Source: Variovorax boronicumulans NBRC 103145 (GTDB lineage Bacteria; Pseudomonadota; Gammaproteobacteria; Burkholderiales; Burkholderiaceae_C). From it: a stretch of 64,000 bases of DNA. Where the stretch lies: positions 1-64,000 of the forward strand of contig NZ_BCUS01000007.1 in NCBI RefSeq assembly GCF_001591345.1. Reading direction: 5' to 3'. The position numbers and the translations under genes were made by a program. Positions 1 through 64,000 of this stretch are shown piece by piece. The notes below the pieces were generated by a model that was not told the origin of the DNA, did no database searches, and was given only the letters and a program-made list of their open reading frames with translations. Numbering within the stretch: the stretch's first letter is position 1; each line of letters starts with the position of its first letter.

Positions 1-1372
1 GCGCACCGAGGTCGTGGCGAGACACCGCTGCCACGGCCGCCTGCGGTGCGTCGGGCACGCCGGCACGCGCGAGCGACTCGGCCATCAGCGCGGTGGCGCG
101 CGTGCGCATCAGCGTGCCGAGCAGCGCGATGCCGATCAGCATGCCGCCCTGGCGCAGCGCGTTCATGGTGGCCGAGGCCATGCCCGAGCGCTGCGCGGGC
201 ACCGAGGCCATCACCGCCGTGCTCGTGGCCGGTACGGCCAGGCCCGCGCCCGCCCCCAACGCCACGAAGAGCAGCGCCAGCGGCAGGTACGGCGTGTCGG
301 CCGAGAACAGCGTCAGCAGCAGCATCGCCACGCCGATCAGCCCGTAGCCCGCGACCATCAGCGTGTGCACCTCGAAGCGGCGCGCCAGCCGTCCGAACTG
401 CGAGGCCACGAGGCCGGTCGCCACGAACTGCGGCACCAATCGCCAGCCGGTCTCGCTGGCCGACCAGCCCTGCACCTGCTGCAGGAACAGCGAGAAGAAG
501 AACAGGCTGGCGTAGGTCGAGAAGCCCAGCACGAACGAGGCGAAGTTGGTGACCGAAAAGCGCGCGTCGCGGAACAGCGCGAGCGGCAGCAGCGGCCGTT
601 CCACGCGCGCCTCCACGGCCAGGAACAGCGCCAGCCCGACACCCGCCGCGACGAGCGCGACCACCGCGTGGCGCGAGCCCCAGCCGTGTTCGCCCGCGGC
701 TATGAGCCCGTAGGTCAGCGCGCCCAGCCAGAGCACGCTGAGCACCTGCCCGACCGGATCGAGCGCCGCATGCTCGGGGTGCGAGGACTCGCGCAGGCCC
801 CACATCCCCAGCGCCACAGTCAGCACGCCGATCGGCAGGTTGATGAGGAAGATGCTCTGCCAGCCCGCGTGGTCCACCAGCAGGCCGCCGAGCATCGGCC
901 CGAGGATCAGCGACAGCGCCGTGAACGACGACCAGCCGCCGATCACCCGCGCGCGGCTGGCCGGCTCGGGGAAGGCGTGCGCCAGCAGCGACAGCGCGGC
1001 CGGAATCATCAGCGCGCCGGCCACGCCCTGCACCGCACGGCCCGCGAGCAGCATCGGCAGGCCCGACGCCATCGCGCACATCGCCGAGCCCACGGTGAAG
1101 ACCACCACGCCGGCCAGCCAGGCGCGTTTGCGGCCGTAGCGGTCGCCGATCGGGCCGGCCGACAGCATGAAGGCCGACAGGCACAGCGCATAGATGTCGA
1201 TCACCCACTGCAGCCCGGCCAGGTCGGTGGCGAGCGCGCGCTGCAGCGTGGGCAGCGCGACGTTGACGATGCTCACGTCGAGCGTGGCGATGAAGCTGCC
1301 GAGGTAGACCGCCGCCACCAGGGCCAGGCGGCGGCGCGGGTCGGCAGCCGCCGACGGGGAATGGGAGTCCAT
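1..1372 (-). CDS. MFS multidrug exporter, DHA2/EmrB-QacA type (3' end cut by window edge)
   Basis: Inner-membrane drug:H+ antiporter of the 14-helix DHA2 group. The start is the ATG at 1372, read leftward; 457 residues are visible without a stop before base 1, so only a short C-terminal piece is probably missing. Near the N-terminus is LDVSIVNVALP, the motif typical of DHA2 exporters, followed by the loop motif GDRYGRKR. The rest is a run of hydrophobic helices with short loops. A perfect palindrome lies 35 bp upstream of the start, which suggests control by a TetR-like repressor that is not in the window. The substrate cannot be told from sequence. The family call is firm. Confidence 0.9.
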   Translation of the reverse strand, partial: MDSHSPSAAADPRRRLALVAAVYLGSFIATLDVSIVNVALPTLQRALATDLAGLQWVIDIYALCLSAFMLSAGPIGDRYGRKRAWLAGVVVFTVGSAMCAMASGLPMLLAGRAVQGVAGALMIPAALSLLAHAFPEPASRARVIGGWSSFTALSLILGPMLGGLLVDHAGWQSIFLINLPIGVLTVALGMWGLRESSHPEHAALDPVGQVLSVLWLGALTYGLIAAGEHGWGSRHAVVALVAAGVGLALFLAVEARVERPLLPLALFRDARFSVTNFASFVLGFSTYASLFFFSLFLQQVQGWSASETGWRLVPQFVATGLVASQFGRLARRFEVHTLMVAGYGLIGVAMLLLTLFSADTPYLPLALLFVALGAGAGLAVPATSTAVMASVPAQRSGMASATMNALRQGGMLIGIALLGTLMRTRATALMAESLARAGVPDAPQAAVAAVSRHDLGA

Positions 1373-1406
1373 CGACGCCTTCGGGTCAGGAAGAAAGAAG
1401 GCGTCG

Positions 1407-1427
1407 ATACTGACTTCGAGTCAGTAT
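1407..1427. promoter_or_regulatory. Perfect palindromic operator upstream of the DHA2 exporter
   Basis: Two perfect 9-bp arms, ATACTGACT (1407-1415) and AGTCAGTAT (1419-1427), flank a TCG centre. The site lies 35-55 bp upstream of the exporter ATG, where a promoter is expected. Length and symmetry fit a TetR/QacR-type dimer site. The surrounding DNA (about 1391-1470) is distinctly A/T-richer than the flanking genes, as expected of a promoter. No TetR-family gene is seen in the window, so the regulator must lie beyond the left edge or elsewhere. Confidence 0.75.
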
Positions 1428-1481
1428 TCTGTCAATCAAATGAGAATTACTGTTATTTGCAACGTGGAATTCAAACCGCCG

Positions 1482-2645
1482 TCACAGCTTCAATCCCCAG
1501 GTCGCCTTGGCGCCCAGCGCCAGCACCCCGCCCACCACCCAGAACACGCCGGCAATGCCGATCAGCGCGCCGAGCGAGCCGAACAGCATCGGCATCGCGA
1601 CGCTCGATGCGTTGATGGTCATGAGCCGCAGCCCGAGTGCCTCGCCATGCCGCGCGTGCGGCGTGATCTGGTGCAGCATGCTCATCACCATCGGTTGCAC
1701 CGCGCCGAGCGCGAAGCCCAGCACCACGGAGCAGATGCCCATGGTCCACGGTGAATTCAGCAGCGGGTAGATGGCGAACACGGCCGCAGTGACGACGGTC
1801 GAGCTCAGGATCACGCTGCGCTCCGACGCACGCGACGCGATCAGCGGCAGCACCACGCGAATGACCGCCGCGGCGATCGCGAAGGCGCCGAGGATGGAGC
1901 CGATCACCGAGGCGCTGATGCCCCGGTCGTGGCCCAGCACCGGCAGCACGAAGGCGTGCACGTCCCAGCTCGACGACTGCAGCCAGTTCACGAACAGCAG
2001 GCGGCGGAACATCGGCTCGCGCAGCAGGTCCCAGGCCCGCGTGGGCGCGGCGCCCGGCACCGGCGCCACCCGCGGCGGCTCGTGCGCGCCGCGTGCCAGC
2101 AACCAGCACAGCAGCGGCAAAAAGGCCATCACGGCGAAGCAGATGCGAAAGGCCAGCAGGTCGGCCGGCGCGCGGCCGGCGTGGTCGATCAGCATGCCGG
2201 CCAGGAAGGGCCCGACGAAGTTCGCCGCGGCGGGCGCGATGGCCAGCCAGCTGAACACGCGCTTGAGCTGCGTCGGGTCGGTGGCCGAGCGCCCCACGTG
2301 CCGCTGCAGCGCGATGACGGTCGCGCCGGTGGCGCCGCCGGTCAGCAGCGCGGCGATGCACATGACCGGAAACACCGGAAAAATCAGCGCCAGCCCCGCC
2401 CCGCCCGACGCCGCGATCACCGACAGCCACAGCGGCCGCTTGAGCCCGTGCCGGTCGGCGAAGCGCCCGGCCGGCAGCGCAAGAAACACCTGGGTCAGCG
2501 CGAACAGCGCGATCAGCAAGCCGACGGCCGCTGCGCTGTAGCCTTGCTGCAGCGCGAGCAGCGGTGTGGCGAGCCGCATGCCCGCCATCGTGGCGTGCAA
2601 ACAGACCTGCGCCACGATGACGCGCAGCAGTTCAGAACCTTTCAC
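1482..2645 (-). CDS. MFS transporter, 12-helix
   Basis: Major facilitator permease of 387 residues with twelve predicted membrane segments and the family loop motif AGRFADRHGLKRP after the second helix. The chosen start is a GTG at 2645, which overlaps the rmuC stop codon (GTGA); the protein then begins MKGSELLRVIV and enters the first helix directly. Longer in-frame extensions would run inside rmuC and are rejected. The overlap indicates co-transcription and coupled translation with rmuC. Substrate unknown. The gene ends 109 bp before the next exporter on the same strand. Confidence 0.85.
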   Translation of the reverse strand: MKGSELLRVIVAQVCLHATMAGMRLATPLLALQQGYSAAAVGLLIALFALTQVFLALPAGRFADRHGLKRPLWLSVIAASGGAGLALIFPVFPVMCIAALLTGGATGATVIALQRHVGRSATDPTQLKRVFSWLAIAPAAANFVGPFLAGMLIDHAGRAPADLLAFRICFAVMAFLPLLCWLLARGAHEPPRVAPVPGAAPTRAWDLLREPMFRRLLFVNWLQSSSWDVHAFVLPVLGHDRGISASVIGSILGAFAIAAAVIRVVLPLIASRASERSVILSSTVVTAAVFAIYPLLNSPWTMGICSVVLGFALGAVQPMVMSMLHQITPHARHGEALGLRLMTINASSVAMPMLFGSLGALIGIAGVFWVVGGVLALGAKATWGLKL

Positions 2646-4018
2646 GGGGTGTCGTCGGCCTCGCTGTCGGTGTCGGCCGTGGGCGGCAGCAGCGCCTGCG
2701 ACTGCGCCTCGGGCAAGGCCTCGACCTTGCGCAGCGCCAGGCGCATCTGCTTGGCACGCGTGTCGGCCTTGTCGATGGTGTCGGAGGCCTTGGCCACCTG
2801 TTCCTTGATGCGCGCCACCCATTCGCCGTAGCGCTCGAACTCGGTCTTGACCGCGCCCAGCACCTTCCAGACCTCCGAGGCCTGGCGCTCCAGCGCGAGT
2901 GTGCGAAAGCCCATGTGCAGGCTGTTGAGCATGGCGAGCAAGGTGGTCGGGCCGGCCAGCGTCACGCGGTGCTGGCGCTGGATCGCGTCCATCAGGCCGG
3001 GGCGGCGCAGCACCTCGGCGTAGAGGCTTTCGACCGGCAGGAACAGGATCGCGAAGTCGGTGGTGTGCGGCGCCGCGAGGTAGTTCTCGGCGATCGACTT
3101 GGCCTCGACGCGGATGCGCGTCTCGAGCGCCTTGGCCGCGGCCTCGGCGCCGGCGGCATCGGCGCGCTCGTGGGCGTCGATGAGGCGTTCGTAGTCGTCG
3201 CGCGGAAACTTGGCGTCGATCGGCAGCCACACCGGCGCGCCGTCGTCGCCGCGCCCCGGAAAGCGGATCGCGAAGTCGACGCGCTGGCCGCTGCGCGGCT
3301 TGGTCTCGACCTGGCGCGCGTACTGCTCGGGCGTGAGCACCTGCTCGAGCAGCGCCTCGAGCTGCACCTCGCCGAACATGCCGCGCGTCTTCACGTTGGT
3401 CAGCACGCGCTGCAGGCTGCCCACGCCGACGGCCAGCGTCTGCATCTCGCCCAGGCCCTTGTGCACCTGCTCGAGCCGGTCGGCCACCTGCTTGAAGCTT
3501 TCGCCCAGGCGCGCCTCGAGCGTGCTCTGCAGTTTCTCGTCGACGGTCTTGCGCATCTCGTCGAGCTTGGCGGTGTTGCTCTGCTGCAGCTGGGCGAGCT
3601 GGGTTTCCATGGTCGTGCGCACCTCGGAAAGGCGGCGCGCGTTCGATTCGCTCAGCCCCTGCAGCTGGGTGTTCAGCGTGTCGGCCAGGGTCTTCTGCAG
3701 CGAGGCGAGCTGCAGCGCGAAGGCGTCGAGCTGCGCGTTCTGCGTGCGCGTGGCCTCGGCGCCCTGCTGCACCAGCGACTGCTGGAAGGTGGCGAAGGCC
3801 TGCGCGGTTTCCTGACGTGCGCCGCGCGAGCTTTCGCCGATCTCGTGGCGCAGCTCGCGCTCGGTGCGTTCGTTGGCGCGGCCCATGGCGGCGAGCACGC
3901 CCAGCATTTCGCTGTGATCAGGTGGGGGTGGCCGGCGGGCCAGCAGCCAGATGACCAGCACCAGCTGCACCACGGCGAATGCGGCCAGTGCGAGAAGAAT
4001 CAGATCCGTCAGTTCCAA
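2642..4018 (-). CDS. rmuC: DNA recombination protein RmuC
   Basis: RmuC-family protein of 458 residues. It has an N-terminal membrane anchor (about residues 5-26), a long coiled-coil region rich in Gln/Glu/Arg (about 50-190) and a C-terminal nuclease-like domain (about 190-420) containing the family stretches TRGMFGEVQLE and PIDAKFPRDDYERL. In E. coli RmuC limits inversions at short repeats; its biochemical activity is not established. The anchor would place the domain at the inner membrane facing the cytoplasm. Its stop overlaps the GTG start of the downstream MFS gene. Length and architecture are normal for the family. Confidence 0.95.
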   Translation of the reverse strand: MELTDLILLALAAFAVVQLVLVIWLLARRPPPPDHSEMLGVLAAMGRANERTERELRHEIGESSRGARQETAQAFATFQQSLVQQGAEATRTQNAQLDAFALQLASLQKTLADTLNTQLQGLSESNARRLSEVRTTMETQLAQLQQSNTAKLDEMRKTVDEKLQSTLEARLGESFKQVADRLEQVHKGLGEMQTLAVGVGSLQRVLTNVKTRGMFGEVQLEALLEQVLTPEQYARQVETKPRSGQRVDFAIRFPGRGDDGAPVWLPIDAKFPRDDYERLIDAHERADAAGAEAAAKALETRIRVEAKSIAENYLAAPHTTDFAILFLPVESLYAEVLRRPGLMDAIQRQHRVTLAGPTTLLAMLNSLHMGFRTLALERQASEVWKVLGAVKTEFERYGEWVARIKEQVAKASDTIDKADTRAKQMRLALRKVEALPEAQSQALLPPTADTDSEADDTP

Positions 4019-4048
4019 GGTGGGGGGCGTGTCGCTCTCGCTGTCAGG

Positions 4049-5038
4049 TTATTTCGTGGCCGCCGGCACCGGCGTGACAGGGGTCAAGGGCCCCTTGCCG
4101 GTGCCCCAGGCGATGAGGTTGTCGGCCGCCAGGTCGGCCATGGCGCGGCGCGTGGGCACGGTGGCGCTGGCGATGTGCGGCGTGAGCACCACGTTGGGCA
4201 CGGTGAGCAGGTCGGGGTGGACCTTGGGCTCGCCCTCGAACACATCGAGGCCGGCGGCGGCGATGCGCTTCTCGCGCAGCGCCACGGCCAGCGCCGCGTC
4301 GTCGACGATGCCGCCGCGCGCGATGTTGACCAGCGTGGCGGTCGGCTTCATGAGCGCGATCTCGGCCGCGCCGATGGTGTGGTGCGAGGCCGGCGAGTAC
4401 GGCACGACCAGCACGACGTGGTCGGCGGTCTTGAGCAGCTCTTCCTTGCCGACGTAGCGGGCCTTGCACTCGGCCTCGAGCGCGGCATCGAGGCGCGAGC
4501 GGTTGTGATAGATCACGTTCATGCCGAAGCCGTGCGCACCGCGCCGGGCAATGCCCTGCCCGATGCGGCCCATGCCGATGATGCCGAGCGTCGAGCCGTG
4601 GATGTCGGAGCCGGCGAACATGTCGTAGCTCCACTTTTCCCACTTGCCCGCGCGCAGGAAGTGTTCGCTCTCGGTGATGCGGCGCGCGGTGGCCATGAGC
4701 AGCGCGAAGCCGAAGTCGGCCGTGGTCTCGGTCAGCACGTCGGGCGCGTTGGTGCCCAGCACGCCGCGTGCGGCCATGGCGTCGACGTCGAAGTTGTTGT
4801 AGCCCACGGCCATGTTGGCGCAGATCTTCAGCTCGGGGCAGGCGTCGAGCACCGCGGCGTCGATGCGCTCGCTGCCGGTGGTGAAGGCGCCCTGCTTGCC
4901 CTGCAGTTTCGCGATCAGCTGGTCCTTGCTCCAGGTCTCGTCGGCCTGGTTCGACTCGACCTCGAAATGCTGCGCCAGGCGTGCGAGGGTTTCGGGGAAC
5001 ACCGCGCGCGCGACCAGGATCTTGGGCTTGCTGCTCAT
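4049..5038 (-). CDS. D-2-hydroxyacid dehydrogenase (glyoxylate/hydroxypyruvate/2-ketogluconate reductase type)
   Basis: NAD(P)-dependent D-isomer 2-hydroxyacid dehydrogenase, 329 residues. The Rossmann motif GMGRIG is at 155-160. The catalytic triad can be read as Arg241 (in NIARGG), Glu270 (in FEGEP) and His288 (in TPHIAS). The closest described group is glyoxylate reductase/2-ketogluconate reductase (GhrB, GyaR, TkrA), which reduces glyoxylate, hydroxypyruvate or 2-ketogluconate in the cytoplasm; sequence alone does not choose among these. The neighbour upstream is the antiporter-like gene, 34 bp away on the same strand, so the two may share a transcript. Confidence 0.9.
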   Translation of the reverse strand: MSSKPKILVARAVFPETLARLAQHFEVESNQADETWSKDQLIAKLQGKQGAFTTGSERIDAAVLDACPELKICANMAVGYNNFDVDAMAARGVLGTNAPDVLTETTADFGFALLMATARRITESEHFLRAGKWEKWSYDMFAGSDIHGSTLGIIGMGRIGQGIARRGAHGFGMNVIYHNRSRLDAALEAECKARYVGKEELLKTADHVVLVVPYSPASHHTIGAAEIALMKPTATLVNIARGGIVDDAALAVALREKRIAAAGLDVFEGEPKVHPDLLTVPNVVLTPHIASATVPTRRAMADLAADNLIAWGTGKGPLTPVTPVPAATK

Positions 5039-5072
5039 GGAACGTGTCTCTTTCTTTGAAGGGCTGGAAGGA

Positions 5073-6485
5073 TCAACGGAAGAAGATGAAGGTGCACAGG
5101 ACGAACAGCGGGACCAGGATCGCCCCCGACCACGCCATGTAGCCGAAGAAGCTGGGCATGCGCACGCCGCGGCTTTCGGCGATGGCCTTGACCATCAGGT
5201 TCGGCGCGTTGCCGATGTAGGTGTTGGCGCCCATGAACACGGCGCCGGCCGAGATGGCGGCCAGCGTGCTGGCATAGGTGGTCATGAGCGCCGCCGGGTC
5301 GCCGCCCGCCGTGTTGAAGAACACGAGGTAGGTCGGCGCGTTGTCCAGGAACGAGCTCAGGATGCCGGTGGCCCAGAAGTACATGGCCGGGTCGGGCTGG
5401 CCGTCGGCGCGCGTCACGGCCGCGACGATGGCGCCGAACGGGCCCTGCGTGCCGGCCTTGAGCATGGCGATCACCGGGATGATGGTCAGGAAGATGCCGG
5501 CGAAGAGCTTGGCCACCTCGGCCATCGGGCCCCACTCGAACTGGTTGTCGGCGTGCACCTTGGGCGCCGTGAGCTTGTACGAGACGACGGCGATCAGCGC
5601 CAGTCCTACGTCGCGCACCAGGCCCGGCAGGCCGACCTCGGTGCCGAACACGTCGAACACCACGGGCGATTTCCAGAAGCCGCTCAGCAGCACCAGCGCG
5701 ACGATGCCGCCCAAGAGCCAGAAATTGGCCGCGCCGTCGAAGCCCAGGCGCGGGGTGTCGGGCGTCGAGTCGACGGGCAGCACGCCGTCCTTGCGATAGA
5801 AGTGGCGGTCGATGGCATAGAACAGCGCCAGCAGCACGGCCAGGATGAAGATCGTCTCGGGCAGGATGTGCTGCGCGGTCCAGAAGAAGCCCACGCCCTT
5901 GAGGAAGCCGAGGAACAGCGGCGGGTCGCCCAGCGGCGTGAGCGAGCCGCCCGCGTTCGACACGATGAAGATGAAGAACACGATCACGTGCACCTTGCGC
6001 TGCCGGTTGTCGTTGGCCCGGATCAGCGGCCGGATCAGCAGCATCGAGGCGCCCGTCGTCCCCATGAAGCTCGCGAGCACCGCGCCGATGGCCAGGATCG
6101 CCGTGTTGAGCCCCGGCGTGCCGTGCAGGTTGCCGCGGATGTGGATGCCCCCGGCCACGGTGAAGAGCGCCGTGAGCAGGATGATGAACGGGATGTACTC
6201 GGCCACCAGCGCATGCACCAGCTGCACGCCCGCCAGCCCCGCGCCGTAGGTCGCGGCAAAGGGCAGCAGGAAGGCCAGCGCCCAGGCGGCGGAAATCTTG
6301 CCGTAGTGGTGGTGCCAGAACGAAGGCGTGGCCAGCGGCAAGAGCGCGATGGACAGCAGGATGCCGGCGAACGGCACGCCCCACAGCGGCGAGAGCGCGG
6401 CACCGTCGAAATCGGCAGCGAAGGCCAGGGCGGGAAAGAGCATCGGCAGCGCCGCGGCTGCCGTCAGTCGGATCGTTTTCTTCAT
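5073..6485 (-). CDS. Sodium:proton antiporter-like membrane protein (ion transporter superfamily)
   Basis: Polytopic inner-membrane protein of 470 residues with a hydrophobic signal-like N-terminus followed by about ten to twelve membrane segments. The helix-break segments SNAGGSLTPLGDPPLFLG and the later SSFLDNAPTYLVFF are typical of the ion-transporter superfamily that includes NhaD, ArsB and citrate carriers, where such segments form the two symmetric substrate-binding hairpins. Related proteins are usually annotated as sodium:proton antiporters; transport was not shown for most. The start ATG at 6485 gives a continuous hydrophobic N-terminus. It precedes the hydroxyacid dehydrogenase by 34 bp. 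Confidence 0.8.
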   Translation of the reverse strand: MKKTIRLTAAAALPMLFPALAFAADFDGAALSPLWGVPFAGILLSIALLPLATPSFWHHHYGKISAAWALAFLLPFAATYGAGLAGVQLVHALVAEYIPFIILLTALFTVAGGIHIRGNLHGTPGLNTAILAIGAVLASFMGTTGASMLLIRPLIRANDNRQRKVHVIVFFIFIVSNAGGSLTPLGDPPLFLGFLKGVGFFWTAQHILPETIFILAVLLALFYAIDRHFYRKDGVLPVDSTPDTPRLGFDGAANFWLLGGIVALVLLSGFWKSPVVFDVFGTEVGLPGLVRDVGLALIAVVSYKLTAPKVHADNQFEWGPMAEVAKLFAGIFLTIIPVIAMLKAGTQGPFGAIVAAVTRADGQPDPAMYFWATGILSSFLDNAPTYLVFFNTAGGDPAALMTTYASTLAAISAGAVFMGANTYIGNAPNLMVKAIAESRGVRMPSFFGYMAWSGAILVPLFVLCTFIFFR

Positions 6486-6521
6486 GGGGGCTGTACCGTA
6501 CCAGACAGGTCAGTACAGCCT

Positions 6522-7742
6522 TCAAACGGGGGGTTGTTCGATCTCGAACACCTGGCGCAGGTAGGCCAGGTATTTCTCGTCCTCGCACATGTTCTTGGAC
6601 GGCGTGTCCGACAGCTTGGCCACCGGCTGGTCGTTGCACTGGATCATCTTGATGACGATCTGCAGCGGCTCGTAGCCCAGGTCGTTGGTGAGGTTGGTGC
6701 CGATGCCGAAGGCCAGCAGGCAACGGCCGCGGAACTGCTGGTACAGCTCGATGGTGCGCGGCACCGTGAGGCCGTCGCTGAAGATCAGCGTCTTGGTGAG
6801 CGGATCGACCCGGTTCGCGTGGTAGTGCGCCAGCATGCGCTCGCCCCACTGGAACGGGTCGCCGCTGTCGTGACGGGCGCCGTCGAAGAGCTTGCAGAAG
6901 TACAGGTCGAAGTCGCGCAGGAAGGCGCTCATGCCGTACACGTCGGACAGCGCAATGCCCAGGTCGCCGCGGTATTCACGGGCCCAGCTCTCGAAGCCGA
7001 AGATCTGGCTGTCGCGCAGCCGCGGGCCCAGCGCCTGGCAGGCCTGCAGGTACTCGTGCGCCATGGTGCCCAGCGGAATGAGCCCGAGCTTCATGGCGTA
7101 CAGCACGTTGCTGGTGCCCGCCAGCTGCGGCAGGTGTTCGCCGGCGGGCGACTTGGCCGGCGGCGAGGCCACGGCGCCGAGCCGTTGCGTCAGCGTGCGC
7201 AGCACTTCCTCGTGCCAGTCTTTGGAGAAGCGGCGGCGCGTGCCGTAGTCGGCAATCTTGAGATCGCCCAGGCCGGCTTCCTGCAACTGGCTGATCTTGA
7301 GGTCGAGGCGGCGACGGCCTTCCTCGAAGTCGGGGTTCTTCTGCGTGTTGCGAAAGTAGACCTCGTTCACGATGGCCAGCACCGGAATCTCGAACAGGAT
7401 GGTGTGCAGCCACGGGCCCTTGATGCGGATCTCGAGCTCGCCCGAGGGCTGGGGGATGACGTTGATGTACTTCTCGTTGAGCCGGAACAGGCCCAGGAAG
7501 TCGACGAAGTCGCTCTTGATGAAGCGCATCGAGCGCAGGTAGGCGAGCTCGGCGTCGCGGAATTGCAGCGAGCACAGGCTGCGGATCTCGTCGCGGATCT
7601 GTCCCGCGAACTGCGCGAGGTTGACGCCCGGGTTGCGGCACTTGAAGCGGTACTCGACCCGCGCCCCCGGAAAGTGGTGCAGGACCACCTGCATCATCGT
7701 GAACTTGTAGAGGTCGGTGTCGAGCAGGCTGTGAATGATCAT
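6522..7742 (-). CDS. pncB: Nicotinate phosphoribosyltransferase
   Basis: Converts nicotinate, PRPP and ATP to nicotinate mononucleotide in NAD salvage. The proposed start (7742) gives 406 residues beginning [18 protein letters not shown], which matches where PncB proteins normally begin (HSLLDTDxYK). The family stretch DYGTRRRFS, expected to surround the phosphorylatable histidine region, and the GIGTNLTND phosphate-binding loop are present. An in-frame ATG at 7790 would add 16 poorly conserved residues; neither start has a good ribosome binding site, so the start is the less certain part. Family assignment is firm. Confidence 0.93.
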
Positions 7743-7927
7743 GGTGCGGTGCGCGGTGTCTCGGGTCTCTGGCGTCGGCGTCCGTTCCATTATCACGGCC
7801 TGCGTCGGCCTCTGCCTACGAAGGCCGGACTGCACGTCCTACCGGCAGGGGGAATCACGCACGCGACATTGATTTCACGGCGGCGGCATGTTCCGCCGGG
7901 TCATCACTCTTACGCAAGGAGATTCGC

Positions 7928-8161
7928 ATGAACAAGGACACCATCGAAGGCAACTGGAAGCAGCTCAAGGGCAAGGTCCGCGAGCAGTGGGGCAAGCTGA
8001 CCGACGACGACTTCGACGTCATCGCCGGCAAGCGCGACCAGTTGCTGGGCCGCATCCAGGAACGCCACGGCATCAGCCGCGACGAGGCCGAGAAGCAGGT
8101 GAAGGACTGGGAATCGCGCGACGGCCGCTCGCCGGACGCGCTCTGGTTCGAGAAGAACTGA
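7928..8161 (+). CDS. CsbD-like stress response protein
   Basis: Small hydrophilic protein of 77 residues of the CsbD family, which is induced by general stress in many bacteria and whose molecular role is unknown. The N-terminal NKDTIEGNWKQLKGKVREQWG and the GKRDQLLGRIQERHG segment are diagnostic. An AAGGAG ribosome binding site lies at 7916-7921, seven bases before the ATG. The 185 bp between this gene and pncB hold an inverted repeat (CGGCGG/CCGCCG around 7877-7894) but no promoter that can be named with confidence. It is followed 54 bp later by a gene for a secreted protein on the same strand. Confidence 0.93.
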   Translation: MNKDTIEGNWKQLKGKVREQWGKLTDDDFDVIAGKRDQLLGRIQERHGISRDEAEKQVKDWESRDGRSPDALWFEKN

Positions 8162-8215
8162 CTGAGAAAGACACCGGCCATCCGGCCCTGCCACTCATCG
8201 CAAAGGACACACACC

Positions 8216-8626
8216 ATGAAAAAACAACACCTCGTCATGCTCGCCCTCGCCTCCACCTGCTTCGTTGCCAGCCAGGCCGGAGCCATGACCAAGGACGAGT
8301 ACAAGGTCGCCAAGGAAAAGGTCGAGGCCGATTACAAGGTCGCCAAGGCCCAGTGCGACACGATGAAGGACAACGCCAAGGACGTCTGCCAGAAGGAAGC
8401 CAAGGGCAAGGAAGAAGTGGCCAAGGCCGAGCTGGAACAGCAGTACCAGCCGAGCGACAGCCATGCCCGCAAGGTGGCTGAAGAAAAGGTGAAGGCCGCC
8501 TATGAAGTCGCGAAGGAAAAGTGCGACGACCAGAATGGCGCGGCCAAGGACGCTTGCGTGAAGCAGGCCAAGGCTGATGAAGCCCAGGGCAAGGCCGACA
8601 TCAAGGCCATGAAGAAGACGATGTAA
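8216..8626 (+). CDS. Secreted Lys/Ala-rich protein with an internal duplication
   Basis: A 136-residue protein of unknown function. Residues 1-23 form a signal peptide (MKKQHL, hydrophobic core, SQAGA). The mature part is a tandem duplication: residues about 31-70 and 87-126 share the pattern VAxEKVxAxYxVAKxxC, then a second cysteine eleven residues later (C47/C58 and C103/C114). The two evenly spaced cysteine pairs in helical, strongly charged repeats suggest two disulfide-linked helical hairpins in the periplasm. Next to csbD and followed by a strong terminator, it may share the stress-induced transcript. Similar proteins are known from Burkholderiales only as hypotheticals. Confidence 0.8.
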   Translation: MKKQHLVMLALASTCFVASQAGAMTKDEYKVAKEKVEADYKVAKAQCDTMKDNAKDVCQKEAKGKEEVAKAELEQQYQPSDSHARKVAEEKVKAAYEVAKEKCDDQNGAAKDACVKQAKADEAQGKADIKAMKKTM

Positions 8627-8652
8627 GCGGGGTCACGCCCCACTCACCCACG

Positions 8653-8677
8653 AACGGCGCCTGCGGGCGCCGTTTTT
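8653..8677 (+). terminator. Rho-independent terminator after the csbD unit
   Basis: Perfect 9-bp stem AACGGCGCC/GGCGCCGTT with a TGCG loop, ending in a run of five T. It lies 27 bp after the stop of the secreted duplicated protein. The opposite strand has no T run after the stem, so it serves only the plus-strand unit. Confidence 0.9.
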
Positions 8678-8690
8678 CATGGGCGGGCGC

Positions 8691-9152
8691 TCAGGCGCGC
8701 AGCGAATCGACCACCTGCTGCAGCGCCTCGGGCAACGGCACCGGCCGCTGCGTCGCGCGGTCGACGTACACGTGCACGAAATGCCCCTGCGCGGCGGCAG
8801 TGTCGGCCCCTTCGGCGAACAGCGCGATCTCGTAGCGCACGCTCGAACGGCCCGCCTGCGCCACGCGGATGCCCGCCTCCACCGTCTGCGGGAAGGCCAC
8901 CGGCGCGAAGTAGTTGCACTGCGTCTCGACCACGAAGCCGATGGTCTGGCCGCCATGGATATCGAGCGCGCCGCGCTCGATGAGCAGCGCGTTCACCGCG
9001 GTGTCGAACCAGCTGTAGTAGACGACGTTGTTGACGTGGCCGTACATGTCGTTGTCGGCCCACCGCGTCGGGATGCTGCGAAACGCCCGGTAGGCGCTGC
9101 GGGTGTGGGGCGTGGGCTTGGGGGTTGGGATGGGTGGTGTGGGGGCGCTCAT
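8691..9152 (-). CDS. Acyl-CoA thioesterase, 4HBT hotdog family
   Basis: Hotdog-fold thioesterase of 153 residues. The segment [17 protein letters not shown] carries the Asp-x-x-(x)-GHVNN active-site region of the 4-hydroxybenzoyl-CoA thioesterase family (YbgC/FcbC type), which hydrolyses acyl- or aroyl-CoA in the cytoplasm. A proline/threonine-rich lead of about 17 residues precedes the domain. The ATG at 9152 overlaps the stop of the HDAC-like gene (ATGA), so the two are translationally coupled. The actual acyl group is not predictable. Confidence 0.88.
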
Positions 9153-10075
9153 CGCGCGGCATTTTGCCAGCGGCGCCAGTAATCGAGCGCCACCCGGAAG
9201 GTGCCCAGTTGCACCTGCACCGTCTCGGCGATGTCGCTGGCGTAGCCGCCGGCCATCGCGAAGGCCGTGGGGATGCGGCGCTGCCAGGTCCAGTCGAAAA
9301 CGCGGCGGTCGCGCGCCTCCAGCCCGTCGAAGCTCAGCTTGAGGCGGCCCAGCCGGTCGCGCTCGAAGGGGTCGGCGCCGGCCAGGTAGATCACGAGGCC
9401 GGGCGAGAAGCGGCGGTCGAGCTCGTCGAGCGCGTGCTCCAGCGCCGCGAGGTAGTCGACGTCGCCGCAGCCGTCGGGCAGTTCCACGTCGAGGTCGCTC
9501 GCCTCCTTGCGGAACGGGAAGTTCTTCTGGCCGTGCACCGACAGCGTGAACACGCTCGGGTCGCCCTGGAAGATGCGGGCGGTGCCGTTGCCCTGGTGCA
9601 CGTCGAGGTCGATCATGGCCACCCTGAGCAGCCGGCCGGCGCGGGCCTGCTCGACCTGCATCAGCCGCGCAGCCACCGCCGCGTCGTTGAAGACGCAGAA
9701 GCCGCTGCCCTTGTCGGCGTAGGCGTGGTGCGTGCCGCCGGCCATGTTGGCTGCCACGCCGCCCGCGAAGGCCGCCCGGCAGGCGGCGATGGTGGCGCCG
9801 GTGGAGCGGCGCGAGCGCTCGACCATCGCCTCGCTCCAGGGAAAGCCGATCTCGCGCATGGCCTGCGGGCTCACGCGGCCTTCGCTGACGGCGGCGATCC
9901 ATTCGGGGGTGTGGGCCAGCGCCAGCTCGTCGTCGGTGGCGCGCGGGGCCGGGTCCATCTCGACGGCCGGCAGCTGCTCCTGCAGGCGATCGCGCAGCAT
10001 CGCGTAGCGCGACATGGGAAAGCGGTGGCCCGGCGGCAGGGGCAGGACGAACTGCCCGGAATAGAAAGCACGCAT
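9149..10075 (-). CDS. Histone deacetylase-like amidohydrolase (acetoin/acetylpolyamine deacetylase group)
   Basis: A 308-residue zinc amidohydrolase of the arginase/HDAC superfamily. Visible active-site parts are GGTHHA (tandem His), FCVFND, the zinc-binding [10 protein letters not shown] and the later GADPF motif. Bacterial members deacetylate polyamines or other small acetylamides; AcuC-like proteins act on acetyl-CoA synthetase. Here the zinc-site GADP is followed by [12 protein letters not shown], as in this bacterial subgroup. The start ATG is at 10075. It overlaps the thioesterase downstream, so the pair may act on the same acylated metabolite, but that is inference. Confidence 0.9.
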
Positions 10076-10101
10076 GGCCGCATTCTGGCCGCGCAGGCCG
10101 G

Positions 10102-10139
10102 ATTTAGAAGGCCGCTTCTAAATTGCTGCAGAGCAGCAA
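10102..10139. promoter_or_regulatory. Two adjacent inverted repeats upstream of the phasin promoter, one PhaR-like
   Basis: The first inverted repeat has 9-bp arms ATTTAGAAG/CTTCTAAAT (10102-10123) around GCCG. The second has 7-bp arms TTGCTGC/GCAGCAA (10123-10139) around AGA; its core CTGC-N3-GCAG matches the TGC-rich box described for the polyhydroxyalkanoate regulator PhaR in Paracoccus. The second repeat ends just before the predicted -35 of the phasin gene. The region also forms the start side of the divergent HDAC-like gene, so either repeat could regulate both. Confidence 0.6.
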
Positions 10140-10146
10140 AAACCAC

Positions 10147-10174
10147 TTGATCGCTGCGTTCAGCTGCCTATACT
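10147..10174 (+). promoter_or_regulatory. Predicted sigma-70 promoter of the phasin gene
   Basis: TTGATC (10147-10152), a 16-bp spacer and TATACT (10169-10174). Transcription would begin near 10181 and leave a leader of roughly 80 bases before the phasin ATG. It lies directly downstream of the PhaR-like repeat. Confidence 0.6.
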
Positions 10175-10259
10175 TCAGGCCATGCTGCACCGCAACATGA
10201 ACGACGAGGCGCAGCGCAACGTGAATCGACCACCCCATCATCCTTTCTGGAGATCTCAA

Positions 10260-10811
10260 ATGGCCCTGACCGCTGACCAAATCCTCGCCGCTCAAAAAGC
10301 AAACCTCGAAACCCTGTTCGGCCTGACCACCAAGGCTTTCGAAGGCGTTGAAAAGCTGGTCGAACTGAACGTGACCGCTTCCAAGGCCGCCCTGACCGAA
10401 GCCCAGAGCACCGCCCAGGCTGCCCTGAGCGTCAAGGACGCCCAAGAGCTGCTGACGCTGCAAGCCAGCCTGTTCCAGCCCCTGGCTGAAAAGACCGCTG
10501 CCTACAGCCGTCACCTGTACGACATCGCCCAAGGCACCAGCGCCGAATTCTCGAAGGCTTTCGAAGCCAAGGCCGCTGAAGCCCAGCAAGCCTTCGTCGG
10601 CCTCGTCGACAGCGCTTCCAAGAACGCCCCCGCCGGTTCGGAAACCGCCGTCGCCGTGCTGAAGAGCGCCGTGGCTGCCGCCAACAACGCTTTCGAATCG
10701 GTCCAGAAGGCCGTCAAGCAAGCGTCGGACGTCGCCGAAGCCAACTTCAACGCCGTGTCGACCCAAGCCGTCGCCGCTGCCAAGACGGCCACCGCTTCGC
10801 GCAAGCGCTAA
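10260..10811 (+). CDS. phaP: Phasin, polyhydroxyalkanoate granule protein
   Basis: Phasin of 183 residues. The protein coats polyhydroxyalkanoate granules and keeps their number and size in check. It is almost entirely amphipathic helix, rich in Ala, Lys, Glu and Gln, without cysteine, and begins with the family pattern [23 protein letters not shown]. The ATG at 10260 follows a TGGAG ribosome binding site at 10248-10252; an in-frame ATG at 10182 lies at the predicted transcription start and is unlikely. Codon use is strongly biased toward a few codons, as in highly expressed genes. It stands alone between a promoter with PhaR-like sites and a strong terminator. Confidence 0.93.
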
Positions 10812-10861
10812 GCACCGACCACCACCAGTTGTCTCCTTGGGTCCTCACGGATCCAATTCAG

Positions 10862-10892
10862 GGCCTCATCTTCGGATGAGGCCTTTTTTTTT
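10862..10892 (+). terminator. Rho-independent terminator after the phasin gene
   Basis: Perfect 9-bp stem GGCCTCATC/GATGAGGCC closed by a UUCG tetraloop and followed by nine T. It begins 50 bp after the phasin stop and is a textbook strong terminator. Confidence 0.97.
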
Positions 10893-10941
10893 GGCCGGCG
10901 GCCGTCTTCGATAATGCGGGTCTCATTTCAGGAGACTCTCA

Positions 10942-11700
<759 letters not shown>

Positions 11701-12669
11701 TCTCGGACGCCGGCGGCTTCGTGCTGCCGGTGCGGTCCAGGCGCTCGTAGTTCGCGATCACCTGGGCCCCGAGCAGCACCAGCATGGCGGCGATTTCCAG
11801 GCTCAGCAGCACCACGATCGCCGTGGTGAGCGAGCCGTAGACGATGTTCACCTGCGACAGCGTCGAGAAGTACCAGATCAGCACGCGCCGCGTGGCCTCC
11901 CACAGCAGCGCGGCGGTCACGCCGCCCAGCAGCGCATGCCGCAGCGACATGCGCCCCGCCGGCATCACGAGGTAGAGCGAGGTCAGCATGAAGATCTCGC
12001 CGCCCAGCCCCAGCAGGTACAGCAGCAGGCCCGAAATGCCCGACAGCGACCAGCTGCGCCCCAGCAGGTCGACGCTTTCCTGCCCCACCAGCTGCAGCGC
12101 CCCCGACACCAGCGTGACCAGCAGCAGCCCCGCGCACAGGCTCAGGATGTAGAGGTAGGGCATCGCCACCGACACCAGGAAGTGGCGCTTGTGATCGTCC
12201 TTGCGGTGGTGAAAGATCACCGCCATCGCGCTTTCGAGCACGCTGAACGCCAGCGAACTGAAGAAGATCATCGTCACCAGCAGCACCGGCCCGAGCACCG
12301 AGCGGTGGTCCAGGAAGCTCGACAGCTCGGCCACGATCGCTTTCGACTGCCCCGGCAGCAGCCATTCGAGGTAGCGCCCGATGGTGCGCAGCAGCTCGGC
12401 CTGGTCGATCACGTGCGACAGCGCCATCACGCTCACGATCAGCAGCGGCACGATGGACAGCAGCGCGTAGTAGGCCACCGCCCCCGCCAGCAGCAGGCCC
12501 TGGTTGGCGCGAAAGTCCTTGAGCGCGCCCCAGACGAAGCGCAGCGGATGGCGCAGCAGCGGCGCGGCGTGTTGCAAAGGCAGTGGCGTCTTCATGCGTG
12601 ATGTGGATTTGCGGCGGGGTTCAGTATGCCGCCCGTGCGCTTGCGTATGATTTGCCGCTCCCCGCAGCC

Positions 12670-14706
12670 ATGACCATCCCCGCTTCATTCATCCAGGAAC
12701 TCATCGCGCGCGCCGATGTGGTCGAAATCGTCGGCCGCTACGTCCAGCTCAAGAAGGCCGGCGCCAATTTCATGGGGCTGTGCCCCTTCCACGGCGAGAA
12801 GTCGCCCTCGTTCTCGGTCAGCCCGACCAAGCAGTTCTATCACTGCTTCGGTTGCGGCGTGCACGGCAACGCCATCGGCTTCCTCATGGAGCATGCGGGC
12901 ATGGGCTTCGTCGAGGCCGTGCACGACCTGGCCGGCCAGTACGGCCTGCAGGTGCCCGAGGACGACGTCTCGCCCGCCGAACGCGCCCGCGCCGCCAGCC
13001 AGCGCCAGAAGCAGGCCACGCTGACCGACGTGCTAGAGAAAGCCGGCGACGCCTACCGCAAGGCGCTGCGCCAGGCGCCCGGCGCCATCGACTACCTCAA
13101 GGGCCGCGGCGTGTCGGGCGAGATCGCCAAGCAGTTCGGCATCGGCTACGCGCCGGCCGGCTGGCGCGCGCTGGCCAGCGTGTTCCCCGACTACGACGAC
13201 CCGCTGCTCGCCGAGAGCGGGCTGGTGATCGTCAACAACGAGGAAGGCAAGCTCAGCGACGAGGAGGCCAAGCGCTACGACCGTTTCCGCGACCGCGTGA
13301 TGTTCCCGATCCGCAACGTCAAGGGCGAGTGCATCGGCTTCGGCGGGCGCGTGCTCGGCGACGAAAAACCCAAGTACCTGAACTCGCCCGAGACGCCCGT
13401 CTTCAGCAAGGGCCGCGAGCTCTACGGCCTGTACGAGGCGCGCGCCGCCTTCCGCGACCGCGGCTACGCGCTCGTCACCGAGGGCTACATGGACGTGGTG
13501 GCGCTGGCCCAGCTCGGTTTTCCGAACGCGGTGGCCACGCTGGGCACGGCCTGCACCACCGAGCATGTGCAAAAGCTCTTCCGCTTCACCGAATCGGTGG
13601 TGTTCAGCTTCGACGGCGACGCCGCCGGCCGCCGCGCCGCGCGCAAGGCGCTCGACGGCGCCCTGCCCTACGCCACCGACACGCGCAGCATCAAGTTCCT
13701 GTTCCTGCCGGCCGAGCACGACCCCGACAGCTACATCCGCGCGCACGGCGCCGAGGCCTTCGCGGGCTTCGTGGCCGAGGCCACGCCGCTGTCGCGCTTC
13801 ATGCTCGAGGCCGCCCGCGAGGGCTGCGACCTGAGCTCCGCCGAAGGCCGCGCCCACATGACGAGCAATGTGCGTCCACTCTGGAGTGCCATGCCCGACG
13901 GCGCCCTCAAGCGGCAGCTGCTCAGCGAGATCGCCACGCTGGTCCAGCTCGACGCCGCGGCGCTGTCCGACCTGTGGGCCACCGCCGCGCCCGGCCCGCG
14001 CAAGGGCGGCGGCGGCAACAGCCAGCCATCCCAGGCGCCGCAGCGCCACAGCGAGCCCGACAGCTACGGCAACGATCCGGGCGACTACTACCCGGACCTG
14101 CCGCCGGCGCAGGACTACGAGCCCCCGCGCTACGAAAGCGAGAGCAAACCCAAGTTCCAGCCGCGCAAGTTCACCAAGGGCAAGCGCTGGGGCGGCAAGT
14201 TCGAGGAGCCCATCGAGCCGCTGCGCGGACGCGGCAAGCCGCCGAGCCGGCCCGACGTGGCGGTGCGGCTGGTGCTGTCGAACATGGCGCAGTGGGAGGC
14301 GCTGTCGCACGAGCTGCACGTGATGCTGTGCGACCTGCCGGGCGAGCACGGCGCCCTCTTCACCTGGCTGGACAGCCAGCTGCACGAGCATGGCGTGCAG
14401 CCCTGGGCGGCGCTGCGCGAAGGCCTGCGCGGGCTCGATTTCGCGCCGCTGGCCGAGCGCCTCATGAGCGTTTCCGAGGCCGGGCCGGTGCCCGAGGGCG
14501 AGGAAGAACAGCACCTGGCCGAGGCCGCCAAGGAGCTGGGGAGCGTGCTCGACTTCATGCTCGACGACCGCCTGAAGGCCCAGCAGAGCGAGGCCATCGC
14601 TTCGGTTGGCAAAGACCCGAAAGCCCTGGAACGCTACAAGGCGCTGGAAGCCCGCCGGCTCGAATTGCGAGACCGCATTCGCGCGTCGGGGACAGATACT
14701 GCTTGA
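12670..14706 (+). CDS. dnaG: DNA primase
   Basis: Makes RNA primers at the replication fork. The protein has 678 residues from the ATG at 12670 (MTIPASFIQELIARADVVEIV, the usual DnaG beginning). The CHC2 zinc ribbon is formed by C38, H41, C59 and C62. The Toprim core includes VTEGYMDVVALAQ and the acidic FDGDAAGRRA. A Pro/Gln/Tyr-rich low-complexity linker of about 100 residues (roughly 440-540) joins the core to the C-terminal helicase-binding domain, longer than in E. coli. It is followed by rpoD as usual, but rpsU is not adjacent here: the upstream neighbour is the divergent yihY-like gene. Confidence 0.98.
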   Translation: MTIPASFIQELIARADVVEIVGRYVQLKKAGANFMGLCPFHGEKSPSFSVSPTKQFYHCFGCGVHGNAIGFLMEHAGMGFVEAVHDLAGQYGLQVPEDDVSPAERARAASQRQKQATLTDVLEKAGDAYRKALRQAPGAIDYLKGRGVSGEIAKQFGIGYAPAGWRALASVFPDYDDPLLAESGLVIVNNEEGKLSDEEAKRYDRFRDRVMFPIRNVKGECIGFGGRVLGDEKPKYLNSPETPVFSKGRELYGLYEARAAFRDRGYALVTEGYMDVVALAQLGFPNAVATLGTACTTEHVQKLFRFTESVVFSFDGDAAGRRAARKALDGALPYATDTRSIKFLFLPAEHDPDSYIRAHGAEAFAGFVAEATPLSRFMLEAAREGCDLSSAEGRAHMTSNVRPLWSAMPDGALKRQLLSEIATLVQLDAAALSDLWATAAPGPRKGGGGNSQPSQAPQRHSEPDSYGNDPGDYYPDLPPAQDYEPPRYESESKPKFQPRKFTKGKRWGGKFEEPIEPLRGRGKPPSRPDVAVRLVLSNMAQWEALSHELHVMLCDLPGEHGALFTWLDSQLHEHGVQPWAALREGLRGLDFAPLAERLMSVSEAGPVPEGEEEQHLAEAAKELGSVLDFMLDDRLKAQQSEAIASVGKDPKALERYKALEARRLELRDRIRASGTDTA

Positions 14707-14730
14707 AATTTGCGCAACAGGCTATAATGT
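14707..14730 (+). promoter_or_regulatory. Predicted rpoD promoter (-10 region)
   Basis: A consensus TATAAT sits at 14723-14728, just after the dnaG stop. No good -35 is at the ideal distance: TTGAAA at 14703-14708 is only 14 bp upstream. A transcript from here would have a 270-base leader before rpoD. This gives rpoD its own expression in addition to read-through from dnaG. Confidence 0.55.
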
Positions 14731-14881
14731 AGGGCTTCGCAACTGGCGAAATTAGGCAAGAGCGACAGCAGCACCTCCGGGCCGCCCCCTAGCGCAACGC
14801 ACTCCAACGGTAAATTCCGGCGGAAAGGGTCAATAACCGCAAGGACTGCACACCAAATGTTCGCCCGACATCTTGCCTGGT

Positions 14882-14897
14882 GAGGAATTAATTCCTC
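14882..14897. repeat. Perfect 16-bp palindrome in the rpoD leader
   Basis: GAGGAATTAATTCCTC is identical to its reverse complement. It lies about 105 bp upstream of rpoD in an otherwise unremarkable 296-bp spacer that also holds short hairpins (TTCGC/GCGAA near 14745 and CCGTGC/GCACGG near 14915). It could be a protein site or part of the mRNA leader fold. Confidence 0.5.
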
Positions 14898-15002
14898 GTT
14901 TCCCAATTGTTTTGTCCGTGCCTGTGCACGGGCATGGTGGTGCTGTCCGCGTGGCAGCGCGCCTGTGATCCCGCTTGTCTTTTCTTGTCGTAACGAGGTC
15001 GT

Positions 15003-17366
<2,364 letters not shown>

Positions 17367-17388
17367 TCCAGGTTCGCTGAAGCCCAGG

Positions 17389-17432
17389 CGCCCGCCTTGC
17401 CCCTCACCCGGGCGGCGGGCGTTCTCGTTTTT
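17389..17432 (+). terminator. Probable terminator after rpoD
   Basis: Arms CGCCCGCC (17389-17396) and GGCGGGCG (17414-17421) form an 8-bp GC stem around a 17-base loop, followed by TTCTCGTTTTT. The interrupted T tract makes it weaker than the other terminators in the window. Confidence 0.65.
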
Positions 17433-17470
17433 CCACCGACACACTACAAGTACAACGGAGCCGCCTTTCC

Positions 17471-18709
17471 ATGAATCCCGACGCAGACAAACTCTGGCAG
17501 GCCCCGCGCTGGGCGCTTGCCGTGCTGCTCGCCGTGCTGGGCATGCTCGGGCCCTTCTCCATCGACACCTACATCCCGGCCTTCTCGGGCATCGCGAAAT
17601 CGATCGGCGCGACACCGGCCGAGATGCAGCAGACGCTGTCGGCCTACCTGTTCGGCTTTGCCTTCATGAACCTGTTCCACGGCGCGCTGTCGGACAGCTT
17701 CGGGCGCCGGCCCGTGGTGCTGTGGGGGCTGGCCGTGTTCACGCTGGCCTCGCTGGGCTGCGCGCTGTCGCAGAACATCACGCAGCTGGTGCTGTTCCGC
17801 GGCCTGCAGGGCCTGTCGACCGGTGCCGGCATCGTGGTGTCGCGCGCCGTCATCCGCGACATGTTCCCACCGGCCGAGGCGCAGCGGGTCATGAGCCAGG
17901 TCACGATCTACTTCGGCGTGGCGCCGGCCATCGCGCCCATCGTGGGCGGCTTCCTGTTCGTGCACGCGGGCTGGCACTCGATCTTCTGGTTCCTCGTGGC
18001 CGTGGGCGTGGTGCTGTTCGTCGCCAACTACAAGCTGCTGCCCGAGACGCTGCACAAGGACCACCGCCAGCCCTTCCAGGTGCGCCACCTGATGCGCGGC
18101 TACCGCGACCTGTGCTCCGACCCGCGCTTTCTCTTGCTGGCCTTCGCGAGCGGCGTGCCCTTCAACGGCATGTTTCTCTACGTGCTGGCCGCGCCTGCGT
18201 TCCTGGGCGACCACCTCGCGCTGCAGCCGCAGCAGTTCTTCTGGTTCTTCCTGCTGACCATCGGCGGCATCATGCTCGGCGCGCGCGCCAGCGGCCGCAT
18301 GGCTGGCAAGGTGGCGCCCAAGCGGCAGATCCGTGACGGCTTCCTGATCATGATGGTCACCTCGGTGGTCAACGTGGTGGCCAACATCTTCTTCCAGGCG
18401 CATGTGGCCTGGGCCGTGTGGCCGCTGGCGGTGTTCGCCTTCGGCTGGGCGCTGATGGTGCCGGTGGTCACGCTGCTGGTGCTCGACCTGCACCCCGAGC
18501 GCCGCGGCATGGCCTCGTCGCTGCAGGCCGTGATCGGCTCCACCGCCAACGGCGTCGTGGCCGGCGCGGTGGCGCCGCTGGTGATGCACTCCACGCTGGC
18601 ACTGGCCCTCACCTCCGCGCTGATGCTCACGATCGGGCTGGTCGCCTGGGTCTGGCTGCATCACCGCTGGCCCGACATCGGGCGTCGGGTGGCGCACGAA
18701 GAAGCCTGA
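17471..18709 (+). CDS. MFS multidrug efflux transporter, Bcr/CflA family
   Basis: Inner-membrane drug:H+ antiporter of 412 residues with twelve helices. The beginning LGPFSIDTYIPAF and the later GALSDSFGRRPV loop motif are diagnostic for the DHA1 Bcr/CflA group, whose members export bicyclomycin, chloramphenicol, sulfonamides or cysteine. The segment RGLQGLSTGAGIVVSRAVIRD is the group's antiporter motif in helix five. The gene stands after the rpoD terminator and is separated by 12 bp from the downstream HPP-CBS gene, so the two are probably one transcript. The actual substrate is not evident. Confidence 0.92.
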   Translation: MNPDADKLWQAPRWALAVLLAVLGMLGPFSIDTYIPAFSGIAKSIGATPAEMQQTLSAYLFGFAFMNLFHGALSDSFGRRPVVLWGLAVFTLASLGCALSQNITQLVLFRGLQGLSTGAGIVVSRAVIRDMFPPAEAQRVMSQVTIYFGVAPAIAPIVGGFLFVHAGWHSIFWFLVAVGVVLFVANYKLLPETLHKDHRQPFQVRHLMRGYRDLCSDPRFLLLAFASGVPFNGMFLYVLAAPAFLGDHLALQPQQFFWFFLLTIGGIMLGARASGRMAGKVAPKRQIRDGFLIMMVTSVVNVVANIFFQAHVAWAVWPLAVFAFGWALMVPVVTLLVLDLHPERRGMASSLQAVIGSTANGVVAGAVAPLVMHSTLALALTSALMLTIGLVAWVWLHHRWPDIGRRVAHEEA

Positions 18710-18721
18710 GGGGGACGGGGG

Positions 18722-19849
18722 ATGCGATTCGCCGCACTGTGGACTTATCTGCGCGCCTGGCTCCCGGGCCCTTCCAACGTCAACGCGCGCGAGCGCCTGC
18801 GCGCCGTGGGCGGCGCAGGCATCGGGCTGCTGATCACCGGCCTGCTGTGCCGCTGGCTGTCCGTCCCGCTCGAGCACGCGGTGTGGCTGGTCGCACCGAT
18901 GGGCGCCACCGCCGTGCTGGTGTTTGCCGTGCCCGCCAGTCCGCTGGCGCAGCCCTGGTCAGTGATCGGCGGCAACACGCTGTCGACGCTGGTGGGCATC
19001 GCCTGCGCCAGCTGGATTCCCGACACCGCCGTGGCAGCCGCCGTGGCCGTGGCGCTGGCCATCGGCCTCATGTTCTTCACGCGCTGCCTGCACCCGCCCG
19101 GCGGCGCGGCGGCGCTGCTGGCGGTGCTCACGCACACCACCGATTTTTCGGCGGCGCTGTTCCCGGTGCTCGTGAACTCGCTGCTGCTGGTGATGGCCGG
19201 CGTGGCCTACAACACGCTCACGGGGCGGCGCTATCCGCACGTGCAGGTGGCGCGTCCGCCCTCGCCCGACGCACGCTTCAGCCAGGCCGACATCGACGCC
19301 GTGCTGGCGCGCTACAACCAGGTGCTCGACATCAGCCGCGACGACCTCGAATCGCTGATCCAGCAGACCGAGCTCGAGTCGTACAAGCGCCGCCTGGGCA
19401 CGCTGCACTGCGCCGACATCATGTCGCGCACGCCGATCTCGGTGGAGTTCGGCACGCCGCTGCAGGAGGCCTGGACGCTGATGCACCAGCACCGCATCAA
19501 GGCCCTGCCCGTCACCGATCGCACGCGCCGCGTGGTCGGCATCGTCACGCAGGCCGACTTCTTCCGCCAGCTCGACCTGCAGCACCACGACGGCATCGCC
19601 GGCCGGCTGCGCGACCTGATCCGCGCCACGCGCACGGTGATGTCGAACAAGCCCGAGGTGGTCGGCCAGATCATGACGCGCCAGGTGCGCGTGGCCAGCG
19701 CCGACCGGCCGGTGGTCGAGCTGGTGCCGCTGTTCTCCGAAGGCGGCCACCACCACATTCCGATCATCGATGAAGAGAAGCGGCTGACGGGGATGATCAC
19801 GCAGTCGGATTTCGTGCGGGCGCTGTACCGCGCGGTGAGCCCGGCGTAG
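18722..19849 (+). CDS. HPP-family membrane protein with tandem CBS domains
   Basis: A 375-residue protein with two parts. Residues about 20-165 form an HPP domain of four or five helices, named for the conserved HPPGGA motif seen here as CLHPPGGAAALLA; HPP proteins in cyanobacteria and chloroplasts transport nitrite. Residues about 225-370 hold two CBS domains that usually bind adenine nucleotides and gate an attached transporter. The combination suggests a nucleotide-regulated anion channel or transporter, but no substrate is proven for this architecture. It follows the MFS exporter by 12 bp and converges with the Bug gene. Confidence 0.85.
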   Translation: MRFAALWTYLRAWLPGPSNVNARERLRAVGGAGIGLLITGLLCRWLSVPLEHAVWLVAPMGATAVLVFAVPASPLAQPWSVIGGNTLSTLVGIACASWIPDTAVAAAVAVALAIGLMFFTRCLHPPGGAAALLAVLTHTTDFSAALFPVLVNSLLLVMAGVAYNTLTGRRYPHVQVARPPSPDARFSQADIDAVLARYNQVLDISRDDLESLIQQTELESYKRRLGTLHCADIMSRTPISVEFGTPLQEAWTLMHQHRIKALPVTDRTRRVVGIVTQADFFRQLDLQHHDGIAGRLRDLIRATRTVMSNKPEVVGQIMTRQVRVASADRPVVELVPLFSEGGHHHIPIIDEEKRLTGMITQSDFVRALYRAVSPA

Positions 19850-19897
19850 CGTCCGCATGTCGCCTCCCCCTTCTCGCGAAGGGGAAGGTGCAAGGCT

Positions 19898-20902
19898 TCA
19901 CTCCAGCACCACGTTCGCCTTCTTCACCAGCGCCGCGTAGCGCGCGGCCTCGCTGCGGAAATAGCTCGCCGCCTGCTCGGGCGACGTGGGCTTGACGATG
20001 TTGCCCTGCTTGTCCATCGCCTCGCGCACCTCGGGCTCGGCAAAGGCGGCCACGATGGCCTCGTGCACGCGCTTCACGTCGGCCGGCTGCATCTTCGGCG
20101 GGCCGATCACCGCGAACCAGCCTTCGACCGCGTAGTTCGGCAGCCCCTGCTCCGCGATCGTCGCAATCTCGGGCGCGGCTGGTGAGCGCACCGGGCCGCA
20201 CAGGCCGATGGCGCGCAGTGCGCCGCTCTTGAGATGTGGCTGCACCGCCGGCAGCGCGACCACGCCCATCTCGACCTGGCCCGCGATCATGTCGGTCACC
20301 ATCGGCCCGGTGCCCTTGTACGGAATGTGCCGCGCCTTCACGCCGGCCTCGTCCATGAACATCTCGCCCGCGAGGTGGATGATCGTGCCGTTGCCCGACG
20401 AGGCGTAGTTGTAGCCCTCGGGTTTCGCGCGCAGCAGCGCCACCAGTTCCTTCACGTTCTTCGCCGGCAGCTTCGGGTTCACGGCCAACACCAGCGGCGT
20501 GGCGCCCACCACGCTGATGGGCGTAATGTCGGCGATGGCGTCGAAGGGCATCTTCTTGAACACGCTCGGGTTGATCACGTGGTTGTTCGACACCATGCCG
20601 AGCGTGAACCCATCGGGCGGCGCCTTGATCACGGCCGAGGTGCCGGTGATGCCGCCGGCGCCCGGCAGGTTCTCGATCACCACCGGCTGGCCCAGCGCCT
20701 TGCCGAGCGCGACCGAGGCGGCGCGCGCGATGGCGTCCACGCCCGAGCCCGCGCTGATCGGCAGGATGAAGCGCACGGGCTTGTCGCCGCCCTGCGCGAA
20801 CACCGGGCGGGCGGCCGACAGCACGACCGCCGACGCCCCCAGGCCGAGCAGCGTGCGGCGGTTGAATGAAGAAGATGAAGAAGAAAAAGGCATCGGGCTC
20901 AT
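19898..20902 (-). CDS. Bug-family extracytoplasmic solute receptor
   Basis: Periplasmic binding protein of the Bug (TctC-like) family, 334 residues. The N-terminus has a twin-arginine motif (NRRTLLGLG) and a hydrophobic stretch ending ARPVFA, so export may be by Tat. Bug hallmarks are GGDKPVRFILPISAGSGVD and AGGITG. These receptors usually bind carboxylates for TctAB permeases, but no TctA/TctB genes are in the window. It is the third gene of the operon with the HMG-CoA-lyase-like and CoA-transferase genes, so its ligand is probably the carboxylate that enzyme pair degrades. Confidence 0.9.
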   Translation of the reverse strand: MSPMPFSSSSSSFNRRTLLGLGASAVVLSAARPVFAQGGDKPVRFILPISAGSGVDAIARAASVALGKALGQPVVIENLPGAGGITGTSAVIKAPPDGFTLGMVSNNHVINPSVFKKMPFDAIADITPISVVGATPLVLAVNPKLPAKNVKELVALLRAKPEGYNYASSGNGTIIHLAGEMFMDEAGVKARHIPYKGTGPMVTDMIAGQVEMGVVALPAVQPHLKSGALRAIGLCGPVRSPAAPEIATIAEQGLPNYAVEGWFAVIGPPKMQPADVKRVHEAIVAAFAEPEVREAMDKQGNIVKPTSPEQAASYFRSEAARYAALVKKANVVLE

Positions 20903-20941
20903 GGGTCTTGTCTCTCTTTGTCTTTGTCGGTGCTTGAAGGA

Positions 20942-22141
20942 TCAGGCCACGGCCGCTTCGGCATGCAGCGCCTCGACCTGCTCGTGCGCGTAGCCCAGCT
21001 CGGCCAGCAGCGCGCGCGTGTGCTCGCCCAGCGTCGGTGGATGCAGTCGCACGCCCAGCCGCTCGCCGCCGAGCGTGATCGGGAACAGCGTGGTCTGCGC
21101 CATCTCGCCGGCCCGCTCGCCGTCGGGCAGGCGGATGTCCGCGAGGCCGCCGGTGGCCTTCAGGTGCGGATCGGCATACAGGTCTTCGGGCCGCGTGATC
21201 GGCGCGAACGGCAGGCCGCGCGCCTCGAAGATCGCCGACAGCTCGGCGGCCGAACGGTCGGCCAGGCGCGTGCGCAACGCGGCCAGCAAGGTCGGGCGCA
21301 GGCGCACGCGGTCGTTGTTGGTCTGCAGCGTGGCGTCGGCCTTCAGGTCGTCGAAGCCCAGCGCATCGCAGAAGGTCTTCCATTGCGCGTCGCTCACGGC
21401 CGCCAGGAAGATCTGCTCGCCGTCCTTCACGGTGAACACGTCGTACAGCGCCCAGGCCGAGATGCGCTCGGGCATCGGCGCCGCCGCCTGCCCCGTGATG
21501 GCGTACTGCAACATGTGCTGGCCGACCAGGAACACGTTGTTCTCGAACAGCGCCGACTGCACCTCCTGCCCCAGGCCGGTTTCGGCGCGCTGCATCAGCG
21601 CGGCGATGGCGCCGATGGCGCCGAACATGCCGCCCATGATGTCGTTCACGCTGCTGCCCGCACGCAGCGGATCGCCGGGGCGCCCCGTCATGTACGCGAG
21701 CCCGCCCATCATCTGCACCACCTCGTCGAGCGCGGTGCGGTGCTCGTAGGGGCCGGGCAGGAAGCCCGTGTGGTTCACGTACACGAGGCGCGGATTGAGC
21801 TTGCCCAGCGCGGCATAGCCCAGGCCGTACTTGTCCATCGTGCCGGGGCGGAAGTTCTGCGCCACCACGTCGGCCGTGGCACACAGGCGCAGCGCGGCCT
21901 CGAGCCCCTGCGGATGGCGCAGGTCGAGCGCGATGCTCTTCTTGTTGCGGTTGAACATCGGGAAGAAGCCCGCGCCCGCGCCCAGCAAATGCCGCGTGCG
22001 GTCGCCGTCGATGGGCTCGACCTTGATGACCTCGGCGCCCAGGTCGGCCAGCACCATGCCGCAGGTCGGCCCCATGACCATGTGCGTGAACTCGACCACG
22101 CGGATGCCCGCGAGCGGCAGGCGTTTGGCTTCGGTGCTCAT
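20942..22141 (-). CDS. CaiB/BaiF family class III CoA-transferase
   Basis: Moves CoA between carboxylic acids. It has 399 residues from the ATG at 22141 (MSTEAKRLPLAGIRVVEF). The family opening RVVEFTHMVMGPTCGMVLADLGAEVIKVE, the RNKKSIALDL strand and the expected catalytic aspartate D139 (in RTALDE) are present. The ATG overlaps the stop of the upstream lyase (ATGA), a sign of coupled translation. With the lyase it would activate a dicarboxylic acid to its CoA ester, then split it; citramalate, itaconate or hydroxymethylglutarate are candidate substrates by family precedent, none shown by sequence. Confidence 0.9.
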   Translation of the reverse strand: MSTEAKRLPLAGIRVVEFTHMVMGPTCGMVLADLGAEVIKVEPIDGDRTRHLLGAGAGFFPMFNRNKKSIALDLRHPQGLEAALRLCATADVVAQNFRPGTMDKYGLGYAALGKLNPRLVYVNHTGFLPGPYEHRTALDEVVQMMGGLAYMTGRPGDPLRAGSSVNDIMGGMFGAIGAIAALMQRAETGLGQEVQSALFENNVFLVGQHMLQYAITGQAAAPMPERISAWALYDVFTVKDGEQIFLAAVSDAQWKTFCDALGFDDLKADATLQTNNDRVRLRPTLLAALRTRLADRSAAELSAIFEARGLPFAPITRPEDLYADPHLKATGGLADIRLPDGERAGEMAQTTLFPITLGGERLGVRLHPPTLGEHTRALLAELGYAHEQVEALHAEAAVA

Positions 22142-23085
22142 GCGGCGACGCCTTCCGCCGGTGCAAAGGTCTTCGGAAAGCCCGCACGCCACACCGTGCC
22201 CTGCAGCGTCTCGCCGTCGAGCCAGCCGGCCACGCGCTTCCTCAGATCGAGCAGCTTCGGCAGATCGACCCCCGTCTGCACGCCCATGCTCTCGAGCATG
22301 AAGACGAGGTCTTCGGTGTCGACATTGCCGCTCGCGCCCGGCGCATGCGGACAACCGCCGATGCCGGCCAGGCACGCATCGAAGCGCGTGATGCCGACCT
22401 CCAGCGCGGCGTACACATTGGCCAGGCCCAGCCCGCGCGTGTCGTGGAAATGCCCGCACCACAGGCGGTCGCCCGCGATGCGCAGTGCGCGCTCGAACAG
22501 GCTGCGCACCATGGCCGGATCGGCGTAGCCCACCGTGTCGGCCAGACTCACGCGGTCGGCGCCCGCGTCGAGCAGCGCCTGCATCAGGCGCAGCACCTCG
22601 TCGGGGTCGACGTGGCCCTGCAGCGTGCAGCCGAAGGCCGTGCCCACGCCGCCGTCGATCAGCGTCTTCGAGCCCGCCGCGTCGCGCGCCGCGCGGATGC
22701 GGCCGACCTCGGCCACCACCTCGTCGGGCGTCTTGCGCAGGTTGGCCAGGCTGTGCGCGTGGCTGGCCGACAGCGGCACCATCATCAGATCGGCCTCGCC
22801 CGCGATGGCGCGCTCGGCGCCCTTCAGGTTGGGCACGAGCACCGAGGCAAAGAGCCCCGGCAGCGTCTTCGCAAAGGCCAGCAGCTCGGCCGTGTCGGCC
22901 AGCTGCGGCAGCAGGTGCGCCGGCACGAACGAGCCGACCTCGATCTCGCGCTGGCCGGCCGCGTGCGCGTCGCGAATCCATTCGAGCTTGTGCGCCGTGG
23001 GCAGCACGCGGGCGATGCTTTGCAGCCCGTCGCGCAGGCCCACTTCGCGGACGACCGCGCGCGGCGGCAGGAAGGCGTGAATCAA
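22138..23085 (-). CDS. Hydroxymethylglutaryl-CoA lyase-like enzyme
   Basis: HMGL-like aldolase of 315 residues. Metal and active-site parts are REVGLRDGLQ, ASHAHSLAN, HFHDTRG and the signature GIGGCPHAPGASGN with the active-site cysteine. The enzyme would cleave a 3-hydroxy-3-methyl-acyl-CoA to acetyl-CoA plus a keto acid. No suitable ATG exists; a TTG at 23085 with GGAG eight bases upstream gives the normal family length. Longer frames run through the divergent LysR gene and lack conservation. First gene of the lyase/CoA-transferase/Bug operon, which is divergent from lysR and probably controlled by it. Confidence 0.88.
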   Translation of the reverse strand: MIHAFLPPRAVVREVGLRDGLQSIARVLPTAHKLEWIRDAHAAGQREIEVGSFVPAHLLPQLADTAELLAFAKTLPGLFASVLVPNLKGAERAIAGEADLMMVPLSASHAHSLANLRKTPDEVVAEVGRIRAARDAAGSKTLIDGGVGTAFGCTLQGHVDPDEVLRLMQALLDAGADRVSLADTVGYADPAMVRSLFERALRIAGDRLWCGHFHDTRGLGLANVYAALEVGITRFDACLAGIGGCPHAPGASGNVDTEDLVFMLESMGVQTGVDLPKLLDLRKRVAGWLDGETLQGTVWRAGFPKTFAPAEGVAA

Positions 23086-23154
23086 GAGCGTGTCTCCGTC
23101 GTGAGGGAATGACGCCGATCGTAGAAGTTCCGATTCAGTCCTGAAGGTATATTT

Positions 23155-23173
23155 TGGAAGCCGTTTGCTTCCA
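23155..23173. promoter_or_regulatory. Inverted repeat in the divergent LysR promoter region
   Basis: Arms TGGAAGC and GCTTCCA flank CGTTT (19 bp in all), containing the T-N11-A pattern preferred by LysR-type regulators. The site ends 12 bp before the lysR ATG and lies 70 bp upstream of the lyase TTG. This is where such a regulator both represses itself and activates the divergent operon. Confidence 0.65.
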
Positions 23174-23185
23174 GATTGGAACTTC

Positions 23186-24103
23186 ATGAGAGACCTCGAC
23201 CTGACCACCCTGCGCCTGTTCGTCGCCGTCTGCGACAGCCGCAGCATCGCGCGCGCGGGCGAGCAAGCCAACATCGTCGGCTCGGCGATCAGCAAGCGCC
23301 TGGCCCAGCTCGAAGACACGGTCGGCACGCCGCTGCTGCTGCGCAAGCGCCGCGGCGTGGTGCCCACGCCGGCCGGCGAAACGCTGCTCGAACACGCGCG
23401 CGCCATGCTCGGCAGCGCCACCCGCATCGAGCGCGACATGGCCGCCTACGCGGGCGGCGCGCGCGGGCATGTGCGCATCCTGGCGTCGGCCTCGGTCATG
23501 GCCGAGTCGCTGGCCGAGGACGTGGCGGGCTTCCTGCAAGACCCGGCGCACCGCAACATCCGCGTCGACATGGAAGAGCGCGTGAGCCCCGAGATCGTGC
23601 GCGGCATCCGCGAGGGCATCGCGTCCATCGGCCTGTGCTGGGACGCGGCCGACCTCGACGGGCTGGAGCGGCGCGACTACCGCTCCGACCACCTGGCCAT
23701 CGTGGCCCACCCGTCGCACCCCGTGGCCCGCCACAACGCGGTGCGCTTCGAGCAGGTGCTCGACCACGAATTCGTCGGCATGCCCGCGCTCAGCGCCGTG
23801 CAGTTGATGCTGGCGCGCGAAGCGGCCGTGGCCGGCAAGCCGCTCGTGTACCGCGTGCTGGTGTCCAACTTCGACGCCGCGCTGCGCGTGGTGCGCGCCG
23901 GGCTGGCCATCAGCGTGGTGCCGGCGGAGGTCGCCCGGCCCTTCACCGAGGCCTTCGGGCTGCGGCTGATGCCGCTCACCGACGACTGGGCGCGCCGGCG
24001 TTTCGCGATCTGCTTTCGCAGCGAGGCGGCGCTGTCGCCCTCGGCCCAACTGCTGGTCGCGCACCTCGAGCGCTGCGCCACGGACCGCGGCGAAGTCACC
24101 TGA
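23186..24103 (+). CDS. LysR-family transcriptional regulator
   Basis: DNA-binding regulator of 305 residues. The winged helix-turn-helix occupies residues 1-60 (MRDLDLTTLRLFVAVCDSRS, then ISKRLAQLEDTVGTPLLLRKRRG). The rest is the type 2 periplasmic-binding-like effector domain. The ATG at 23186 is chosen over an in-frame ATG seven codons earlier because LTTRs begin just before the LDLTTLRLF helix. It is divergent from the lyase/CoA-transferase/Bug operon, with a palindromic site between, so it probably senses that pathway's acid or CoA ester. The ligand cannot be read from the sequence. Confidence 0.93.
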   Translation: MRDLDLTTLRLFVAVCDSRSIARAGEQANIVGSAISKRLAQLEDTVGTPLLLRKRRGVVPTPAGETLLEHARAMLGSATRIERDMAAYAGGARGHVRILASASVMAESLAEDVAGFLQDPAHRNIRVDMEERVSPEIVRGIREGIASIGLCWDAADLDGLERRDYRSDHLAIVAHPSHPVARHNAVRFEQVLDHEFVGMPALSAVQLMLAREAAVAGKPLVYRVLVSNFDAALRVVRAGLAISVVPAEVARPFTEAFGLRLMPLTDDWARRRFAICFRSEAALSPSAQLLVAHLERCATDRGEVT

Positions 24104-24223
24104 TTCGTCCGATATCAGAAACTATTCATTGTGCTGGCGGTGGTTTTTGTTTCGTTTCGCGCAACCTAACATCCGGTCTGTTCACGCTGTCACCCTCAAC
24201 CTCATCGACCGAAAGACACCGCC

Positions 24224-25123
24224 ATGTTCCGCAGAACCCTCGTTGCCGCCGCCGCCCTGTCCGCCGCCTTCGCCCTCTCGCCCTTCGCCGCCCAGGCGGC
24301 CCAGCCGCTGAAGATCGACGTCTACAACCCCGGCACGAAGTCTATGTTCCCCGTGTCGTCGGTGCTGGTCGCCGGCGCCACCGATGCCGTGCTGGTCGAC
24401 GCCCAGTTCCAGCGCAACGACGCGCAGGCGCTGGTGCAGAAGATCAAGGACAGCGGCAAGAAGCTGACCACGGTCTACATCAGCCACAGCGACCCCGACT
24501 ACTACTTCGGCCTGGACGTGATCCGCGCCGCCTTCCCCGACGCGAAGATCGTCGCCACGCCGCAGACCGTGGCCGCCATCCAGGCCTCCAAGGACGGCAA
24601 GCTCGCGCACTGGGGCCCGATCCTCAAGGACAACGCGCCCCAGGCGCTGGTGGTGCCCGAGCCGCTGGCCGGCGACAGCCTCGTGCTCGAAGGCAAGAAG
24701 ATCCAGGTCGTCGGCCTGGGCGGCCCCTCGCCCGCGCGCACCTTCGCGTGGATTCCCTCGCTGAAGGCGGTGGTCGGCGGCATTCCGGTGTCGGCCAACA
24801 TCCACGTCTGGGTGGCCGACACGCAGACGGTGCAGTCGCGCCGCGACTGGCTCAAGACCCTCGACCGCATCGCCGCGCTGCACCCCAAGACCGTGGTGCC
24901 CGGCCACTACCTGCCCAACGCCGACGGCTCGGCGCCCTACACCGTGGCCTCGGTGAAGTTCACGCGCGACTACCTGAAGGCCTTCGAGACCGAAGCAACG
25001 AAAGCCAAGGACTCGGCCGCGCTGATCGCCGCCATGAAGCAGCGCTACCCGAAGCTCGAGGACGCCTCGTCGCTCGAGCTCGGCGCCAAGGTCATCAAGG
25101 GAGAAATGAAGTGGCCGCAATGA
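24224..25123 (+). CDS. Secreted MBL-fold protein with a degenerate metal motif
   Basis: A 299-residue protein with a Sec signal peptide (residues 1-26, ending AAQAA) and a metallo-beta-lactamase fold. The normal HxHxDH metal motif is replaced by H88-S-D-P-D92-Y in ISHSDPDYYFG, so at least two usual ligands are changed, while GLGGPSPA and the VVPGH histidine toward the C-terminus remain. Either it binds one metal or it uses a different ligand set. Its stop overlaps the start of the DsbA-like gene (ATGA), indicating paired expression. Function unknown; the fold call is good and the activity uncertain. Confidence 0.8.
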   Translation: MFRRTLVAAAALSAAFALSPFAAQAAQPLKIDVYNPGTKSMFPVSSVLVAGATDAVLVDAQFQRNDAQALVQKIKDSGKKLTTVYISHSDPDYYFGLDVIRAAFPDAKIVATPQTVAAIQASKDGKLAHWGPILKDNAPQALVVPEPLAGDSLVLEGKKIQVVGLGGPSPARTFAWIPSLKAVVGGIPVSANIHVWVADTQTVQSRRDWLKTLDRIAALHPKTVVPGHYLPNADGSAPYTVASVKFTRDYLKAFETEATKAKDSAALIAAMKQRYPKLEDASSLELGAKVIKGEMKWPQ

Positions 25124-25842
25124 ACGCGAGCAGCAGCAACGGCGACACCGCCACCCTGCACTGCATCTTCGATCCGCTGTGCGGCTGGTGCTACGCCGCC
25201 GCGCCGCTGGTCGAGGCCGCGCGCACCGTGCCGGGCCTGCGCATCGAGCTCCACGCCGGCGGCATGATGACCGGCGCCAACCGCCGCCCCATCACGCCGC
25301 AGTGGCGCGACTACGTGATCCCGCACGACAAGCGCATCGCCGAACTCACGGGCCAGCCCTTTGGCGAGGCCTACTTCGAAGGCCTGCTGCGCGACACCGG
25401 TGCGGTGATGGACTCCGAACCGCCGATCACCGCCATCCTCGCGGCCGAGTCGCTGCGCGCGGGCGGTGGGCTGGACATGGCGCACCGCGTGCAGCAGGCG
25501 CACTATGTCGAAGGCCGGCGCATCGCGGAGGCCGGCGTGCTCGCCGAACTGGCGGCCGAACTCGGCTTCGACGCCGACGCCTTCGCCGCGGCCTTCGCGC
25601 AGCACACGGGCGACGCCACCGCACGGCACATCGCCGCGAGCCGCGACCTGCTGCAGCGCGCGGGCGGCCAGGGCTTTCCGACCTTCGTGCTGGCGCAGGC
25701 CGACGGCAGCGCAGGCCGCATCGACATCGGGCCGTGGCTGGGGCGTGTCGACGACTGGAAGGCGCAGCTCGCCACCTTCGTGGCGCCGGCGCCTTCTGCA
25801 ACTGCACCCGAAGCCTGCGGCCCCGACGGCTGCGCGATCTAG
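25120..25842 (+). CDS. DsbA-family thiol oxidoreductase-like protein (FrnE group)
   Basis: Thioredoxin-fold protein of 240 residues from the ATG at 25120. The active-site dithiol is C21-G-W-C24 in FDPLCGWCYA, and the cis-proline loop is GFPTFVL near residue 183. The helical insert resembles FrnE/polyketide-type DsbA proteins. There is no signal peptide, so it probably acts in the cytoplasm, unlike its secreted MBL neighbour whose stop it overlaps. A second cysteine pair sits at the very end (ACGPDGCAI). The last four bases overlap the 3' end of the convergent monooxygenase-like gene at CTAG. Confidence 0.88.
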   Translation: MNASSSNGDTATLHCIFDPLCGWCYAAAPLVEAARTVPGLRIELHAGGMMTGANRRPITPQWRDYVIPHDKRIAELTGQPFGEAYFEGLLRDTGAVMDSEPPITAILAAESLRAGGGLDMAHRVQQAHYVEGRRIAEAGVLAELAAELGFDADAFAAAFAQHTGDATARHIAASRDLLQRAGGQGFPTFVLAQADGSAGRIDIGPWLGRVDDWKAQLATFVAPAPSATAPEACGPDGCAI

Positions 25843-26138
25843 GCAACCTTCTCCAGGAACACCAGCCGGATCGGCGCGCCCAGCAGTTCGTCGAACCGCT
25901 TTTCGAAGGCCTGGAAATACGGCGTGGCAAAGTGCGCGTCCAGCGCGGCCTGGTCCTGGAACGACTCGCGCATGTAGAAGCTGCCTGGCTCGTCGCGCAG
26001 TTCGAACAAGGTGTAGTCGAGGCAGCCGGGCTCTTGCCGTGTGGGCGCCACCAGCGCGCTCAAGGCGTCGCGCAGCGCCTCGCGCTGGCCGGTCTTGGCC
26101 TTCAGAACGGCGATGCTGATGAGGGGCGTGGTGCTCAT
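25839..26138 (-). CDS. ABM-domain (quinol monooxygenase-like) protein
   Basis: Small dimeric alpha-beta barrel protein of 99 residues of the antibiotic-biosynthesis-monooxygenase superfamily. It starts MSTTPLISIAVLKAKTGQ and has the family stretch EPGCLDYTLFE and SFYMRESFQDQAALDAHF. Members oxidise quinols or act as stress proteins; YgiN is the E. coli example. The ATG at 26138 is preferred over an in-frame ATG 29 codons earlier that adds a non-conserved lead. It is a single gene convergent with the DsbA-like gene, with the two stop codons overlapping at CTAG. Confidence 0.88.
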   Translation of the reverse strand: MSTTPLISIAVLKAKTGQREALRDALSALVAPTRQEPGCLDYTLFELRDEPGSFYMRESFQDQAALDAHFATPYFQAFEKRFDELLGAPIRLVFLEKVA

Positions 26139-26261
26139 GGGTCGGTGCGTTGTGAAGTTCGGATGCCTGCAGTCTGCGGCGACCCTCGCACATGAAAAAG
26201 CCCCCTCGCCCCGAAACTCCTTCAACCGCCCTTTGAATATCGCGACCGCTTCAAGCGAGCG

Positions 26262-27965
26262 CTACCGGCTGCACTGGAAGCTCGCCGCCTGCGACGCATC
26301 CCCACTCACGTAACGCGGCCACAGCGGCCACTCGCACAGCGGACGCGCGCGGGTCGTCTTGAACGGCGGCTGCACTTCCTGTTCAAGCAATTGCAGCCCG
26401 GCCGGCGCACGTCCGCGCTCGACCCAGTCGGCCAGCGCGCCGAGCATGTCGACGTTGGCCGGTGCGCCGCTGCCCACATGGTCGACACCGGGCGCGGTGT
26501 ACAGGCGCATGAAGCGGTCCACGTTCTCGCGGCCCATGCGTGCCACCACCGACTCGTAATAGCGGATGCCCGCGAACGGGCTCTGCGCGTAGTCGGCCAT
26601 GTGCTCCAGCACCAGCAGCTTGCCGCCGCGCGCATGGAAGGCGCTCAGGTCGGGGTTGGTCGAGTCCATGAGCTGCGACACGGTGGCGATGCGCGCGGCG
26701 AAGTCTTCGGCGCGGTAGTTGCGCACGTCGAGCGACGGATTGCGCGCGTAGAAATACTGCAGCGCGCCGCTGCCGTAGAACCACGCGATGCCGTTGCTCG
26801 GCTGCGGCGGCACGGTCGGTGCGGCGGTGCCGGTCCACCAGGCGTTCCAGCCGCCCATCGACGCGAAGGCCGGCGTGCCTTCGCCGCCAATGCCCCAGCC
26901 CGGGTACTCGGTGACGCCATGCGCCAGCGGCACGGGCGAGCGCCACGGCGAGCGCAGCGTGCGCACCGCCTGCACCTGCGCGTCGTTGAGGCAGTTGTCG
27001 CCGCTCGTGCCCGATGCGCAGCGCAAGGTGGCCGGGTCGAAACGCTGCAGGCAGGCCACCGGGTTCGACACGATGCGGTCGGCCACGCCGTCCGTCGCGT
27101 CGCACGACGCGAGCACCGCGTTGTGCACCAGCTGCACCTGCGCGGGCCGCAGCCAGCCTTCGCCGAAGGTGGCGATGCCGTTGCGCGTGCCCGCATGCTG
27201 CAGACCCGTCCAGTTGATCACCGGCACGCGGCTGAAGATGCCGTCGAAGTCCTGCGGATAGCGCTGCGCCATCGTGAGCGCCTCGCGCCCGCCTTCGGAG
27301 CTGCCCATGAAGTAGAGCTTCTGCGGCGCGTGGCCGTAGGCGCGCTGCGTCAGCGCCACTGCCACGTCGCGCACCTTCTTGTACGAGGCATGCGCGAAAT
27401 TCACGAGCGCCTCGTCGTTGAGCGCAAAGGCCTGCGGCGGCTGGCCCTGCACGTTCTGGTGGCCCGAGTCGGTGCCGTAGGTCACGTAGCCCTGCGCCAG
27501 CGGCGTGGGCAGGTCGAAGCGCGCGGCAGGCACCAGCGCCAGGCCGGTGATCAGCGTGCCGTTGAAGCCTCCGCCGCCGTACTGCACGCTGCGTCCGTTC
27601 CACGCGAGCGGCAGGTTGACCTGGAACAGGATCGGCGGCGCGCTCGCGTCGACCGGTGCGATGCGCCCGAGCACCTTGCAGTACGCGGGCATCGCCGGCG
27701 TGATGCGCGACGCGGGGCTGGGGCCGCGCTCGGCCACGGACAGTGCAGACGCCGGCACGAGCGCTGCCGAGTCGATCGTCGCCGCACCACTGGGCAGGCC
27801 GATGGCGCTCGCCGCCACCGGCGCGGTGAGCGCCGCGCAAGCGGGGGCCGGATCGGCGCCAAGGCCGAGCCGCGTGGGGCCGGTCGGGGCCGTGCCGCAT
27901 GCGGCGAGCAAGGCGGCGGTCGCCAGCATGGCGCCCCCGCTGAACACTGTGTGGGGGATCGCCAT
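26262..27965 (-). CDS. Tannase/feruloyl esterase family lipoprotein
   Basis: Serine esterase of 567 residues with a lipoprotein signal (LLAAC at about 19-23), so it is anchored in the envelope. The catalytic serine lies in GSSEGGREA, the histidine in GVDHVGSG near residue 515. The calcium-binding lid element CDATDGVADRIVSNP matches the CDxxDGxxDG pattern of tannases, feruloyl esterases and MHETases, paired with CLQRFDPATLRC. It would release an aromatic acid (gallate, ferulate or terephthalate-type) from its ester outside the cytoplasm. It is 38 bp after the Liv transporter genes on the same strand, which suggests the released acid is their cargo. Confidence 0.88.
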   Translation of the reverse strand: MAIPHTVFSGGAMLATAALLAACGTAPTGPTRLGLGADPAPACAALTAPVAASAIGLPSGAATIDSAALVPASALSVAERGPSPASRITPAMPAYCKVLGRIAPVDASAPPILFQVNLPLAWNGRSVQYGGGGFNGTLITGLALVPAARFDLPTPLAQGYVTYGTDSGHQNVQGQPPQAFALNDEALVNFAHASYKKVRDVAVALTQRAYGHAPQKLYFMGSSEGGREALTMAQRYPQDFDGIFSRVPVINWTGLQHAGTRNGIATFGEGWLRPAQVQLVHNAVLASCDATDGVADRIVSNPVACLQRFDPATLRCASGTSGDNCLNDAQVQAVRTLRSPWRSPVPLAHGVTEYPGWGIGGEGTPAFASMGGWNAWWTGTAAPTVPPQPSNGIAWFYGSGALQYFYARNPSLDVRNYRAEDFAARIATVSQLMDSTNPDLSAFHARGGKLLVLEHMADYAQSPFAGIRYYESVVARMGRENVDRFMRLYTAPGVDHVGSGAPANVDMLGALADWVERGRAPAGLQLLEQEVQPPFKTTRARPLCEWPLWPRYVSGDASQAASFQCSR

Positions 27966-28003
27966 CTGTCTGTCTCCTGGTTGTTTTTTGTGATCGGCCG
28001 CCG

Positions 28004-28711
28004 CTACCGCGCCACGCCCAGCAGCCGGTCCAGCACCTCCGGCCGCGCACGCAGCGCCGCCGCGGTGTCGGCATGCACGATGGTCCCGTGGTCGAGCACC
28101 ACGGCCTGGTCGGAAATCGCGAGGATCGCCTGCGGGTGCTGCTCCACGATGATCGCGGCCAGCCCCTCGTCACGCGTGATGCGGCGGATGGCGCGCAGCA
28201 GCTCTTCCACGATGATGGGCGCGAGGCCTTCGAGCGGCTCGTCGAGCAGCAGCAGCTTCGGGTTGAGCACCAGCGCGCGGCCCACGGCCAGCATCTGCTG
28301 CTCGCCGCCCGACAGCTGCGTGCCCAGGTTGGTCTTGCGCTCCGCCAGGCGCGGGAACATCTCGTACACGCGCTGCGGGTTCCACTGGCCGGGGCGCTCC
28401 ACGGCCGTCAGGTTCTCGTGCACCGTGAGCGACTTGAAGATGTTGCGCTCCTGCGGCACCCAGCCGATGCCGGCCGCCGCGCGCTGGTGCGGCTGCAGCT
28501 TGTGCAGCGCCGCCTGCCCGCCGAGCGCGATGGTGCCGCCGTGCTGGCGCGTGGCGCCGGCCAGCGTGTTGATGAGCGTGGTCTTGCCCGTGCCGTTGCG
28601 GCCCAGCAGCGCGAGCGTCTGGCCCTCGCCGAGCGTGAAGGCCACGTCGTGCAGCACCACGGCCTCGCCGTAGCCGGCGCTCAGGTTCTCGATGCGCAGC
28701 AGTTCAGACAT
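28004..28711 (-). CDS. livF: Branched-chain amino acid-type ABC transporter ATPase
   Basis: ATP-binding subunit of a Liv-type importer, 235 residues. Walker A is GRNGTGKTT, the signature is LSGGEQQML and Walker B is LLLLDEPLEGL. The start at 28711 is chosen over an ATG two codons earlier because GGAG lies nine bases before it. It overlaps the end of livG by eight bases. With LivG it forms the ATPase pair below the LivH/LivM channel. The partner esterase suggests an aromatic acid rather than an amino acid cargo; Liv-type systems for aromatic acids are known in Burkholderiales. Confidence 0.94.
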   Translation of the reverse strand: MSELLRIENLSAGYGEAVVLHDVAFTLGEGQTLALLGRNGTGKTTLINTLAGATRQHGGTIALGGQAALHKLQPHQRAAAGIGWVPQERNIFKSLTVHENLTAVERPGQWNPQRVYEMFPRLAERKTNLGTQLSGGEQQMLAVGRALVLNPKLLLLDEPLEGLAPIIVEELLRAIRRITRDEGLAAIIVEQHPQAILAISDQAVVLDHGTIVHADTAAALRARPEVLDRLLGVAR

Positions 28712-29468
28712 GGGCATGTTCTCCGTGGCCCAGGTAGACCTCTTTGACCTTCGGGTCGTTGGCGATCGTCTCGGGGTCGCCCTCGGTCAGCAGCGCGCCG
28801 TTGACCAGCACGGTCATGCGGTCGGCGAAGCTGAACACCAGGTCCATGTCGTGCTCGATGAGCAGCACCGACACGTCGGCCGGCAGCGCGGCCACCGTCT
28901 GCAGCAGCTCTTCGCGCTCGCCGGCGGGCACGCCGGCCACGGGCTCGTCGAGCAGCAGCACGCGCGGCTCGCAGGCCAGCGCAATGGCGATCTCCAGCAG
29001 ACGGCGCTTGCCGTAGGCCATGAATTTGGTCTGCTGCTGCGCGACGTCGGCAAGGTGGAACTGCTCCAGCAGTTGCCCGGCCCGCTCGGCGATGCGCTTG
29101 TCCGCACCCAGCGGGCGCCACCATTGCGCGCCGATGCCCTTGTGCTGCGACACCACGAGCGCCAGCGTTTCCAGCGGCGTCATCGAGTCGAAGAGCTGGT
29201 TGATCTGGAAGGTGCGCACCAGCCCGCGCGCCACGCGCTTGTGCGGCGCGAGCGTGGTGATGTCTTCGCCGAGCAGCGAGATGCGGCCTTCGGTGGGCGT
29301 GAGCACGCCGGTCAGCAGGTTGATCAGCGTGGTCTTGCCGGCGCCGTTCGGGCCGATGAGCGCATGGCGTGCGCCACGCTTCAGTTCCATCGTGACGTTG
29401 TTCGTGGCGGTGATGCCGCCGAAGCGCATCACGAGGCCTTGGGTCGAGAGCACGGTGTCGGTGGTCAT
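28704..29468 (-). CDS. livG: Branched-chain amino acid-type ABC transporter ATPase
   Basis: Second ATPase of the Liv-type importer, 254 residues from the ATG at 29468, which overlaps the livM stop (ATGA). Walker A is GPNGAGKTT and Walker B VLLLDEP; the usual LSGG signature is replaced by AYGKRRLLEIA, as is common in LivG proteins. After Walker B comes VAGVPAGERE, the LivG variant of the conserved AGL loop. The protein also carries the GLVRTFQ Q-loop. Its place between livM and livF is standard. Confidence 0.95.
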   Translation of the reverse strand: MTTDTVLSTQGLVMRFGGITATNNVTMELKRGARHALIGPNGAGKTTLINLLTGVLTPTEGRISLLGEDITTLAPHKRVARGLVRTFQINQLFDSMTPLETLALVVSQHKGIGAQWWRPLGADKRIAERAGQLLEQFHLADVAQQQTKFMAYGKRRLLEIAIALACEPRVLLLDEPVAGVPAGEREELLQTVAALPADVSVLLIEHDMDLVFSFADRMTVLVNGALLTEGDPETIANDPKVKEVYLGHGEHAHV

Positions 29469-30451
29469 GCCGCACCGCCCTTCTTCTTTGCAGCGCCGAA
29501 CCAGGTCCACGGCTTGAGCAGGCGGTCGCGTCCCACGAGCACCAGCAGCACGAGGATGAGGCCGATCCAGAACATCCAGTACTGCGGCGTCACCGACGAC
29601 AGCCAGGTCTGCAGCAGCTTGAAGACGATGGCGCCCGCCACGCCGCCATAGAGCCAGCCCACGCCGCCGATGACCAGCATCAGCAGCACGTCGGCCGAGC
29701 GGTCGAAGGCCAGCACGTCGAGCGAGGCGAAACCGGTGGTCTGCGCCAGCAGCGCGCCCGCGGCGCCCGCGATGCCGGCGGCCACGGTGTAGACCACGGC
29801 GAGCCGCGACACCACCGGGATGCCGATGGCCATGGCGCGCAGCCGGTTGTCGCGGATGGCCTTGAGCGTGGCGCCGAAGGGCGAATGCACGATGCGGCGC
29901 ATCACGAGGAACAGCACGAGCATCACGGCCAGCGAGTACCAGGCGGCCGTGCGGCCATACAGGTCGAATTCGAAGAGGCCGAGCACCGGCCCCATCACCA
30001 CGCCCTGCAGGCCGTCGGCGCCGCCTGTGAGCCAGTCGAGCTTGTTGGCCAGTTCGAGCAGCAGCAGCGCGGTGCCGAGCGTGACCATGAGCCGCGTGAG
30101 GTCGCTGCCGCGCAGGATGGTCACGCTGGCCACGAGGCCCAGCACGGCCGACAGCACGGTGGCGAACACGAGGCCGACGGTCGGGTCGGGCATGACGAGC
30201 TTGGCGAACAGCGCGGCGGCGTACGCGCCGAAACCGAAGAAGGCGGCGTGGCCGAGCGACACGATGCCGGTGTAGCCGAGGATGAGGTCGAGCGACATCG
30301 CGAACAGCGCAACGATGGCGATCTCGTTGACCAGCAGCGAGTGCGAGGGCATGGCCAGCGGCAGCGCGAAGGCCACGGCCCAGACCACGAACTCCCAGGG
30401 GCGCCAGCGCGCGGTGCGCAGCAGGGCCGATTCATAGGCAGGCGCGCTCAT
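29465..30451 (-). CDS. livM: Branched-chain amino acid-type ABC transporter permease
   Basis: Channel subunit of 328 residues with about nine or ten helices. The family segments LILGYTGIVSLGHAAFFGFGAY and the EAA-like loop AIRDNRLRAMAIGI are present. Translation begins two bases past the livH stop, and the gene ends overlapping livG, so livHMGF is one tightly packed operon. The C-terminal tail KPWTWFGAAKKKGG is basic and cytoplasmic. Confidence 0.95.
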   Translation of the reverse strand: MSAPAYESALLRTARWRPWEFVVWAVAFALPLAMPSHSLLVNEIAIVALFAMSLDLILGYTGIVSLGHAAFFGFGAYAAALFAKLVMPDPTVGLVFATVLSAVLGLVASVTILRGSDLTRLMVTLGTALLLLELANKLDWLTGGADGLQGVVMGPVLGLFEFDLYGRTAAWYSLAVMLVLFLVMRRIVHSPFGATLKAIRDNRLRAMAIGIPVVSRLAVVYTVAAGIAGAAGALLAQTTGFASLDVLAFDRSADVLLMLVIGGVGWLYGGVAGAIVFKLLQTWLSSVTPQYWMFWIGLILVLLVLVGRDRLLKPWTWFGAAKKKGGAA

Positions 30452-30452
30452 C

Positions 30453-31325
30453 TCAGCGGCCTCCCTTGCGCGTGAACAGGCCTTGCGGCCGCCACATGAG
30501 GATCAGGATCATGAGCAGGTAGACGGTGAACGCGCCCATCTTCGGAATGAAGTACTTGCCGGCCACGTCGGCAATGCCGAGCAGCAGCGCGGCGGCGAGC
30601 GGCCCGGTGATCGACGAGGTGCCGCCGACCGAGACGACGATGAGGAAATAGATCATGTACTTGAGCGGGAAGGTCGGGTCGAGCCCGAGGATTTCCGCGC
30701 CCAGTGCGCCGCCCAGCCCGGCCAGGCCCGAGCCCACGGCGAAGGTCAGCAGGAACACAATGTTGACGTTGATGCCCAGCCCGGCGGCCACGCGCGGGTC
30801 GTCGACGGCGGCGCGCAGGCGGCTGCCGAAGCGCGTCTTCGAGAGGATGAGCTGCAGCACCACGGTGAGCACGGCGCACACGGCGATGATGAAGATGCGG
30901 TAGTGGCCCATGCCCAGCAGGAACGCGCCGTCGCCGAATTCGCTGCGCCCGCGCAGCCACTCGGGCAGCTGCAGGTTCTGCTGCGACGAGCCGACGAAGT
31001 AGTCGACGGCCGCGACGGCCATGAATGCCAGGCCGATGGAGAACAGCACCTGGTCCAGGTGCGGCTTGCCGTACATCGGCCGGTAGAGCGTGCGCTCCAG
31101 CAGCGCGCCTGCCAGCGCGACGACGATGAACGCGAGCGGCAGGCAGGCCAGGAACGGCACGCCGAACTTCTGCATCGCGAACACGGTGAGATAGCCGCCC
31201 GCCATGGCAAAGGCGCCGTGCGCGAGGTTGATGAAGTTCATCAGCCCGAGCGTCACGGCCAGCCCCACGGCGAGGACAAAGAGCAGCATGCCGTAGGCGA
31301 TGCCGTCGAAAAGAATGGTCAGCAT
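30453..31325 (-). CDS. livH: Branched-chain amino acid-type ABC transporter permease
   Basis: Second channel subunit, 290 residues, about eight helices. It begins MLTILFDGIAYGMLLFVLAVGL and contains GLMNFINLAHGAFAM, the LivH hallmark, and the loop AAVDDPRVAAGLGIN that contacts the ATPases. A 317-bp gap filled by a palindromic repeat element separates it from its binding-protein gene upstream, which would let the cell make more receptor than channel. Confidence 0.95.
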   Translation of the reverse strand: MLTILFDGIAYGMLLFVLAVGLAVTLGLMNFINLAHGAFAMAGGYLTVFAMQKFGVPFLACLPLAFIVVALAGALLERTLYRPMYGKPHLDQVLFSIGLAFMAVAAVDYFVGSSQQNLQLPEWLRGRSEFGDGAFLLGMGHYRIFIIAVCAVLTVVLQLILSKTRFGSRLRAAVDDPRVAAGLGINVNIVFLLTFAVGSGLAGLGGALGAEILGLDPTFPLKYMIYFLIVVSVGGTSSITGPLAAALLLGIADVAGKYFIPKMGAFTVYLLMILILMWRPQGLFTRKGGR

Positions 31326-31361
31326 GTTGTCTGGTACGTGCGTTCGGATGCGGTTCGTTCA

Positions 31362-31618
31362 GGGTGCGTGCTCAGGACACCGGGTACTTCCCTCCGCGAA
31401 TGTCCCCCGGGCTTCGCCCTCCTCCTTGATTTCGCTGCGGGAAGCACCCAGTGCCCTGAGCACAAGGCACGCTGTCGGTTCACAGCCGATCAACCAGTGC
31501 TCTGAACACGCTCACGTCGATGGGGTGCCTTGCGCAGCGAAATCAAGGAGGAGCCCGAAGGGCGGGGGACATTCGCGGAGCAAGGCACCCCGTCGGCGGG
31601 AGCGCCGCCCTGAACAGC
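31362..31618. repeat. Dispersed palindromic intergenic element, copy A
   Basis: A 257-bp element whose two internal arms (31393-31439 and 31533-31579, 47 bp each) are almost perfect inverted repeats of each other. Only a short GGGCTTCGCCC-type segment differs, and there each arm can itself form a small hairpin. The whole element recurs at 44288-44547 in the opposite orientation; the left arm here is identical over all 47 bp to the arm at 44327-44373. It carries no convincing gene. It sits inside the liv operon between the binding protein and livH and fills almost all of the 31326-31642 gap. Confidence 0.85.
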
Positions 31619-31642
31619 AGCGCTCCCACCGGCGAAGCGAAA

Positions 31643-32827
31643 TTACTTGGCTTTACCCGGGTCCTTCACGCCCTTGAGCACGTCGAACTCGACGTTGTAG
31701 AGCTGCCCGTCCTTCTTTTCAACCTTGCGCAGGTACACGTCCTGCACGATGTCGCGCGTCTGCGCATCGATCAGCACCTGGCCGCGCGGGCTTTCGAAGA
31801 CCTGGCCCTTCATGGCTGCCAGCAGCGCTTCACCGCCGCCCTGGCCCTTGGTGGTCTTGAGGGCTTCGTAGATCACGCGCATGCCGTCATAGCCGCCCAC
31901 GGCCATGAAGTTGGGGCGCATCTTGGGGTTGGCTTTCTGGAAGGCCTCGACGAACTTCTTGTTCAGCGCCGAGGGGTGCGCGGCCGAGTAGTGGTGCGAG
32001 GTGACCACGCCCAGCGCGCCGTCGCCCATGTCGTTCAGCTGGTCGTCATCCGTCACGTCGCCGGTGGCGATCATCTTGATGCCGGCCTTGTCCATGCCGC
32101 GCTCCAGGAACTGCTTCATCACCGCCGCGCCCGCGCCCGAGGGCACGAAGACGAACAGCGCGTCGGGCTTGGCGTCGCGCACCTTCTGCAGGAACGGCGC
32201 GAAGTCGGGGTTGCGCAGCGGCACGCGCAGCTTCTCGAGCACCTTGCCGCCGTTGAGCTGGAAGCGGTCGCTGAAGAACTTCTCGGCGTCGTTGCCGGGG
32301 CCGTAGTCGGTGACCAGCGTGACCACCGACTTCACGCCGTTCTTGGGCGCCCAGTCGCCCATCACCACCGACACCTGCGGCAGCGTGAAGCTGCTGCGCA
32401 CGATGTAGGGCGAGGCCTCGGTGATGCTCGAGGTGGCCGCGGCCATCACGACCTGCGGCGTCTTCGACTGCGTGGCCAGCGGCGCGGCGGCCAGCGCGGC
32501 CGGGGTGATGCCGAAGCCGGCGATCACGTTGACCTTGTCGTTGACGATGAGCTCCTGCGCCAGGCGCTTGGTCACGTCGGGCAGGCCGGTGTCGTCCTTC
32601 ACGATCAGCTCGACCTTCTTGCCGGCCACGGTGTCGCCGTTCTGTGCCATGTACAGGCGCGCGGCGGCCTCGATCTGGCGGCCGGTGGAGGCCGACTGCC
32701 CCGTCATCGGCAGGATCAGGCCGATCTTGAACTTGTTGTCCTGGGCGCTGGCCACAGGCAGCGACAGCGCGGTGGCGAGCGCAATCGCCGAAAGGCCGGC
32801 GGTCTGGATGAGATGGCGTCTTTGCAT
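31643..32827 (-). CDS. Liv-type ABC transporter substrate-binding protein
   Basis: Periplasmic receptor of 394 residues of the leucine-binding-protein family (type 1 fold). The signal peptide MQRRHLIQTAGLSAIALATA ends at VASA near residue 29. The mature protein begins KFKIGLILPMTGQSASTG, typical for receptors in Liv clusters of aromatic or aliphatic acid catabolism. The ATG at 32827 has AAAGGA upstream; a longer in-frame start twenty codons earlier would bury the signal peptide. It is the first gene of the operon that continues, after repeat copy A, with livHMGF and the tannase-family esterase. A three-repeat operator lies about 105-145 bp upstream. Confidence 0.92.
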   Translation of the reverse strand: MQRRHLIQTAGLSAIALATALSLPVASAQDNKFKIGLILPMTGQSASTGRQIEAAARLYMAQNGDTVAGKKVELIVKDDTGLPDVTKRLAQELIVNDKVNVIAGFGITPAALAAAPLATQSKTPQVVMAAATSSITEASPYIVRSSFTLPQVSVVMGDWAPKNGVKSVVTLVTDYGPGNDAEKFFSDRFQLNGGKVLEKLRVPLRNPDFAPFLQKVRDAKPDALFVFVPSGAGAAVMKQFLERGMDKAGIKMIATGDVTDDDQLNDMGDGALGVVTSHHYSAAHPSALNKKFVEAFQKANPKMRPNFMAVGGYDGMRVIYEALKTTKGQGGGEALLAAMKGQVFESPRGQVLIDAQTRDIVQDVYLRKVEKKDGQLYNVEFDVLKGVKDPGKAK

Positions 32828-32932
32828 GGAATTTTCCTTTGAGGGACGGAACGCGAAACCGGGCGTATTTTGAACAATTCGCAACAATTGACGGAGCAGG
32901 CAACCACCTACCCACCCGCCGCACGGGTCTTT

Positions 32933-32973
32933 GTTGCGCGATCAGTCGAATGGTTGCGCGATGATCGCGCAAC
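32933..32973. promoter_or_regulatory. Three-repeat operator of PcaU/PobR (IclR-family) layout
   Basis: The 10-mer GTTGCGCGAT occurs at 32933-32942 and again at 32953-32962, exactly 10 bp apart. Its reverse complement ATCGCGCAAC occurs at 32964-32973, one base further on. Two copies thus form a palindrome and the third is a direct repeat one DNA turn away. This is the arrangement described for the Acinetobacter aromatic-acid regulator PcaU. The site lies upstream of the Liv receptor gene and 8 bp past the vanB-like stop. No IclR-family gene is in the window. Confidence 0.75.
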
Positions 32974-32981
32974 CGATGTTT

Positions 32982-33971
32982 TCAACGGTCGGGGCGGTAC
33001 GCGGAATCGAGCGTGAGCGTACCCACGGCGCGTGACACGCAGGCGCAGATGCGCGTGGTCGCCTGCTTCTCGTGCGGGCTCAGGAACACGTCGCGGTGAT
33101 CGACTTCGCCGTCCACGGCCAGCACGTCCATGGCGCACAGGCCGCACTCGCCGCGCTTGCAGTCCGACAGGGTCTGCACGCCGGCCGCATCGAGCGCGTC
33201 GAGCAGGGTGCAGTCGGCCGGCACGGTGATCGACAGGTCGTGGCGCGGAATGCGCACGGTGAAAGCCTGCGTCGCAAGCCGCCCGCTGCTGCCGAAGGTT
33301 TCGAAGCGCAGGTCGGCGAGCGGCCGGCCCGCCGCGGCCCAGGCACGCTTGACGGCTTCGAGCATCGGCACCGGGCCGCAGGTGTAGAGCTGGCCGCCGG
33401 GCGGCAACGCGGCGATGGCCGCGTCGAAGTCGATGGGCGCGGCGCCTTCGTGCGCCTGCACGCCGGCCTCGCCCAGCGCGTCGCGCAGGGTGTCGAGGTA
33501 GCCGAACTCGCCCGCATGGCGCGCGCCGTACAGCATGGCCACCGGCACGCCGCGGCGTCGGGCCAGCGCGCCCAGGCGCTGCGCCATCAGCACCAGCGGC
33601 GTGATGCCGATGCCGCCGGCCACCAGCAGGTAGCCGGGCGCCGCGAGGTCGAGCGGAAAGTGGTTCTGCGGCGCGCTCACCTGCAGCCGGTCGCCCTCGG
33701 CCAGCCGCCACATCGCGCGCGAGCCGCCACGGCCGTCGTCCAGCCGCTTGACGGCGATGCGCCAGCAGCTGCCGTCGCCCTCGCCCACCAGCGAGTAGGA
33801 GCGCGTCTGCACGCGGCCCTGCTCGGTCATCACCTGCACCTGCAGGTGGGCGCCGGGCTCATGCGCGGCAACGAAGTCGGTGTCGGGGCGCAGCGTGAAC
33901 TCGCGCACGGTGGGCGTGACGTCGCGCAGCGCCACCACCTGCGCCTGCATCCATTGAAGATCGCTTTTCAT
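32982..33971 (-). CDS. VanB-type oxidoreductase (reductase of a Rieske oxygenase)
   Basis: Single-chain phthalate-dioxygenase-reductase-type protein of 329 residues that passes electrons from NADH to a Rieske oxygenase. In order: an FMN-binding barrel (RSYSLVGE near residue 60), a nucleotide domain (LVAGGIGITPL near 120; YTCGPVPML near 205) and a C-terminal plant-type 2Fe-2S domain with CKRGECGLC and a fourth cysteine in RICACVSR. All redox ligands are intact. It is the third gene after the VanA-like oxygenase and GntR genes, 43 bp past the latter, and is the obvious partner of that oxygenase. Confidence 0.92.
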   Translation of the reverse strand: MKSDLQWMQAQVVALRDVTPTVREFTLRPDTDFVAAHEPGAHLQVQVMTEQGRVQTRSYSLVGEGDGSCWRIAVKRLDDGRGGSRAMWRLAEGDRLQVSAPQNHFPLDLAAPGYLLVAGGIGITPLVLMAQRLGALARRRGVPVAMLYGARHAGEFGYLDTLRDALGEAGVQAHEGAAPIDFDAAIAALPPGGQLYTCGPVPMLEAVKRAWAAAGRPLADLRFETFGSSGRLATQAFTVRIPRHDLSITVPADCTLLDALDAAGVQTLSDCKRGECGLCAMDVLAVDGEVDHRDVFLSPHEKQATTRICACVSRAVGTLTLDSAYRPDR

Positions 33972-34014
33972 CGGGGAACACCAGCGGGGAAAGAAAGAAA
34001 AAGGAAGTCGTCGA

Positions 34015-34788
34015 TCAGCCGCGACGGCGGATCAGTTGCACGCCCGGCAGCGGACGCTGTTCGGCGCTCGGCGTGCCGTGCAGCGCCTCGCGCAGGTTGC
34101 GCCGCGCAATGCGGCTGTGCTCGCGCATCAGCGCCTCGGCGCGCGAGCCCTCGCCGGACTCGATGGCGTCGAGCACCTGCAGGTGCTGGTCCTGCGCAAT
34201 CACGAGCATGTCGCGCGCGGCCGGCGAATTGGCCTGCACGATGACGAAGCCGGAGGGCGAGGCGAACGGCAGGTTGACCACGCGCTCGAGCTGCTGCGCG
34301 ATGACGGGGCTGCCCGCCATCTCGCACAGCAGCGCATGGAATTTCTCGTTGTGCGTGACGTAGCGCGAGAAGGCCGCGTCGTCGAGCGCGGGCTCGCGCA
34401 GCAGCTCGTCGATGCGCGTGAGGCAGGCGCGCGCTTCGCGCAGCACCACGGGCGCCGCGCCGCGCTCGGCCGCCAGCCGCGCCACGAGGCCTTCGAGCGT
34501 GCCGCGCAGCTCGATGGCATCGGCCACGTCGCGTTCGGAAAAGGTGCGCACCGCATAGCCGCCGTTGGGCAGCGCTTCGAGCAGGCCTTCCTGTTCGAGC
34601 CGCATCAACGCGCTGCGCACCGGCGTGCGCGACACGCCGAGCTGTTCGGAAATGGCGACCTCGGCAATGCGCGCGCCGCCGGGCAGTTCGCCCGCGAGGA
34701 TCATCTCGCGCAGCCGCAGCTGCGCCTTCACGGCCTGCGAACTGCCGCTGTCGCCGGGCTCGGCGGGAGAGACGGTGGCGACCTTCAT
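34015..34788 (-). CDS. GntR-family regulator (FCD subgroup)
   Basis: Regulator of 257 residues with an N-terminal winged helix (residues about 20-85: [35 protein letters not shown]) and a C-terminal all-helical FCD effector domain whose metal histidines are plausibly in [10 protein letters not shown]. Its ATG overlaps the last base of the VanA-like stop. It lies between the oxygenase and its reductase and is therefore most likely their local repressor, relieved by the substrate, as VanR is in vanillate operons. Two GTATAC-centred sites in the upstream divergent region are candidate operators. Confidence 0.9.
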
Positions 34789-35897
34789 CACGCGGCCTGG
34801 CTCTCTGGGGCGGGACGGATCGGGATCGCGGCGCGCGCGGGCCGCTCCTTCTCGATCATGCGGTCGATGAGGCGGCGCGCCCACATCGAGCCGGCGTCGA
34901 TGTTGAGGTTGTAGAACTGGTGGTCGGGGTGCTCGTCGATGGCTTTCTGCTGTGCCTCGAGCACGATCTCGTCCTCGCGGAAGATGCCCGAGACGCCCTC
35001 GCGCAGCTCGTGCGTGAGGCGCTGTTCGCCCAGGCAGTAGTTGCGCGCAAAGGCCCAGAAGTACAGGCAGGTCTTGTCGGTCTCGGGCGTGATGGTGTTG
35101 AGCACGTAGCCGTTGACGCCCTTGCTGCGGTCGCCGGCGTTGTCGTTCGACGGCACCGCGCCGCTGCCCGCCTCGGCCACGCCGACGTCGATGTTCACGG
35201 TGCACGGACCTTCGAAACGGATGATCTGCCAGCGGTCGACCTTGCCCGTGTAGCCGCGCGCATGGCGGATCTGGTTGCCCCAGAACGGCGGCGCGTCGAT
35301 GTTCTCCATCCAGCGCGTGACGGTGGCCGAGCGGTCGCCGTGCGTGGCCACGAAGGGCGCCTCGGCCACTTCGCGGTTGCCGATGGACGAGCCGTGCACG
35401 AAGGTCTCGTGCGTGAGGTCCATGAGGTTGTCGACCACGAGGCGGTAGTCGCAGTGGACGCGGATCATCTTGCCGTCGCCGGCCCAGGCCGGGTCGTCGT
35501 TCCAGTGCATGTCGGGCACCAGCGCGGGGTCGGCCTTGGCCGGGTCGCCGGGCCAGATCCACACGAAGCGGTGCTTCTCGACCACCGGAAAGCTGCGCAC
35601 GCAGGCCGAGGGGTTGAGCGTTTCCTGGCTCGGCATGTGGGTGCAGCGGCCCTGGCTGTTGTAGACCAGGCCGTGGTAGCCGCAAACCAGCTCGTCGCCC
35701 TCGAGGCGGCCCAGCGACAGCGGCATCAGCCGGTGCCAGCAGGCGTCTTCGAGCGCGGCCACCTGGCCGTCGGTGCGGCGAAACAGCACCACTTTCTGGT
35801 TGCAGATGGTGCGTGGCAGCAGCGCGTGACGCACTTCGACGTCGTAGGCGGCGGCATACCAGGCGTTGAGCGGAAAGGCGGTCGTGGGCGTCTTCAT
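34788..35897 (-). CDS. VanA-like Rieske non-heme iron oxygenase (aromatic O-demethylase type)
   Basis: Oxygenase component of 369 residues. The Rieske [2Fe-2S] ligands are C53/H55 and C72/H75. The catalytic iron site is the D-x2-H-x4-H pattern in [13 protein letters not shown] near residue 165. Layout and length match vanillate O-demethylase and related aryl O-/N-demethylases (dicamba, toluenesulfonate types), which release the methyl group as formaldehyde. The exact substrate is open. It heads the vanA-gntR-vanB-like operon and is divergent from a MetE-like methyltransferase. A TGTATACA palindrome sits 11 bp upstream of its ATG, within the presumed promoter. Confidence 0.9.
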
Positions 35898-35907
35898 GAA
35901 TACGCAA

Positions 35908-35980
35908 TGTATACAGAACAGAGAGAAATTCCAGCACCAAACCCCTCATTCAAGGGTAAACACTGACGCATACGTATACA
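35908..35980. promoter_or_regulatory. Two GTATAC-centred candidate operators in the divergent vanA-like/metE-like region
   Basis: TGTATACA (35908-35915) and CGTATACA (35973-35980) share the nine bases GTATACAGA in the same orientation, 65 bp apart. GTATAC palindromes are typical FCD-type GntR sites. One lies next to the VanA-like ATG and the other about 65 bp before the MetE-like ATG, so a single regulator could control both directions. Confidence 0.6.
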
Positions 35981-36042
35981 GACAGGCTTTTCCCGAAGGC
36001 GCTAGGATTCCGCTCGTTCACAGTCACGACGGAGTTCATTCC

Positions 36043-37164
36043 ATGTCCCAGCATGCCGCCCTGCCCGCCCGCTACGACCACGTGGGCAGCTTCCTGCGCC
36101 CGCAGTACCTGCTCGAAGCCCGCGAGCAGAAAGCCAAGGGCCAGATCACGCCCGAGCAACTGCGCGAGGTCGAAGACAAGGCCATCACCGAGATCGTCCG
36201 CTTCCAGGAAGACATCGGCCTGAAAAGCATCACCGACGGCGAGTTCCGCCGCACCTACTTCCACATCGACTTCCTCGACCAGCTCGGCGGCGTAAAGACC
36301 GACATTCCGGTCACCATCCGCCGCCCCGACGGCACCGAGGAACTGGCGCCGCCCGCGATGCGCGTGATCGACAAGGTGCGCCACGTGAAGGACATCCAGC
36401 TCGCCGACTTCCAGTACCTCAAGAGCCAGGTTTCGGCCGGCCGCACGCCGAAGGTGACCATCCCCTCGCCGACGATGCTGCACTTCCGCGGCGGCCGTGC
36501 GGGCATCAGCAAGGACGCCTACCCCGAGCTCGACCCGGTGTTCTACGACGACGTGGCCAAGGCCTACGGCGACGAGCTGCGCTCGCTCGCCGCAGCCGGC
36601 TGCACCTACGTGCAGATGGACGACACCAACCTCGCCTACCTGTGCGACGAGCACATGCGCGAAGCCGCCCGCAAGCGCGGTGACGACCCGAACGAACTGC
36701 CGCACCGCTACGCCGCCTTCATCAACAAGGTGGTGGCGCAGAAGCCGCCGGGCATGCTGCTGGCCATGCACCTGTGCCGCGGCAACTTCAAGAGCACGCA
36801 CGCCGCGGCCGGCAACTACGAGCCGGTGGCCGAGGCGCTGCTGAAGGAGATGGACCTCGACGCCTACTTCATGGAATACGACGACGCCCGCTCGGGCGAC
36901 TTCAAGCCGCTGCGCTACCTGCCCAAGGGCAAGACGGTGGTGCTCGGCCTCGTGACCACGAAGTTCGGCGAGATGGAAGACAAGGACGAGCTCAAGCGCC
37001 GCATCGAGGACGCCAGCAAGTACGCCTCGCTCGACCAGCTCGCGCTGTCGCCGCAGTGCGGCTTCTCCAGCACGGTGCACGGCAACAACATCGCCGTCGA
37101 AGCGCAGCGCAACAAGCTGCGGCTCGTGGTCGAGACGGCGCAGGAGGTCTGGGGCTCGACCTGA
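36043..37164 (+). CDS. Stand-alone MetE C-terminal-like cobalamin-independent methyltransferase
   Basis: A 373-residue protein equivalent to only the C-terminal catalytic barrel of cobalamin-independent methionine synthase. All four zinc ligands are visible: H243 and C245 (MHLCRGN), E278 (FMEYDD) and C339 (SPQCGF). The substrate segment ITDGEFRR is near residue 63. Full MetE has about 750 residues; the N-terminal folate-arm half is absent, so the methyl donor may be another protein or a small methyl compound. GGAG lies eight bases before the ATG. Its position opposite a VanA-like demethylase hints at a role in handling methyl groups, which is inference. Confidence 0.85.
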   Translation: MSQHAALPARYDHVGSFLRPQYLLEAREQKAKGQITPEQLREVEDKAITEIVRFQEDIGLKSITDGEFRRTYFHIDFLDQLGGVKTDIPVTIRRPDGTEELAPPAMRVIDKVRHVKDIQLADFQYLKSQVSAGRTPKVTIPSPTMLHFRGGRAGISKDAYPELDPVFYDDVAKAYGDELRSLAAAGCTYVQMDDTNLAYLCDEHMREAARKRGDDPNELPHRYAAFINKVVAQKPPGMLLAMHLCRGNFKSTHAAAGNYEPVAEALLKEMDLDAYFMEYDDARSGDFKPLRYLPKGKTVVLGLVTTKFGEMEDKDELKRRIEDASKYASLDQLALSPQCGFSSTVHGNNIAVEAQRNKLRLVVETAQEVWGST

Positions 37165-37191
37165 CGCGCGCTTTCTGTTGAAGTCGGGGGC

Positions 37192-37860
37192 ATGACGACG
37201 ACGCAGATTTACTCCGGCCCCCTCAGCATGTTCGGCGCGAAGGTACAGATCGCCGCGTACGAAAAAAGCATCACCTTCGAGCTCATCTTGGTGCCGTTTA
37301 CCACCGACGACGCCTACGAGCCCAAGCACCCCGAGGTGCTGCGCGTGAACCCGGTGAAGCAGCAGGTGCCGGTGCTGGTCGACGAGGAGGTGGCGCTGTT
37401 CGACTCGACGCAGATCTTCGAGTACCTCGAAGACCGCTACCCGCAGCCCGCGCTGTGGCCCGAGGGCATTGCCGATCGGGCCCGCGCGCGGCAGCTGGAG
37501 CAGAAGTCGGACGAGGTGTTTTTTCCGAACGTCATCAAGCTCTTCGGCTTGCAGGACGCCATGCAGAGCGCGCCGGCCGTGGCCGCATGTGCCGGCTGCG
37601 CGCGCTTCTACGAAGAGATGGAGGGCCTGCTCGCCACGCGCGAATACCTGGCCGGCCCTTACTCCTTCGCCGACATCGCCTTCTACATGGCGCATGTGTT
37701 CGCCGACCGCAAAGGCGCCGGCATGACCGGCGCCACGCCGCGCCTCGTGGCCTGGCGCGAGCGCGTGGGCGCGCGGCCCGCCGTGCGCGCGGTGGTCGAT
37801 CCGATGATGCGGTTCCTGGCTTCGCAAGGGCGCGGCGTGCCGGCCTTCCTGCAGCGCTGA
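37192..37860 (+). CDS. Glutathione S-transferase family protein
   Basis: Cytosolic GST of 222 residues. The N-terminal thioredoxin fold begins MTTTQIYSGPLSMFGAKVQIAAYEK, with a conserved VPVLVDEEVALFDSTQIFEYLE glutathione-binding segment; the C-terminal helical domain contains YSFADIAFY. The active-site residue could be Ser or Tyr in IYSGPLS. It is 27 bp after the MetE-like gene and probably co-transcribed. GSTs near aromatic demethylases can remove toxic intermediates, but no substrate can be assigned. Confidence 0.88.
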   Translation: MTTTQIYSGPLSMFGAKVQIAAYEKSITFELILVPFTTDDAYEPKHPEVLRVNPVKQQVPVLVDEEVALFDSTQIFEYLEDRYPQPALWPEGIADRARARQLEQKSDEVFFPNVIKLFGLQDAMQSAPAVAACAGCARFYEEMEGLLATREYLAGPYSFADIAFYMAHVFADRKGAGMTGATPRLVAWRERVGARPAVRAVVDPMMRFLASQGRGVPAFLQR

Positions 37861-37885
37861 GCGGGCACCGAGGCATCACCCGCCC

Positions 37886-39265
37886 ATGCCGGACACCCTC
37901 TTCGACTGGCTGCCCTCCCCTTCGCAGCATTTTCTTGTCGTCACTTTCGCGTTGCTGGTCTATGTGCTGACCACGCGCACGCGCCGCGAGCAGCGCGCCC
38001 CCACCACCGCCATCGCGTGGGTCATGGGGCTGGTGCTCATGCCCTACGTGATCCTGCCGATGTACCTGCTGTTCGGCCAGCGCAAGCTGCGCCCGACCGG
38101 TGCGCCCCGGCCGCCGCGTTCGCTGCCGCCGGGCCACTGGGCGGCCGACCTGATCGAGAGCTTCGGGCTGGCGCCGCCCGGGCGCTGCGCGATCCGCATG
38201 CACGCCGACGGCGAGGCCGCGCGCGAGGCGCTGTTCGAGGTGATCGACGGCGCGCGCCAGCGCCTGGACGTGTGCACCTTCATCATCGGCGACGACGCGC
38301 TCGGCCACGCCGTGCTGGCGCGGCTCGCGCAGCGCGCGCGCGAGGGCGTCAAGGTGCGCGTGCTGCTCGACGGCTTCGGTGCGCTGTCGCTGCCGCGCCA
38401 TCACTTCGACCGGCTGCGCGCGGCCGGCGGCGAGGTGGCGGTGTTCCGCCCCTTCTTCAGCCTGCGCCGCATCGGGCCGCGCAACCTGCGCAACCACCGC
38501 AAGCTCACCATCGCCGACGACCGCTGGCTGTGGTCGGGCGGGCGCAACCTCGCGGGCGAGTACTTCTCCGGCAACGACAAACACCCCGAAGCCTGGCACG
38601 ACCTGTCGTTCGACCTGCAGGGCAGCGTGGCCGCCGCCGCCGCGCGCCAGTTCGACCACGACTGGAGCTCGGTGCGCGGACGCAAGGCGCGCGCCATCAC
38701 CGCCGCCGACGTGCCCGCGGGCCCCGGCTGCGCGATGGCCCAGTTCCTGCCGAGCGGCCCCGACCAGACCGAGGACACGGCGCATGCGCTGCTCATCGAC
38801 GCCTGCTTTCGCGCCGAGCACCGCATCCTCGCGATCACGCCCTACTTCGTGCCCGGCGACGGCCTGCGCGACGCGCTGCGCCTCGCCGCGCGGCGCGGCG
38901 TGCAGGTGACCATCGCGATGCCCGCGCAGTCGAACCACCGGCTGGCCGACTTCGTGCGCGCACGCGCCATGCGCGACCTGGCGCGCGCGGGCGTGAGCTT
39001 TCGCATGCTGCCCTTCATGGCCCACGCCAAGGCCGTGGTGGTCGACGACGAACTGGCAATGTGCGGCTCGATCAACCTCGACCTGCGCAGCCTGCTGCTG
39101 AACCACGAGGCGGCGGTGGTGTTCTACGGCCACGACGACATCGAATGGCTGGCCGAATGGATCGAGACCACCGCCTCGGCCGGCGAGCCCTACCGCGCGC
39201 GGCGCCCGGGGCTGCTGCGCGACGTGGCCGAAGGGCTGCTGCTGACCGTCGCCTTCCAGCTGTAG
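37886..39265 (+). CDS. Cardiolipin synthase-type phospholipase D protein
   Basis: Inner-membrane phospholipid synthase of 459 residues with two N-terminal helices (PLDN region, residues about 15-70). Two HKD motifs are intact: H204-R-K206 with D211 (HRKLTIAD) and H380-A-K with HAKAVVVDD. ClsA-type enzymes join two phosphatidylglycerol molecules, or PG with PE. It follows the GST gene by 25 bp, possibly in the same transcript, but there is no functional link. It ends ahead of a 539-bp stretch without a gene. Confidence 0.92.
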   Translation: MPDTLFDWLPSPSQHFLVVTFALLVYVLTTRTRREQRAPTTAIAWVMGLVLMPYVILPMYLLFGQRKLRPTGAPRPPRSLPPGHWAADLIESFGLAPPGRCAIRMHADGEAAREALFEVIDGARQRLDVCTFIIGDDALGHAVLARLAQRAREGVKVRVLLDGFGALSLPRHHFDRLRAAGGEVAVFRPFFSLRRIGPRNLRNHRKLTIADDRWLWSGGRNLAGEYFSGNDKHPEAWHDLSFDLQGSVAAAAARQFDHDWSSVRGRKARAITAADVPAGPGCAMAQFLPSGPDQTEDTAHALLIDACFRAEHRILAITPYFVPGDGLRDALRLAARRGVQVTIAMPAQSNHRLADFVRARAMRDLARAGVSFRMLPFMAHAKAVVVDDELAMCGSINLDLRSLLLNHEAAVVFYGHDDIEWLAEWIETTASAGEPYRARRPGLLRDVAEGLLLTVAFQL

Positions 39266-39804
39266 GCGGGCGGCGCATCGCCCAGGATGCACGAATGCAA
39301 CACAATTGCAACCAATTGAACAATCGCACTAGAATCGCCACCGGTTCCGGTGGATGACCGTTCTTCCGGAGCCCCCTGCATCGCGGGGCAGCCCGCTCCG
39401 GCCCGGCCTCATGGGGCCCACCGAAGCGCCATTCGTACCGCCGTTGTCGTGAGAAAGTGCCCAAATAACAGGCACCACTACAGCGAGGCAAGCTCCCTTC
39501 CTACGAGCCCAAAAATTAAGATAAAGGTTCACTGATTGTTGCCACATCGTGTGGAGGAATGAGCGGTCCGCCCGCCCTCTGCACTGAATGAGCAACCAGT
39601 AGTCCCCCCGCACTTCAGAAGCATCGGCGTCCGTCAGGGCGTATCGCCTTCGGCGACCTCGATGCGATGCAGGAGCGTGACCGGCAAAGGCGGTCGCGGC
39701 GGGGTTTGAGCGCTGGGCGCCGGGCGACACCTTCGCGCGGCCCCAAGCGATCCCCTTTGTTGTCGATCACTGCCGGATTCCCCTGAGCACGGGGAGAAAA
39801 ATCG
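39266..39804. other. 539-bp intergenic region with a promoter-like start and a foldable segment
   Basis: No convincing protein-coding frame. A promoter-like pair TTGCAA (39306-39311) and TAGAAT (39330-39335) with an 18-bp spacer lies near the left end. The next 90 bases can fold compactly (see 39338-39423). Bases from about 39440 to 39560 are visibly richer in A/T than the surroundings and contain CCACA-TCG-TGTGG (39542-39554). A TCGCC-TTC-GGCGA hairpin is at 39644-39656. The last bases carry a GGGGAG ribosome binding site for the next gene. It matches no leader or small RNA I can name. Confidence 0.5.
39338..39423 (+). promoter_or_regulatory. Candidate structured RNA element with alternative pairing
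   Basis: CGGTGG (39348-39353) can pair either with CCACCG just upstream (39338-39343, loop GTTC) or with CCACCG at 39418-39423. In the second case it encloses one long hairpin (CCGGAGC 39366-39372 with GCTCCGG 39395-39401, inner CCCC/GGGG) and a small GGCC/GGCC hairpin. The enclosed form looks like a three-way junction. It begins where a transcript from the promoter-like pair at 39306-39335 would start. Identity unknown; the 5' half of the small hairpin may precede the transcription start. Confidence 0.4.
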
Positions 39805-41568
39805 ATGCCTTTCATTGATTCGCTGCTGGCGCTCGCGCGCCGGCTGGGCGTAGCCTTGCCTGTCGTTTTGGCCCTGCTGCTGCCGTTGTCCGCCGCCCCG
39901 ACCTGGGCGGCCCTGAACGAAGTCGGCCGCGCCACGCCGAGCGTGCACCGCCTGCGCTTCTTCATCGACCCGCAACTGGCGGCCGACATCGGCGCGCCCG
40001 AGGCCGGCCGCCGGCTCGCGCAGTACGTGGCCGATCTCAACACCGTGTTCCAGCGCGAGACCGTGCGCAGCTTCACCTTCGATCCCGCGAAAGACCTGCA
40101 GATCGTCGCGCCCGGCGCAGCGCCGCCCTGCGGCTTCAACGGCGTGGCCGGCGGCGAGATCGTGCTGTGCGTCGGCCCCTCGAAGCGCGGCTACAGCCAC
40201 GGCGGCCTGACCACCAGCACCACCTTTCCGCCCACCGGCGTGACCTGGAACCTGAACTGGACCGCCATCCACGACCCGCTGCGCCTGTCGCGCGCCATCA
40301 CGCCGGCCGCGCCCGAATCCACCGAGAAGGACTACCTCGGGCGCCAGCTCAAGACCCTGCTGCACGAGCTGGAGCACGTGTTCGGCGCCGGCTCGGGCGA
40401 GTATTACAACGCCATCGCCGTTGCCGACACCACCGAGACCGCGCCCGCCAGCGACCTGGCCCTGGTGAAGCACACCGACCGCTACTGGTGGACGCGCCAG
40501 CACTGGCGCCTCGACCCGCTGCTGGGCACCGTGTTCGAGCAGCGCTACGACCCGGCCACCAACCGCGTCGCCACGCTCGGCCTGATCCGTTTCACCGAAG
40601 GCACCAAGGCGCAGATCAACACCGACTGGCGCGACTGGCCCAAGCTCGGCAGCTCGAAGTTCATGGCCGCGACCACCGCCACGCAGGTGCGCGTGAGCGA
40701 ACGCGAGAGCGGCGCCGCGCTGGCCGGCGCGCCCGTCTCGGTGTGGCGCGACCCGGGCGCCGGCAAGCCGCTGGAGCCGATCGCGCAGGGCAGCACCAAC
40801 GCCGAAGGCCGCTTCGTCTTCGACTGGCGCTGCGGCTTCAGCTGCTTCGCAGTCGGCAAGACCACGCTGCTCGTGAAGGCCCAGGCCGCGGGCCGTGCAC
40901 CGGGCGCGACCTGGTTCACCATCTTCGACGCCTTCGAGCAGAAGGCGGTGCAGGGGCAGGCGGCCTTCACCATCGACCTGCCGCTGGGCGCGCCCGACAG
41001 CCAGAAGCCGGCCGTGTCCCTGGCCGCCCCCGCGATGGCGACCGTGGGCCAGCCCGTGGCGCTGGCGCCCGTGGCGGTCGACAACGTCGGCGTCTTCGGC
41101 GTGAAGGTGATCGGCACCGACAGCCTGCCGATCTGCACCTTCACCGCCCCGCCCTACACCTGCCAGTGGACGCCGACCGCGCCGGGCGTGCAGATCGTCC
41201 GCGTGATCGCCATTGACGCGGCGGGCAATGCCGAGGTCGCGTCGGCGCAGGTGATCGTGCGCGCGCCCGCCGACACCACCGCGCCGACCGTGACGCTGAA
41301 CGTGCCGTCCATGGCGGCCTCGGCCGCCGGCCTGCCGGTGCGGCTGTCGGCCAGCGCGACCGACGATGTCGGCGTGGCCGAACTGGCCTTCATCGTCGAC
41401 GGCAAGACCGTCTGCGCGCCGCGCGCCGCGCCCTACGCCTGCAGCTGGACGCCCGCGCGTGCGGGCCTGGCGAACATCGAACTGCGCGCCACCGATGCGG
41501 CGGGCAACGTCGCCACCACCTCGGCCACCGCGCGCGTCGGTGCGGAACTGCGACCCGAAGACCTGTAG
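39805..41568 (+). CDS. Secreted protein with a HExxH zinc-protease-like site and tandem Ig-like domains
   Basis: A 587-residue exported protein not matched to a named family. Residues 1-35 form a signal peptide (ALLLPLSAAPTWA). A zinc-protease motif reads H187-ELE-H191, followed by FGAGSGE199, where E199 could be the third ligand; the preceding segment has a metzincin-like helix. After residue 300 comes a CNA-B-like domain (VRVSERESGAALAGAPVSV). Two tandem Ig-like domains follow (about 395-485 and 490-580), each with VDxVGVxxxxxxVDG/DS and a Cys pair ending YxCxWTP. GGGGAG lies eight bases before the ATG. Probably an extracellular or cell-surface protease; the target is unknown. Confidence 0.75.
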   Translation: MPFIDSLLALARRLGVALPVVLALLLPLSAAPTWAALNEVGRATPSVHRLRFFIDPQLAADIGAPEAGRRLAQYVADLNTVFQRETVRSFTFDPAKDLQIVAPGAAPPCGFNGVAGGEIVLCVGPSKRGYSHGGLTTSTTFPPTGVTWNLNWTAIHDPLRLSRAITPAAPESTEKDYLGRQLKTLLHELEHVFGAGSGEYYNAIAVADTTETAPASDLALVKHTDRYWWTRQHWRLDPLLGTVFEQRYDPATNRVATLGLIRFTEGTKAQINTDWRDWPKLGSSKFMAATTATQVRVSERESGAALAGAPVSVWRDPGAGKPLEPIAQGSTNAEGRFVFDWRCGFSCFAVGKTTLLVKAQAAGRAPGATWFTIFDAFEQKAVQGQAAFTIDLPLGAPDSQKPAVSLAAPAMATVGQPVALAPVAVDNVGVFGVKVIGTDSLPICTFTAPPYTCQWTPTAPGVQIVRVIAIDAAGNAEVASAQVIVRAPADTTAPTVTLNVPSMAASAAGLPVRLSASATDDVGVAELAFIVDGKTVCAPRAAPYACSWTPARAGLANIELRATDAAGNVATTSATARVGAELRPEDL

Positions 41569-41576
41569 GAGATAAC

Positions 41577-42635
41577 TCAACGCCGGTTCGTGAAGCTGGC
41601 GTTGCCCAGCCCGGTGCCGATGGTCAGCACGCCCCAGTGGCGCACGTCGCGCATGAAGGGCAGCTCGCTCAGGCCCTGCACCACCGCGTCGTTGTGCATG
41701 AGCACCAGCGTCGCGCCCGAGCCGATGATCGGCAGCCGCCGCCACAGCGCGGCCGGCAGGTGGAAGGCCCGGCTCTCCCAGTCGCCCGGCAGGTTCTGCG
41801 CGCCGCGCGCGATCGAGCCGTCGGAGCGGATCAGCCCCGGGCAGCCGATGCCGATGAAGGGCGCGAGCCGGATCTTGCGGCGCTCGGCGTAGATCACCAT
41901 GTCCTCGAGCATGTCGGCGATGCGCTCGACCATGTGGCTGCGGTTCGGGCCGTCGTCGGCGTGGCGCCACTTCTCGCGCTTGACCACCTTGGCGCGCGAG
42001 AAGTCGGACGCCTTGCGGTGGCGCGTCTTCACGATGCCGCAGCGCACGTTCGTGCCGCCGATGTCCACGGCCAGGATGGCGTCGTGCCCCTTCAGCAGCG
42101 GCGGCGGCGTCAGGTGCGCCCAGCCGATCAGCCCGCCGTCGTCCACGTTGTGCGACAGCCGGCCCAGCTGCACGTGCACGCCCAGGTCTTCGAGCATCGC
42201 GCCCGCCTCCAGGATCGCGCGCTCGCCCACGTCGCTCTCGGGAAAGCCGCCGCCGACCACGATGCGCTGCACCTTGCGCCACGAGGGCTGGCGCACGAAG
42301 CGCTGGACCACGAAGGCCAGCTCTTCCGCGAACTCCTCGATGGCTCCGTGCATCACGTCGCCGGCGGCCGTGGCGGTCTTTCCCTGCAGCGCGCGGTCGA
42401 GCTGCTTCTTGCTCAGGTCGCGCGAGTGGGCCGCGCCCAGCGGGTCGCGGCCGGCCTTGCGGCGCCGCTTGCGCCAGCGCTCGAGCAGTTCGCGAAACGC
42501 CGTCTGGCTGGCCTGGTCGCCGACGAAGCCGTCCTTGTCGCGCAGCTGCAGGCTGTAGCCGTCCACGCGCAGGCCGGGCAGCTCGCGCAGGCCGTGGATG
42601 TCGGGACCGGGGGGCGCGTGCCTGGTTTTTTTCAT
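41577..42635 (-). CDS. ROK-family protein with an unusual N-terminal region
   Basis: A 352-residue protein. The C-terminal half has the ROK sugar-kinase phosphate motif AVDIGGTNVRCG and the later IGCPGLIRSDGS and LTIGTGLGNASF. About 130 residues of basic, non-conserved sequence precede it (RKRRRKAGRDPLGAAHSRDLS), where kinases usually begin within ten residues of the phosphate motif. No helix-turn-helix is evident, so it is not an ordinary NagC-type repressor. The classic ROK zinc motif CxCGxxGCxE was not found. Either a divergent glucokinase or a regulator; activity is doubtful. Divergent from the osmoprotectant transporter gene. Confidence 0.75.
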   Translation of the reverse strand: MKKTRHAPPGPDIHGLRELPGLRVDGYSLQLRDKDGFVGDQASQTAFRELLERWRKRRRKAGRDPLGAAHSRDLSKKQLDRALQGKTATAAGDVMHGAIEEFAEELAFVVQRFVRQPSWRKVQRIVVGGGFPESDVGERAILEAGAMLEDLGVHVQLGRLSHNVDDGGLIGWAHLTPPPLLKGHDAILAVDIGGTNVRCGIVKTRHRKASDFSRAKVVKREKWRHADDGPNRSHMVERIADMLEDMVIYAERRKIRLAPFIGIGCPGLIRSDGSIARGAQNLPGDWESRAFHLPAALWRRLPIIGSGATLVLMHNDAVVQGLSELPFMRDVRHWGVLTIGTGLGNASFTNRR

Positions 42636-42745
42636 GACGGCCACTATGGGCCGCCGCGCGGCCCGAGCGCATCGGCTTCGCGCACCACGGCGTGTAGGAG
42701 ACGGACGGGTACGGCTGGCGCGGCGATGCCGATACACTGACCCGG

Positions 42746-44287
42746 ATGCACCTGCCTCGCAGCTTCTGGCACCCCGCCCTGTGGCTTTTCGCGATGCTCT
42801 GGCTGGCCGCCGCCGCACCCCGCGCGCAGGCCGCCGACGAGACGCTGCGCGTCGGCTCCAAGCGCTTCACCGAGTCGTACATCCTGGCCGAGGTGCTGGC
42901 GCAGACCGCCGCGCCGCACACCGCGTCGCCGCCCGTCGTGCGGCAGGGGCTGGGCAACACGGCCATCGTGTATGAAGCGCTGCGCTCGGGCGCCATCGAC
43001 CTGTACGCCGAATACACCGGCACCATCGCGCTCGAGATCCTCAAGGGCTCGCCCGCCGACACGCGCGAGGCGATGAACGCCGCGCTCGCGCCGCTCGGGC
43101 TGGGCGTGGCGATTCCGCTGGGCTTCAACGACGGCTACGCGCTGGCCGTGCGCGCCGCCGATGCCGACAAGCTCGGGCTGCGCACGCTGAGCGACCTGGC
43201 CCGGCACCCCGAGCTGCGCATCGGGCTGTCGAACGAATTCATCGGCCGCGCCGACGGCTGGAAGGGCCTGGCTGCGCGCTACGGCTTCACGCAGACGCCG
43301 ACCGGGCTCGACCACGGCCTGGCCTACGAAGCGATGACGGCCAAGCAGATCGACGCCATCGACATCTACACCACCGACGCCAAGATCGACCACCTCGGCC
43401 TGCGCGTGCTGGTGGACGACAAGCAGTACTTTCCGCGCTACGACGCGGTGGTGCTCTACAAGCTCGACCTGCCCGCGCGGCTGCCGAAGGCCTGGGCCGC
43501 GTTGCAGGCGCTCGAAGGGAGGATCGACGAGCACGCGATGATCGCGATGAACGCACGCGCCGAACTGCAAGGCGTGCGCTTCGACACCATCGCGCGCGAC
43601 TTCCTCGCCGGCGCCACCAAGGACGGCAAGACACCGCCGAGCGCCGCGCGCGGCTTCACGGCCAAGCTCTTCGGGCCCGACCTCTGGCCGCTGGCACGCC
43701 AGCACCTGCTGCTGGTGGCGGTGTCGGTCGGCGTGGCCATCCTTATCGGCGTGCCGCTCGCGATCCTCGTGTTTCCGCACCTGCGGCTGCGCGCCGTGGT
43801 GCTGGGCTTTGCGAGCGTGATGCAGACCGTGCCCTCGCTGGCGCTGCTCGCGGTGCTGATCTCGCTGCTCGGCGCCATCGGTGCCCTGCCCGCACTCATC
43901 GCGCTCACGCTGTACTCGCTGCTGCCGATCATGCGCAACACCGTGACCGGGCTGGCCGAAGTGCCGAATGGACTTCGGCTGGCCGGCACCGCGCTGGGCA
44001 TGACGCCGCCGCAGAGCCTTCAGCTGGTGCTGCTGCCTCTCGCGTTGCCCACGCTGCTGGCGGGCGTTCGCACCGCGACAGCCATTGCCATCGGCACGGC
44101 CACCATCGCGGCCTTCATCGGCGCGGGTGGTTTTGGCGAGCGCATCGTGACGGGGCTGGCGCTCAACGATCGCGAGCTGTTGATGGCGGGTGCGCTGCCG
44201 GCTGCAGCCATGGCGCTGATCAGTGAAGGGGTCTTCGAGCTGATCGAATTCCTGATGCGTCGCAGTCGCAGGGCACCATTGGCCTGA
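42746..44287 (+). CDS. Osmoprotectant ABC transporter: substrate receptor fused to permease
   Basis: A 513-residue two-domain protein. Residues 1-29 are a signal sequence; about 30-300 form an OpuC/ProX-type receptor (DETLRVGSKRFTESYILAEVLAQ, then YAEYTGT), whose aromatic residues bind quaternary ammonium compounds. About 320-510 form a five- or six-helix permease with the binding-protein-dependent loop GTALGMTPPQSLQLVLLPLALP. Such fused receptor-permeases occur in OpuF/EgtU-like importers for glycine betaine, choline or ergothioneine. The ATPase it needs is not adjacent or elsewhere in the window. The stop is immediately followed by repeat copy B. Confidence 0.88.
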   Translation: MHLPRSFWHPALWLFAMLWLAAAAPRAQAADETLRVGSKRFTESYILAEVLAQTAAPHTASPPVVRQGLGNTAIVYEALRSGAIDLYAEYTGTIALEILKGSPADTREAMNAALAPLGLGVAIPLGFNDGYALAVRAADADKLGLRTLSDLARHPELRIGLSNEFIGRADGWKGLAARYGFTQTPTGLDHGLAYEAMTAKQIDAIDIYTTDAKIDHLGLRVLVDDKQYFPRYDAVVLYKLDLPARLPKAWAALQALEGRIDEHAMIAMNARAELQGVRFDTIARDFLAGATKDGKTPPSAARGFTAKLFGPDLWPLARQHLLLVAVSVGVAILIGVPLAILVFPHLRLRAVVLGFASVMQTVPSLALLAVLISLLGAIGALPALIALTLYSLLPIMRNTVTGLAEVPNGLRLAGTALGMTPPQSLQLVLLPLALPTLLAGVRTATAIAIGTATIAAFIGAGGFGERIVTGLALNDRELLMAGALPAAAMALISEGVFELIEFLMRRSRRAPLA

Positions 44288-44547
44288 GCTGTTCAGGGCG
44301 ACGCTCACGCCGACGCGGTACCTTGCTCCGCGAATGTCCCCCGGGCTTCGCCCTCCTCCTTGATTTCGCTGCGCAAGGCACCGCATCGACGTGAGCGTTG
44401 GGCAGTGCAGTCGTTGATCGGCGAGCACCAGCAGCGTGTCCCGTGCGCAGGACACTGGGTGCTTCCCGCAGCGAAATCAAGGAGGAGGGGCGAAGCCCCG
44501 GGGGACATTCGCGGAGGGAAGTACCCGGTGGCCTGCGCACGCGCCCC
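44288..44547. repeat. Dispersed palindromic intergenic element, copy B
   Basis: Reverse-oriented second copy of the element at 31362-31618. Read on the minus strand it follows copy A along its whole length, with clustered differences in the central loop. Arms lie at 44327-44373 and 44467-44515. It begins at the first base after the stop of the receptor-permease gene and ends 16 bp before the terminator of the aldehyde dehydrogenase operon, so it occupies the space between two convergent units. No transposase gene is attached. Confidence 0.85.
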
Positions 44548-44562
44548 GAAAAACACAGGCGT

Positions 44563-44586
44563 AAAAAAGCCCCCAACCGGGGGCTT
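44563..44586 (-). terminator. Rho-independent terminator of the glucarate operon
   Basis: On the minus strand a perfect 8-bp stem AAGCCCCC/GGGGGCTT with loop GGTT is followed by six T. It lies 21 bp after the stop of the aldehyde dehydrogenase and closes the seven-gene operon that begins at 52100. Confidence 0.95.
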
Positions 44587-44606
44587 CCAACGAGACAAGA
44601 AAAGCG

Positions 44607-46043
44607 TCAGGCCAACGTGTAAGCCGTCTTCACCGTCGTGAAGAACTCCTGCGCGTACTTGCCCTGCTCGCGCGGCCCGTAGCTCGAGCCCTTGCGACCA
44701 CCAAACGGCACGTGATAGTCCACCCCCGCCGTCGGCAGGTTCACCATCACCATCCCCGCCTGGCTGTGGCGCTTGAAGTGCGTCGCGTACTTCAGCGAGG
44801 TCGTCGCGATGCCGGCCGACAAACCGAACTCCGTGTCGTTGGCCGTCGCCAGTGCCTCTTCGTAGTTCTTCACGCGGATCACGCTCGCCACCGGCCCGAA
44901 CACTTCCTCGCGGTTGATGCGCATGTTCGCGGCGGACTCGCTGAACAGTGCGGGCGACATGTAGTAGCCGTCCGTCTCCAGCTTCAGCAGTTCGCCGCCA
45001 GCCGCCAGCGTGGCGCCTTCGCCCTTGCCGATGGCGACGTATTCCATGTCCTGGTCGAGCTGCGACTTCGACGACACCGGCCCCACGTCGGTGCCCTGCG
45101 CGAGCGCATCGCCGACCTTGATCTTCGCCATGCGCGCCTTCATCGCCTCGATGAACTTCGGGTAGATGCCCTCGGTCACGATGAGTCGGCTCGACGCCGT
45201 GCAGCGCTGGCCCGTCGAGTAGAACGCGCTCTGCACACTGAGCTCTACGGCCTGCGCGAGGTCGGCATCGTCGAGCACCACCTGCGGGTTCTTGCCGCCC
45301 ATTTCGAGCTGCACCTTCTTGTGGTTGGTGACGCACTGGATCGCGATGTTGCGGCCCACGCCCACCGAGCCCGTGAAGCTGATCGCATGGATGCCCGGGT
45401 GGTTCACCAGCGCATCGCCGATCACGCTGCCGCGCCCCATCACGAGATTGAACACGCCGGCCGGAATGCCCGAGCGGCTGATGATCTCAGCCAGCGCCCA
45501 CGCGCAGCCCGGCACGAGGTCGGCGGGCTTGAGCACCACGCAGTTGCCGAAGGCCAGCGCGGGTGCGATCTTCCAGGCGGGAATCGCGATGGGAAAGTTC
45601 CACGGCGTGATGAGCCCGACCACACCGACCGGCTCGCGCGTGATCTCCACGCCGATGTTCGGGCGCACCGACGGCAGCACCTCGCCCGACAGGCGCAGGC
45701 ACTCGCCCGCGAAGAACTTGAAGATCTGCCCCGCGCGCGTGGCCTCGCCGATGCCTTCGGCCTTGGTCTTGCCTTCTTCGCGTGCGAGCAGCGTGCCGAG
45801 CTCTTCCTTACGCGCGAGGATCTCGGTGCCGATCTTGTCGAGCGCGTCGGAGCGCGCCTGGATGCTGCCCGTCGCCCAGGCGGGGAAGGCGGCGGTGGCG
45901 GCGGCCACAGCGGCGTCGACCTGGCCCTTGTCGCCCTGCGTGTACTGGCCCAGCACGTCGGCCAGGTTGCTGGGGTTGATGTTGGGGCTGTAGCTTTGGC
46001 CGGCCAACCATTCGCCATTGATGAGGTTGTTGAATTCAGTCAT
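44607..46043 (-). CDS. Alpha-ketoglutarate semialdehyde dehydrogenase
   Basis: Aldehyde dehydrogenase of 478 residues. N149 (TPWNF), the general base E247 (LEMGGKNPQ) and the nucleophile C281 (GQRCTAS) are all present, and the C-terminal FGGRKGSSYGPREQG is typical of the 2,5-dioxovalerate group. It oxidises alpha-ketoglutarate semialdehyde to alpha-ketoglutarate, the last step of oxidative hexuronate/aldarate breakdown, feeding the TCA cycle. The substrate assignment rests partly on context: KdgD and GudD are in the same operon. AAGGA lies nine bases before the ATG. It is the last gene before the operon terminator. Confidence 0.92.
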   Translation of the reverse strand: MTEFNNLINGEWLAGQSYSPNINPSNLADVLGQYTQGDKGQVDAAVAAATAAFPAWATGSIQARSDALDKIGTEILARKEELGTLLAREEGKTKAEGIGEATRAGQIFKFFAGECLRLSGEVLPSVRPNIGVEITREPVGVVGLITPWNFPIAIPAWKIAPALAFGNCVVLKPADLVPGCAWALAEIISRSGIPAGVFNLVMGRGSVIGDALVNHPGIHAISFTGSVGVGRNIAIQCVTNHKKVQLEMGGKNPQVVLDDADLAQAVELSVQSAFYSTGQRCTASSRLIVTEGIYPKFIEAMKARMAKIKVGDALAQGTDVGPVSSKSQLDQDMEYVAIGKGEGATLAAGGELLKLETDGYYMSPALFSESAANMRINREEVFGPVASVIRVKNYEEALATANDTEFGLSAGIATTSLKYATHFKRHSQAGMVMVNLPTAGVDYHVPFGGRKGSSYGPREQGKYAQEFFTTVKTAYTLA

Positions 46044-46098
46044 CGTCGATGTCCTTGCTTGTGTGCTGTTGCGGTGAGGAGGTTGGAAAGTCTGAAGG

Positions 46099-47196
46099 CT
46101 AGGTGGCGCCTTCGGACTCCACGTAGAGGGCGTACAGCGAATGGCTGGCCGCCATGTAGAGGCGGTTGTTCTTGGGGCCGCCGAAGGTGAGGTTGGCACA
46201 GCGTTCGGGCAGGCGGATGAAACCGATGGGCTTGCCTTGCGCATTGAAGATCTTGACGCCATCGAGGTCTTCGGACTTCGCCTGCGGCTGATAGACCTTC
46301 ATGCCGTTGCCGGCATCGATGGGTTCGGGCGCGAGCGCGCCGTTCCAGCCCCAGCCCATCCAGAGGTTGCCGTCGCGGTCGACGCGAAAGCCGTCGAGCG
46401 CCGCAGCGCCCGTGCCATCGATGAGCTTCAGCTTGTTCGACACGCTGCCGTCGGCCGCCACGTCGTAGCTCCAGAGGCTGCGGTTGGGCGTGCCCTTCCA
46501 CTCGATGACGTAGAGCTTTTTCTCGTCCGGCGAGAAGGCCAGGCCGTTCGGGTTCACCAGGTCGGTGATCACCGCCGAGAGCTGGCCGTCGGGCGTGAGG
46601 CGGTACACGTTGGTCGTCGCCTGCTCGGGCGCGGCCTTCTCGCCTTCCCACGTGCCCGAGATGCCGAAGAGCGGGTCGGTGAACCACACGGTGTCGTCCG
46701 ACTTCACCACCACGTCGTTCGGCGAATTCAGCCGCTTGCCCTGATAGCGGTCGGCCAGCACGGTCATGCGCCCGTCGGCCTCGGTGCGCACCACGCGCCG
46801 CGTCACCGAGTGCTCGCAGCTGATGAGGCGGCCCTGCCGGTCGCGCGTGTTGCCGTTGCAGTAGCCGGCGTTCGCCTTGTGGACCTTGAACTCGCCGGTC
46901 TTCTCCTCGTAGCGCATCAGCCTGTTGTTCGGGATGTCGCTGCACACGAGGTAGCCCTCGCGCGGCAGGTACACCGGGCCCTCGGCCCAGCGCATGCCGG
47001 TGCCGACCTGCTCGAGCGTGCTGCTGTAGATGCGGTACTTCGCAAAGCTGGGGTCGAGGATCAGCACCGACGGGTCGGGATAGCGTTGCTGCGGCTTGAA
47101 GGGAAACGACTGGGCGCCCGCGGCGGCGGCCACGGCGCCGAGTGCCGAGCCGGCAGCCGCTTGCAGCAGGCGACGGCGATCCATGTGCTTGTTCAT
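46099..47196 (-). CDS. Exported SMP-30/gluconolactonase-type lactonase
   Basis: Six-bladed propeller hydrolase of 365 residues. The N-terminus carries a twin-arginine signal (MDRRRLLQAAAGSALGAVAA), so it is expected in the periplasm. Metal-binding segments are [29 protein letters not shown] and DGFRVDRDGN. It would open sugar-acid lactones. The start at 47196 has AAGGAGA six bases upstream. A second, unexported lactonase is encoded at 54037 in the other operon of this block, so the two could act on lactones in different compartments. Confidence 0.88.
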   Translation of the reverse strand: MNKHMDRRRLLQAAAGSALGAVAAAAGAQSFPFKPQQRYPDPSVLILDPSFAKYRIYSSTLEQVGTGMRWAEGPVYLPREGYLVCSDIPNNRLMRYEEKTGEFKVHKANAGYCNGNTRDRQGRLISCEHSVTRRVVRTEADGRMTVLADRYQGKRLNSPNDVVVKSDDTVWFTDPLFGISGTWEGEKAAPEQATTNVYRLTPDGQLSAVITDLVNPNGLAFSPDEKKLYVIEWKGTPNRSLWSYDVAADGSVSNKLKLIDGTGAAALDGFRVDRDGNLWMGWGWNGALAPEPIDAGNGMKVYQPQAKSEDLDGVKIFNAQGKPIGFIRLPERCANLTFGGPKNNRLYMAASHSLYALYVESEGAT

Positions 47197-47245
47197 TCAG
47201 TCTCCTTGGATGTTTCAGCCGTCAGCGCACGAAGGCACCGGGCGC

Positions 47246-48607
47246 TCAGCGGACCATGCAGGGGCGCTTGTTGTCGAAGGTCCAGTTCGGAATGAGGAAC
47301 TGCATCGCCTGCGCATCGTTGCGCGCGCCCAGGCCATGCTTCAGGTACAGCTGGTGCGCCTTCTCGACCTCGGCCATGTCGAGTTCGATGCCCAGGCCGC
47401 CGCGCGTGGGCACCTGCACGAGGCCGCCCTCGATCTGCAGCGGCGCCTTCGTGAGACGCTGGCCGTCCTGCCAGATCCAGTGCGTGTCGATGGCCGTGAC
47501 CTTGCCGGGTGCCGCCGCAGCCACGTGCGTGAACATCGCGAGTGACACGTCGAAGTGGTTGTTCGAATGCGAGCCCCAGGTCAGGCCCCAGGCCTGGCAC
47601 AGCTGCGCCACGCGCACCGAGCCCTGCATGGTCCAGAAGTGCGGGTCGGCCAGCGGAATGTCGACCGACTGCAGCGACAGGCTGTGCACCATCTCGCGCC
47701 AGTCGGTGGCGACCATGTTGGTGGCGGTGGGCAGGCCCGTGGCGCGGCGGAACTCGGCCATCACCTCGCGGCCCGAGAACACGCCCTCGGCGCCGCACGG
47801 ATCTTCGGCATAGGCCATCACGCCGTGCAGGTCGCGGCACAGACGGATGGCGTCGGCCAGCAGCCAGCCGCCGTTCGGGTCGAGCGTGACGCGCGCCTGC
47901 GGGAAGCGTTCGTGCAGCGCGCGGATCGCTTCGACCTCTTCCTCGCCGCGCAGCACGCCGCCCTTGAGCTTGAAGTCGGTGAAACCGTAGCGCGCATGCG
48001 TGGCCTCGGCCAGGCGCACGATGGCTTCGGGGGTCATCGCCTCTTCGTGGCGCACGCGGAACCAGTCGTTGTCGGCGCCGGGGTCGGACTCGTACGGCAG
48101 GTCAGTCTTGGTGCGGTCGCCCACGTAGAAGAGGTAGCCGAGCATCTGCACCGCATCGCGCTGCTGACCTTCGCCGAGCAGCGCGGCCACGGGCACGCCC
48201 AGGTGCTGGCCCAGCAGGTCGAGCAGCGCGGCTTCGGCGGCGGTCACGGCGTGGATGGTCACGCGCAGATCGAAGGTCTGCAGGCCGCGCCCGCCGCTGT
48301 CGCGCGCGGCAAAGGCGCTGCGCATGCGGTTGAGCACGGCGTTGTGGTTGCCGATGGGCTGGCCCACGATGAGGTCGCGCGCGTCTTCGAGCGTCTGGCG
48401 GATCTTCTCGCCGCCCGGCACTTCGCCCACGCCGGTGTGGCCGGCGCTGTCGGTGAGGATCAGCAGGTTGCGCGTGAAGAACGGGCCGTGCGCGCCGCTG
48501 AGGTTCATCAGCATGCTGTCGTCGCCGGCCACGGGCACGACGCGCATGGCGGTGACGACGGGCGCGCCCGACACGACGGAGGAAGCAGCGGATTCAGGAG
48601 AGGTCAT
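47246..48607 (-). CDS. gudD: D-glucarate dehydratase
   Basis: Enolase-superfamily dehydratase of 453 residues that converts D-glucarate to 5-keto-4-deoxyglucarate. Catalytic residues line up: the K-x-K motif at 213-215 (FKLKGG), metal ligands D243 (LDPNG) and E268 (AEDP), the later N297 region ([10 protein letters not shown]) and H347 with D in [10 protein letters not shown]. Length equals that of E. coli GudD. It lies between a Bug receptor gene and the exported lactonase gene. Together with KdgD and the semialdehyde dehydrogenase of the same operon it forms the complete glucarate-to-alpha-ketoglutarate route. Confidence 0.95.
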
Positions 48608-48623
48608 CTTCGGGCTCGGTGGC

Positions 48624-49613
48624 TCAGTCTGCGGTGATGTGGCGGGTGTCGATCAATGTCTTCCATCGCGCCCACTCGCGCAACTGGAAGGCGGTGAAGT
48701 CTTCGGGCGTGCTGGCGACGATTTCCAGGCCCTGGTCGAGCATGCGCTTCTTGGTCTCGGGGTCCTGCATGGCGGCGATGACCGCGTCGCTCAGCTTCTT
48801 CTTCGTGGCGGGCGGCAGGCCCTTGGGCGCGGCCATGCCCTGCCACGAATAGACCTCGGCGCCCTTCACGCCGGCTTCGGCGAGCGTGGGCACGTCGGGC
48901 AGCACGGGCGAGCGCTTGTCGCCGGTGACGGCCAGCGCGCGCAGCTTGCCGGCGCGGATGTGCGGCAGCACGGCGTTCACGTTCTGGAACGAGAAGTCGA
49001 CCTGGTTGCCCAGCAGGTCGTTCACCGCCGGAGCGCCGCCCTTGTAGGGCACGTGCACGCCTTCGGTCTTCGATTGCTGCCAGAAGAGTTCGGCCGACAG
49101 GTGGTCGGACGAGCCGTTGCCCGAACTCGCGAACGAGACCTTGCCGGGCGTCTTGCGCAACAGCGCGAGCACGTCGGCCACGCTGCGCTCGGGCCGCGCG
49201 ACGTTCGCCACGAGCACGTTGGGCGCCTGCACGGGCACGCTGATGTAGTCGAAGTCCTTGGTGGCGTCGTAGGGCACGCCTTTTTGCAGGTGCGGCGTGA
49301 CGACGAAGGCGCCGAGCGACGACACGAGCAGCGTGTAGCCGTCGGGCAGTGCGCGCTTCACGAAGCCGGTGCCGATGGTGCCGGTGGCACCGGGGCGGTT
49401 GTCGACGACGAAGCTGCCGCCGAGCTTGGCCTGCAGCTGCTGCGCCAGCGCGCGCGCCACCATGTCGGTGGAGCCACCGGCGGGGAACGGCACGATGATC
49501 GTCACAGGTTTCTGCTGCGGCCATGCCTCGGCCTGCGCCGAGGCGTGCAGCGGCGACAGCAGCGCGGTGGCGGCGAGCGCGAGGCCCGCGGCCAGGAGTT
49601 GTTGTCTCTTCAT
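48624..49613 (-). CDS. Bug-family extracytoplasmic solute receptor
   Basis: Periplasmic binding protein of 329 residues with a Sec signal ([20 protein letters not shown], cleavage near HASAQA). Bug features are [30 protein letters not shown] and [12 protein letters not shown]. Placed 16 bp upstream of gudD, it most likely captures glucarate or a related sugar acid. The partner permease is not seen: no TctA or TctB gene is in the window. Confidence 0.9.
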
Positions 49614-49627
49614 CGATCGCGCCTCCG

Positions 49628-50086
49628 TCAGGTCGTGAGGCGCACAGCCTGGCGCGCGAGCAGCTTCCACTCGCCGCCCTGCTTCTGCCAGACGCCAAGG
49701 ATCTTCAGCGCGACCTTGCCGGGCTTGCCCGAATCGTTGGTGTCGGCCGTGAGCGTGTGGCGCACGATGGCCGTGCGGCCGTCGACGACCTTCACGGTCT
49801 GGTCGGTGATCGCGATGGTCACGAAGTCGGACTTGCCGTCGAGCAGGTCGGCGATGAAGCTGGCCTGCGTGTCGACCTTGCCGCCCGAATGACCGTAGCT
49901 CAGGTCGTCGGCCACCAGCGCGCGCAGCGCGGCGGGCGTCGGGTCGACCATGGCGACGCGCAGCCGCTCGGCGGCCGCCGCAACTGCGGGTTCGGCTGCT
50001 GCGCCGCTGCTGCTGCCACCGCTGGCGGCACAACCCGCGAACACGGCGGTCGCTGCGGCGGCGAGCAGAAATTTCCTGATGAGCAT
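49628..50086 (-). CDS. NTF2-like (SnoaL/DUF4440 type) lipoprotein
   Basis: Lipoprotein of 152 residues: signal ending VFAGC (Cys19) followed by a Ser/Gly/Ala-rich linker, then a single NTF2-like cone fold (about 38-150) with DDLSYGHSGGKVDTQASFI and KLLARQAVRL. Proteins of this fold include isomerases, dehydratases and ligand binders; no catalytic residue can be named here. It lies within the glucarate operon between kdgD and a Bug gene. Its envelope location suggests handling of a sugar acid or lactone before uptake, but that is conjecture. Confidence 0.8.
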   Translation of the reverse strand: MLIRKFLLAAAATAVFAGCAASGGSSSGAAAEPAVAAAAERLRVAMVDPTPAALRALVADDLSYGHSGGKVDTQASFIADLLDGKSDFVTIAITDQTVKVVDGRTAIVRHTLTADTNDSGKPGKVALKILGVWQKQGGEWKLLARQAVRLTT

Positions 50087-50140
50087 GTCGTTGTCTCCTG
50101 TTGTTCTGTGGTGCTGGCGACTACTGCGATCAGTGCCGGC

Positions 50141-51052
50141 TTACTGCGGGCCGAGCGTGTCGATGAGCGCCTTCAGTGCGTCCATCTCGTCGGGCTTCAG
50201 GTCGGTCAGCGGCGCGCGCACGGGGCCGGCGTCGTGGCCGACGAGCTTGGCGCCCGCCTTCACGATGCTCACGGCGTAGCCGGGCACGCGGTTGCGCAGC
50301 TCCAGGTAGGGCATGAAGAAGTTCTTCAGCAGGCGGTGCTGCGTGGCCATGTCGTCGTTGGCGACCGCGTGATAGAAGTCCATCGCCGTCTTCGGAATGA
50401 AGTTGAAGACCGCCGAGGAGTACACGGGCGTGCCCATCGCCTTGTAGGCGGCGGCATAGACCTCGGCCGTGGGCAGGCCGCCCAGGTAGGCGAAGCGGTC
50501 GCCCATCTTCTGGAAGATCGCGACCATCGCCTCGATGTCGCCCACGCCGTCCTTGAAGCCGACGAGGTTCGGGTTGCGCTCGGCCAGGCGGGCCAGCGTG
50601 TCGGGCTTGAGGCGGCTCGAAGCGCGGTTGTAGACGATCACGCCGAACTTCACGCTCTTGCACACGGCCTCGACGTGCGCGGCCAGGCCTTCCTGGCCGG
50701 CTTCGGTGAGGTAGTGCGGCAGCAGCAGGATGCCGTGCGCGCCGGCCTTCTCTGCCGCTTGCGCGCATTGGATGGCGAAGCGCGTCGGGCCGCCGGCGCC
50801 GGCAATGATCGGCACCACGCCGCGGCAGGTGTCGACCGCGGTCTGGATGATGCCGGGGTACTCGTCACCCGTCAGCGAGAAGAACTCGCCCGTTCCGCCC
50901 GCGGCGAACAACGCGCTCGCGCCGTAGGGCGCCAGCCATTCGAGGCGCTCGATGTAGCCCTTCTTGTTGAAGTCGCCGTTGCTGTCGAAGTCGGTCAGCG
51001 GGAACGAGAGCAGGCCGGAGCCCATGATGGTTTTGAGTTCTTGCGGGTTCAT
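50141..51052 (-). CDS. kdgD: 5-dehydro-4-deoxyglucarate dehydratase
   Basis: Class I DHDPS-family lyase of 303 residues that dehydrates and decarboxylates 5-keto-4-deoxyglucarate to alpha-ketoglutarate semialdehyde. Schiff-base K167 is in VGFKDGVGD and the catalytic tyrosine Y141 in VIVYNRAS; the substrate loop [10 protein letters not shown] is near residue 52. The KdgD subgroup motif [12 protein letters not shown] is present. It is the second gene of the glucarate operon. Because both glucarate and galactarate enter at this intermediate, it also serves the GarD product of the other operon. Confidence 0.94.
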
Positions 51053-51110
51053 CGGAAGTCGTCCAGTGAAAAAAGAGAAATGAGGAAAAGAGAAAAGAAG
51101 AAGGGGCCGC

Positions 51111-52100
51111 TCAGTCGAGCTTGAGATTGGCCTGCTGGATCACTTGCGCCCAGCGCGCGCGTTCCTTGGCGAAGAACTGGTCCTGCTCGGGCGCGGTCAT
51201 GGTCACGACCTCGGCGCCCTGCCCCGCAAGGCGCGCCCGGATGTCGGGCGTGCGGATGATGCGGACCAGTTCCTTGTTGAGCCGGGCGATCACCGCGTCA
51301 GGGGTGCCGCGCGCTGCGACCACGCCCTGCCATGTGCCCGACTCGTAGCCGGGAACGCCCTGCTCCGCGATGGTCGGCACGCTGCCGATCAGCGGCATGC
51401 GCGTCGACTTCGACACGGCGATGAGCTTGAGCTTGCCGCTTTGCACATGCGGGTAGGTGGCCAGCATGCCGTTCATGAGCACCTGCGTCTGGCCCGCGAC
51501 GGTGTCGAGCACGGCCTGCACGCCGCCCTTGTAGGGCACGTACTCCCACTTGGCGCCGCTCTTGCGCTGCAGCTCGACGCCGGCCAGGTGCGCGGTGCTG
51601 CCGCTGGCGGTGACGGCGAAGTTGAGGTCGCTCTTCTTCGACAGCTCGACCAGTTCCTTCAGCGTGTTGGCCTGCACCGACGGGTGCACGACCAGCAGGT
51701 GCGGCGAGTAGGCCAGCATGGCCACGCTGCGCAGGTCCTTCGACGGATCGAACGGCAGCTTGGGGTACAGCGACGGGCTGATGGCCAGCGCGCCGAGGTC
51801 GCACAGCATGAGCGTGTGGCCGTCGGCCGGCGCCTTGGCCAGCATGTCGGCGCCGAGGTTGCCGTTGGCGCCCGCGCGGTTCTCGATGACCACGGGCTGG
51901 CCCAGCGCCTCGGACAGCGGCTGGCCGATGGCGCGCGCAATGATGTCCGACGAGCCGCCCGGCGGGTACGGCACGATCAAACGAATGGGCTTGGAAGGCC
52001 AGGTGCCGCCCGCCCCTTGCGCAAACGCGTGCAAGGGCAGGCTGGCGGCCAGTGTGGTGGCGAGGGCGGCGCCGAGCGCGCCGCGTCGGTTGACGGTCAT
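51111..52100 (-). CDS. Bug-family extracytoplasmic solute receptor
   Basis: Periplasmic binding protein of 329 residues with a signal peptide (residues 1-28, [23 protein letters not shown]). It contains [30 protein letters not shown] and [10 protein letters not shown]. It heads the seven-gene glucarate operon: AGGAG lies nine bases before its ATG, and the shared regulatory element is 56 bp upstream. Probable ligand: an aldarate or hexuronate. Together with 48624, 60273 and 61280 it makes four Bug receptors in this block. Confidence 0.9.
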
Positions 52101-52155
52101 GGGGGCTGTCTCCTGAGGTTCGATGCAGGCATGCGGGGCCGCGATGGCGCTGCAT

Positions 52156-52176
52156 GTTATCAGTCATCGTACAACT
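52156..52176 (-). promoter_or_regulatory. Shared aldarate-regulon operator/promoter element, glucarate operon
   Basis: On the minus strand the 21 bases begin AGTTGTACGATG and end GATAAC, the latter a plausible -10. It matches the element at 53108-53128 at 18 of 21 positions. The core is a variant of the GTTGT-ACG-ACAAC inverted repeat seen there. It lies 56 bp upstream of the first gene of the operon, so bound regulator would block the promoter. Confidence 0.75.
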
Positions 52177-52223
52177 AGAAAATCAGCTTGTCCAGACTTG
52201 AGCCCCGAAAACCCGGGGCGAAC

Positions 52224-53096
52224 TCAGCGCGAAGGGGTGTTGTCGGACGAGGCGGTGCCGTGGCCGGCCGCTTCCGCCCTGGCTTTTTGCTGTTGCGCGG
52301 CTTCCTGCGCCATGCGCAGCCGCTCGCGGCTGTTGGTCAGGTGAATGCGCATCGCGGCACGTGCCGACTCGGGGTCGCGGCGCGCGATGGCCGCGTAGAT
52401 TTCCTCGTGCTCGCGGTTCACGCGGCTCAGGTAGCTGCCGTCCTGCACGCGGATCGCGCTGATGCGCGTGCGCGGGATGATCGTCGTGCCCAGGTGCCGC
52501 ATGATGTCGGCGAAGTAGGGGTTGCCGGTCGACTGCGCGATCTCCAGGTGGAAGGCGAAGTCGGGTCCCACGGTGTCGCCGCCCACCTTGACGTTCTGCT
52601 CGAACGCGTCGAGCGCCTGGCGCATCGCGACCAGCTGCTCGTCGGTGCGCCGGCTCGCGGCCAGCCCGGCGGATTCGGTCTCCAGGCTGATGCGCAGCTC
52701 GAGCACGGCGAGCACGTCGACCGAAGTCGCGATCTCGCCGGGATCGAGGCGGAACACGCCGCCCATGCCACCCGGACGCGGCTGCAGCACGAAGGTGCCC
52801 ACGCCGTGCAGCGTCTCGACCAGCCCGCCCGCCTGCAGCTTGGACAGCGCCTCGCGCACCACGGTGCGGCTCACGCCGTAGGCCTGCATGATGGCCGACT
52901 CGGTCGGCAGCTTGTCGCCCGGGCGCAGCGACTGGCTGCGGATCTTCTCGCCCAGGTCTTCCACCAGCCCGTTCGCCAGGCCGCGCGCGCGCTGGCGCGG
53001 CCGCCCCACGAAAGCGGCGTTGCCCGCCGGGTTGTCAGCGGTCGTTGTCTGAACTTCGGGATTACCCGCAGTCGTTGAGGCCATGACGACGATCAT
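52224..53096 (-). CDS. FadR/GntR-family regulator of the aldarate regulon
   Basis: Regulator of 290 residues with a GntR winged helix at about 50-115 (GDKLPTESAIMQAYGVSRTV, VREALSKLQAGGLV) and a C-terminal FCD domain with conserved metal residues in DFAFHLEIA and the helix VNREHEEIYAAIARRD. Starts at 53096 (GAGG five bases upstream) or 53084 are possible; the former is used. The gene lies between the two aldarate operons, each with the same operator-like element, and so is probably their repressor, relieved by a uronate or aldarate. Its own promoter region overlaps the udh operator. Confidence 0.9.
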   Translation of the reverse strand: MIVVMASTTAGNPEVQTTTADNPAGNAAFVGRPRQRARGLANGLVEDLGEKIRSQSLRPGDKLPTESAIMQAYGVSRTVVREALSKLQAGGLVETLHGVGTFVLQPRPGGMGGVFRLDPGEIATSVDVLAVLELRISLETESAGLAASRRTDEQLVAMRQALDAFEQNVKVGGDTVGPDFAFHLEIAQSTGNPYFADIMRHLGTTIIPRTRISAIRVQDGSYLSRVNREHEEIYAAIARRDPESARAAMRIHLTNSRERLRMAQEAAQQQKARAEAAGHGTASSDNTPSR

Positions 53097-53107
53097 AATC
53101 CCCTCAC

Positions 53108-53128
53108 AGTTGTACGACAACAGATAAC
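53108..53128 (+). promoter_or_regulatory. Shared aldarate-regulon operator/promoter element, udh operon
   Basis: Contains the inverted repeat GTTGT-ACG-ACAAC (53109-53121) followed by GATAAC (53123-53128), a plausible -10. 18 of 21 bases match the element at 52156-52176. It lies 12 bp from the regulator start and 67 bp from the udh ATG, so it can control both directions. Confidence 0.78.
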
Positions 53129-53194
53129 TTATCACCTAAAAAGCGGTGACGACGTTGTCCACCTCCTCCGCTTCCCCTCACACATCCCGAAGAC

Positions 53195-54019
53195 ATGTCG
53201 ACGCCTGAAGCCCCCTCCCCCAAGCTTGGCCGCCTGCTGCTGACCGGCGCCGCCGGCGGCCTGGGCCGCGTGCTGCGCGAACGGCTCGCGCCTTTTGCGA
53301 ACGTGATCCGCCTTTCCGACATCGCCGACATCGCACCGGCCACGGGCGCGCATGAAGAAGTCGTGCCCTGCGACCTGTCCGACAAGGCCGCGGTCGACGC
53401 GCTGGTGGCCGGCTGCGACGCCATCGCCCATTTCGGCGGCGTGTCGGTCGAGCGCCCGTTCGAGGAAGTGCTCGAAGCCAACATCAAGGGCGTGTTCAAC
53501 CTGTACGAAGCCGCGCGCCGCCACGGCGTGAAGCGCGTGGTGTTCGCCAGCTCGAACCACGTGATCGGCTTCTACAAGCAGGACGAGCACATCGACGCGC
53601 ACGCCGCGCGCCGGCCCGACGGCTACTACGGCCTGTCGAAGTCCTTCGGCGAAGACATGGCGCAGTTCTACTTCGACCGCTGGGGCATCGAGACGGTGAG
53701 CATCCGCATCGGCTCGTCGTTCCCCGAGCCGCTCAACCGCCGCATGATGAGCACCTGGCTCAGCTACCGCGACCTCACGACGCTGATCCAGAAGTCGCTC
53801 TTCACGCCCGACGTGAAGCACACGGTGGTCTACGGCATGTCGGCCAACCGCGACCTGTGGTGGGACAACGCCGCCGCCGCGCACCTGGGTTTCGCGGCGC
53901 AAGACAGCTCCGAGGTGTTCCGCGACAAGGTCGAGGCGCAGCCGCCGGTGGCGCCCACCGACCCGAACGCCATCTACCAGGGCGGCGCCTTCACCGCACA
54001 AGGCCCGTTCGGCGACTGA
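53195..54019 (+). CDS. udh: Uronate dehydrogenase
   Basis: NAD-dependent SDR-fold dehydrogenase of 274 residues, matching the uronate dehydrogenases of Pseudomonas and Agrobacterium in length and motifs. Cofactor loop TGAAGGLG (17-24), S119/S120 in VFASSNHVIG and the Y145-x3-K149 pair (YGLSKS), with the characteristic ending SSNHV...DGYYGLSKSFGED. It oxidises galacturonate or glucuronate at C1 to the aldarolactone. No signal peptide: cytoplasmic. First gene of the plus-strand operon, directly after the shared operator, and 17 bp ahead of a lactonase gene that would open its product. Confidence 0.92.
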   Translation: MSTPEAPSPKLGRLLLTGAAGGLGRVLRERLAPFANVIRLSDIADIAPATGAHEEVVPCDLSDKAAVDALVAGCDAIAHFGGVSVERPFEEVLEANIKGVFNLYEAARRHGVKRVVFASSNHVIGFYKQDEHIDAHAARRPDGYYGLSKSFGEDMAQFYFDRWGIETVSIRIGSSFPEPLNRRMMSTWLSYRDLTTLIQKSLFTPDVKHTVVYGMSANRDLWWDNAAAAHLGFAAQDSSEVFRDKVEAQPPVAPTDPNAIYQGGAFTAQGPFGD

Positions 54020-54036
54020 ACAGGCCGCAGCACCGC

Positions 54037-54924
54037 ATGCAAGCCGAACTCGTTCTCGACGCGCGCAACGGCACGGGCGAAAGCCCGGTGTGGCTGGCCG
54101 CGCAGCAGGCGCTGTACTGGGTCGACATCCCCGCACGCACGCTCAACCGCTGGCACGCTGGCGAAGGCCATGCGCAGTGGCGCGCCGACGAAATGATTGC
54201 CTGCATCGCACCGCGTGCCGACCGGCCCGGCGAATGGATCGCCGGCATGGAAAGCGGGCTGTTCTCGCTGCGCCCGCGCACCGACGGCACGCTCGCGGCC
54301 ACGCCGCTCGCCCCGGTGGCGCACGCCGCGCCGGGCATGCGTTTCAACGACGGCCGCTGCGACCGGCAGGGCCGCTTCTGGGCCGGCACGATGCTGCTGG
54401 ACATGGCCGCCGGCGCGCGCGTCGGCCGCCTGTACCGCCACGGCCCCGGCGACGACGGCGCAACGCTGCAACTGGACGACCTGATCGTGCCCAACGGCCT
54501 GGCCTTCAGCCCCGACGGCCGCACGATGTACCTGTCGGACTCGCACCCGAGCGTGCAGGCCGTCTGGGCCTTCGACTACGACACCGACACCGGCACGCCG
54601 AGCAACCGCCGTCTCTTCGTCGACATGAATCCCCTGCCCGGCCGCCCCGACGGCGCGGCGATGGACGTCGACGGCTGCTACTGGATCTGCGGCAACGACG
54701 CCGGCCTGGTGCACCGCTTCACGCCCGACGGCCGGCTCGACCGTTCGCTCGCCGTGCCGGTGAAGAAGCCCGCCATGTGCGCCTTCGGCGGCCCGGGCCT
54801 CGACACGCTGTTCGTCACCTCGATCCGCCCCGGCGGCATCGACCTGTCGGACCAGCCGCTGGCCGGCGGCGTGTTCGCGCTGCGCCCCGGCGTGGCGGGC
54901 GTGCCAGAGCCGGCCTTCGGCTGA
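54037..54924 (+). CDS. Cytoplasmic SMP-30/gluconolactonase-type lactonase
   Basis: Six-bladed propeller lactonase of 295 residues without a signal peptide. Metal-binding segments are GTGESPVWL (Glu15), [30 protein letters not shown] and [13 protein letters not shown]. It is 17 bp after udh, so it most likely hydrolyses galactaro- or glucaro-1,4/1,5-lactone to the free aldarate. Residues ESPVW and NDGxxD are the calcium or zinc site seen in regucalcin-type proteins. The protein is in a different subgroup from the Tat-exported lactonase at 46099. Confidence 0.92.
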
Positions 54925-54970
54925 CCCCTTTTCTTTTTTATTGACGACAACCACCAAGAGGACGAGACAA

Positions 54971-55948
54971 ATGAAGCTCTACACGACACTCATCGCACTT
55001 GCTGCCGGCGCGGCGGCCGCGTTGACCACGCTGGCTGCCGGCGCCACCGAGTTCCGCTCGGCCGACATCCACCCCGACGACTACCCCACCGTGACCGCCG
55101 TGAAGTTCATGAGCGAACGGCTCAAGGCGCTGTCCGGGGGCAAGCACAGCATCAAGGTCTTCAACAACAGCGCGCTCGGCAACGAGAAGGACACGATCGA
55201 GCAGACCAAGATCGGCGCGCTGCAGATGGTGCGCGTGAACATCGCGCCCATGAACAACATCTGCCCCGAGACGCAGGTGCCGACCATGCCCTTCCTGTTC
55301 CGTTCAGTGGAGCACCTGCACAAGGTGCTCGACGGTCCGGTCGGCGAAGAAATCCTGAAGTCGTGCGAGAAGCAGGGCTTCGTGGGCCTGGCCTACTACG
55401 ACAGCGGCGCGCGCTCGATGTTCACGGCCAAGAAGCCCGTGCGCAACTTCGCCGACATGAAGGGTCTGAAGGTGCGCGTGCAGCAGTCCGACCTGTGGGT
55501 GTCGATGCTCGAGGCCATGGGCGCCAACGCCACGCCGATGCCGATGGGCGAGGTCTACACGGGCCTGAAGACCGGCCTCATCGACGCCGCCGAAAACAAC
55601 TACCCCACCTACGAAAGCGCGCGCGCCTTCGAGGTCGCCAAGTACTACAGCAAGACCGAGCACTCGATGGCGCCCGAGATGCTGCTGTTCTCCAAGCGCG
55701 CGTGGGACAAGCTCTCCACCGAAGAGCAGGGCTGGCTGCGCCAGGCCGCCAAGGAATCGGTGCCCTACATGCGCAAGCAGTGGCAGGAGCGTGAAGTGAA
55801 GTCGCTGGCCACGGTGAAGGCCGGCGGCGCCGAGATCATCGACGTCGACAAGGCCCCGTTCCAGGCCGCGATGAAGCCGGTATACGACAAGTTCATCACG
55901 GACGCGAAGCTCAAGGACCTGGTCAAGCGCGTCCAGGACACGAAGTAA
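54971..55948 (+). CDS. dctP: TRAP transporter substrate-binding protein, DctP family
   Basis: Periplasmic receptor of 325 residues with a signal peptide ([20 protein letters not shown], ending GATE). DctP markers: [27 protein letters not shown] and the conserved arginine segment [11 protein letters not shown] that binds a carboxylate. AGAGG is nine bases before the ATG at 54971. The neighbouring udh and lactonase genes make galacturonate or glucuronate the likely ligand; UxpB-type TRAP receptors for uronates are known. DctQ and DctM follow. Confidence 0.93.
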
Positions 55949-55963
55949 ACAGGGCTCGCCCCC

Positions 55964-56022
55964 AGGCTTCGCGCACTTCGTGACCCTGCACCCCTGCCAG
56001 GGGCCACGAAGAGGCGGAGCCT
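55964..56022 (+). other. Intercistronic stem-loop between dctP and dctQ
   Basis: AGGCTTCGCGCACTTCGTG (from 55964) pairs, with small mismatches, with the segment ending at 56022 (CACGAAGAGGCGGAGCCT), leaving a C/G-rich loop. A TTTTT run lies at 56028-56032. Such structures often protect the receptor mRNA and reduce read-through so that DctP is made in excess over the membrane subunits. It occupies most of the 96-bp dctP-dctQ gap. Confidence 0.7.
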
Positions 56023-56044
56023 CTCCATTTTTCGCGCTGGAAAT

Positions 56045-56533
56045 ATGTACACCAAACTTTGCCGCACGCTCGCCCGTGCCTGCATGTGGTTGGGCATCCT
56101 CGGTCTCGTCGCGGTGATCTGCGCCGTGAGCTGGCAGGTGTTCGGCCGCTACGTGCTCAACAACACCCCCACCTGGGCTGAGAGCCTCGCGCTGCTGCTG
56201 GTGCTCTACGTGACCATGCTGGGCGTGGCCGTGGGCGTGCGCGATGCGGGCCACATCGGACTTGAATCGTTCCTCGTGCTCGCGCCCGACTGGCTGCGCC
56301 TGAAGATGGAATACCTCATCCACGCGCTGATCCTGCTGTTCGGCCTGGCCATGGCTTGGAACTGCGCCTCGCTCGCCGAATCGGTGTGGGACTACCGCCT
56401 GCCCACGCTGTGGATTTCCGAAGGCTGGAAGTACGTGCCCGCCGCCGTGTCCGGCGTCCTCATCGTGATGTTCTCGATCGAACACATCATCGCCTTGGCC
56501 CAAGGCCGCGAAGTCGAACCCGCCTGGGGCTGA
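56045..56533 (+). CDS. dctQ: TRAP transporter small membrane subunit, DctQ family
   Basis: Small subunit of 162 residues with four membrane helices. The family patterns SWQVFGRYVLNNTPTWAESLALLL and VGVRDAGHIGLE are present. DctQ scaffolds the large subunit and contacts the receptor. It is separated from dctM by eight bases and from dctP by the stem-loop region. Confidence 0.92.
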   Translation: MYTKLCRTLARACMWLGILGLVAVICAVSWQVFGRYVLNNTPTWAESLALLLVLYVTMLGVAVGVRDAGHIGLESFLVLAPDWLRLKMEYLIHALILLFGLAMAWNCASLAESVWDYRLPTLWISEGWKYVPAAVSGVLIVMFSIEHIIALAQGREVEPAWG

Positions 56534-56541
56534 ACCTCATC

Positions 56542-57837
56542 ATGACGACCCCTCTTCTCATTCTTTGCCTCTCGTTCACGCTGTTCCTGCTGCTCGGCGT
56601 GCCGGTGGCGTTCTCGATCGGCCTGTCGGCCCTGGCCACGCTGCTGTGCGAAGGCCTGCCGCTCGCGGTGGGCTTCCAGCAGATGACCTCGGGCATGGGC
56701 ATCTTCTCGTTCCTGGCCATTCCCTTCTTCATCTTCGCCGGCGAGCTGATGCTCTACGGCGGCATCGCGGACCGCATCGTCAACTTCGCGCGCAACCTCG
56801 TGGGCCACGTGCGCGGCGGCCTGGGCATGTCGAACGTGGTGGCCTGCACCTTGTTCGGCGGCGTCTCGGGCTCGCCCGTGGCGGACGTCTCGGCCATGGG
56901 CGCCGTGATGATCCCGATGATGAAGAAGGAGGGCTACCACGCCGACTACGCGGTCAACGTGACGACCCACGCGGCCCTGGTCGGCGCGCTGATGCCGACC
57001 AGCCACAACCTCATCATCTATTCGCTCGCAGCGGGCGGCAAGGTGTCGATCGCGGCGCTGATCCTGGCGGCGCTGCTGCCGGCGGCCGTGCTCACGTTGA
57101 GCAACCTCGCGGCCGCCTACCTCGTGGCCGTGAAGCGCGGCTACCCGGCCGGCAGCTTCCCGGGCTGGGCCATCGTGGCGCGCTCGTTCGCGGCGGCGCT
57201 GCCGGGCCTGTTCATCGTGGTGCTGATCCTCGGCGGCATTTTGTCGGGCATCTTCACGGCGACCGAATCGGCGGCGGTGGCGGTGCTCTATGCGCTGGCG
57301 CTGACAATCTTCGTGTACCGCACGCTGAAGTGGGAGCACTTCATCAAGGCCGCCTCGAAGGCCGTGCGCACCACGGGCGTGATCCTGCTGCTGATCGGCA
57401 TCTCGAGCACCTTCGGCTACCTCATCAGCCTGTACGGCGTGGCCGAGCTCACGGGCCAGATGCTGTCGCAGGTGACGACCACGCCGTGGATGATCTTCCT
57501 GCTCATCAACATCATCCTGTTCGTGCTGGGCACCTTCCTGGACATGGCCGCGACCATCCTGCTGTGCACGCCGATCTTCCTGCCCATTGCACAGCAGTAC
57601 GGCATGACCTCGGTGCAGTTCGGCGTGGTGATGCTCATCAACTGCGCGCTCGGGCTGAACACGCCACCCGTGGGCACCACCCAGTTCGTCGGCTGCGCCA
57701 TCGGCGGGGTGTCGGTGGGCACGGTGATGCGCACGATCTGGCCCTTCTACGGCGCGCTGATCTTCGCGCTCGGCGTGGTCACCTTCGTGCCGGCGTTTTC
57801 CACCTGGCTGCCGAGCCTGTTCATGGTGGTGAAGTAA
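56542..57837 (+). CDS. dctM: TRAP transporter large membrane subunit, DctM family
   Basis: Large subunit of 431 residues with about twelve helices: the transport channel of the sodium-driven TRAP system. Markers are [39 protein letters not shown] and the C-terminal [16 protein letters not shown]. Start ATG at 56542; a longer in-frame lead lies inside dctQ. It forms a complete TRAP transporter with the two preceding genes. Confidence 0.95.
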
Positions 57838-57859
57838 AGAAAAGAGAAAGGGCCTCCCG

Positions 57860-59431
57860 ATGGCCGATGCGAACACCCGACCGCCGCTGTACATCCGCAT
57901 CCACGCGGCCGACAACGTCGCCATCGTCGCGAACGACGGCGGCCTGAAGGCCGGCACGGCCTTCGACGACGGCCTGGTGCTGGTCGACACCGTGCCCCAG
58001 GGCCACAAGGTGGCGCTCGTCGACCTGGCCGAAGGCGACGCCATCCGCCGCTACAACGTGGTGATCGGCTACGCGCTCAAGGCGCTGCCGCGCGGCAGCT
58101 GGGTGCACGAGCGCGTGATGCGCATGCCGGTCGCGCCCGAGCTCGACGGCCTGCCCATCGCCACGGTCAAGCCCCCTGCCCTGCCGCCGCTCGAGGGCTA
58201 CACCTTCGAGGGCTACCGCAACGCCGACGGCTCGGTAGGCACGCGCAACATCCTCGCGATCACGCAGACCGTGCAGTGCGTGGCGGGCGTCACCGAATTC
58301 GCCGTGCAGCGCATCAAGGCCGAGCTGCTGCCGAAGTACCCGAATGTCGACGACGTGGTGGCGCTCGAGCACAGCTACGGCTGCGGCGTGGCCATCGACG
58401 CGCCCGATGCCATCGTGCCGATCCGCACCCTGCGCAACATCAGCCTCAACCCCAACTTCGGCGGCGAGGTGATGGTCGTGAGCCTGGGTTGCGAGAAGCT
58501 GCAGCCCGAGCGGCTGCTGCCGCCCGGCACCATCCCCATCGCCGACCAGCGCGGTGCGCCCGCCGACGACCTCGACGTGGTCTGCCTGCAGGACGACGCG
58601 CACGTCGGCTTCATGTCGATGATCGATTCGGTGATGCGCCAGGCCGAGACGCACCTCACGCGCCTCAACAAACGCCGGCGAGAAACCGTGCCCGCGAGCG
58701 AACTCGTCGTGGGCGTGCAGTGCGGCGGCAGCGACGCCTTCTCGGGCGTCACCGCCAACCCGGCCGTAGGCTTTTGCACCGACCTGCTGGTGCGCGCGGG
58801 CGCCACCGTGATGTTCTCGGAAGTCACCGAGGTGCGCGACGGCATCGACCAGCTCACCTCGCGCGCGGCCACGCCCGAGGTGGCCGACGCCATGATCCGC
58901 GAGATGGCCTGGTACGACGCCTACCTCGACAAGGGCCGCGTCGACCGCAGCGCCAACACCACGCCGGGCAACAAGAAGGGCGGGCTGTCGAACATCGTCG
59001 AGAAGGCGATGGGCTCGATCGTGAAGTCGGGCTCGGCGCCGATCACCGGCGTGCTCGCGCCCGGCGAGAAGCTGGCGCACAAGGGCCTGATCTACGCCGC
59101 CACGCCGGCCAGCGACTTCATCTGCGGCACGCTGCAGCTGGCGGCCGGCATGAACCTGCACGTGTTCACCACCGGCCGCGGCACGCCCTACGGGCTGGCC
59201 GAGGTGCCGGTGATCAAGGTCGCCACGCGCAGCGACCTCGCGCGCCGCTGGCACGACCTGATGGACGTGAACGCAGGCCGCATCGCCGATGGCGAAGCCA
59301 GCATCGAGGACATCGGCTGGGAGATGTTCCGCCTGATGCTCGACGTGGCCAGCGGCCGCAAGAAGACCTGGGCCGAGCACTGGAAGCTGCACAACGCGCT
59401 GGTGCTGTTCAACCCGGCACCGGTCACCTGA
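57860..59431 (+). CDS. garD: Galactarate dehydratase (UxaA/GarD family)
   Basis: Iron-dependent dehydratase of 523 residues. Residues 1-100 are the SAF domain, followed by the altronate/galactarate dehydratase domain with [20 protein letters not shown] and [17 protein letters not shown]. Length equals E. coli GarD (523). It dehydrates galactarate to 5-keto-4-deoxyglucarate, the substrate of KdgD in the other operon. GarD, not altronate dehydratase, is preferred because udh and a lactonase precede it; UxaA (altronate) is the alternative. Enolase-type GudD and this unrelated enzyme thus occur in one regulon. Confidence 0.9.
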
Positions 59432-59457
59432 TCGAACCACCCTCACGGAGCACAGTC

Positions 59458-60219
59458 ATGGAAGACCTCAAGGACAAGACCGCCCTCGTCACCGGCGCCA
59501 GCACCGGCATCGGTGCCGCGGTGGCCATCGCGTTTGCCGCGCGCGGCATGCGCGTGGCCGTGCACTACAACAGCTCGACCGAGGCGGCGACCCGCGTGGT
59601 CGACACCATCCGCGCCGCCGGCGGCACGGCCTTCGCGCTGCAGGCCGACGTGCGCGACACCGCCGCGATCCGCGCCTGCGTGCAGGACACGACAGCGCAG
59701 TTCGGCCGCATCGACGTGCTGGTGAACAACGCCGGCAGCCTGGTCAAGCGCATGCCCATCGCCGAGTTCGACGATGCGCTGTTCGACGAAGTGATGCACA
59801 TCAACGCGCGCTCCGTGCTGGCCTTCTGCCGCGAAGCCGTGCCGCAGATGCGCAAGCAAGGCAGCGGCGCCATCATCAACGTGACCTCGGTGGCCGCGCG
59901 CACCGGCGGCGGGCCCGGCGCCTACCTGTACGCAGGCGCCAAGGGCTTCGTGAGCACCGCGACGCACGGTCTGGCCAGAGAGCTCGTGGGCGACCGCATC
60001 CGCGTGAACGCGGTGGCGCCCGGCGTGATCCAGACGCCGTTCCAGGACCGCTTCTCGACGCCCGCGATGCTCGAAACCTTCAGGACCGGCATCCCGATGG
60101 GGCGCCTGGGCACGGCCGACGAATGCGTGGGCGCTTTCCTGTACCTCGCGTCCGAACAGCTCTCGGGCTACGTGACGGGGCAGGTGCTCGAGGTGAACGG
60201 CGGGCAGTACATGCCCTGA
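59458..60219 (+). CDS. SDR-family oxidoreductase in the aldarate operon
   Basis: Short-chain dehydrogenase of 253 residues. Cofactor motif TGASTGIG (about 12-19), NNAG at 90, catalytic Ser in VTSVAARTG and YxxxK in YLYAGAKG. NVTSV... places it in the classical group with 3-oxoacyl-ACP reductase-like proteins. Position after garD suggests a sugar-acid substrate such as a keto-aldarate or gluconate-type compound; none can be assigned. CGGAG lies ten bases before the ATG at 59458. Confidence 0.88.
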   Translation: MEDLKDKTALVTGASTGIGAAVAIAFAARGMRVAVHYNSSTEAATRVVDTIRAAGGTAFALQADVRDTAAIRACVQDTTAQFGRIDVLVNNAGSLVKRMPIAEFDDALFDEVMHINARSVLAFCREAVPQMRKQGSGAIINVTSVAARTGGGPGAYLYAGAKGFVSTATHGLARELVGDRIRVNAVAPGVIQTPFQDRFSTPAMLETFRTGIPMGRLGTADECVGAFLYLASEQLSGYVTGQVLEVNGGQYMP

Positions 60220-60272
60220 CGCACTCCCCCGCCTTCTCAGCACAACAGATCAACAACGGAGACAGAGACATC

Positions 60273-61253
60273 ATGAAGAGAAGCCAGTTCGTCCGCGGCA
60301 TTGCCGCCCTTTCGGCCACCGCCGCCCTCTCGCTCGGCCTGGCCGCGCCCGCCGCGGCGCAAGCCAACGACTTCCCGAACCGCACCATCGAGCTGCTCGT
60401 GCCCTACCAGCCCGGCGGCGGCACCGACGGCCTGGCGCGCGCGTTTTCCGAAGCCAGCCGCAAGCACATCTCGCAGAGCATCGTGATCGTCAACCGCCCC
60501 GGCGCGGGCGGCGCCATCGGCTGGACCGAGGTGATCAACGCCAAGCCCGACGGCTACAAGCTCGCGGTGCTCACCGTGGAACTGCTCACGCTGCCGCACC
60601 TGGGCCTGGCCAAGTTCAACTACGACGACTTCCAGCCCATTGCGCAGCTCAACGCCGACCCGGCCGCGATCACCGTGAAGGCCGATGCGCCGTGGAACAC
60701 CATCGAAGAATTCCTCGCCGCCGCGAAGAAGTCGCCCGAGAGCATCCGCGTGGGCAACTCGGGCAACGGCTCGATCTGGCACCTGGCCGCCGCCGCGCTC
60801 GAAGACAAGACCGGCACCAAGTTCGGCCACATCCCGTTCCAGGGCGCCGCGCCTGCCGTGCTGGCGCTGCTGGGCGGCCACATCGAGGCCGTGGCCGTGA
60901 GCCCCGCCGAAGTCACGACGCACGTGCAGGGCGGCAAGCTCAAGGTGCTGATGGTGATGGCCGACAAGCGCGTGAAGGGCTTCGAGAAGATCCCGACCGC
61001 CAAGGAGCGCGGCATCGACCTGTCGATCGGCACCTGGCGCGGCCTCGGCGCACCGAAGAACACGCCACCCGAAGTGATGGCCAAGCTGCGCGAGATCACC
61101 GCCAAGACCGCCGCCGAGCCGCTGATGCACGAGGTGATGGACAAGCAGAACCTGGGCTACGTCTACACCGACGGCGCGGTGTTCAAGGAAACGCTGGCCA
61201 AGGACAACGCCTACTTCAAGGCGCTGATCACCAAGCTGAACATCAAGCCGTGA
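60273..61253 (+). CDS. Bug-family extracytoplasmic solute receptor
   Basis: Periplasmic binding protein of 326 residues, with signal peptide to about residue 29 (ALSLGLAAPAAAQA). It has TIELLVPYQPGGGTDGL and IVNRPGAGGAIG, with VGNSGNGSIWHLAAAAL in the domain-2 region. Follows the SDR gene by 53 bp in the aldarate operon. A carboxylate such as an aldarate or lactone derivative is the likely ligand. Confidence 0.9.
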   Translation: MKRSQFVRGIAALSATAALSLGLAAPAAAQANDFPNRTIELLVPYQPGGGTDGLARAFSEASRKHISQSIVIVNRPGAGGAIGWTEVINAKPDGYKLAVLTVELLTLPHLGLAKFNYDDFQPIAQLNADPAAITVKADAPWNTIEEFLAAAKKSPESIRVGNSGNGSIWHLAAAALEDKTGTKFGHIPFQGAAPAVLALLGGHIEAVAVSPAEVTTHVQGGKLKVLMVMADKRVKGFEKIPTAKERGIDLSIGTWRGLGAPKNTPPEVMAKLREITAKTAAEPLMHEVMDKQNLGYVYTDGAVFKETLAKDNAYFKALITKLNIKP

Positions 61254-61279
61254 ACGCGACACGACAAGGAGACACCGCC

Positions 61280-62272
61280 ATGCAACGTCGCACACTCATC
61301 CAGTCCGCCCTCGCCGCCTCGCTGGCGGCAGCCCTGCCCGCCTTCGCGCAGGGCGGCACCGCCTGGCCCACGGGCAAGGCGATCACCTACCTCGTGCCCT
61401 TTCCCGCGGGCGGCACCACCGACGTGCTGGGCCGGCTCATCGGCCAGAAGCTCGGCACCGCGCTGGGCACGAGCGTGATCATCGACAACAAGGGCGGCGC
61501 CGGCGGCAGCGTGGGTTCGGAGATCGGCGCGCGCGCCGCGCCCGACGGCTTCACGCTGGTGGGCGGCACGATCAGCTCGCACGCGATCAACGTGAGCCTG
61601 TACCCCAAGCTGGGCTACGACCCGCAGAAGTCGTTCGCGCCCGTGACGCTCATCGGCACCAACCCGGTCGTGCTGGTGGTGAACCAGGCCAGCCCCTACA
61701 AGACGCTGAAGGACGTGATCGCCGCGAGCAAGGCCAAGGCCGGCGGCCTCTCGTCGGCCTCGGCGGGCACGGGCACCTCGCAGCACCTGGCGCTGGAACT
61801 GCTGGGCTACAAGTCGGGCGTGAAGTTCACGCACATCCCGTACAAGGGCAGCGGCCCCGCGATCCAGGACGTGATCGGCGGGCAGGTCGACATGATGTTC
61901 GACACCACCGTGGTGGCCGGCCCGCACATCCAGAGCGGCAAGCTGCGCGCTATTGCGGTCACCTCGGCCAAGCGCCTGGCCTCGATGCCCGACGTGCCCA
62001 CGGTGGCCGAATCGGGCGTGCCCGGCCTGCAGGACTTCGAGGTGGTGTCGTGGCAGGCGATCTTCGTGCCCGCGGGCACGCCGCCCCCCGTCGTCGATCG
62101 CCTGCACACTGAGATCCGCAAGATCCTCGCGACGCCCGAGATGCAGGACAAGCTCAAGGGCTTCGGCATGGAGCCCGCCGACCTGACGACCGCGCAGATC
62201 GCCGCCTTCCAGAAGACGGAAGTGGAGAAGTGGGCGCAGGTGATCAAGGCCGCAGGCATCAAGGCCGACTGA
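61280..62272 (+). CDS. Bug-family extracytoplasmic solute receptor
   Basis: Last gene of the aldarate operon, 330 residues, signal peptide to about residue 23 (LAASLAAALPAFAQ). Features: AITYLVPFPAGGTTDVLGRL, VIIDNKGGAGGSVGSEIG, SSASAGTGTSQHLALELL. AAGGAG lies ten bases before the ATG. The pair 60273/61280 are paralogues but clearly diverged, so they probably bind different acids or act at different concentrations. No TctA/TctB genes lie nearby. Confidence 0.9.
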   Translation: MQRRTLIQSALAASLAAALPAFAQGGTAWPTGKAITYLVPFPAGGTTDVLGRLIGQKLGTALGTSVIIDNKGGAGGSVGSEIGARAAPDGFTLVGGTISSHAINVSLYPKLGYDPQKSFAPVTLIGTNPVVLVVNQASPYKTLKDVIAASKAKAGGLSSASAGTGTSQHLALELLGYKSGVKFTHIPYKGSGPAIQDVIGGQVDMMFDTTVVAGPHIQSGKLRAIAVTSAKRLASMPDVPTVAESGVPGLQDFEVVSWQAIFVPAGTPPPVVDRLHTEIRKILATPEMQDKLKGFGMEPADLTTAQIAAFQKTEVEKWAQVIKAAGIKAD

Positions 62273-62291
62273 CCTCCCCGAATCCGGCAGC

Positions 62292-62478
62292 CACCACACC
62301 CCCACAAGCGCCTGGTGGGCGGTGTGGTGCGGGCGGCCCCTCTGTGCCGCCGAGGCGCGCAGCGTTTCGCGGATCAGGGCTCGCAGCTGTTTGAGCCGAA
62401 GGCGAGTTCTGCGAGACCCCGCGAAACGCGAGCACCGCAGGGCAGCCGCGAAGCGGCCGGCACAGTGGGGCCGCCCGC
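62292..62478. repeat. Nested palindromic intergenic element upstream of psd
   Basis: Three inverted repeats. CACCACACC (62292-62300) pairs with GGTGTGGTG (62321-62329). Then a 21-bp arm (62329-62349) pairs with 62458-62478 with two mismatches, and GCGTTTCGCGG (62362-62372) pairs with CCGCGAAACGC (62419-62429) inside it. The segment can fold into a rod of about 150 bases. It fills most of the 339-bp gap before psd and carries no gene. Different in sequence from the element at 31362/44288. Confidence 0.75.
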
Positions 62479-62611
62479 GCCGCGCCGCCCGCCGGGCGCG
62501 TGCTCCGCAAAGAGCGCCCGCCCTCGCGAACCAAGGGAAGCTTCCTACGCCCCCGAGAAGAAGCGCTTTATAGAATGCCCGTCCGATTCCGCATTCCAGG
62601 CCTTTCACAAC

Positions 62612-63457
62612 GTGTCCGATCGCTCCGCAGTTCTGCCCCAATACCTGTTCCCCAAGCAGGCCCTGACCAATTTCGCCGGCTGGGTCGCAGGCAAGGAACG
62701 AGGCGCGGTCACCACCTGGATCATTCGCCGCTTCGTTGCCAAGTACAACGTCGACATGGGCGAGGCGCTCGAGTCCGACATCCATCACTACAAGAGCTTC
62801 AACCAGTTCTTCACGCGCGCCCTCAAGCCCGGCATGCGCCCGCTCGCGCAGGCCGACCTCGTCTGCCCCGTGGACGGCGCCATCAGCCAGTTCGGTGCCA
62901 TCGAGGGCGACCAGATCTTCCAGGCCAAGGGCCACAACTACACGACCACCGCGCTGGTCGGCGGCGACGCGGCACTGGCCGCCAAGTTCGCGCACGGCAG
63001 CTTTGCCACGCTGTACCTGAGCCCCAAGGACTACCACCGCATCCACATGCCCTGCGACGGGCGGCTGGTGCGCATGATCCACGTGCCCGGCGACCTGTTC
63101 TCGGTCAACCCGACCACCGCGCGCGGCGTGCCCGGCCTGTTCGCGCGCAACGAACGCGTGGTGTGCGTCTTCGAATCGGCCCACGGCCCCTTCGTGCTCG
63201 TGCTCGTGGGCGCCACCATCGTCGGCAGCATGGCCACCGTGTGGCACGGCGTGGTCAACCCGCCGCGCGTGGGCGAGCTGCGCGAGTGGCACTACAACGA
63301 CCAGCAGATCGACATCAAGAAGGGCGACGAGATGGGCCGGTTCTTGCTGGGCTCGACCGTCGTCATGCTGTTTCCGGCGCCCGCGCTGGCCTTCAACCCG
63401 GACTGGTCGCCCACCCGCGCGATCCGCCTGGGCGAAGCCATGGCCAACTACGCCTGA
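62612..63457 (+). CDS. psd: Phosphatidylserine decarboxylase proenzyme
   Basis: Makes phosphatidylethanolamine at the inner membrane. The proenzyme has 281 residues from a GTG at 62612 (MSDRSAVLPQYLFPKQALT). Self-cleavage at G247-S248 in LLGSTVV produces the pyruvoyl alpha chain. YLSPKDYHRIHMPCDG and DGAISQFG are family signatures. The GTG is chosen because no in-frame ATG or strong ribosome binding site gives a normal length; the ATG at 62575 is in another frame. A TATAGAAT sequence at 62569-62576 could be its -10. Not near other phospholipid genes here. Confidence 0.92.
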   Translation: MSDRSAVLPQYLFPKQALTNFAGWVAGKERGAVTTWIIRRFVAKYNVDMGEALESDIHHYKSFNQFFTRALKPGMRPLAQADLVCPVDGAISQFGAIEGDQIFQAKGHNYTTTALVGGDAALAAKFAHGSFATLYLSPKDYHRIHMPCDGRLVRMIHVPGDLFSVNPTTARGVPGLFARNERVVCVFESAHGPFVLVLVGATIVGSMATVWHGVVNPPRVGELREWHYNDQQIDIKKGDEMGRFLLGSTVVMLFPAPALAFNPDWSPTRAIRLGEAMANYA

Positions 63458-63646
63458 TTTGTGAAGCTTTGTCTCGAAACCCGCATGCTGCATGCCTGTA
63501 CAGCTATAAAACCAGTAGCATCCTGATCCTTCGCGCTATAGTCGTCGGCCAGCCAGACGGTCCATGACGACCAATCACAAACAAGAGTGCGCCGCCCCGG
63601 CCCGCCCCCGGCCGACGGTCCGCCCAGCTTCGAGGAGATGATGTCG

Positions 63647-64000
63647 ATGAGTACCAAGGAAAACGCAGCCATCAGCCAGTTGCTCGCCCTGCTCGAAGCC
63701 CGCTATGCGCTGCGTGTGCTGTGGGCCCTGCGCGACGGCCACGCCCAGACCTTCCGGCTGCTGCAGGACAGCGTCGGCGGCATCACTCCCAACACCCTCA
63801 ACACCCGCATCAAGGAGCTGCGCGAAGCCGGCGTCGTGAGCCACGGCAGCGACGGCTACTGCCTCACGCTGAGCGGTCAGGACCTGCTCAAGCGCCTGTC
63901 CGACCTGCAGGCCTTCGCCGCCAAGTGGCAGCTCGGGCAGAGCAAGAAGGCCGCGGGGCCGGCCGCCGCGCAGCCTGCATCGGCCGAGGCATCCTCGCCC
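63647..64000 (+). CDS. HxlR-type winged-helix regulator (3' end cut by window edge)
   Basis: 118 residues are visible without a stop before the window ends. Winged-helix features: LLALLEARYALRVLWALRDG, RLLQDSVGGITPNTLNTRIKEL and LREAGVVSHGSDGYCLTLSG, typical for HxlR/PadR-like transcription factors. The C-terminal part becomes Ala/Pro-rich, as a linker. Three in-frame ATGs at 63638, 63641 and 63647 follow GAGGAG; 63647 has the best spacing (nine bases). The target genes are not evident. Confidence 0.8.
   Translation, partial: MSTKENAAISQLLALLEARYALRVLWALRDGHAQTFRLLQDSVGGITPNTLNTRIKELREAGVVSHGSDGYCLTLSGQDLLKRLSDLQAFAAKWQLGQSKKAAGPAAAQPASAEASSP

Follow-up and report, generated by a model that had tools for sequence, protein, structure and literature searches.

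Gene content of the locus

The window analyzed here, a stretch of 64,000 nucleotides from Variovorax boronicumulans NBRC 103145 (contig NZ_BCUS01000007.1, positions 1 to 64,000), contains a regulator gene with catabolic genes of one pathway on both sides. The genes around it are as follows:

44607-46124, minus strand, aldehyde dehydrogenase (Pfam Aldedh 4.3e-160; best NCBIfam match NF042993 with 521 bits, below the cut-off of 770)
46099-47196, minus strand, SMP-30/gluconolactonase-type gene (Pfam SGL 4.6e-46)
47246-48607, minus strand, gudD, glucarate dehydratase (TIGR03247, 864 bits, cut-off 829)
50141-51052, minus strand, kdgD, 5-dehydro-4-deoxyglucarate dehydratase (TIGR03249, 426 bits, cut-off 374)
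51111-52100, minus strand, tctC-type solute receptor, the first leftward gene (Pfam TctC 4.3e-60)
52224-53084, minus strand, gguR-like regulator gene
53195-54019, plus strand, udh, uronate dehydrogenase, the first rightward gene (PDB 3rft 8.5e-88 and 6mfh, mutated, 1.3e-93)
54024-54923, plus strand, lactonase-type gene (named by eye; taken from 54025 in the comparison of relatives)
54941-55948, plus strand, TRAP DctP-type receptor (TIGR00787, NF037995; best PDB matches 4mhf and 4mij, 8.2e-137)
56045-56533, plus strand, TRAP DctQ, and about 56542-57837, plus strand, TRAP DctM (both named by eye from open reading frames)
57860-59431, plus strand, garD, galactarate dehydratase (TIGR03248, 941 bits, cut-off 731)

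An oxidative route leads from hexuronates and aldarates towards 2-ketoglutarate (PMC6353982), and judged by their sequences, the leftward and rightward genes together are this route. The aldehyde dehydrogenase, whose substrate we infer, is likely the 2-ketoglutarate semialdehyde dehydrogenase. An initial sequence-only reading had named both gene sets aldarate operons, which is nearly right; the rightward set, with udh, the TRAP transporter, and garD, is better described as a putative hexuronate-plus-galactarate operon. About four TctC/Bug-type receptor genes, three of them named by eye, lie within 14 kb (window 48624-62272), at 48624-49.6k, 51111-52100, 60.2k-61253, and 61.3k-62272, and no tctA or tctB was noticed by eye in the open reading frame list for 45-62 kb.

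The regulator consists of an N-terminal GntR helix-turn-helix (HTH) domain (PF00392, 8.1e-22) and a C-terminal FCD domain (PF07729, 3.4e-29), both above cut-off, which identifies it as the FadR-type protein that had been suspected between the two elements described below. Its best NCBIfam match is NanR (NF003011), with 119 bits against a cut-off of 260, and it also falls far below the cut-offs of the ExuR model (71 of 396 bits) and the Uxu model (83 of 442). In a sequence search of the PDB, it was closer to PdhR (9jpj, 1.1e-27) than to NanR (6on4, 1.8e-18). The N-terminal extension (window 52970-53084, minus strand) is variable among orthologs, and those compared by eye carry a basic stretch before the HTH, GRPRQRARGL in the window and RRRPRTL in others.

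The two predicted operator elements and their rarity

Two similar 21-bp elements flank the regulator gene, one reading AGTTGTACGATGACTGATAAC on the minus strand at 52156-52176 and the other AGTTGTACGACAACAGATAAC on the plus strand at 53108-53128. They agree at 18 of 21 positions, exactly where the sequence-only reading had placed them, and form an inverted pair (I2) that is 86% complementary. Read from the other strand, they contain the following predicted operators:

52156-52175, plus strand, predicted operator 1, GTTATC A GTCATC GT ACAAC, belonging to the putative leftward tctC-kdgD-gudD operon; third half-site at 52156-52161 and imperfect palindrome core at 52163-52175
53109-53128, minus strand, predicted operator 2, GTTATC T GTTGTC GT ACAAC, between gguR and udh; third half-site at 53123-53128 and perfect palindrome core at 53109-53121

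The inverted repeat GTTGT-ACG-ACAAC, earlier taken as the core of both elements, is perfect in the copy at 53108, but the copy at 52156 reads GTTGT-ACG-ATGAC with only 3/5 arm positions paired. This difference in symmetry between the two operators is kept in relatives.

A degenerate 21-mer built from both copies matched only these two places in the window at up to three mismatches and gave no match across 100 dinucleotide shuffles of the window. The search was extended to the whole genome (6,724,210 bases, 287 contigs), where the 13-bp core GTTGTACGAYRAC had two exact matches, namely the two operators, and 21 more at one mismatch versus 151 for the reversed control, while the 20-bp consensus GTYRTMNGTYRTCRTACAAC had two exact matches and two further places with three mismatches each (reversed control, 22). 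The full element is present just twice in 6.72 Mb, rather than in many copies at unrelated promoters. A single FadR-type site has the pattern TNGTNNNACNA, which is fitted by TTGTACGACAA at 53110-53120 in operator 2 and partly by operator 1; a scan for this pattern is uninformative when taken alone, with five matches in the window versus 3.9 by chance. The FadR-subfamily consensus is likewise palindromic, its short centre being flanked by GT and AC (PMC4494728).

Conservation among relatives

The first ortholog search, for which a few positions of the core patterns were kept degenerate, found the operator 2 core kept in 48/48 regulator loci and the operator 1 core in 47/47 loci reaching far enough, in each case in addition to the window; locus L044 ends before operator 1. 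Searched at 1e-40, the regulator was detected in 115 of 250 genomes of the family, the window's genome among them, and 50 of these 115 loci were examined, comprising the best 30 (the window's own included) and 20 picked from the rest. With one mismatch allowed at most, the 400 bp upstream of the regulator contained operator 2 in 47/50 loci (not in L107, L112, and L115), and the 500 bp downstream contained operator 1 in 43/50 (not in L093, L099, L101, L107, L110, L113, and L116). Two of the loci showed an additional exact operator core: L100 has a second one in the stretch separating gguR from udh, and in L110 it is close to udh, a long way upstream of gguR.

When the loci were pooled, with L073 left out as a presumed duplicate of L001 and the window replacing L072, 94 of the 97 regulator loci, the window included, had operator 2 and 89 had operator 1. 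Counts over all loci contain near-duplicate genomes (e.g., L012 and L074), and the sets to weigh are the non-redundant ones, which hold 56 operator 1 sites and 47 operator 2 sites with less than 60% identity over 113 bp. The neighbor genes around the regulator in relatives are hexuronate/aldarate genes. The closest named relative by the regulator is Variovorax sp. Root473 (96% identical), and in a class-wide sample of 274 genomes searched at 1e-45, the regulator was found only in the window's genome and one genome of the same family. As far as comparison goes, the pooled counts and the lack of a further full element in the genome agree well with the earlier prediction that a single repressor controls both operons as well as itself.

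A putative third half-site beside the palindrome

The hexamer GATAAC that ends both window elements reads GTYRTM on the other strand and is a copy of the half-site, placed 7 bp from the palindrome at both operators. In column profiles of the 56 and 47 non-redundant sites, oriented by gene context alone, flank columns -7 to -2 read GTYRTM at both operators. The opposite flank showed weak conservation at operator 1 (columns 13-16, 0.3 to 0.7 bit) and hardly rose above background at operator 2. The exact GTYRTM occurred at offset -7 in 41/56 operator 1 and 30/47 operator 2 sites, leaving an inexact third half-site in 15/56 and 17/47. At 82 control offsets, it occurred on average in 0.12 operator 1 and 0.17 operator 2 sites and at most in 1 and 3, respectively; these offsets included -14, the place of the fourth box described below and the source of the control maximum at operator 2. 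The mirror position in the other flank carried it in 0/56 and 2/47 sites. Among 87 loci with both operators, the third half-site was exact at both in 49 and at one or both in 80. A half-site-like box located 7-12 nt from the site centre and standing above the control positions is thus found at both operators, and by its sequence pattern, the GATAAC flank behaves as a putative third half-site and not as a -10.

One further box was noted at operator 2, on weak evidence:

53130-53135, minus strand, weak fourth box GTGATA, with one mismatch to GTYRTM, one 7-bp step further out

This box was present at no more than one mismatch in 15/47 operator 2 sites (three exact; the window among the 15) and 4/56 operator 1 sites. 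With it, the flank of operator 2 becomes a run of up to three direct half-site copies.

Predicted promoters at the two operators

Two promoters overlapping the operators were predicted in the window:

52166-52194, minus strand, predicted sigma-70 promoter of the leftward operon, -35 TGGACA at 52194-52189, 17-bp spacer, -10 TACGAT at 52171-52166 inside operator 1
53092-53120, minus strand, predicted regulator promoter, -35 TTGTCG at 53120-53115 inside operator 2, 17-bp spacer, -10 TATGAT at 53097-53092, scoring 9/12

The leftward promoter also scores 9/12, and the promoter scan of the region found two versus 0.1 in shuffles. The tctC-kdgD-gudD operon likely has TACGAT, inside operator 1, as its -10, a better one than GATAAC. 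Either TACGAT or TATGAT (TAYGAT) stands here in 52/56 non-redundant operator 1 loci, and the same hexamer place at operator 2 has C as its last base in 45/47. The match to TTGACA upstream of operator 1 averages 3.07 of 6 at spacer 17 and 2.09 at spacer 18 in the non-redundant loci, all remaining spacers in the range 8 to 25 giving 0.77 to 1.59; at spacer 17 it reaches 4 of 6 in just 24/56. The imperfect palindrome of operator 1 can be explained by the -10 embedded within it, the conserved imperfection being the price of TAYGAT.

The ATG of the regulator gene at 53084 lies 7 nt past the -10 of its predicted promoter (53084-53097). A -10 matching at 5 of 6 positions is present at this place in 71/94 loci, the other 23 lacking this layout, and a start codon follows 6-7 nt past it in 71/71 such loci (25/25 non-redundant), as ATG in 70 and GTG in one. 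Because of this short distance, the gguR mRNA is predicted to be probably leaderless. In L022, the ATG after the -10 is out of the regulator's open frame as read. The upstream GTG at 53135 was considered as the regulator start and rejected, since the operator would then fall in the coding region and the ATG at 53084 fits the promoter and the relatives.

On the udh side, 62/94 loci (32/47 non-redundant) carry a promoter that scores at least 9/12 and stops 1-13 bp short of the operator 2 core, versus 1.1% of shuffles. These promoters carry the -35 TTGACA in 44/62, and their commonest form is TTGACA-18-GATAAT (22). The same scan recognised no udh promoter in the window. In 32/62 loci, gguR and udh have opposed -10 regions that overlap immediately ahead of the operator 2 core, reading ATTATCAT on the gguR strand; in many of these 32, the first gguR codons contain the -35 TTGACA of udh.

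Proposed regulation and alternative explanations

The sequences of the two elements, their uniqueness in the genome, their conservation, and their positions relative to the predicted promoters are observed. From these we infer, with a probability of about 0.88, that both are operators of the GguR-like regulator encoded between them, which would bind the palindrome as a dimer, make use of the third half-site, and repress by promoter occlusion. A regulator dimer would sit on the 13-bp palindrome GTYRT-CRT-ACAAC, and the adjoining GTYRTM, as a third half-site, would strengthen or extend the occupancy, perhaps via a second dimer. At operator 1, the bound repressor would cover TACGAT, the -10 of the leftward operon, and keep RNA polymerase out; at operator 2, it would cover the -35 of the regulator's own promoter and, in many relatives, also the region where the udh-TRAP-garD operon starts. 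The most likely mode of action is occlusion, two operators serving to block three promoters, and release of the repressor by a sugar acid or a pathway intermediate would be expected. On this sequence evidence, one GntR/FadR-type repressor very probably controls two sugar-acid operons and itself.

Several other explanations bear on parts of this reading. That the two elements resemble each other by chance or as a relic of duplication is hardly conceivable; there are just two copies of 21 bp, but both places are conserved in 56 and 47 loci less than 60% identical over 113 bp, and the shuffled windows gave no match. It is also very improbable that GATAAC forms the -10 of each element with the palindrome between -35 and -10, as had been suggested from the sequence. 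Both window elements end in this hexamer, and A/T-rich bases lie beyond it in relatives. However, the hexamer ends in C in 48/56 and 38/47 non-redundant sites, although a -10 calls for T there, and a TTGACA-like -35 (4 of 6) stands at spacer 17 in just 6/56 and 2/47; with this conserved C, no -35 signal upstream, and a better promoter at operator 1, GATAAC was rejected as a -10.

The role of the flank leaves more room. A single dimer on the 13-bp palindrome, with GTYRTM contacted by a basic arm before the HTH or fixing the shape of the DNA, is a real possibility, though one we hold to be the lesser. The basic stretch preceding the HTH in the orthologs compared by eye would suit such an arm, and a 17-bp genomic part from Polaromonas is still called a GguR binding site (PMC8376909) without most of the third half-site, so binding in vitro may not require the third half-site. 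The flank, however, is a half-site repeat down to its degenerate positions, a feature that contacts by an arm would not call for. Rather unlikely is an assembly like that of NanR, in which several dimers would bind cooperatively to an array of half-sites with the aid of N-terminal extensions. NanR is the best NCBIfam match of the regulator, though below cut-off, the weak fourth box in 15/47 operator 2 sites, the window included, gives up to three direct copies, and three NanR dimers bind (GGTATA)3 through a 32-residue extension (PMC8012715). Against it, PdhR is closer than NanR by the PDB search, the two half-sites of the core are inverted, and operator 1 hardly ever has the fourth box (4/56). 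The extension is also poorly conserved: it is short in L102, where about 20 residues precede the first HTH helix versus 40 in the window, and this locus keeps exact third half-sites at both operators.

Within the preferred reading of two operators for one GguR-like repressor, a more specific version is put forward tentatively, at somewhat less than even odds: the GguR operator would have at least three half-sites of fixed polarity, the aldarate operator would be dual-coded, its palindrome holding the -10 hexamer TAYGAT and being kept imperfect by it, and one shared perfect site, often with a fourth box, would control the leaderless gene of the regulator itself as well as, in many relatives, the promoter of udh. 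If so, the weaker aldarate operator would open first, and the hexuronate operon and the regulator later. The analysis turns a visual match into a testable map of two operators, three promoters, and one repressor, offers in the embedded -10 a reason for the conserved operator asymmetry, and, on the practical side, defines a compact sugar-acid sensor. For the third half-site, the embedded -10, and the leaderless gguR, no claim of being unpublished is made, the literature covered being that under open licence.

Comparison with known systems

The original GguR study is reportedly that of Bouvier et al. 2019, J Bacteriol 201:e00431-18. In Halomonas, GguR is the regulator of a galactarate/glucarate operon and a udh-UxuPQM operon (PMC5507952). 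The window resembles this regulon in its GntR-family regulator, its udh operon with a UxuPQM-type TRAP transporter, and its galactarate/glucarate operon with a TctC-type receptor, the regulator lying beside udh, TRAP, garD, gudD, kdgD, and tctC; unlike Halomonas HL-93, it has lactonase-type genes where Gli and Gci are named (PMC5507952). A GguR site of Polaromonas sp. JS666 has been printed with the core GTCATCAGACAAC (PMC8376909), to which the operator 1 core GTCATCGTACAAC is identical at 11/13 positions; the window site differs in its centre, which is GT instead of AG. The exact Polaromonas core lies within 400 bp upstream of 8/50 orthologs (L091, L098, L099, L103, L106, L109, L111, and L114), and an exact search for the full Polaromonas 17-mer found it in 0/399 family genomes. 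The regulator and its predicted regulon are filed as GguR-type, as genes and operator core match.

Additional weaker half-sites 7-12 nt from the centre have been reported in 13 groups of the FadR subfamily, given as 'data not shown' and with their role left to experiment (Suvorova et al. 2015, PMC4494728). The box in the window, centred about 10.5 nt from the core centre, is like these, but its conservation is good, though below that of the core, and it occurs on one side only at both operators; GguR is unnamed in the passages of that paper on additional half-sites. The present locus adds a clear and widely conserved case to the extra half-sites beside GntR operators (PMC4494728).

Escherichia coli NanR on (GGTATA)3 is, like the present regulator, a FadR-subfamily sugar-acid repressor with repeated half-sites, acting on direct repeats only and needing its N-terminal extension for cooperativity (PMC8012715). 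Here, in contrast, an inverted pair is joined by a single direct copy, or by two in some of the operator 2 sites, and the extension is variable, rather than direct repeats only being combined with a long conserved extension. E. coli DgoR, ExuR, and UxuR are similar as GntR/FadR repressors of sugar-acid catabolism relieved by a substrate or intermediate, and the DgoR sites overlap the dgo promoter (PMC12288454), but they serve other pathways than the window regulon. Taken against these systems, the locus is a Variovorax-group member of a known regulon, and its operator feature is of a known general kind, of which it is a strong example.
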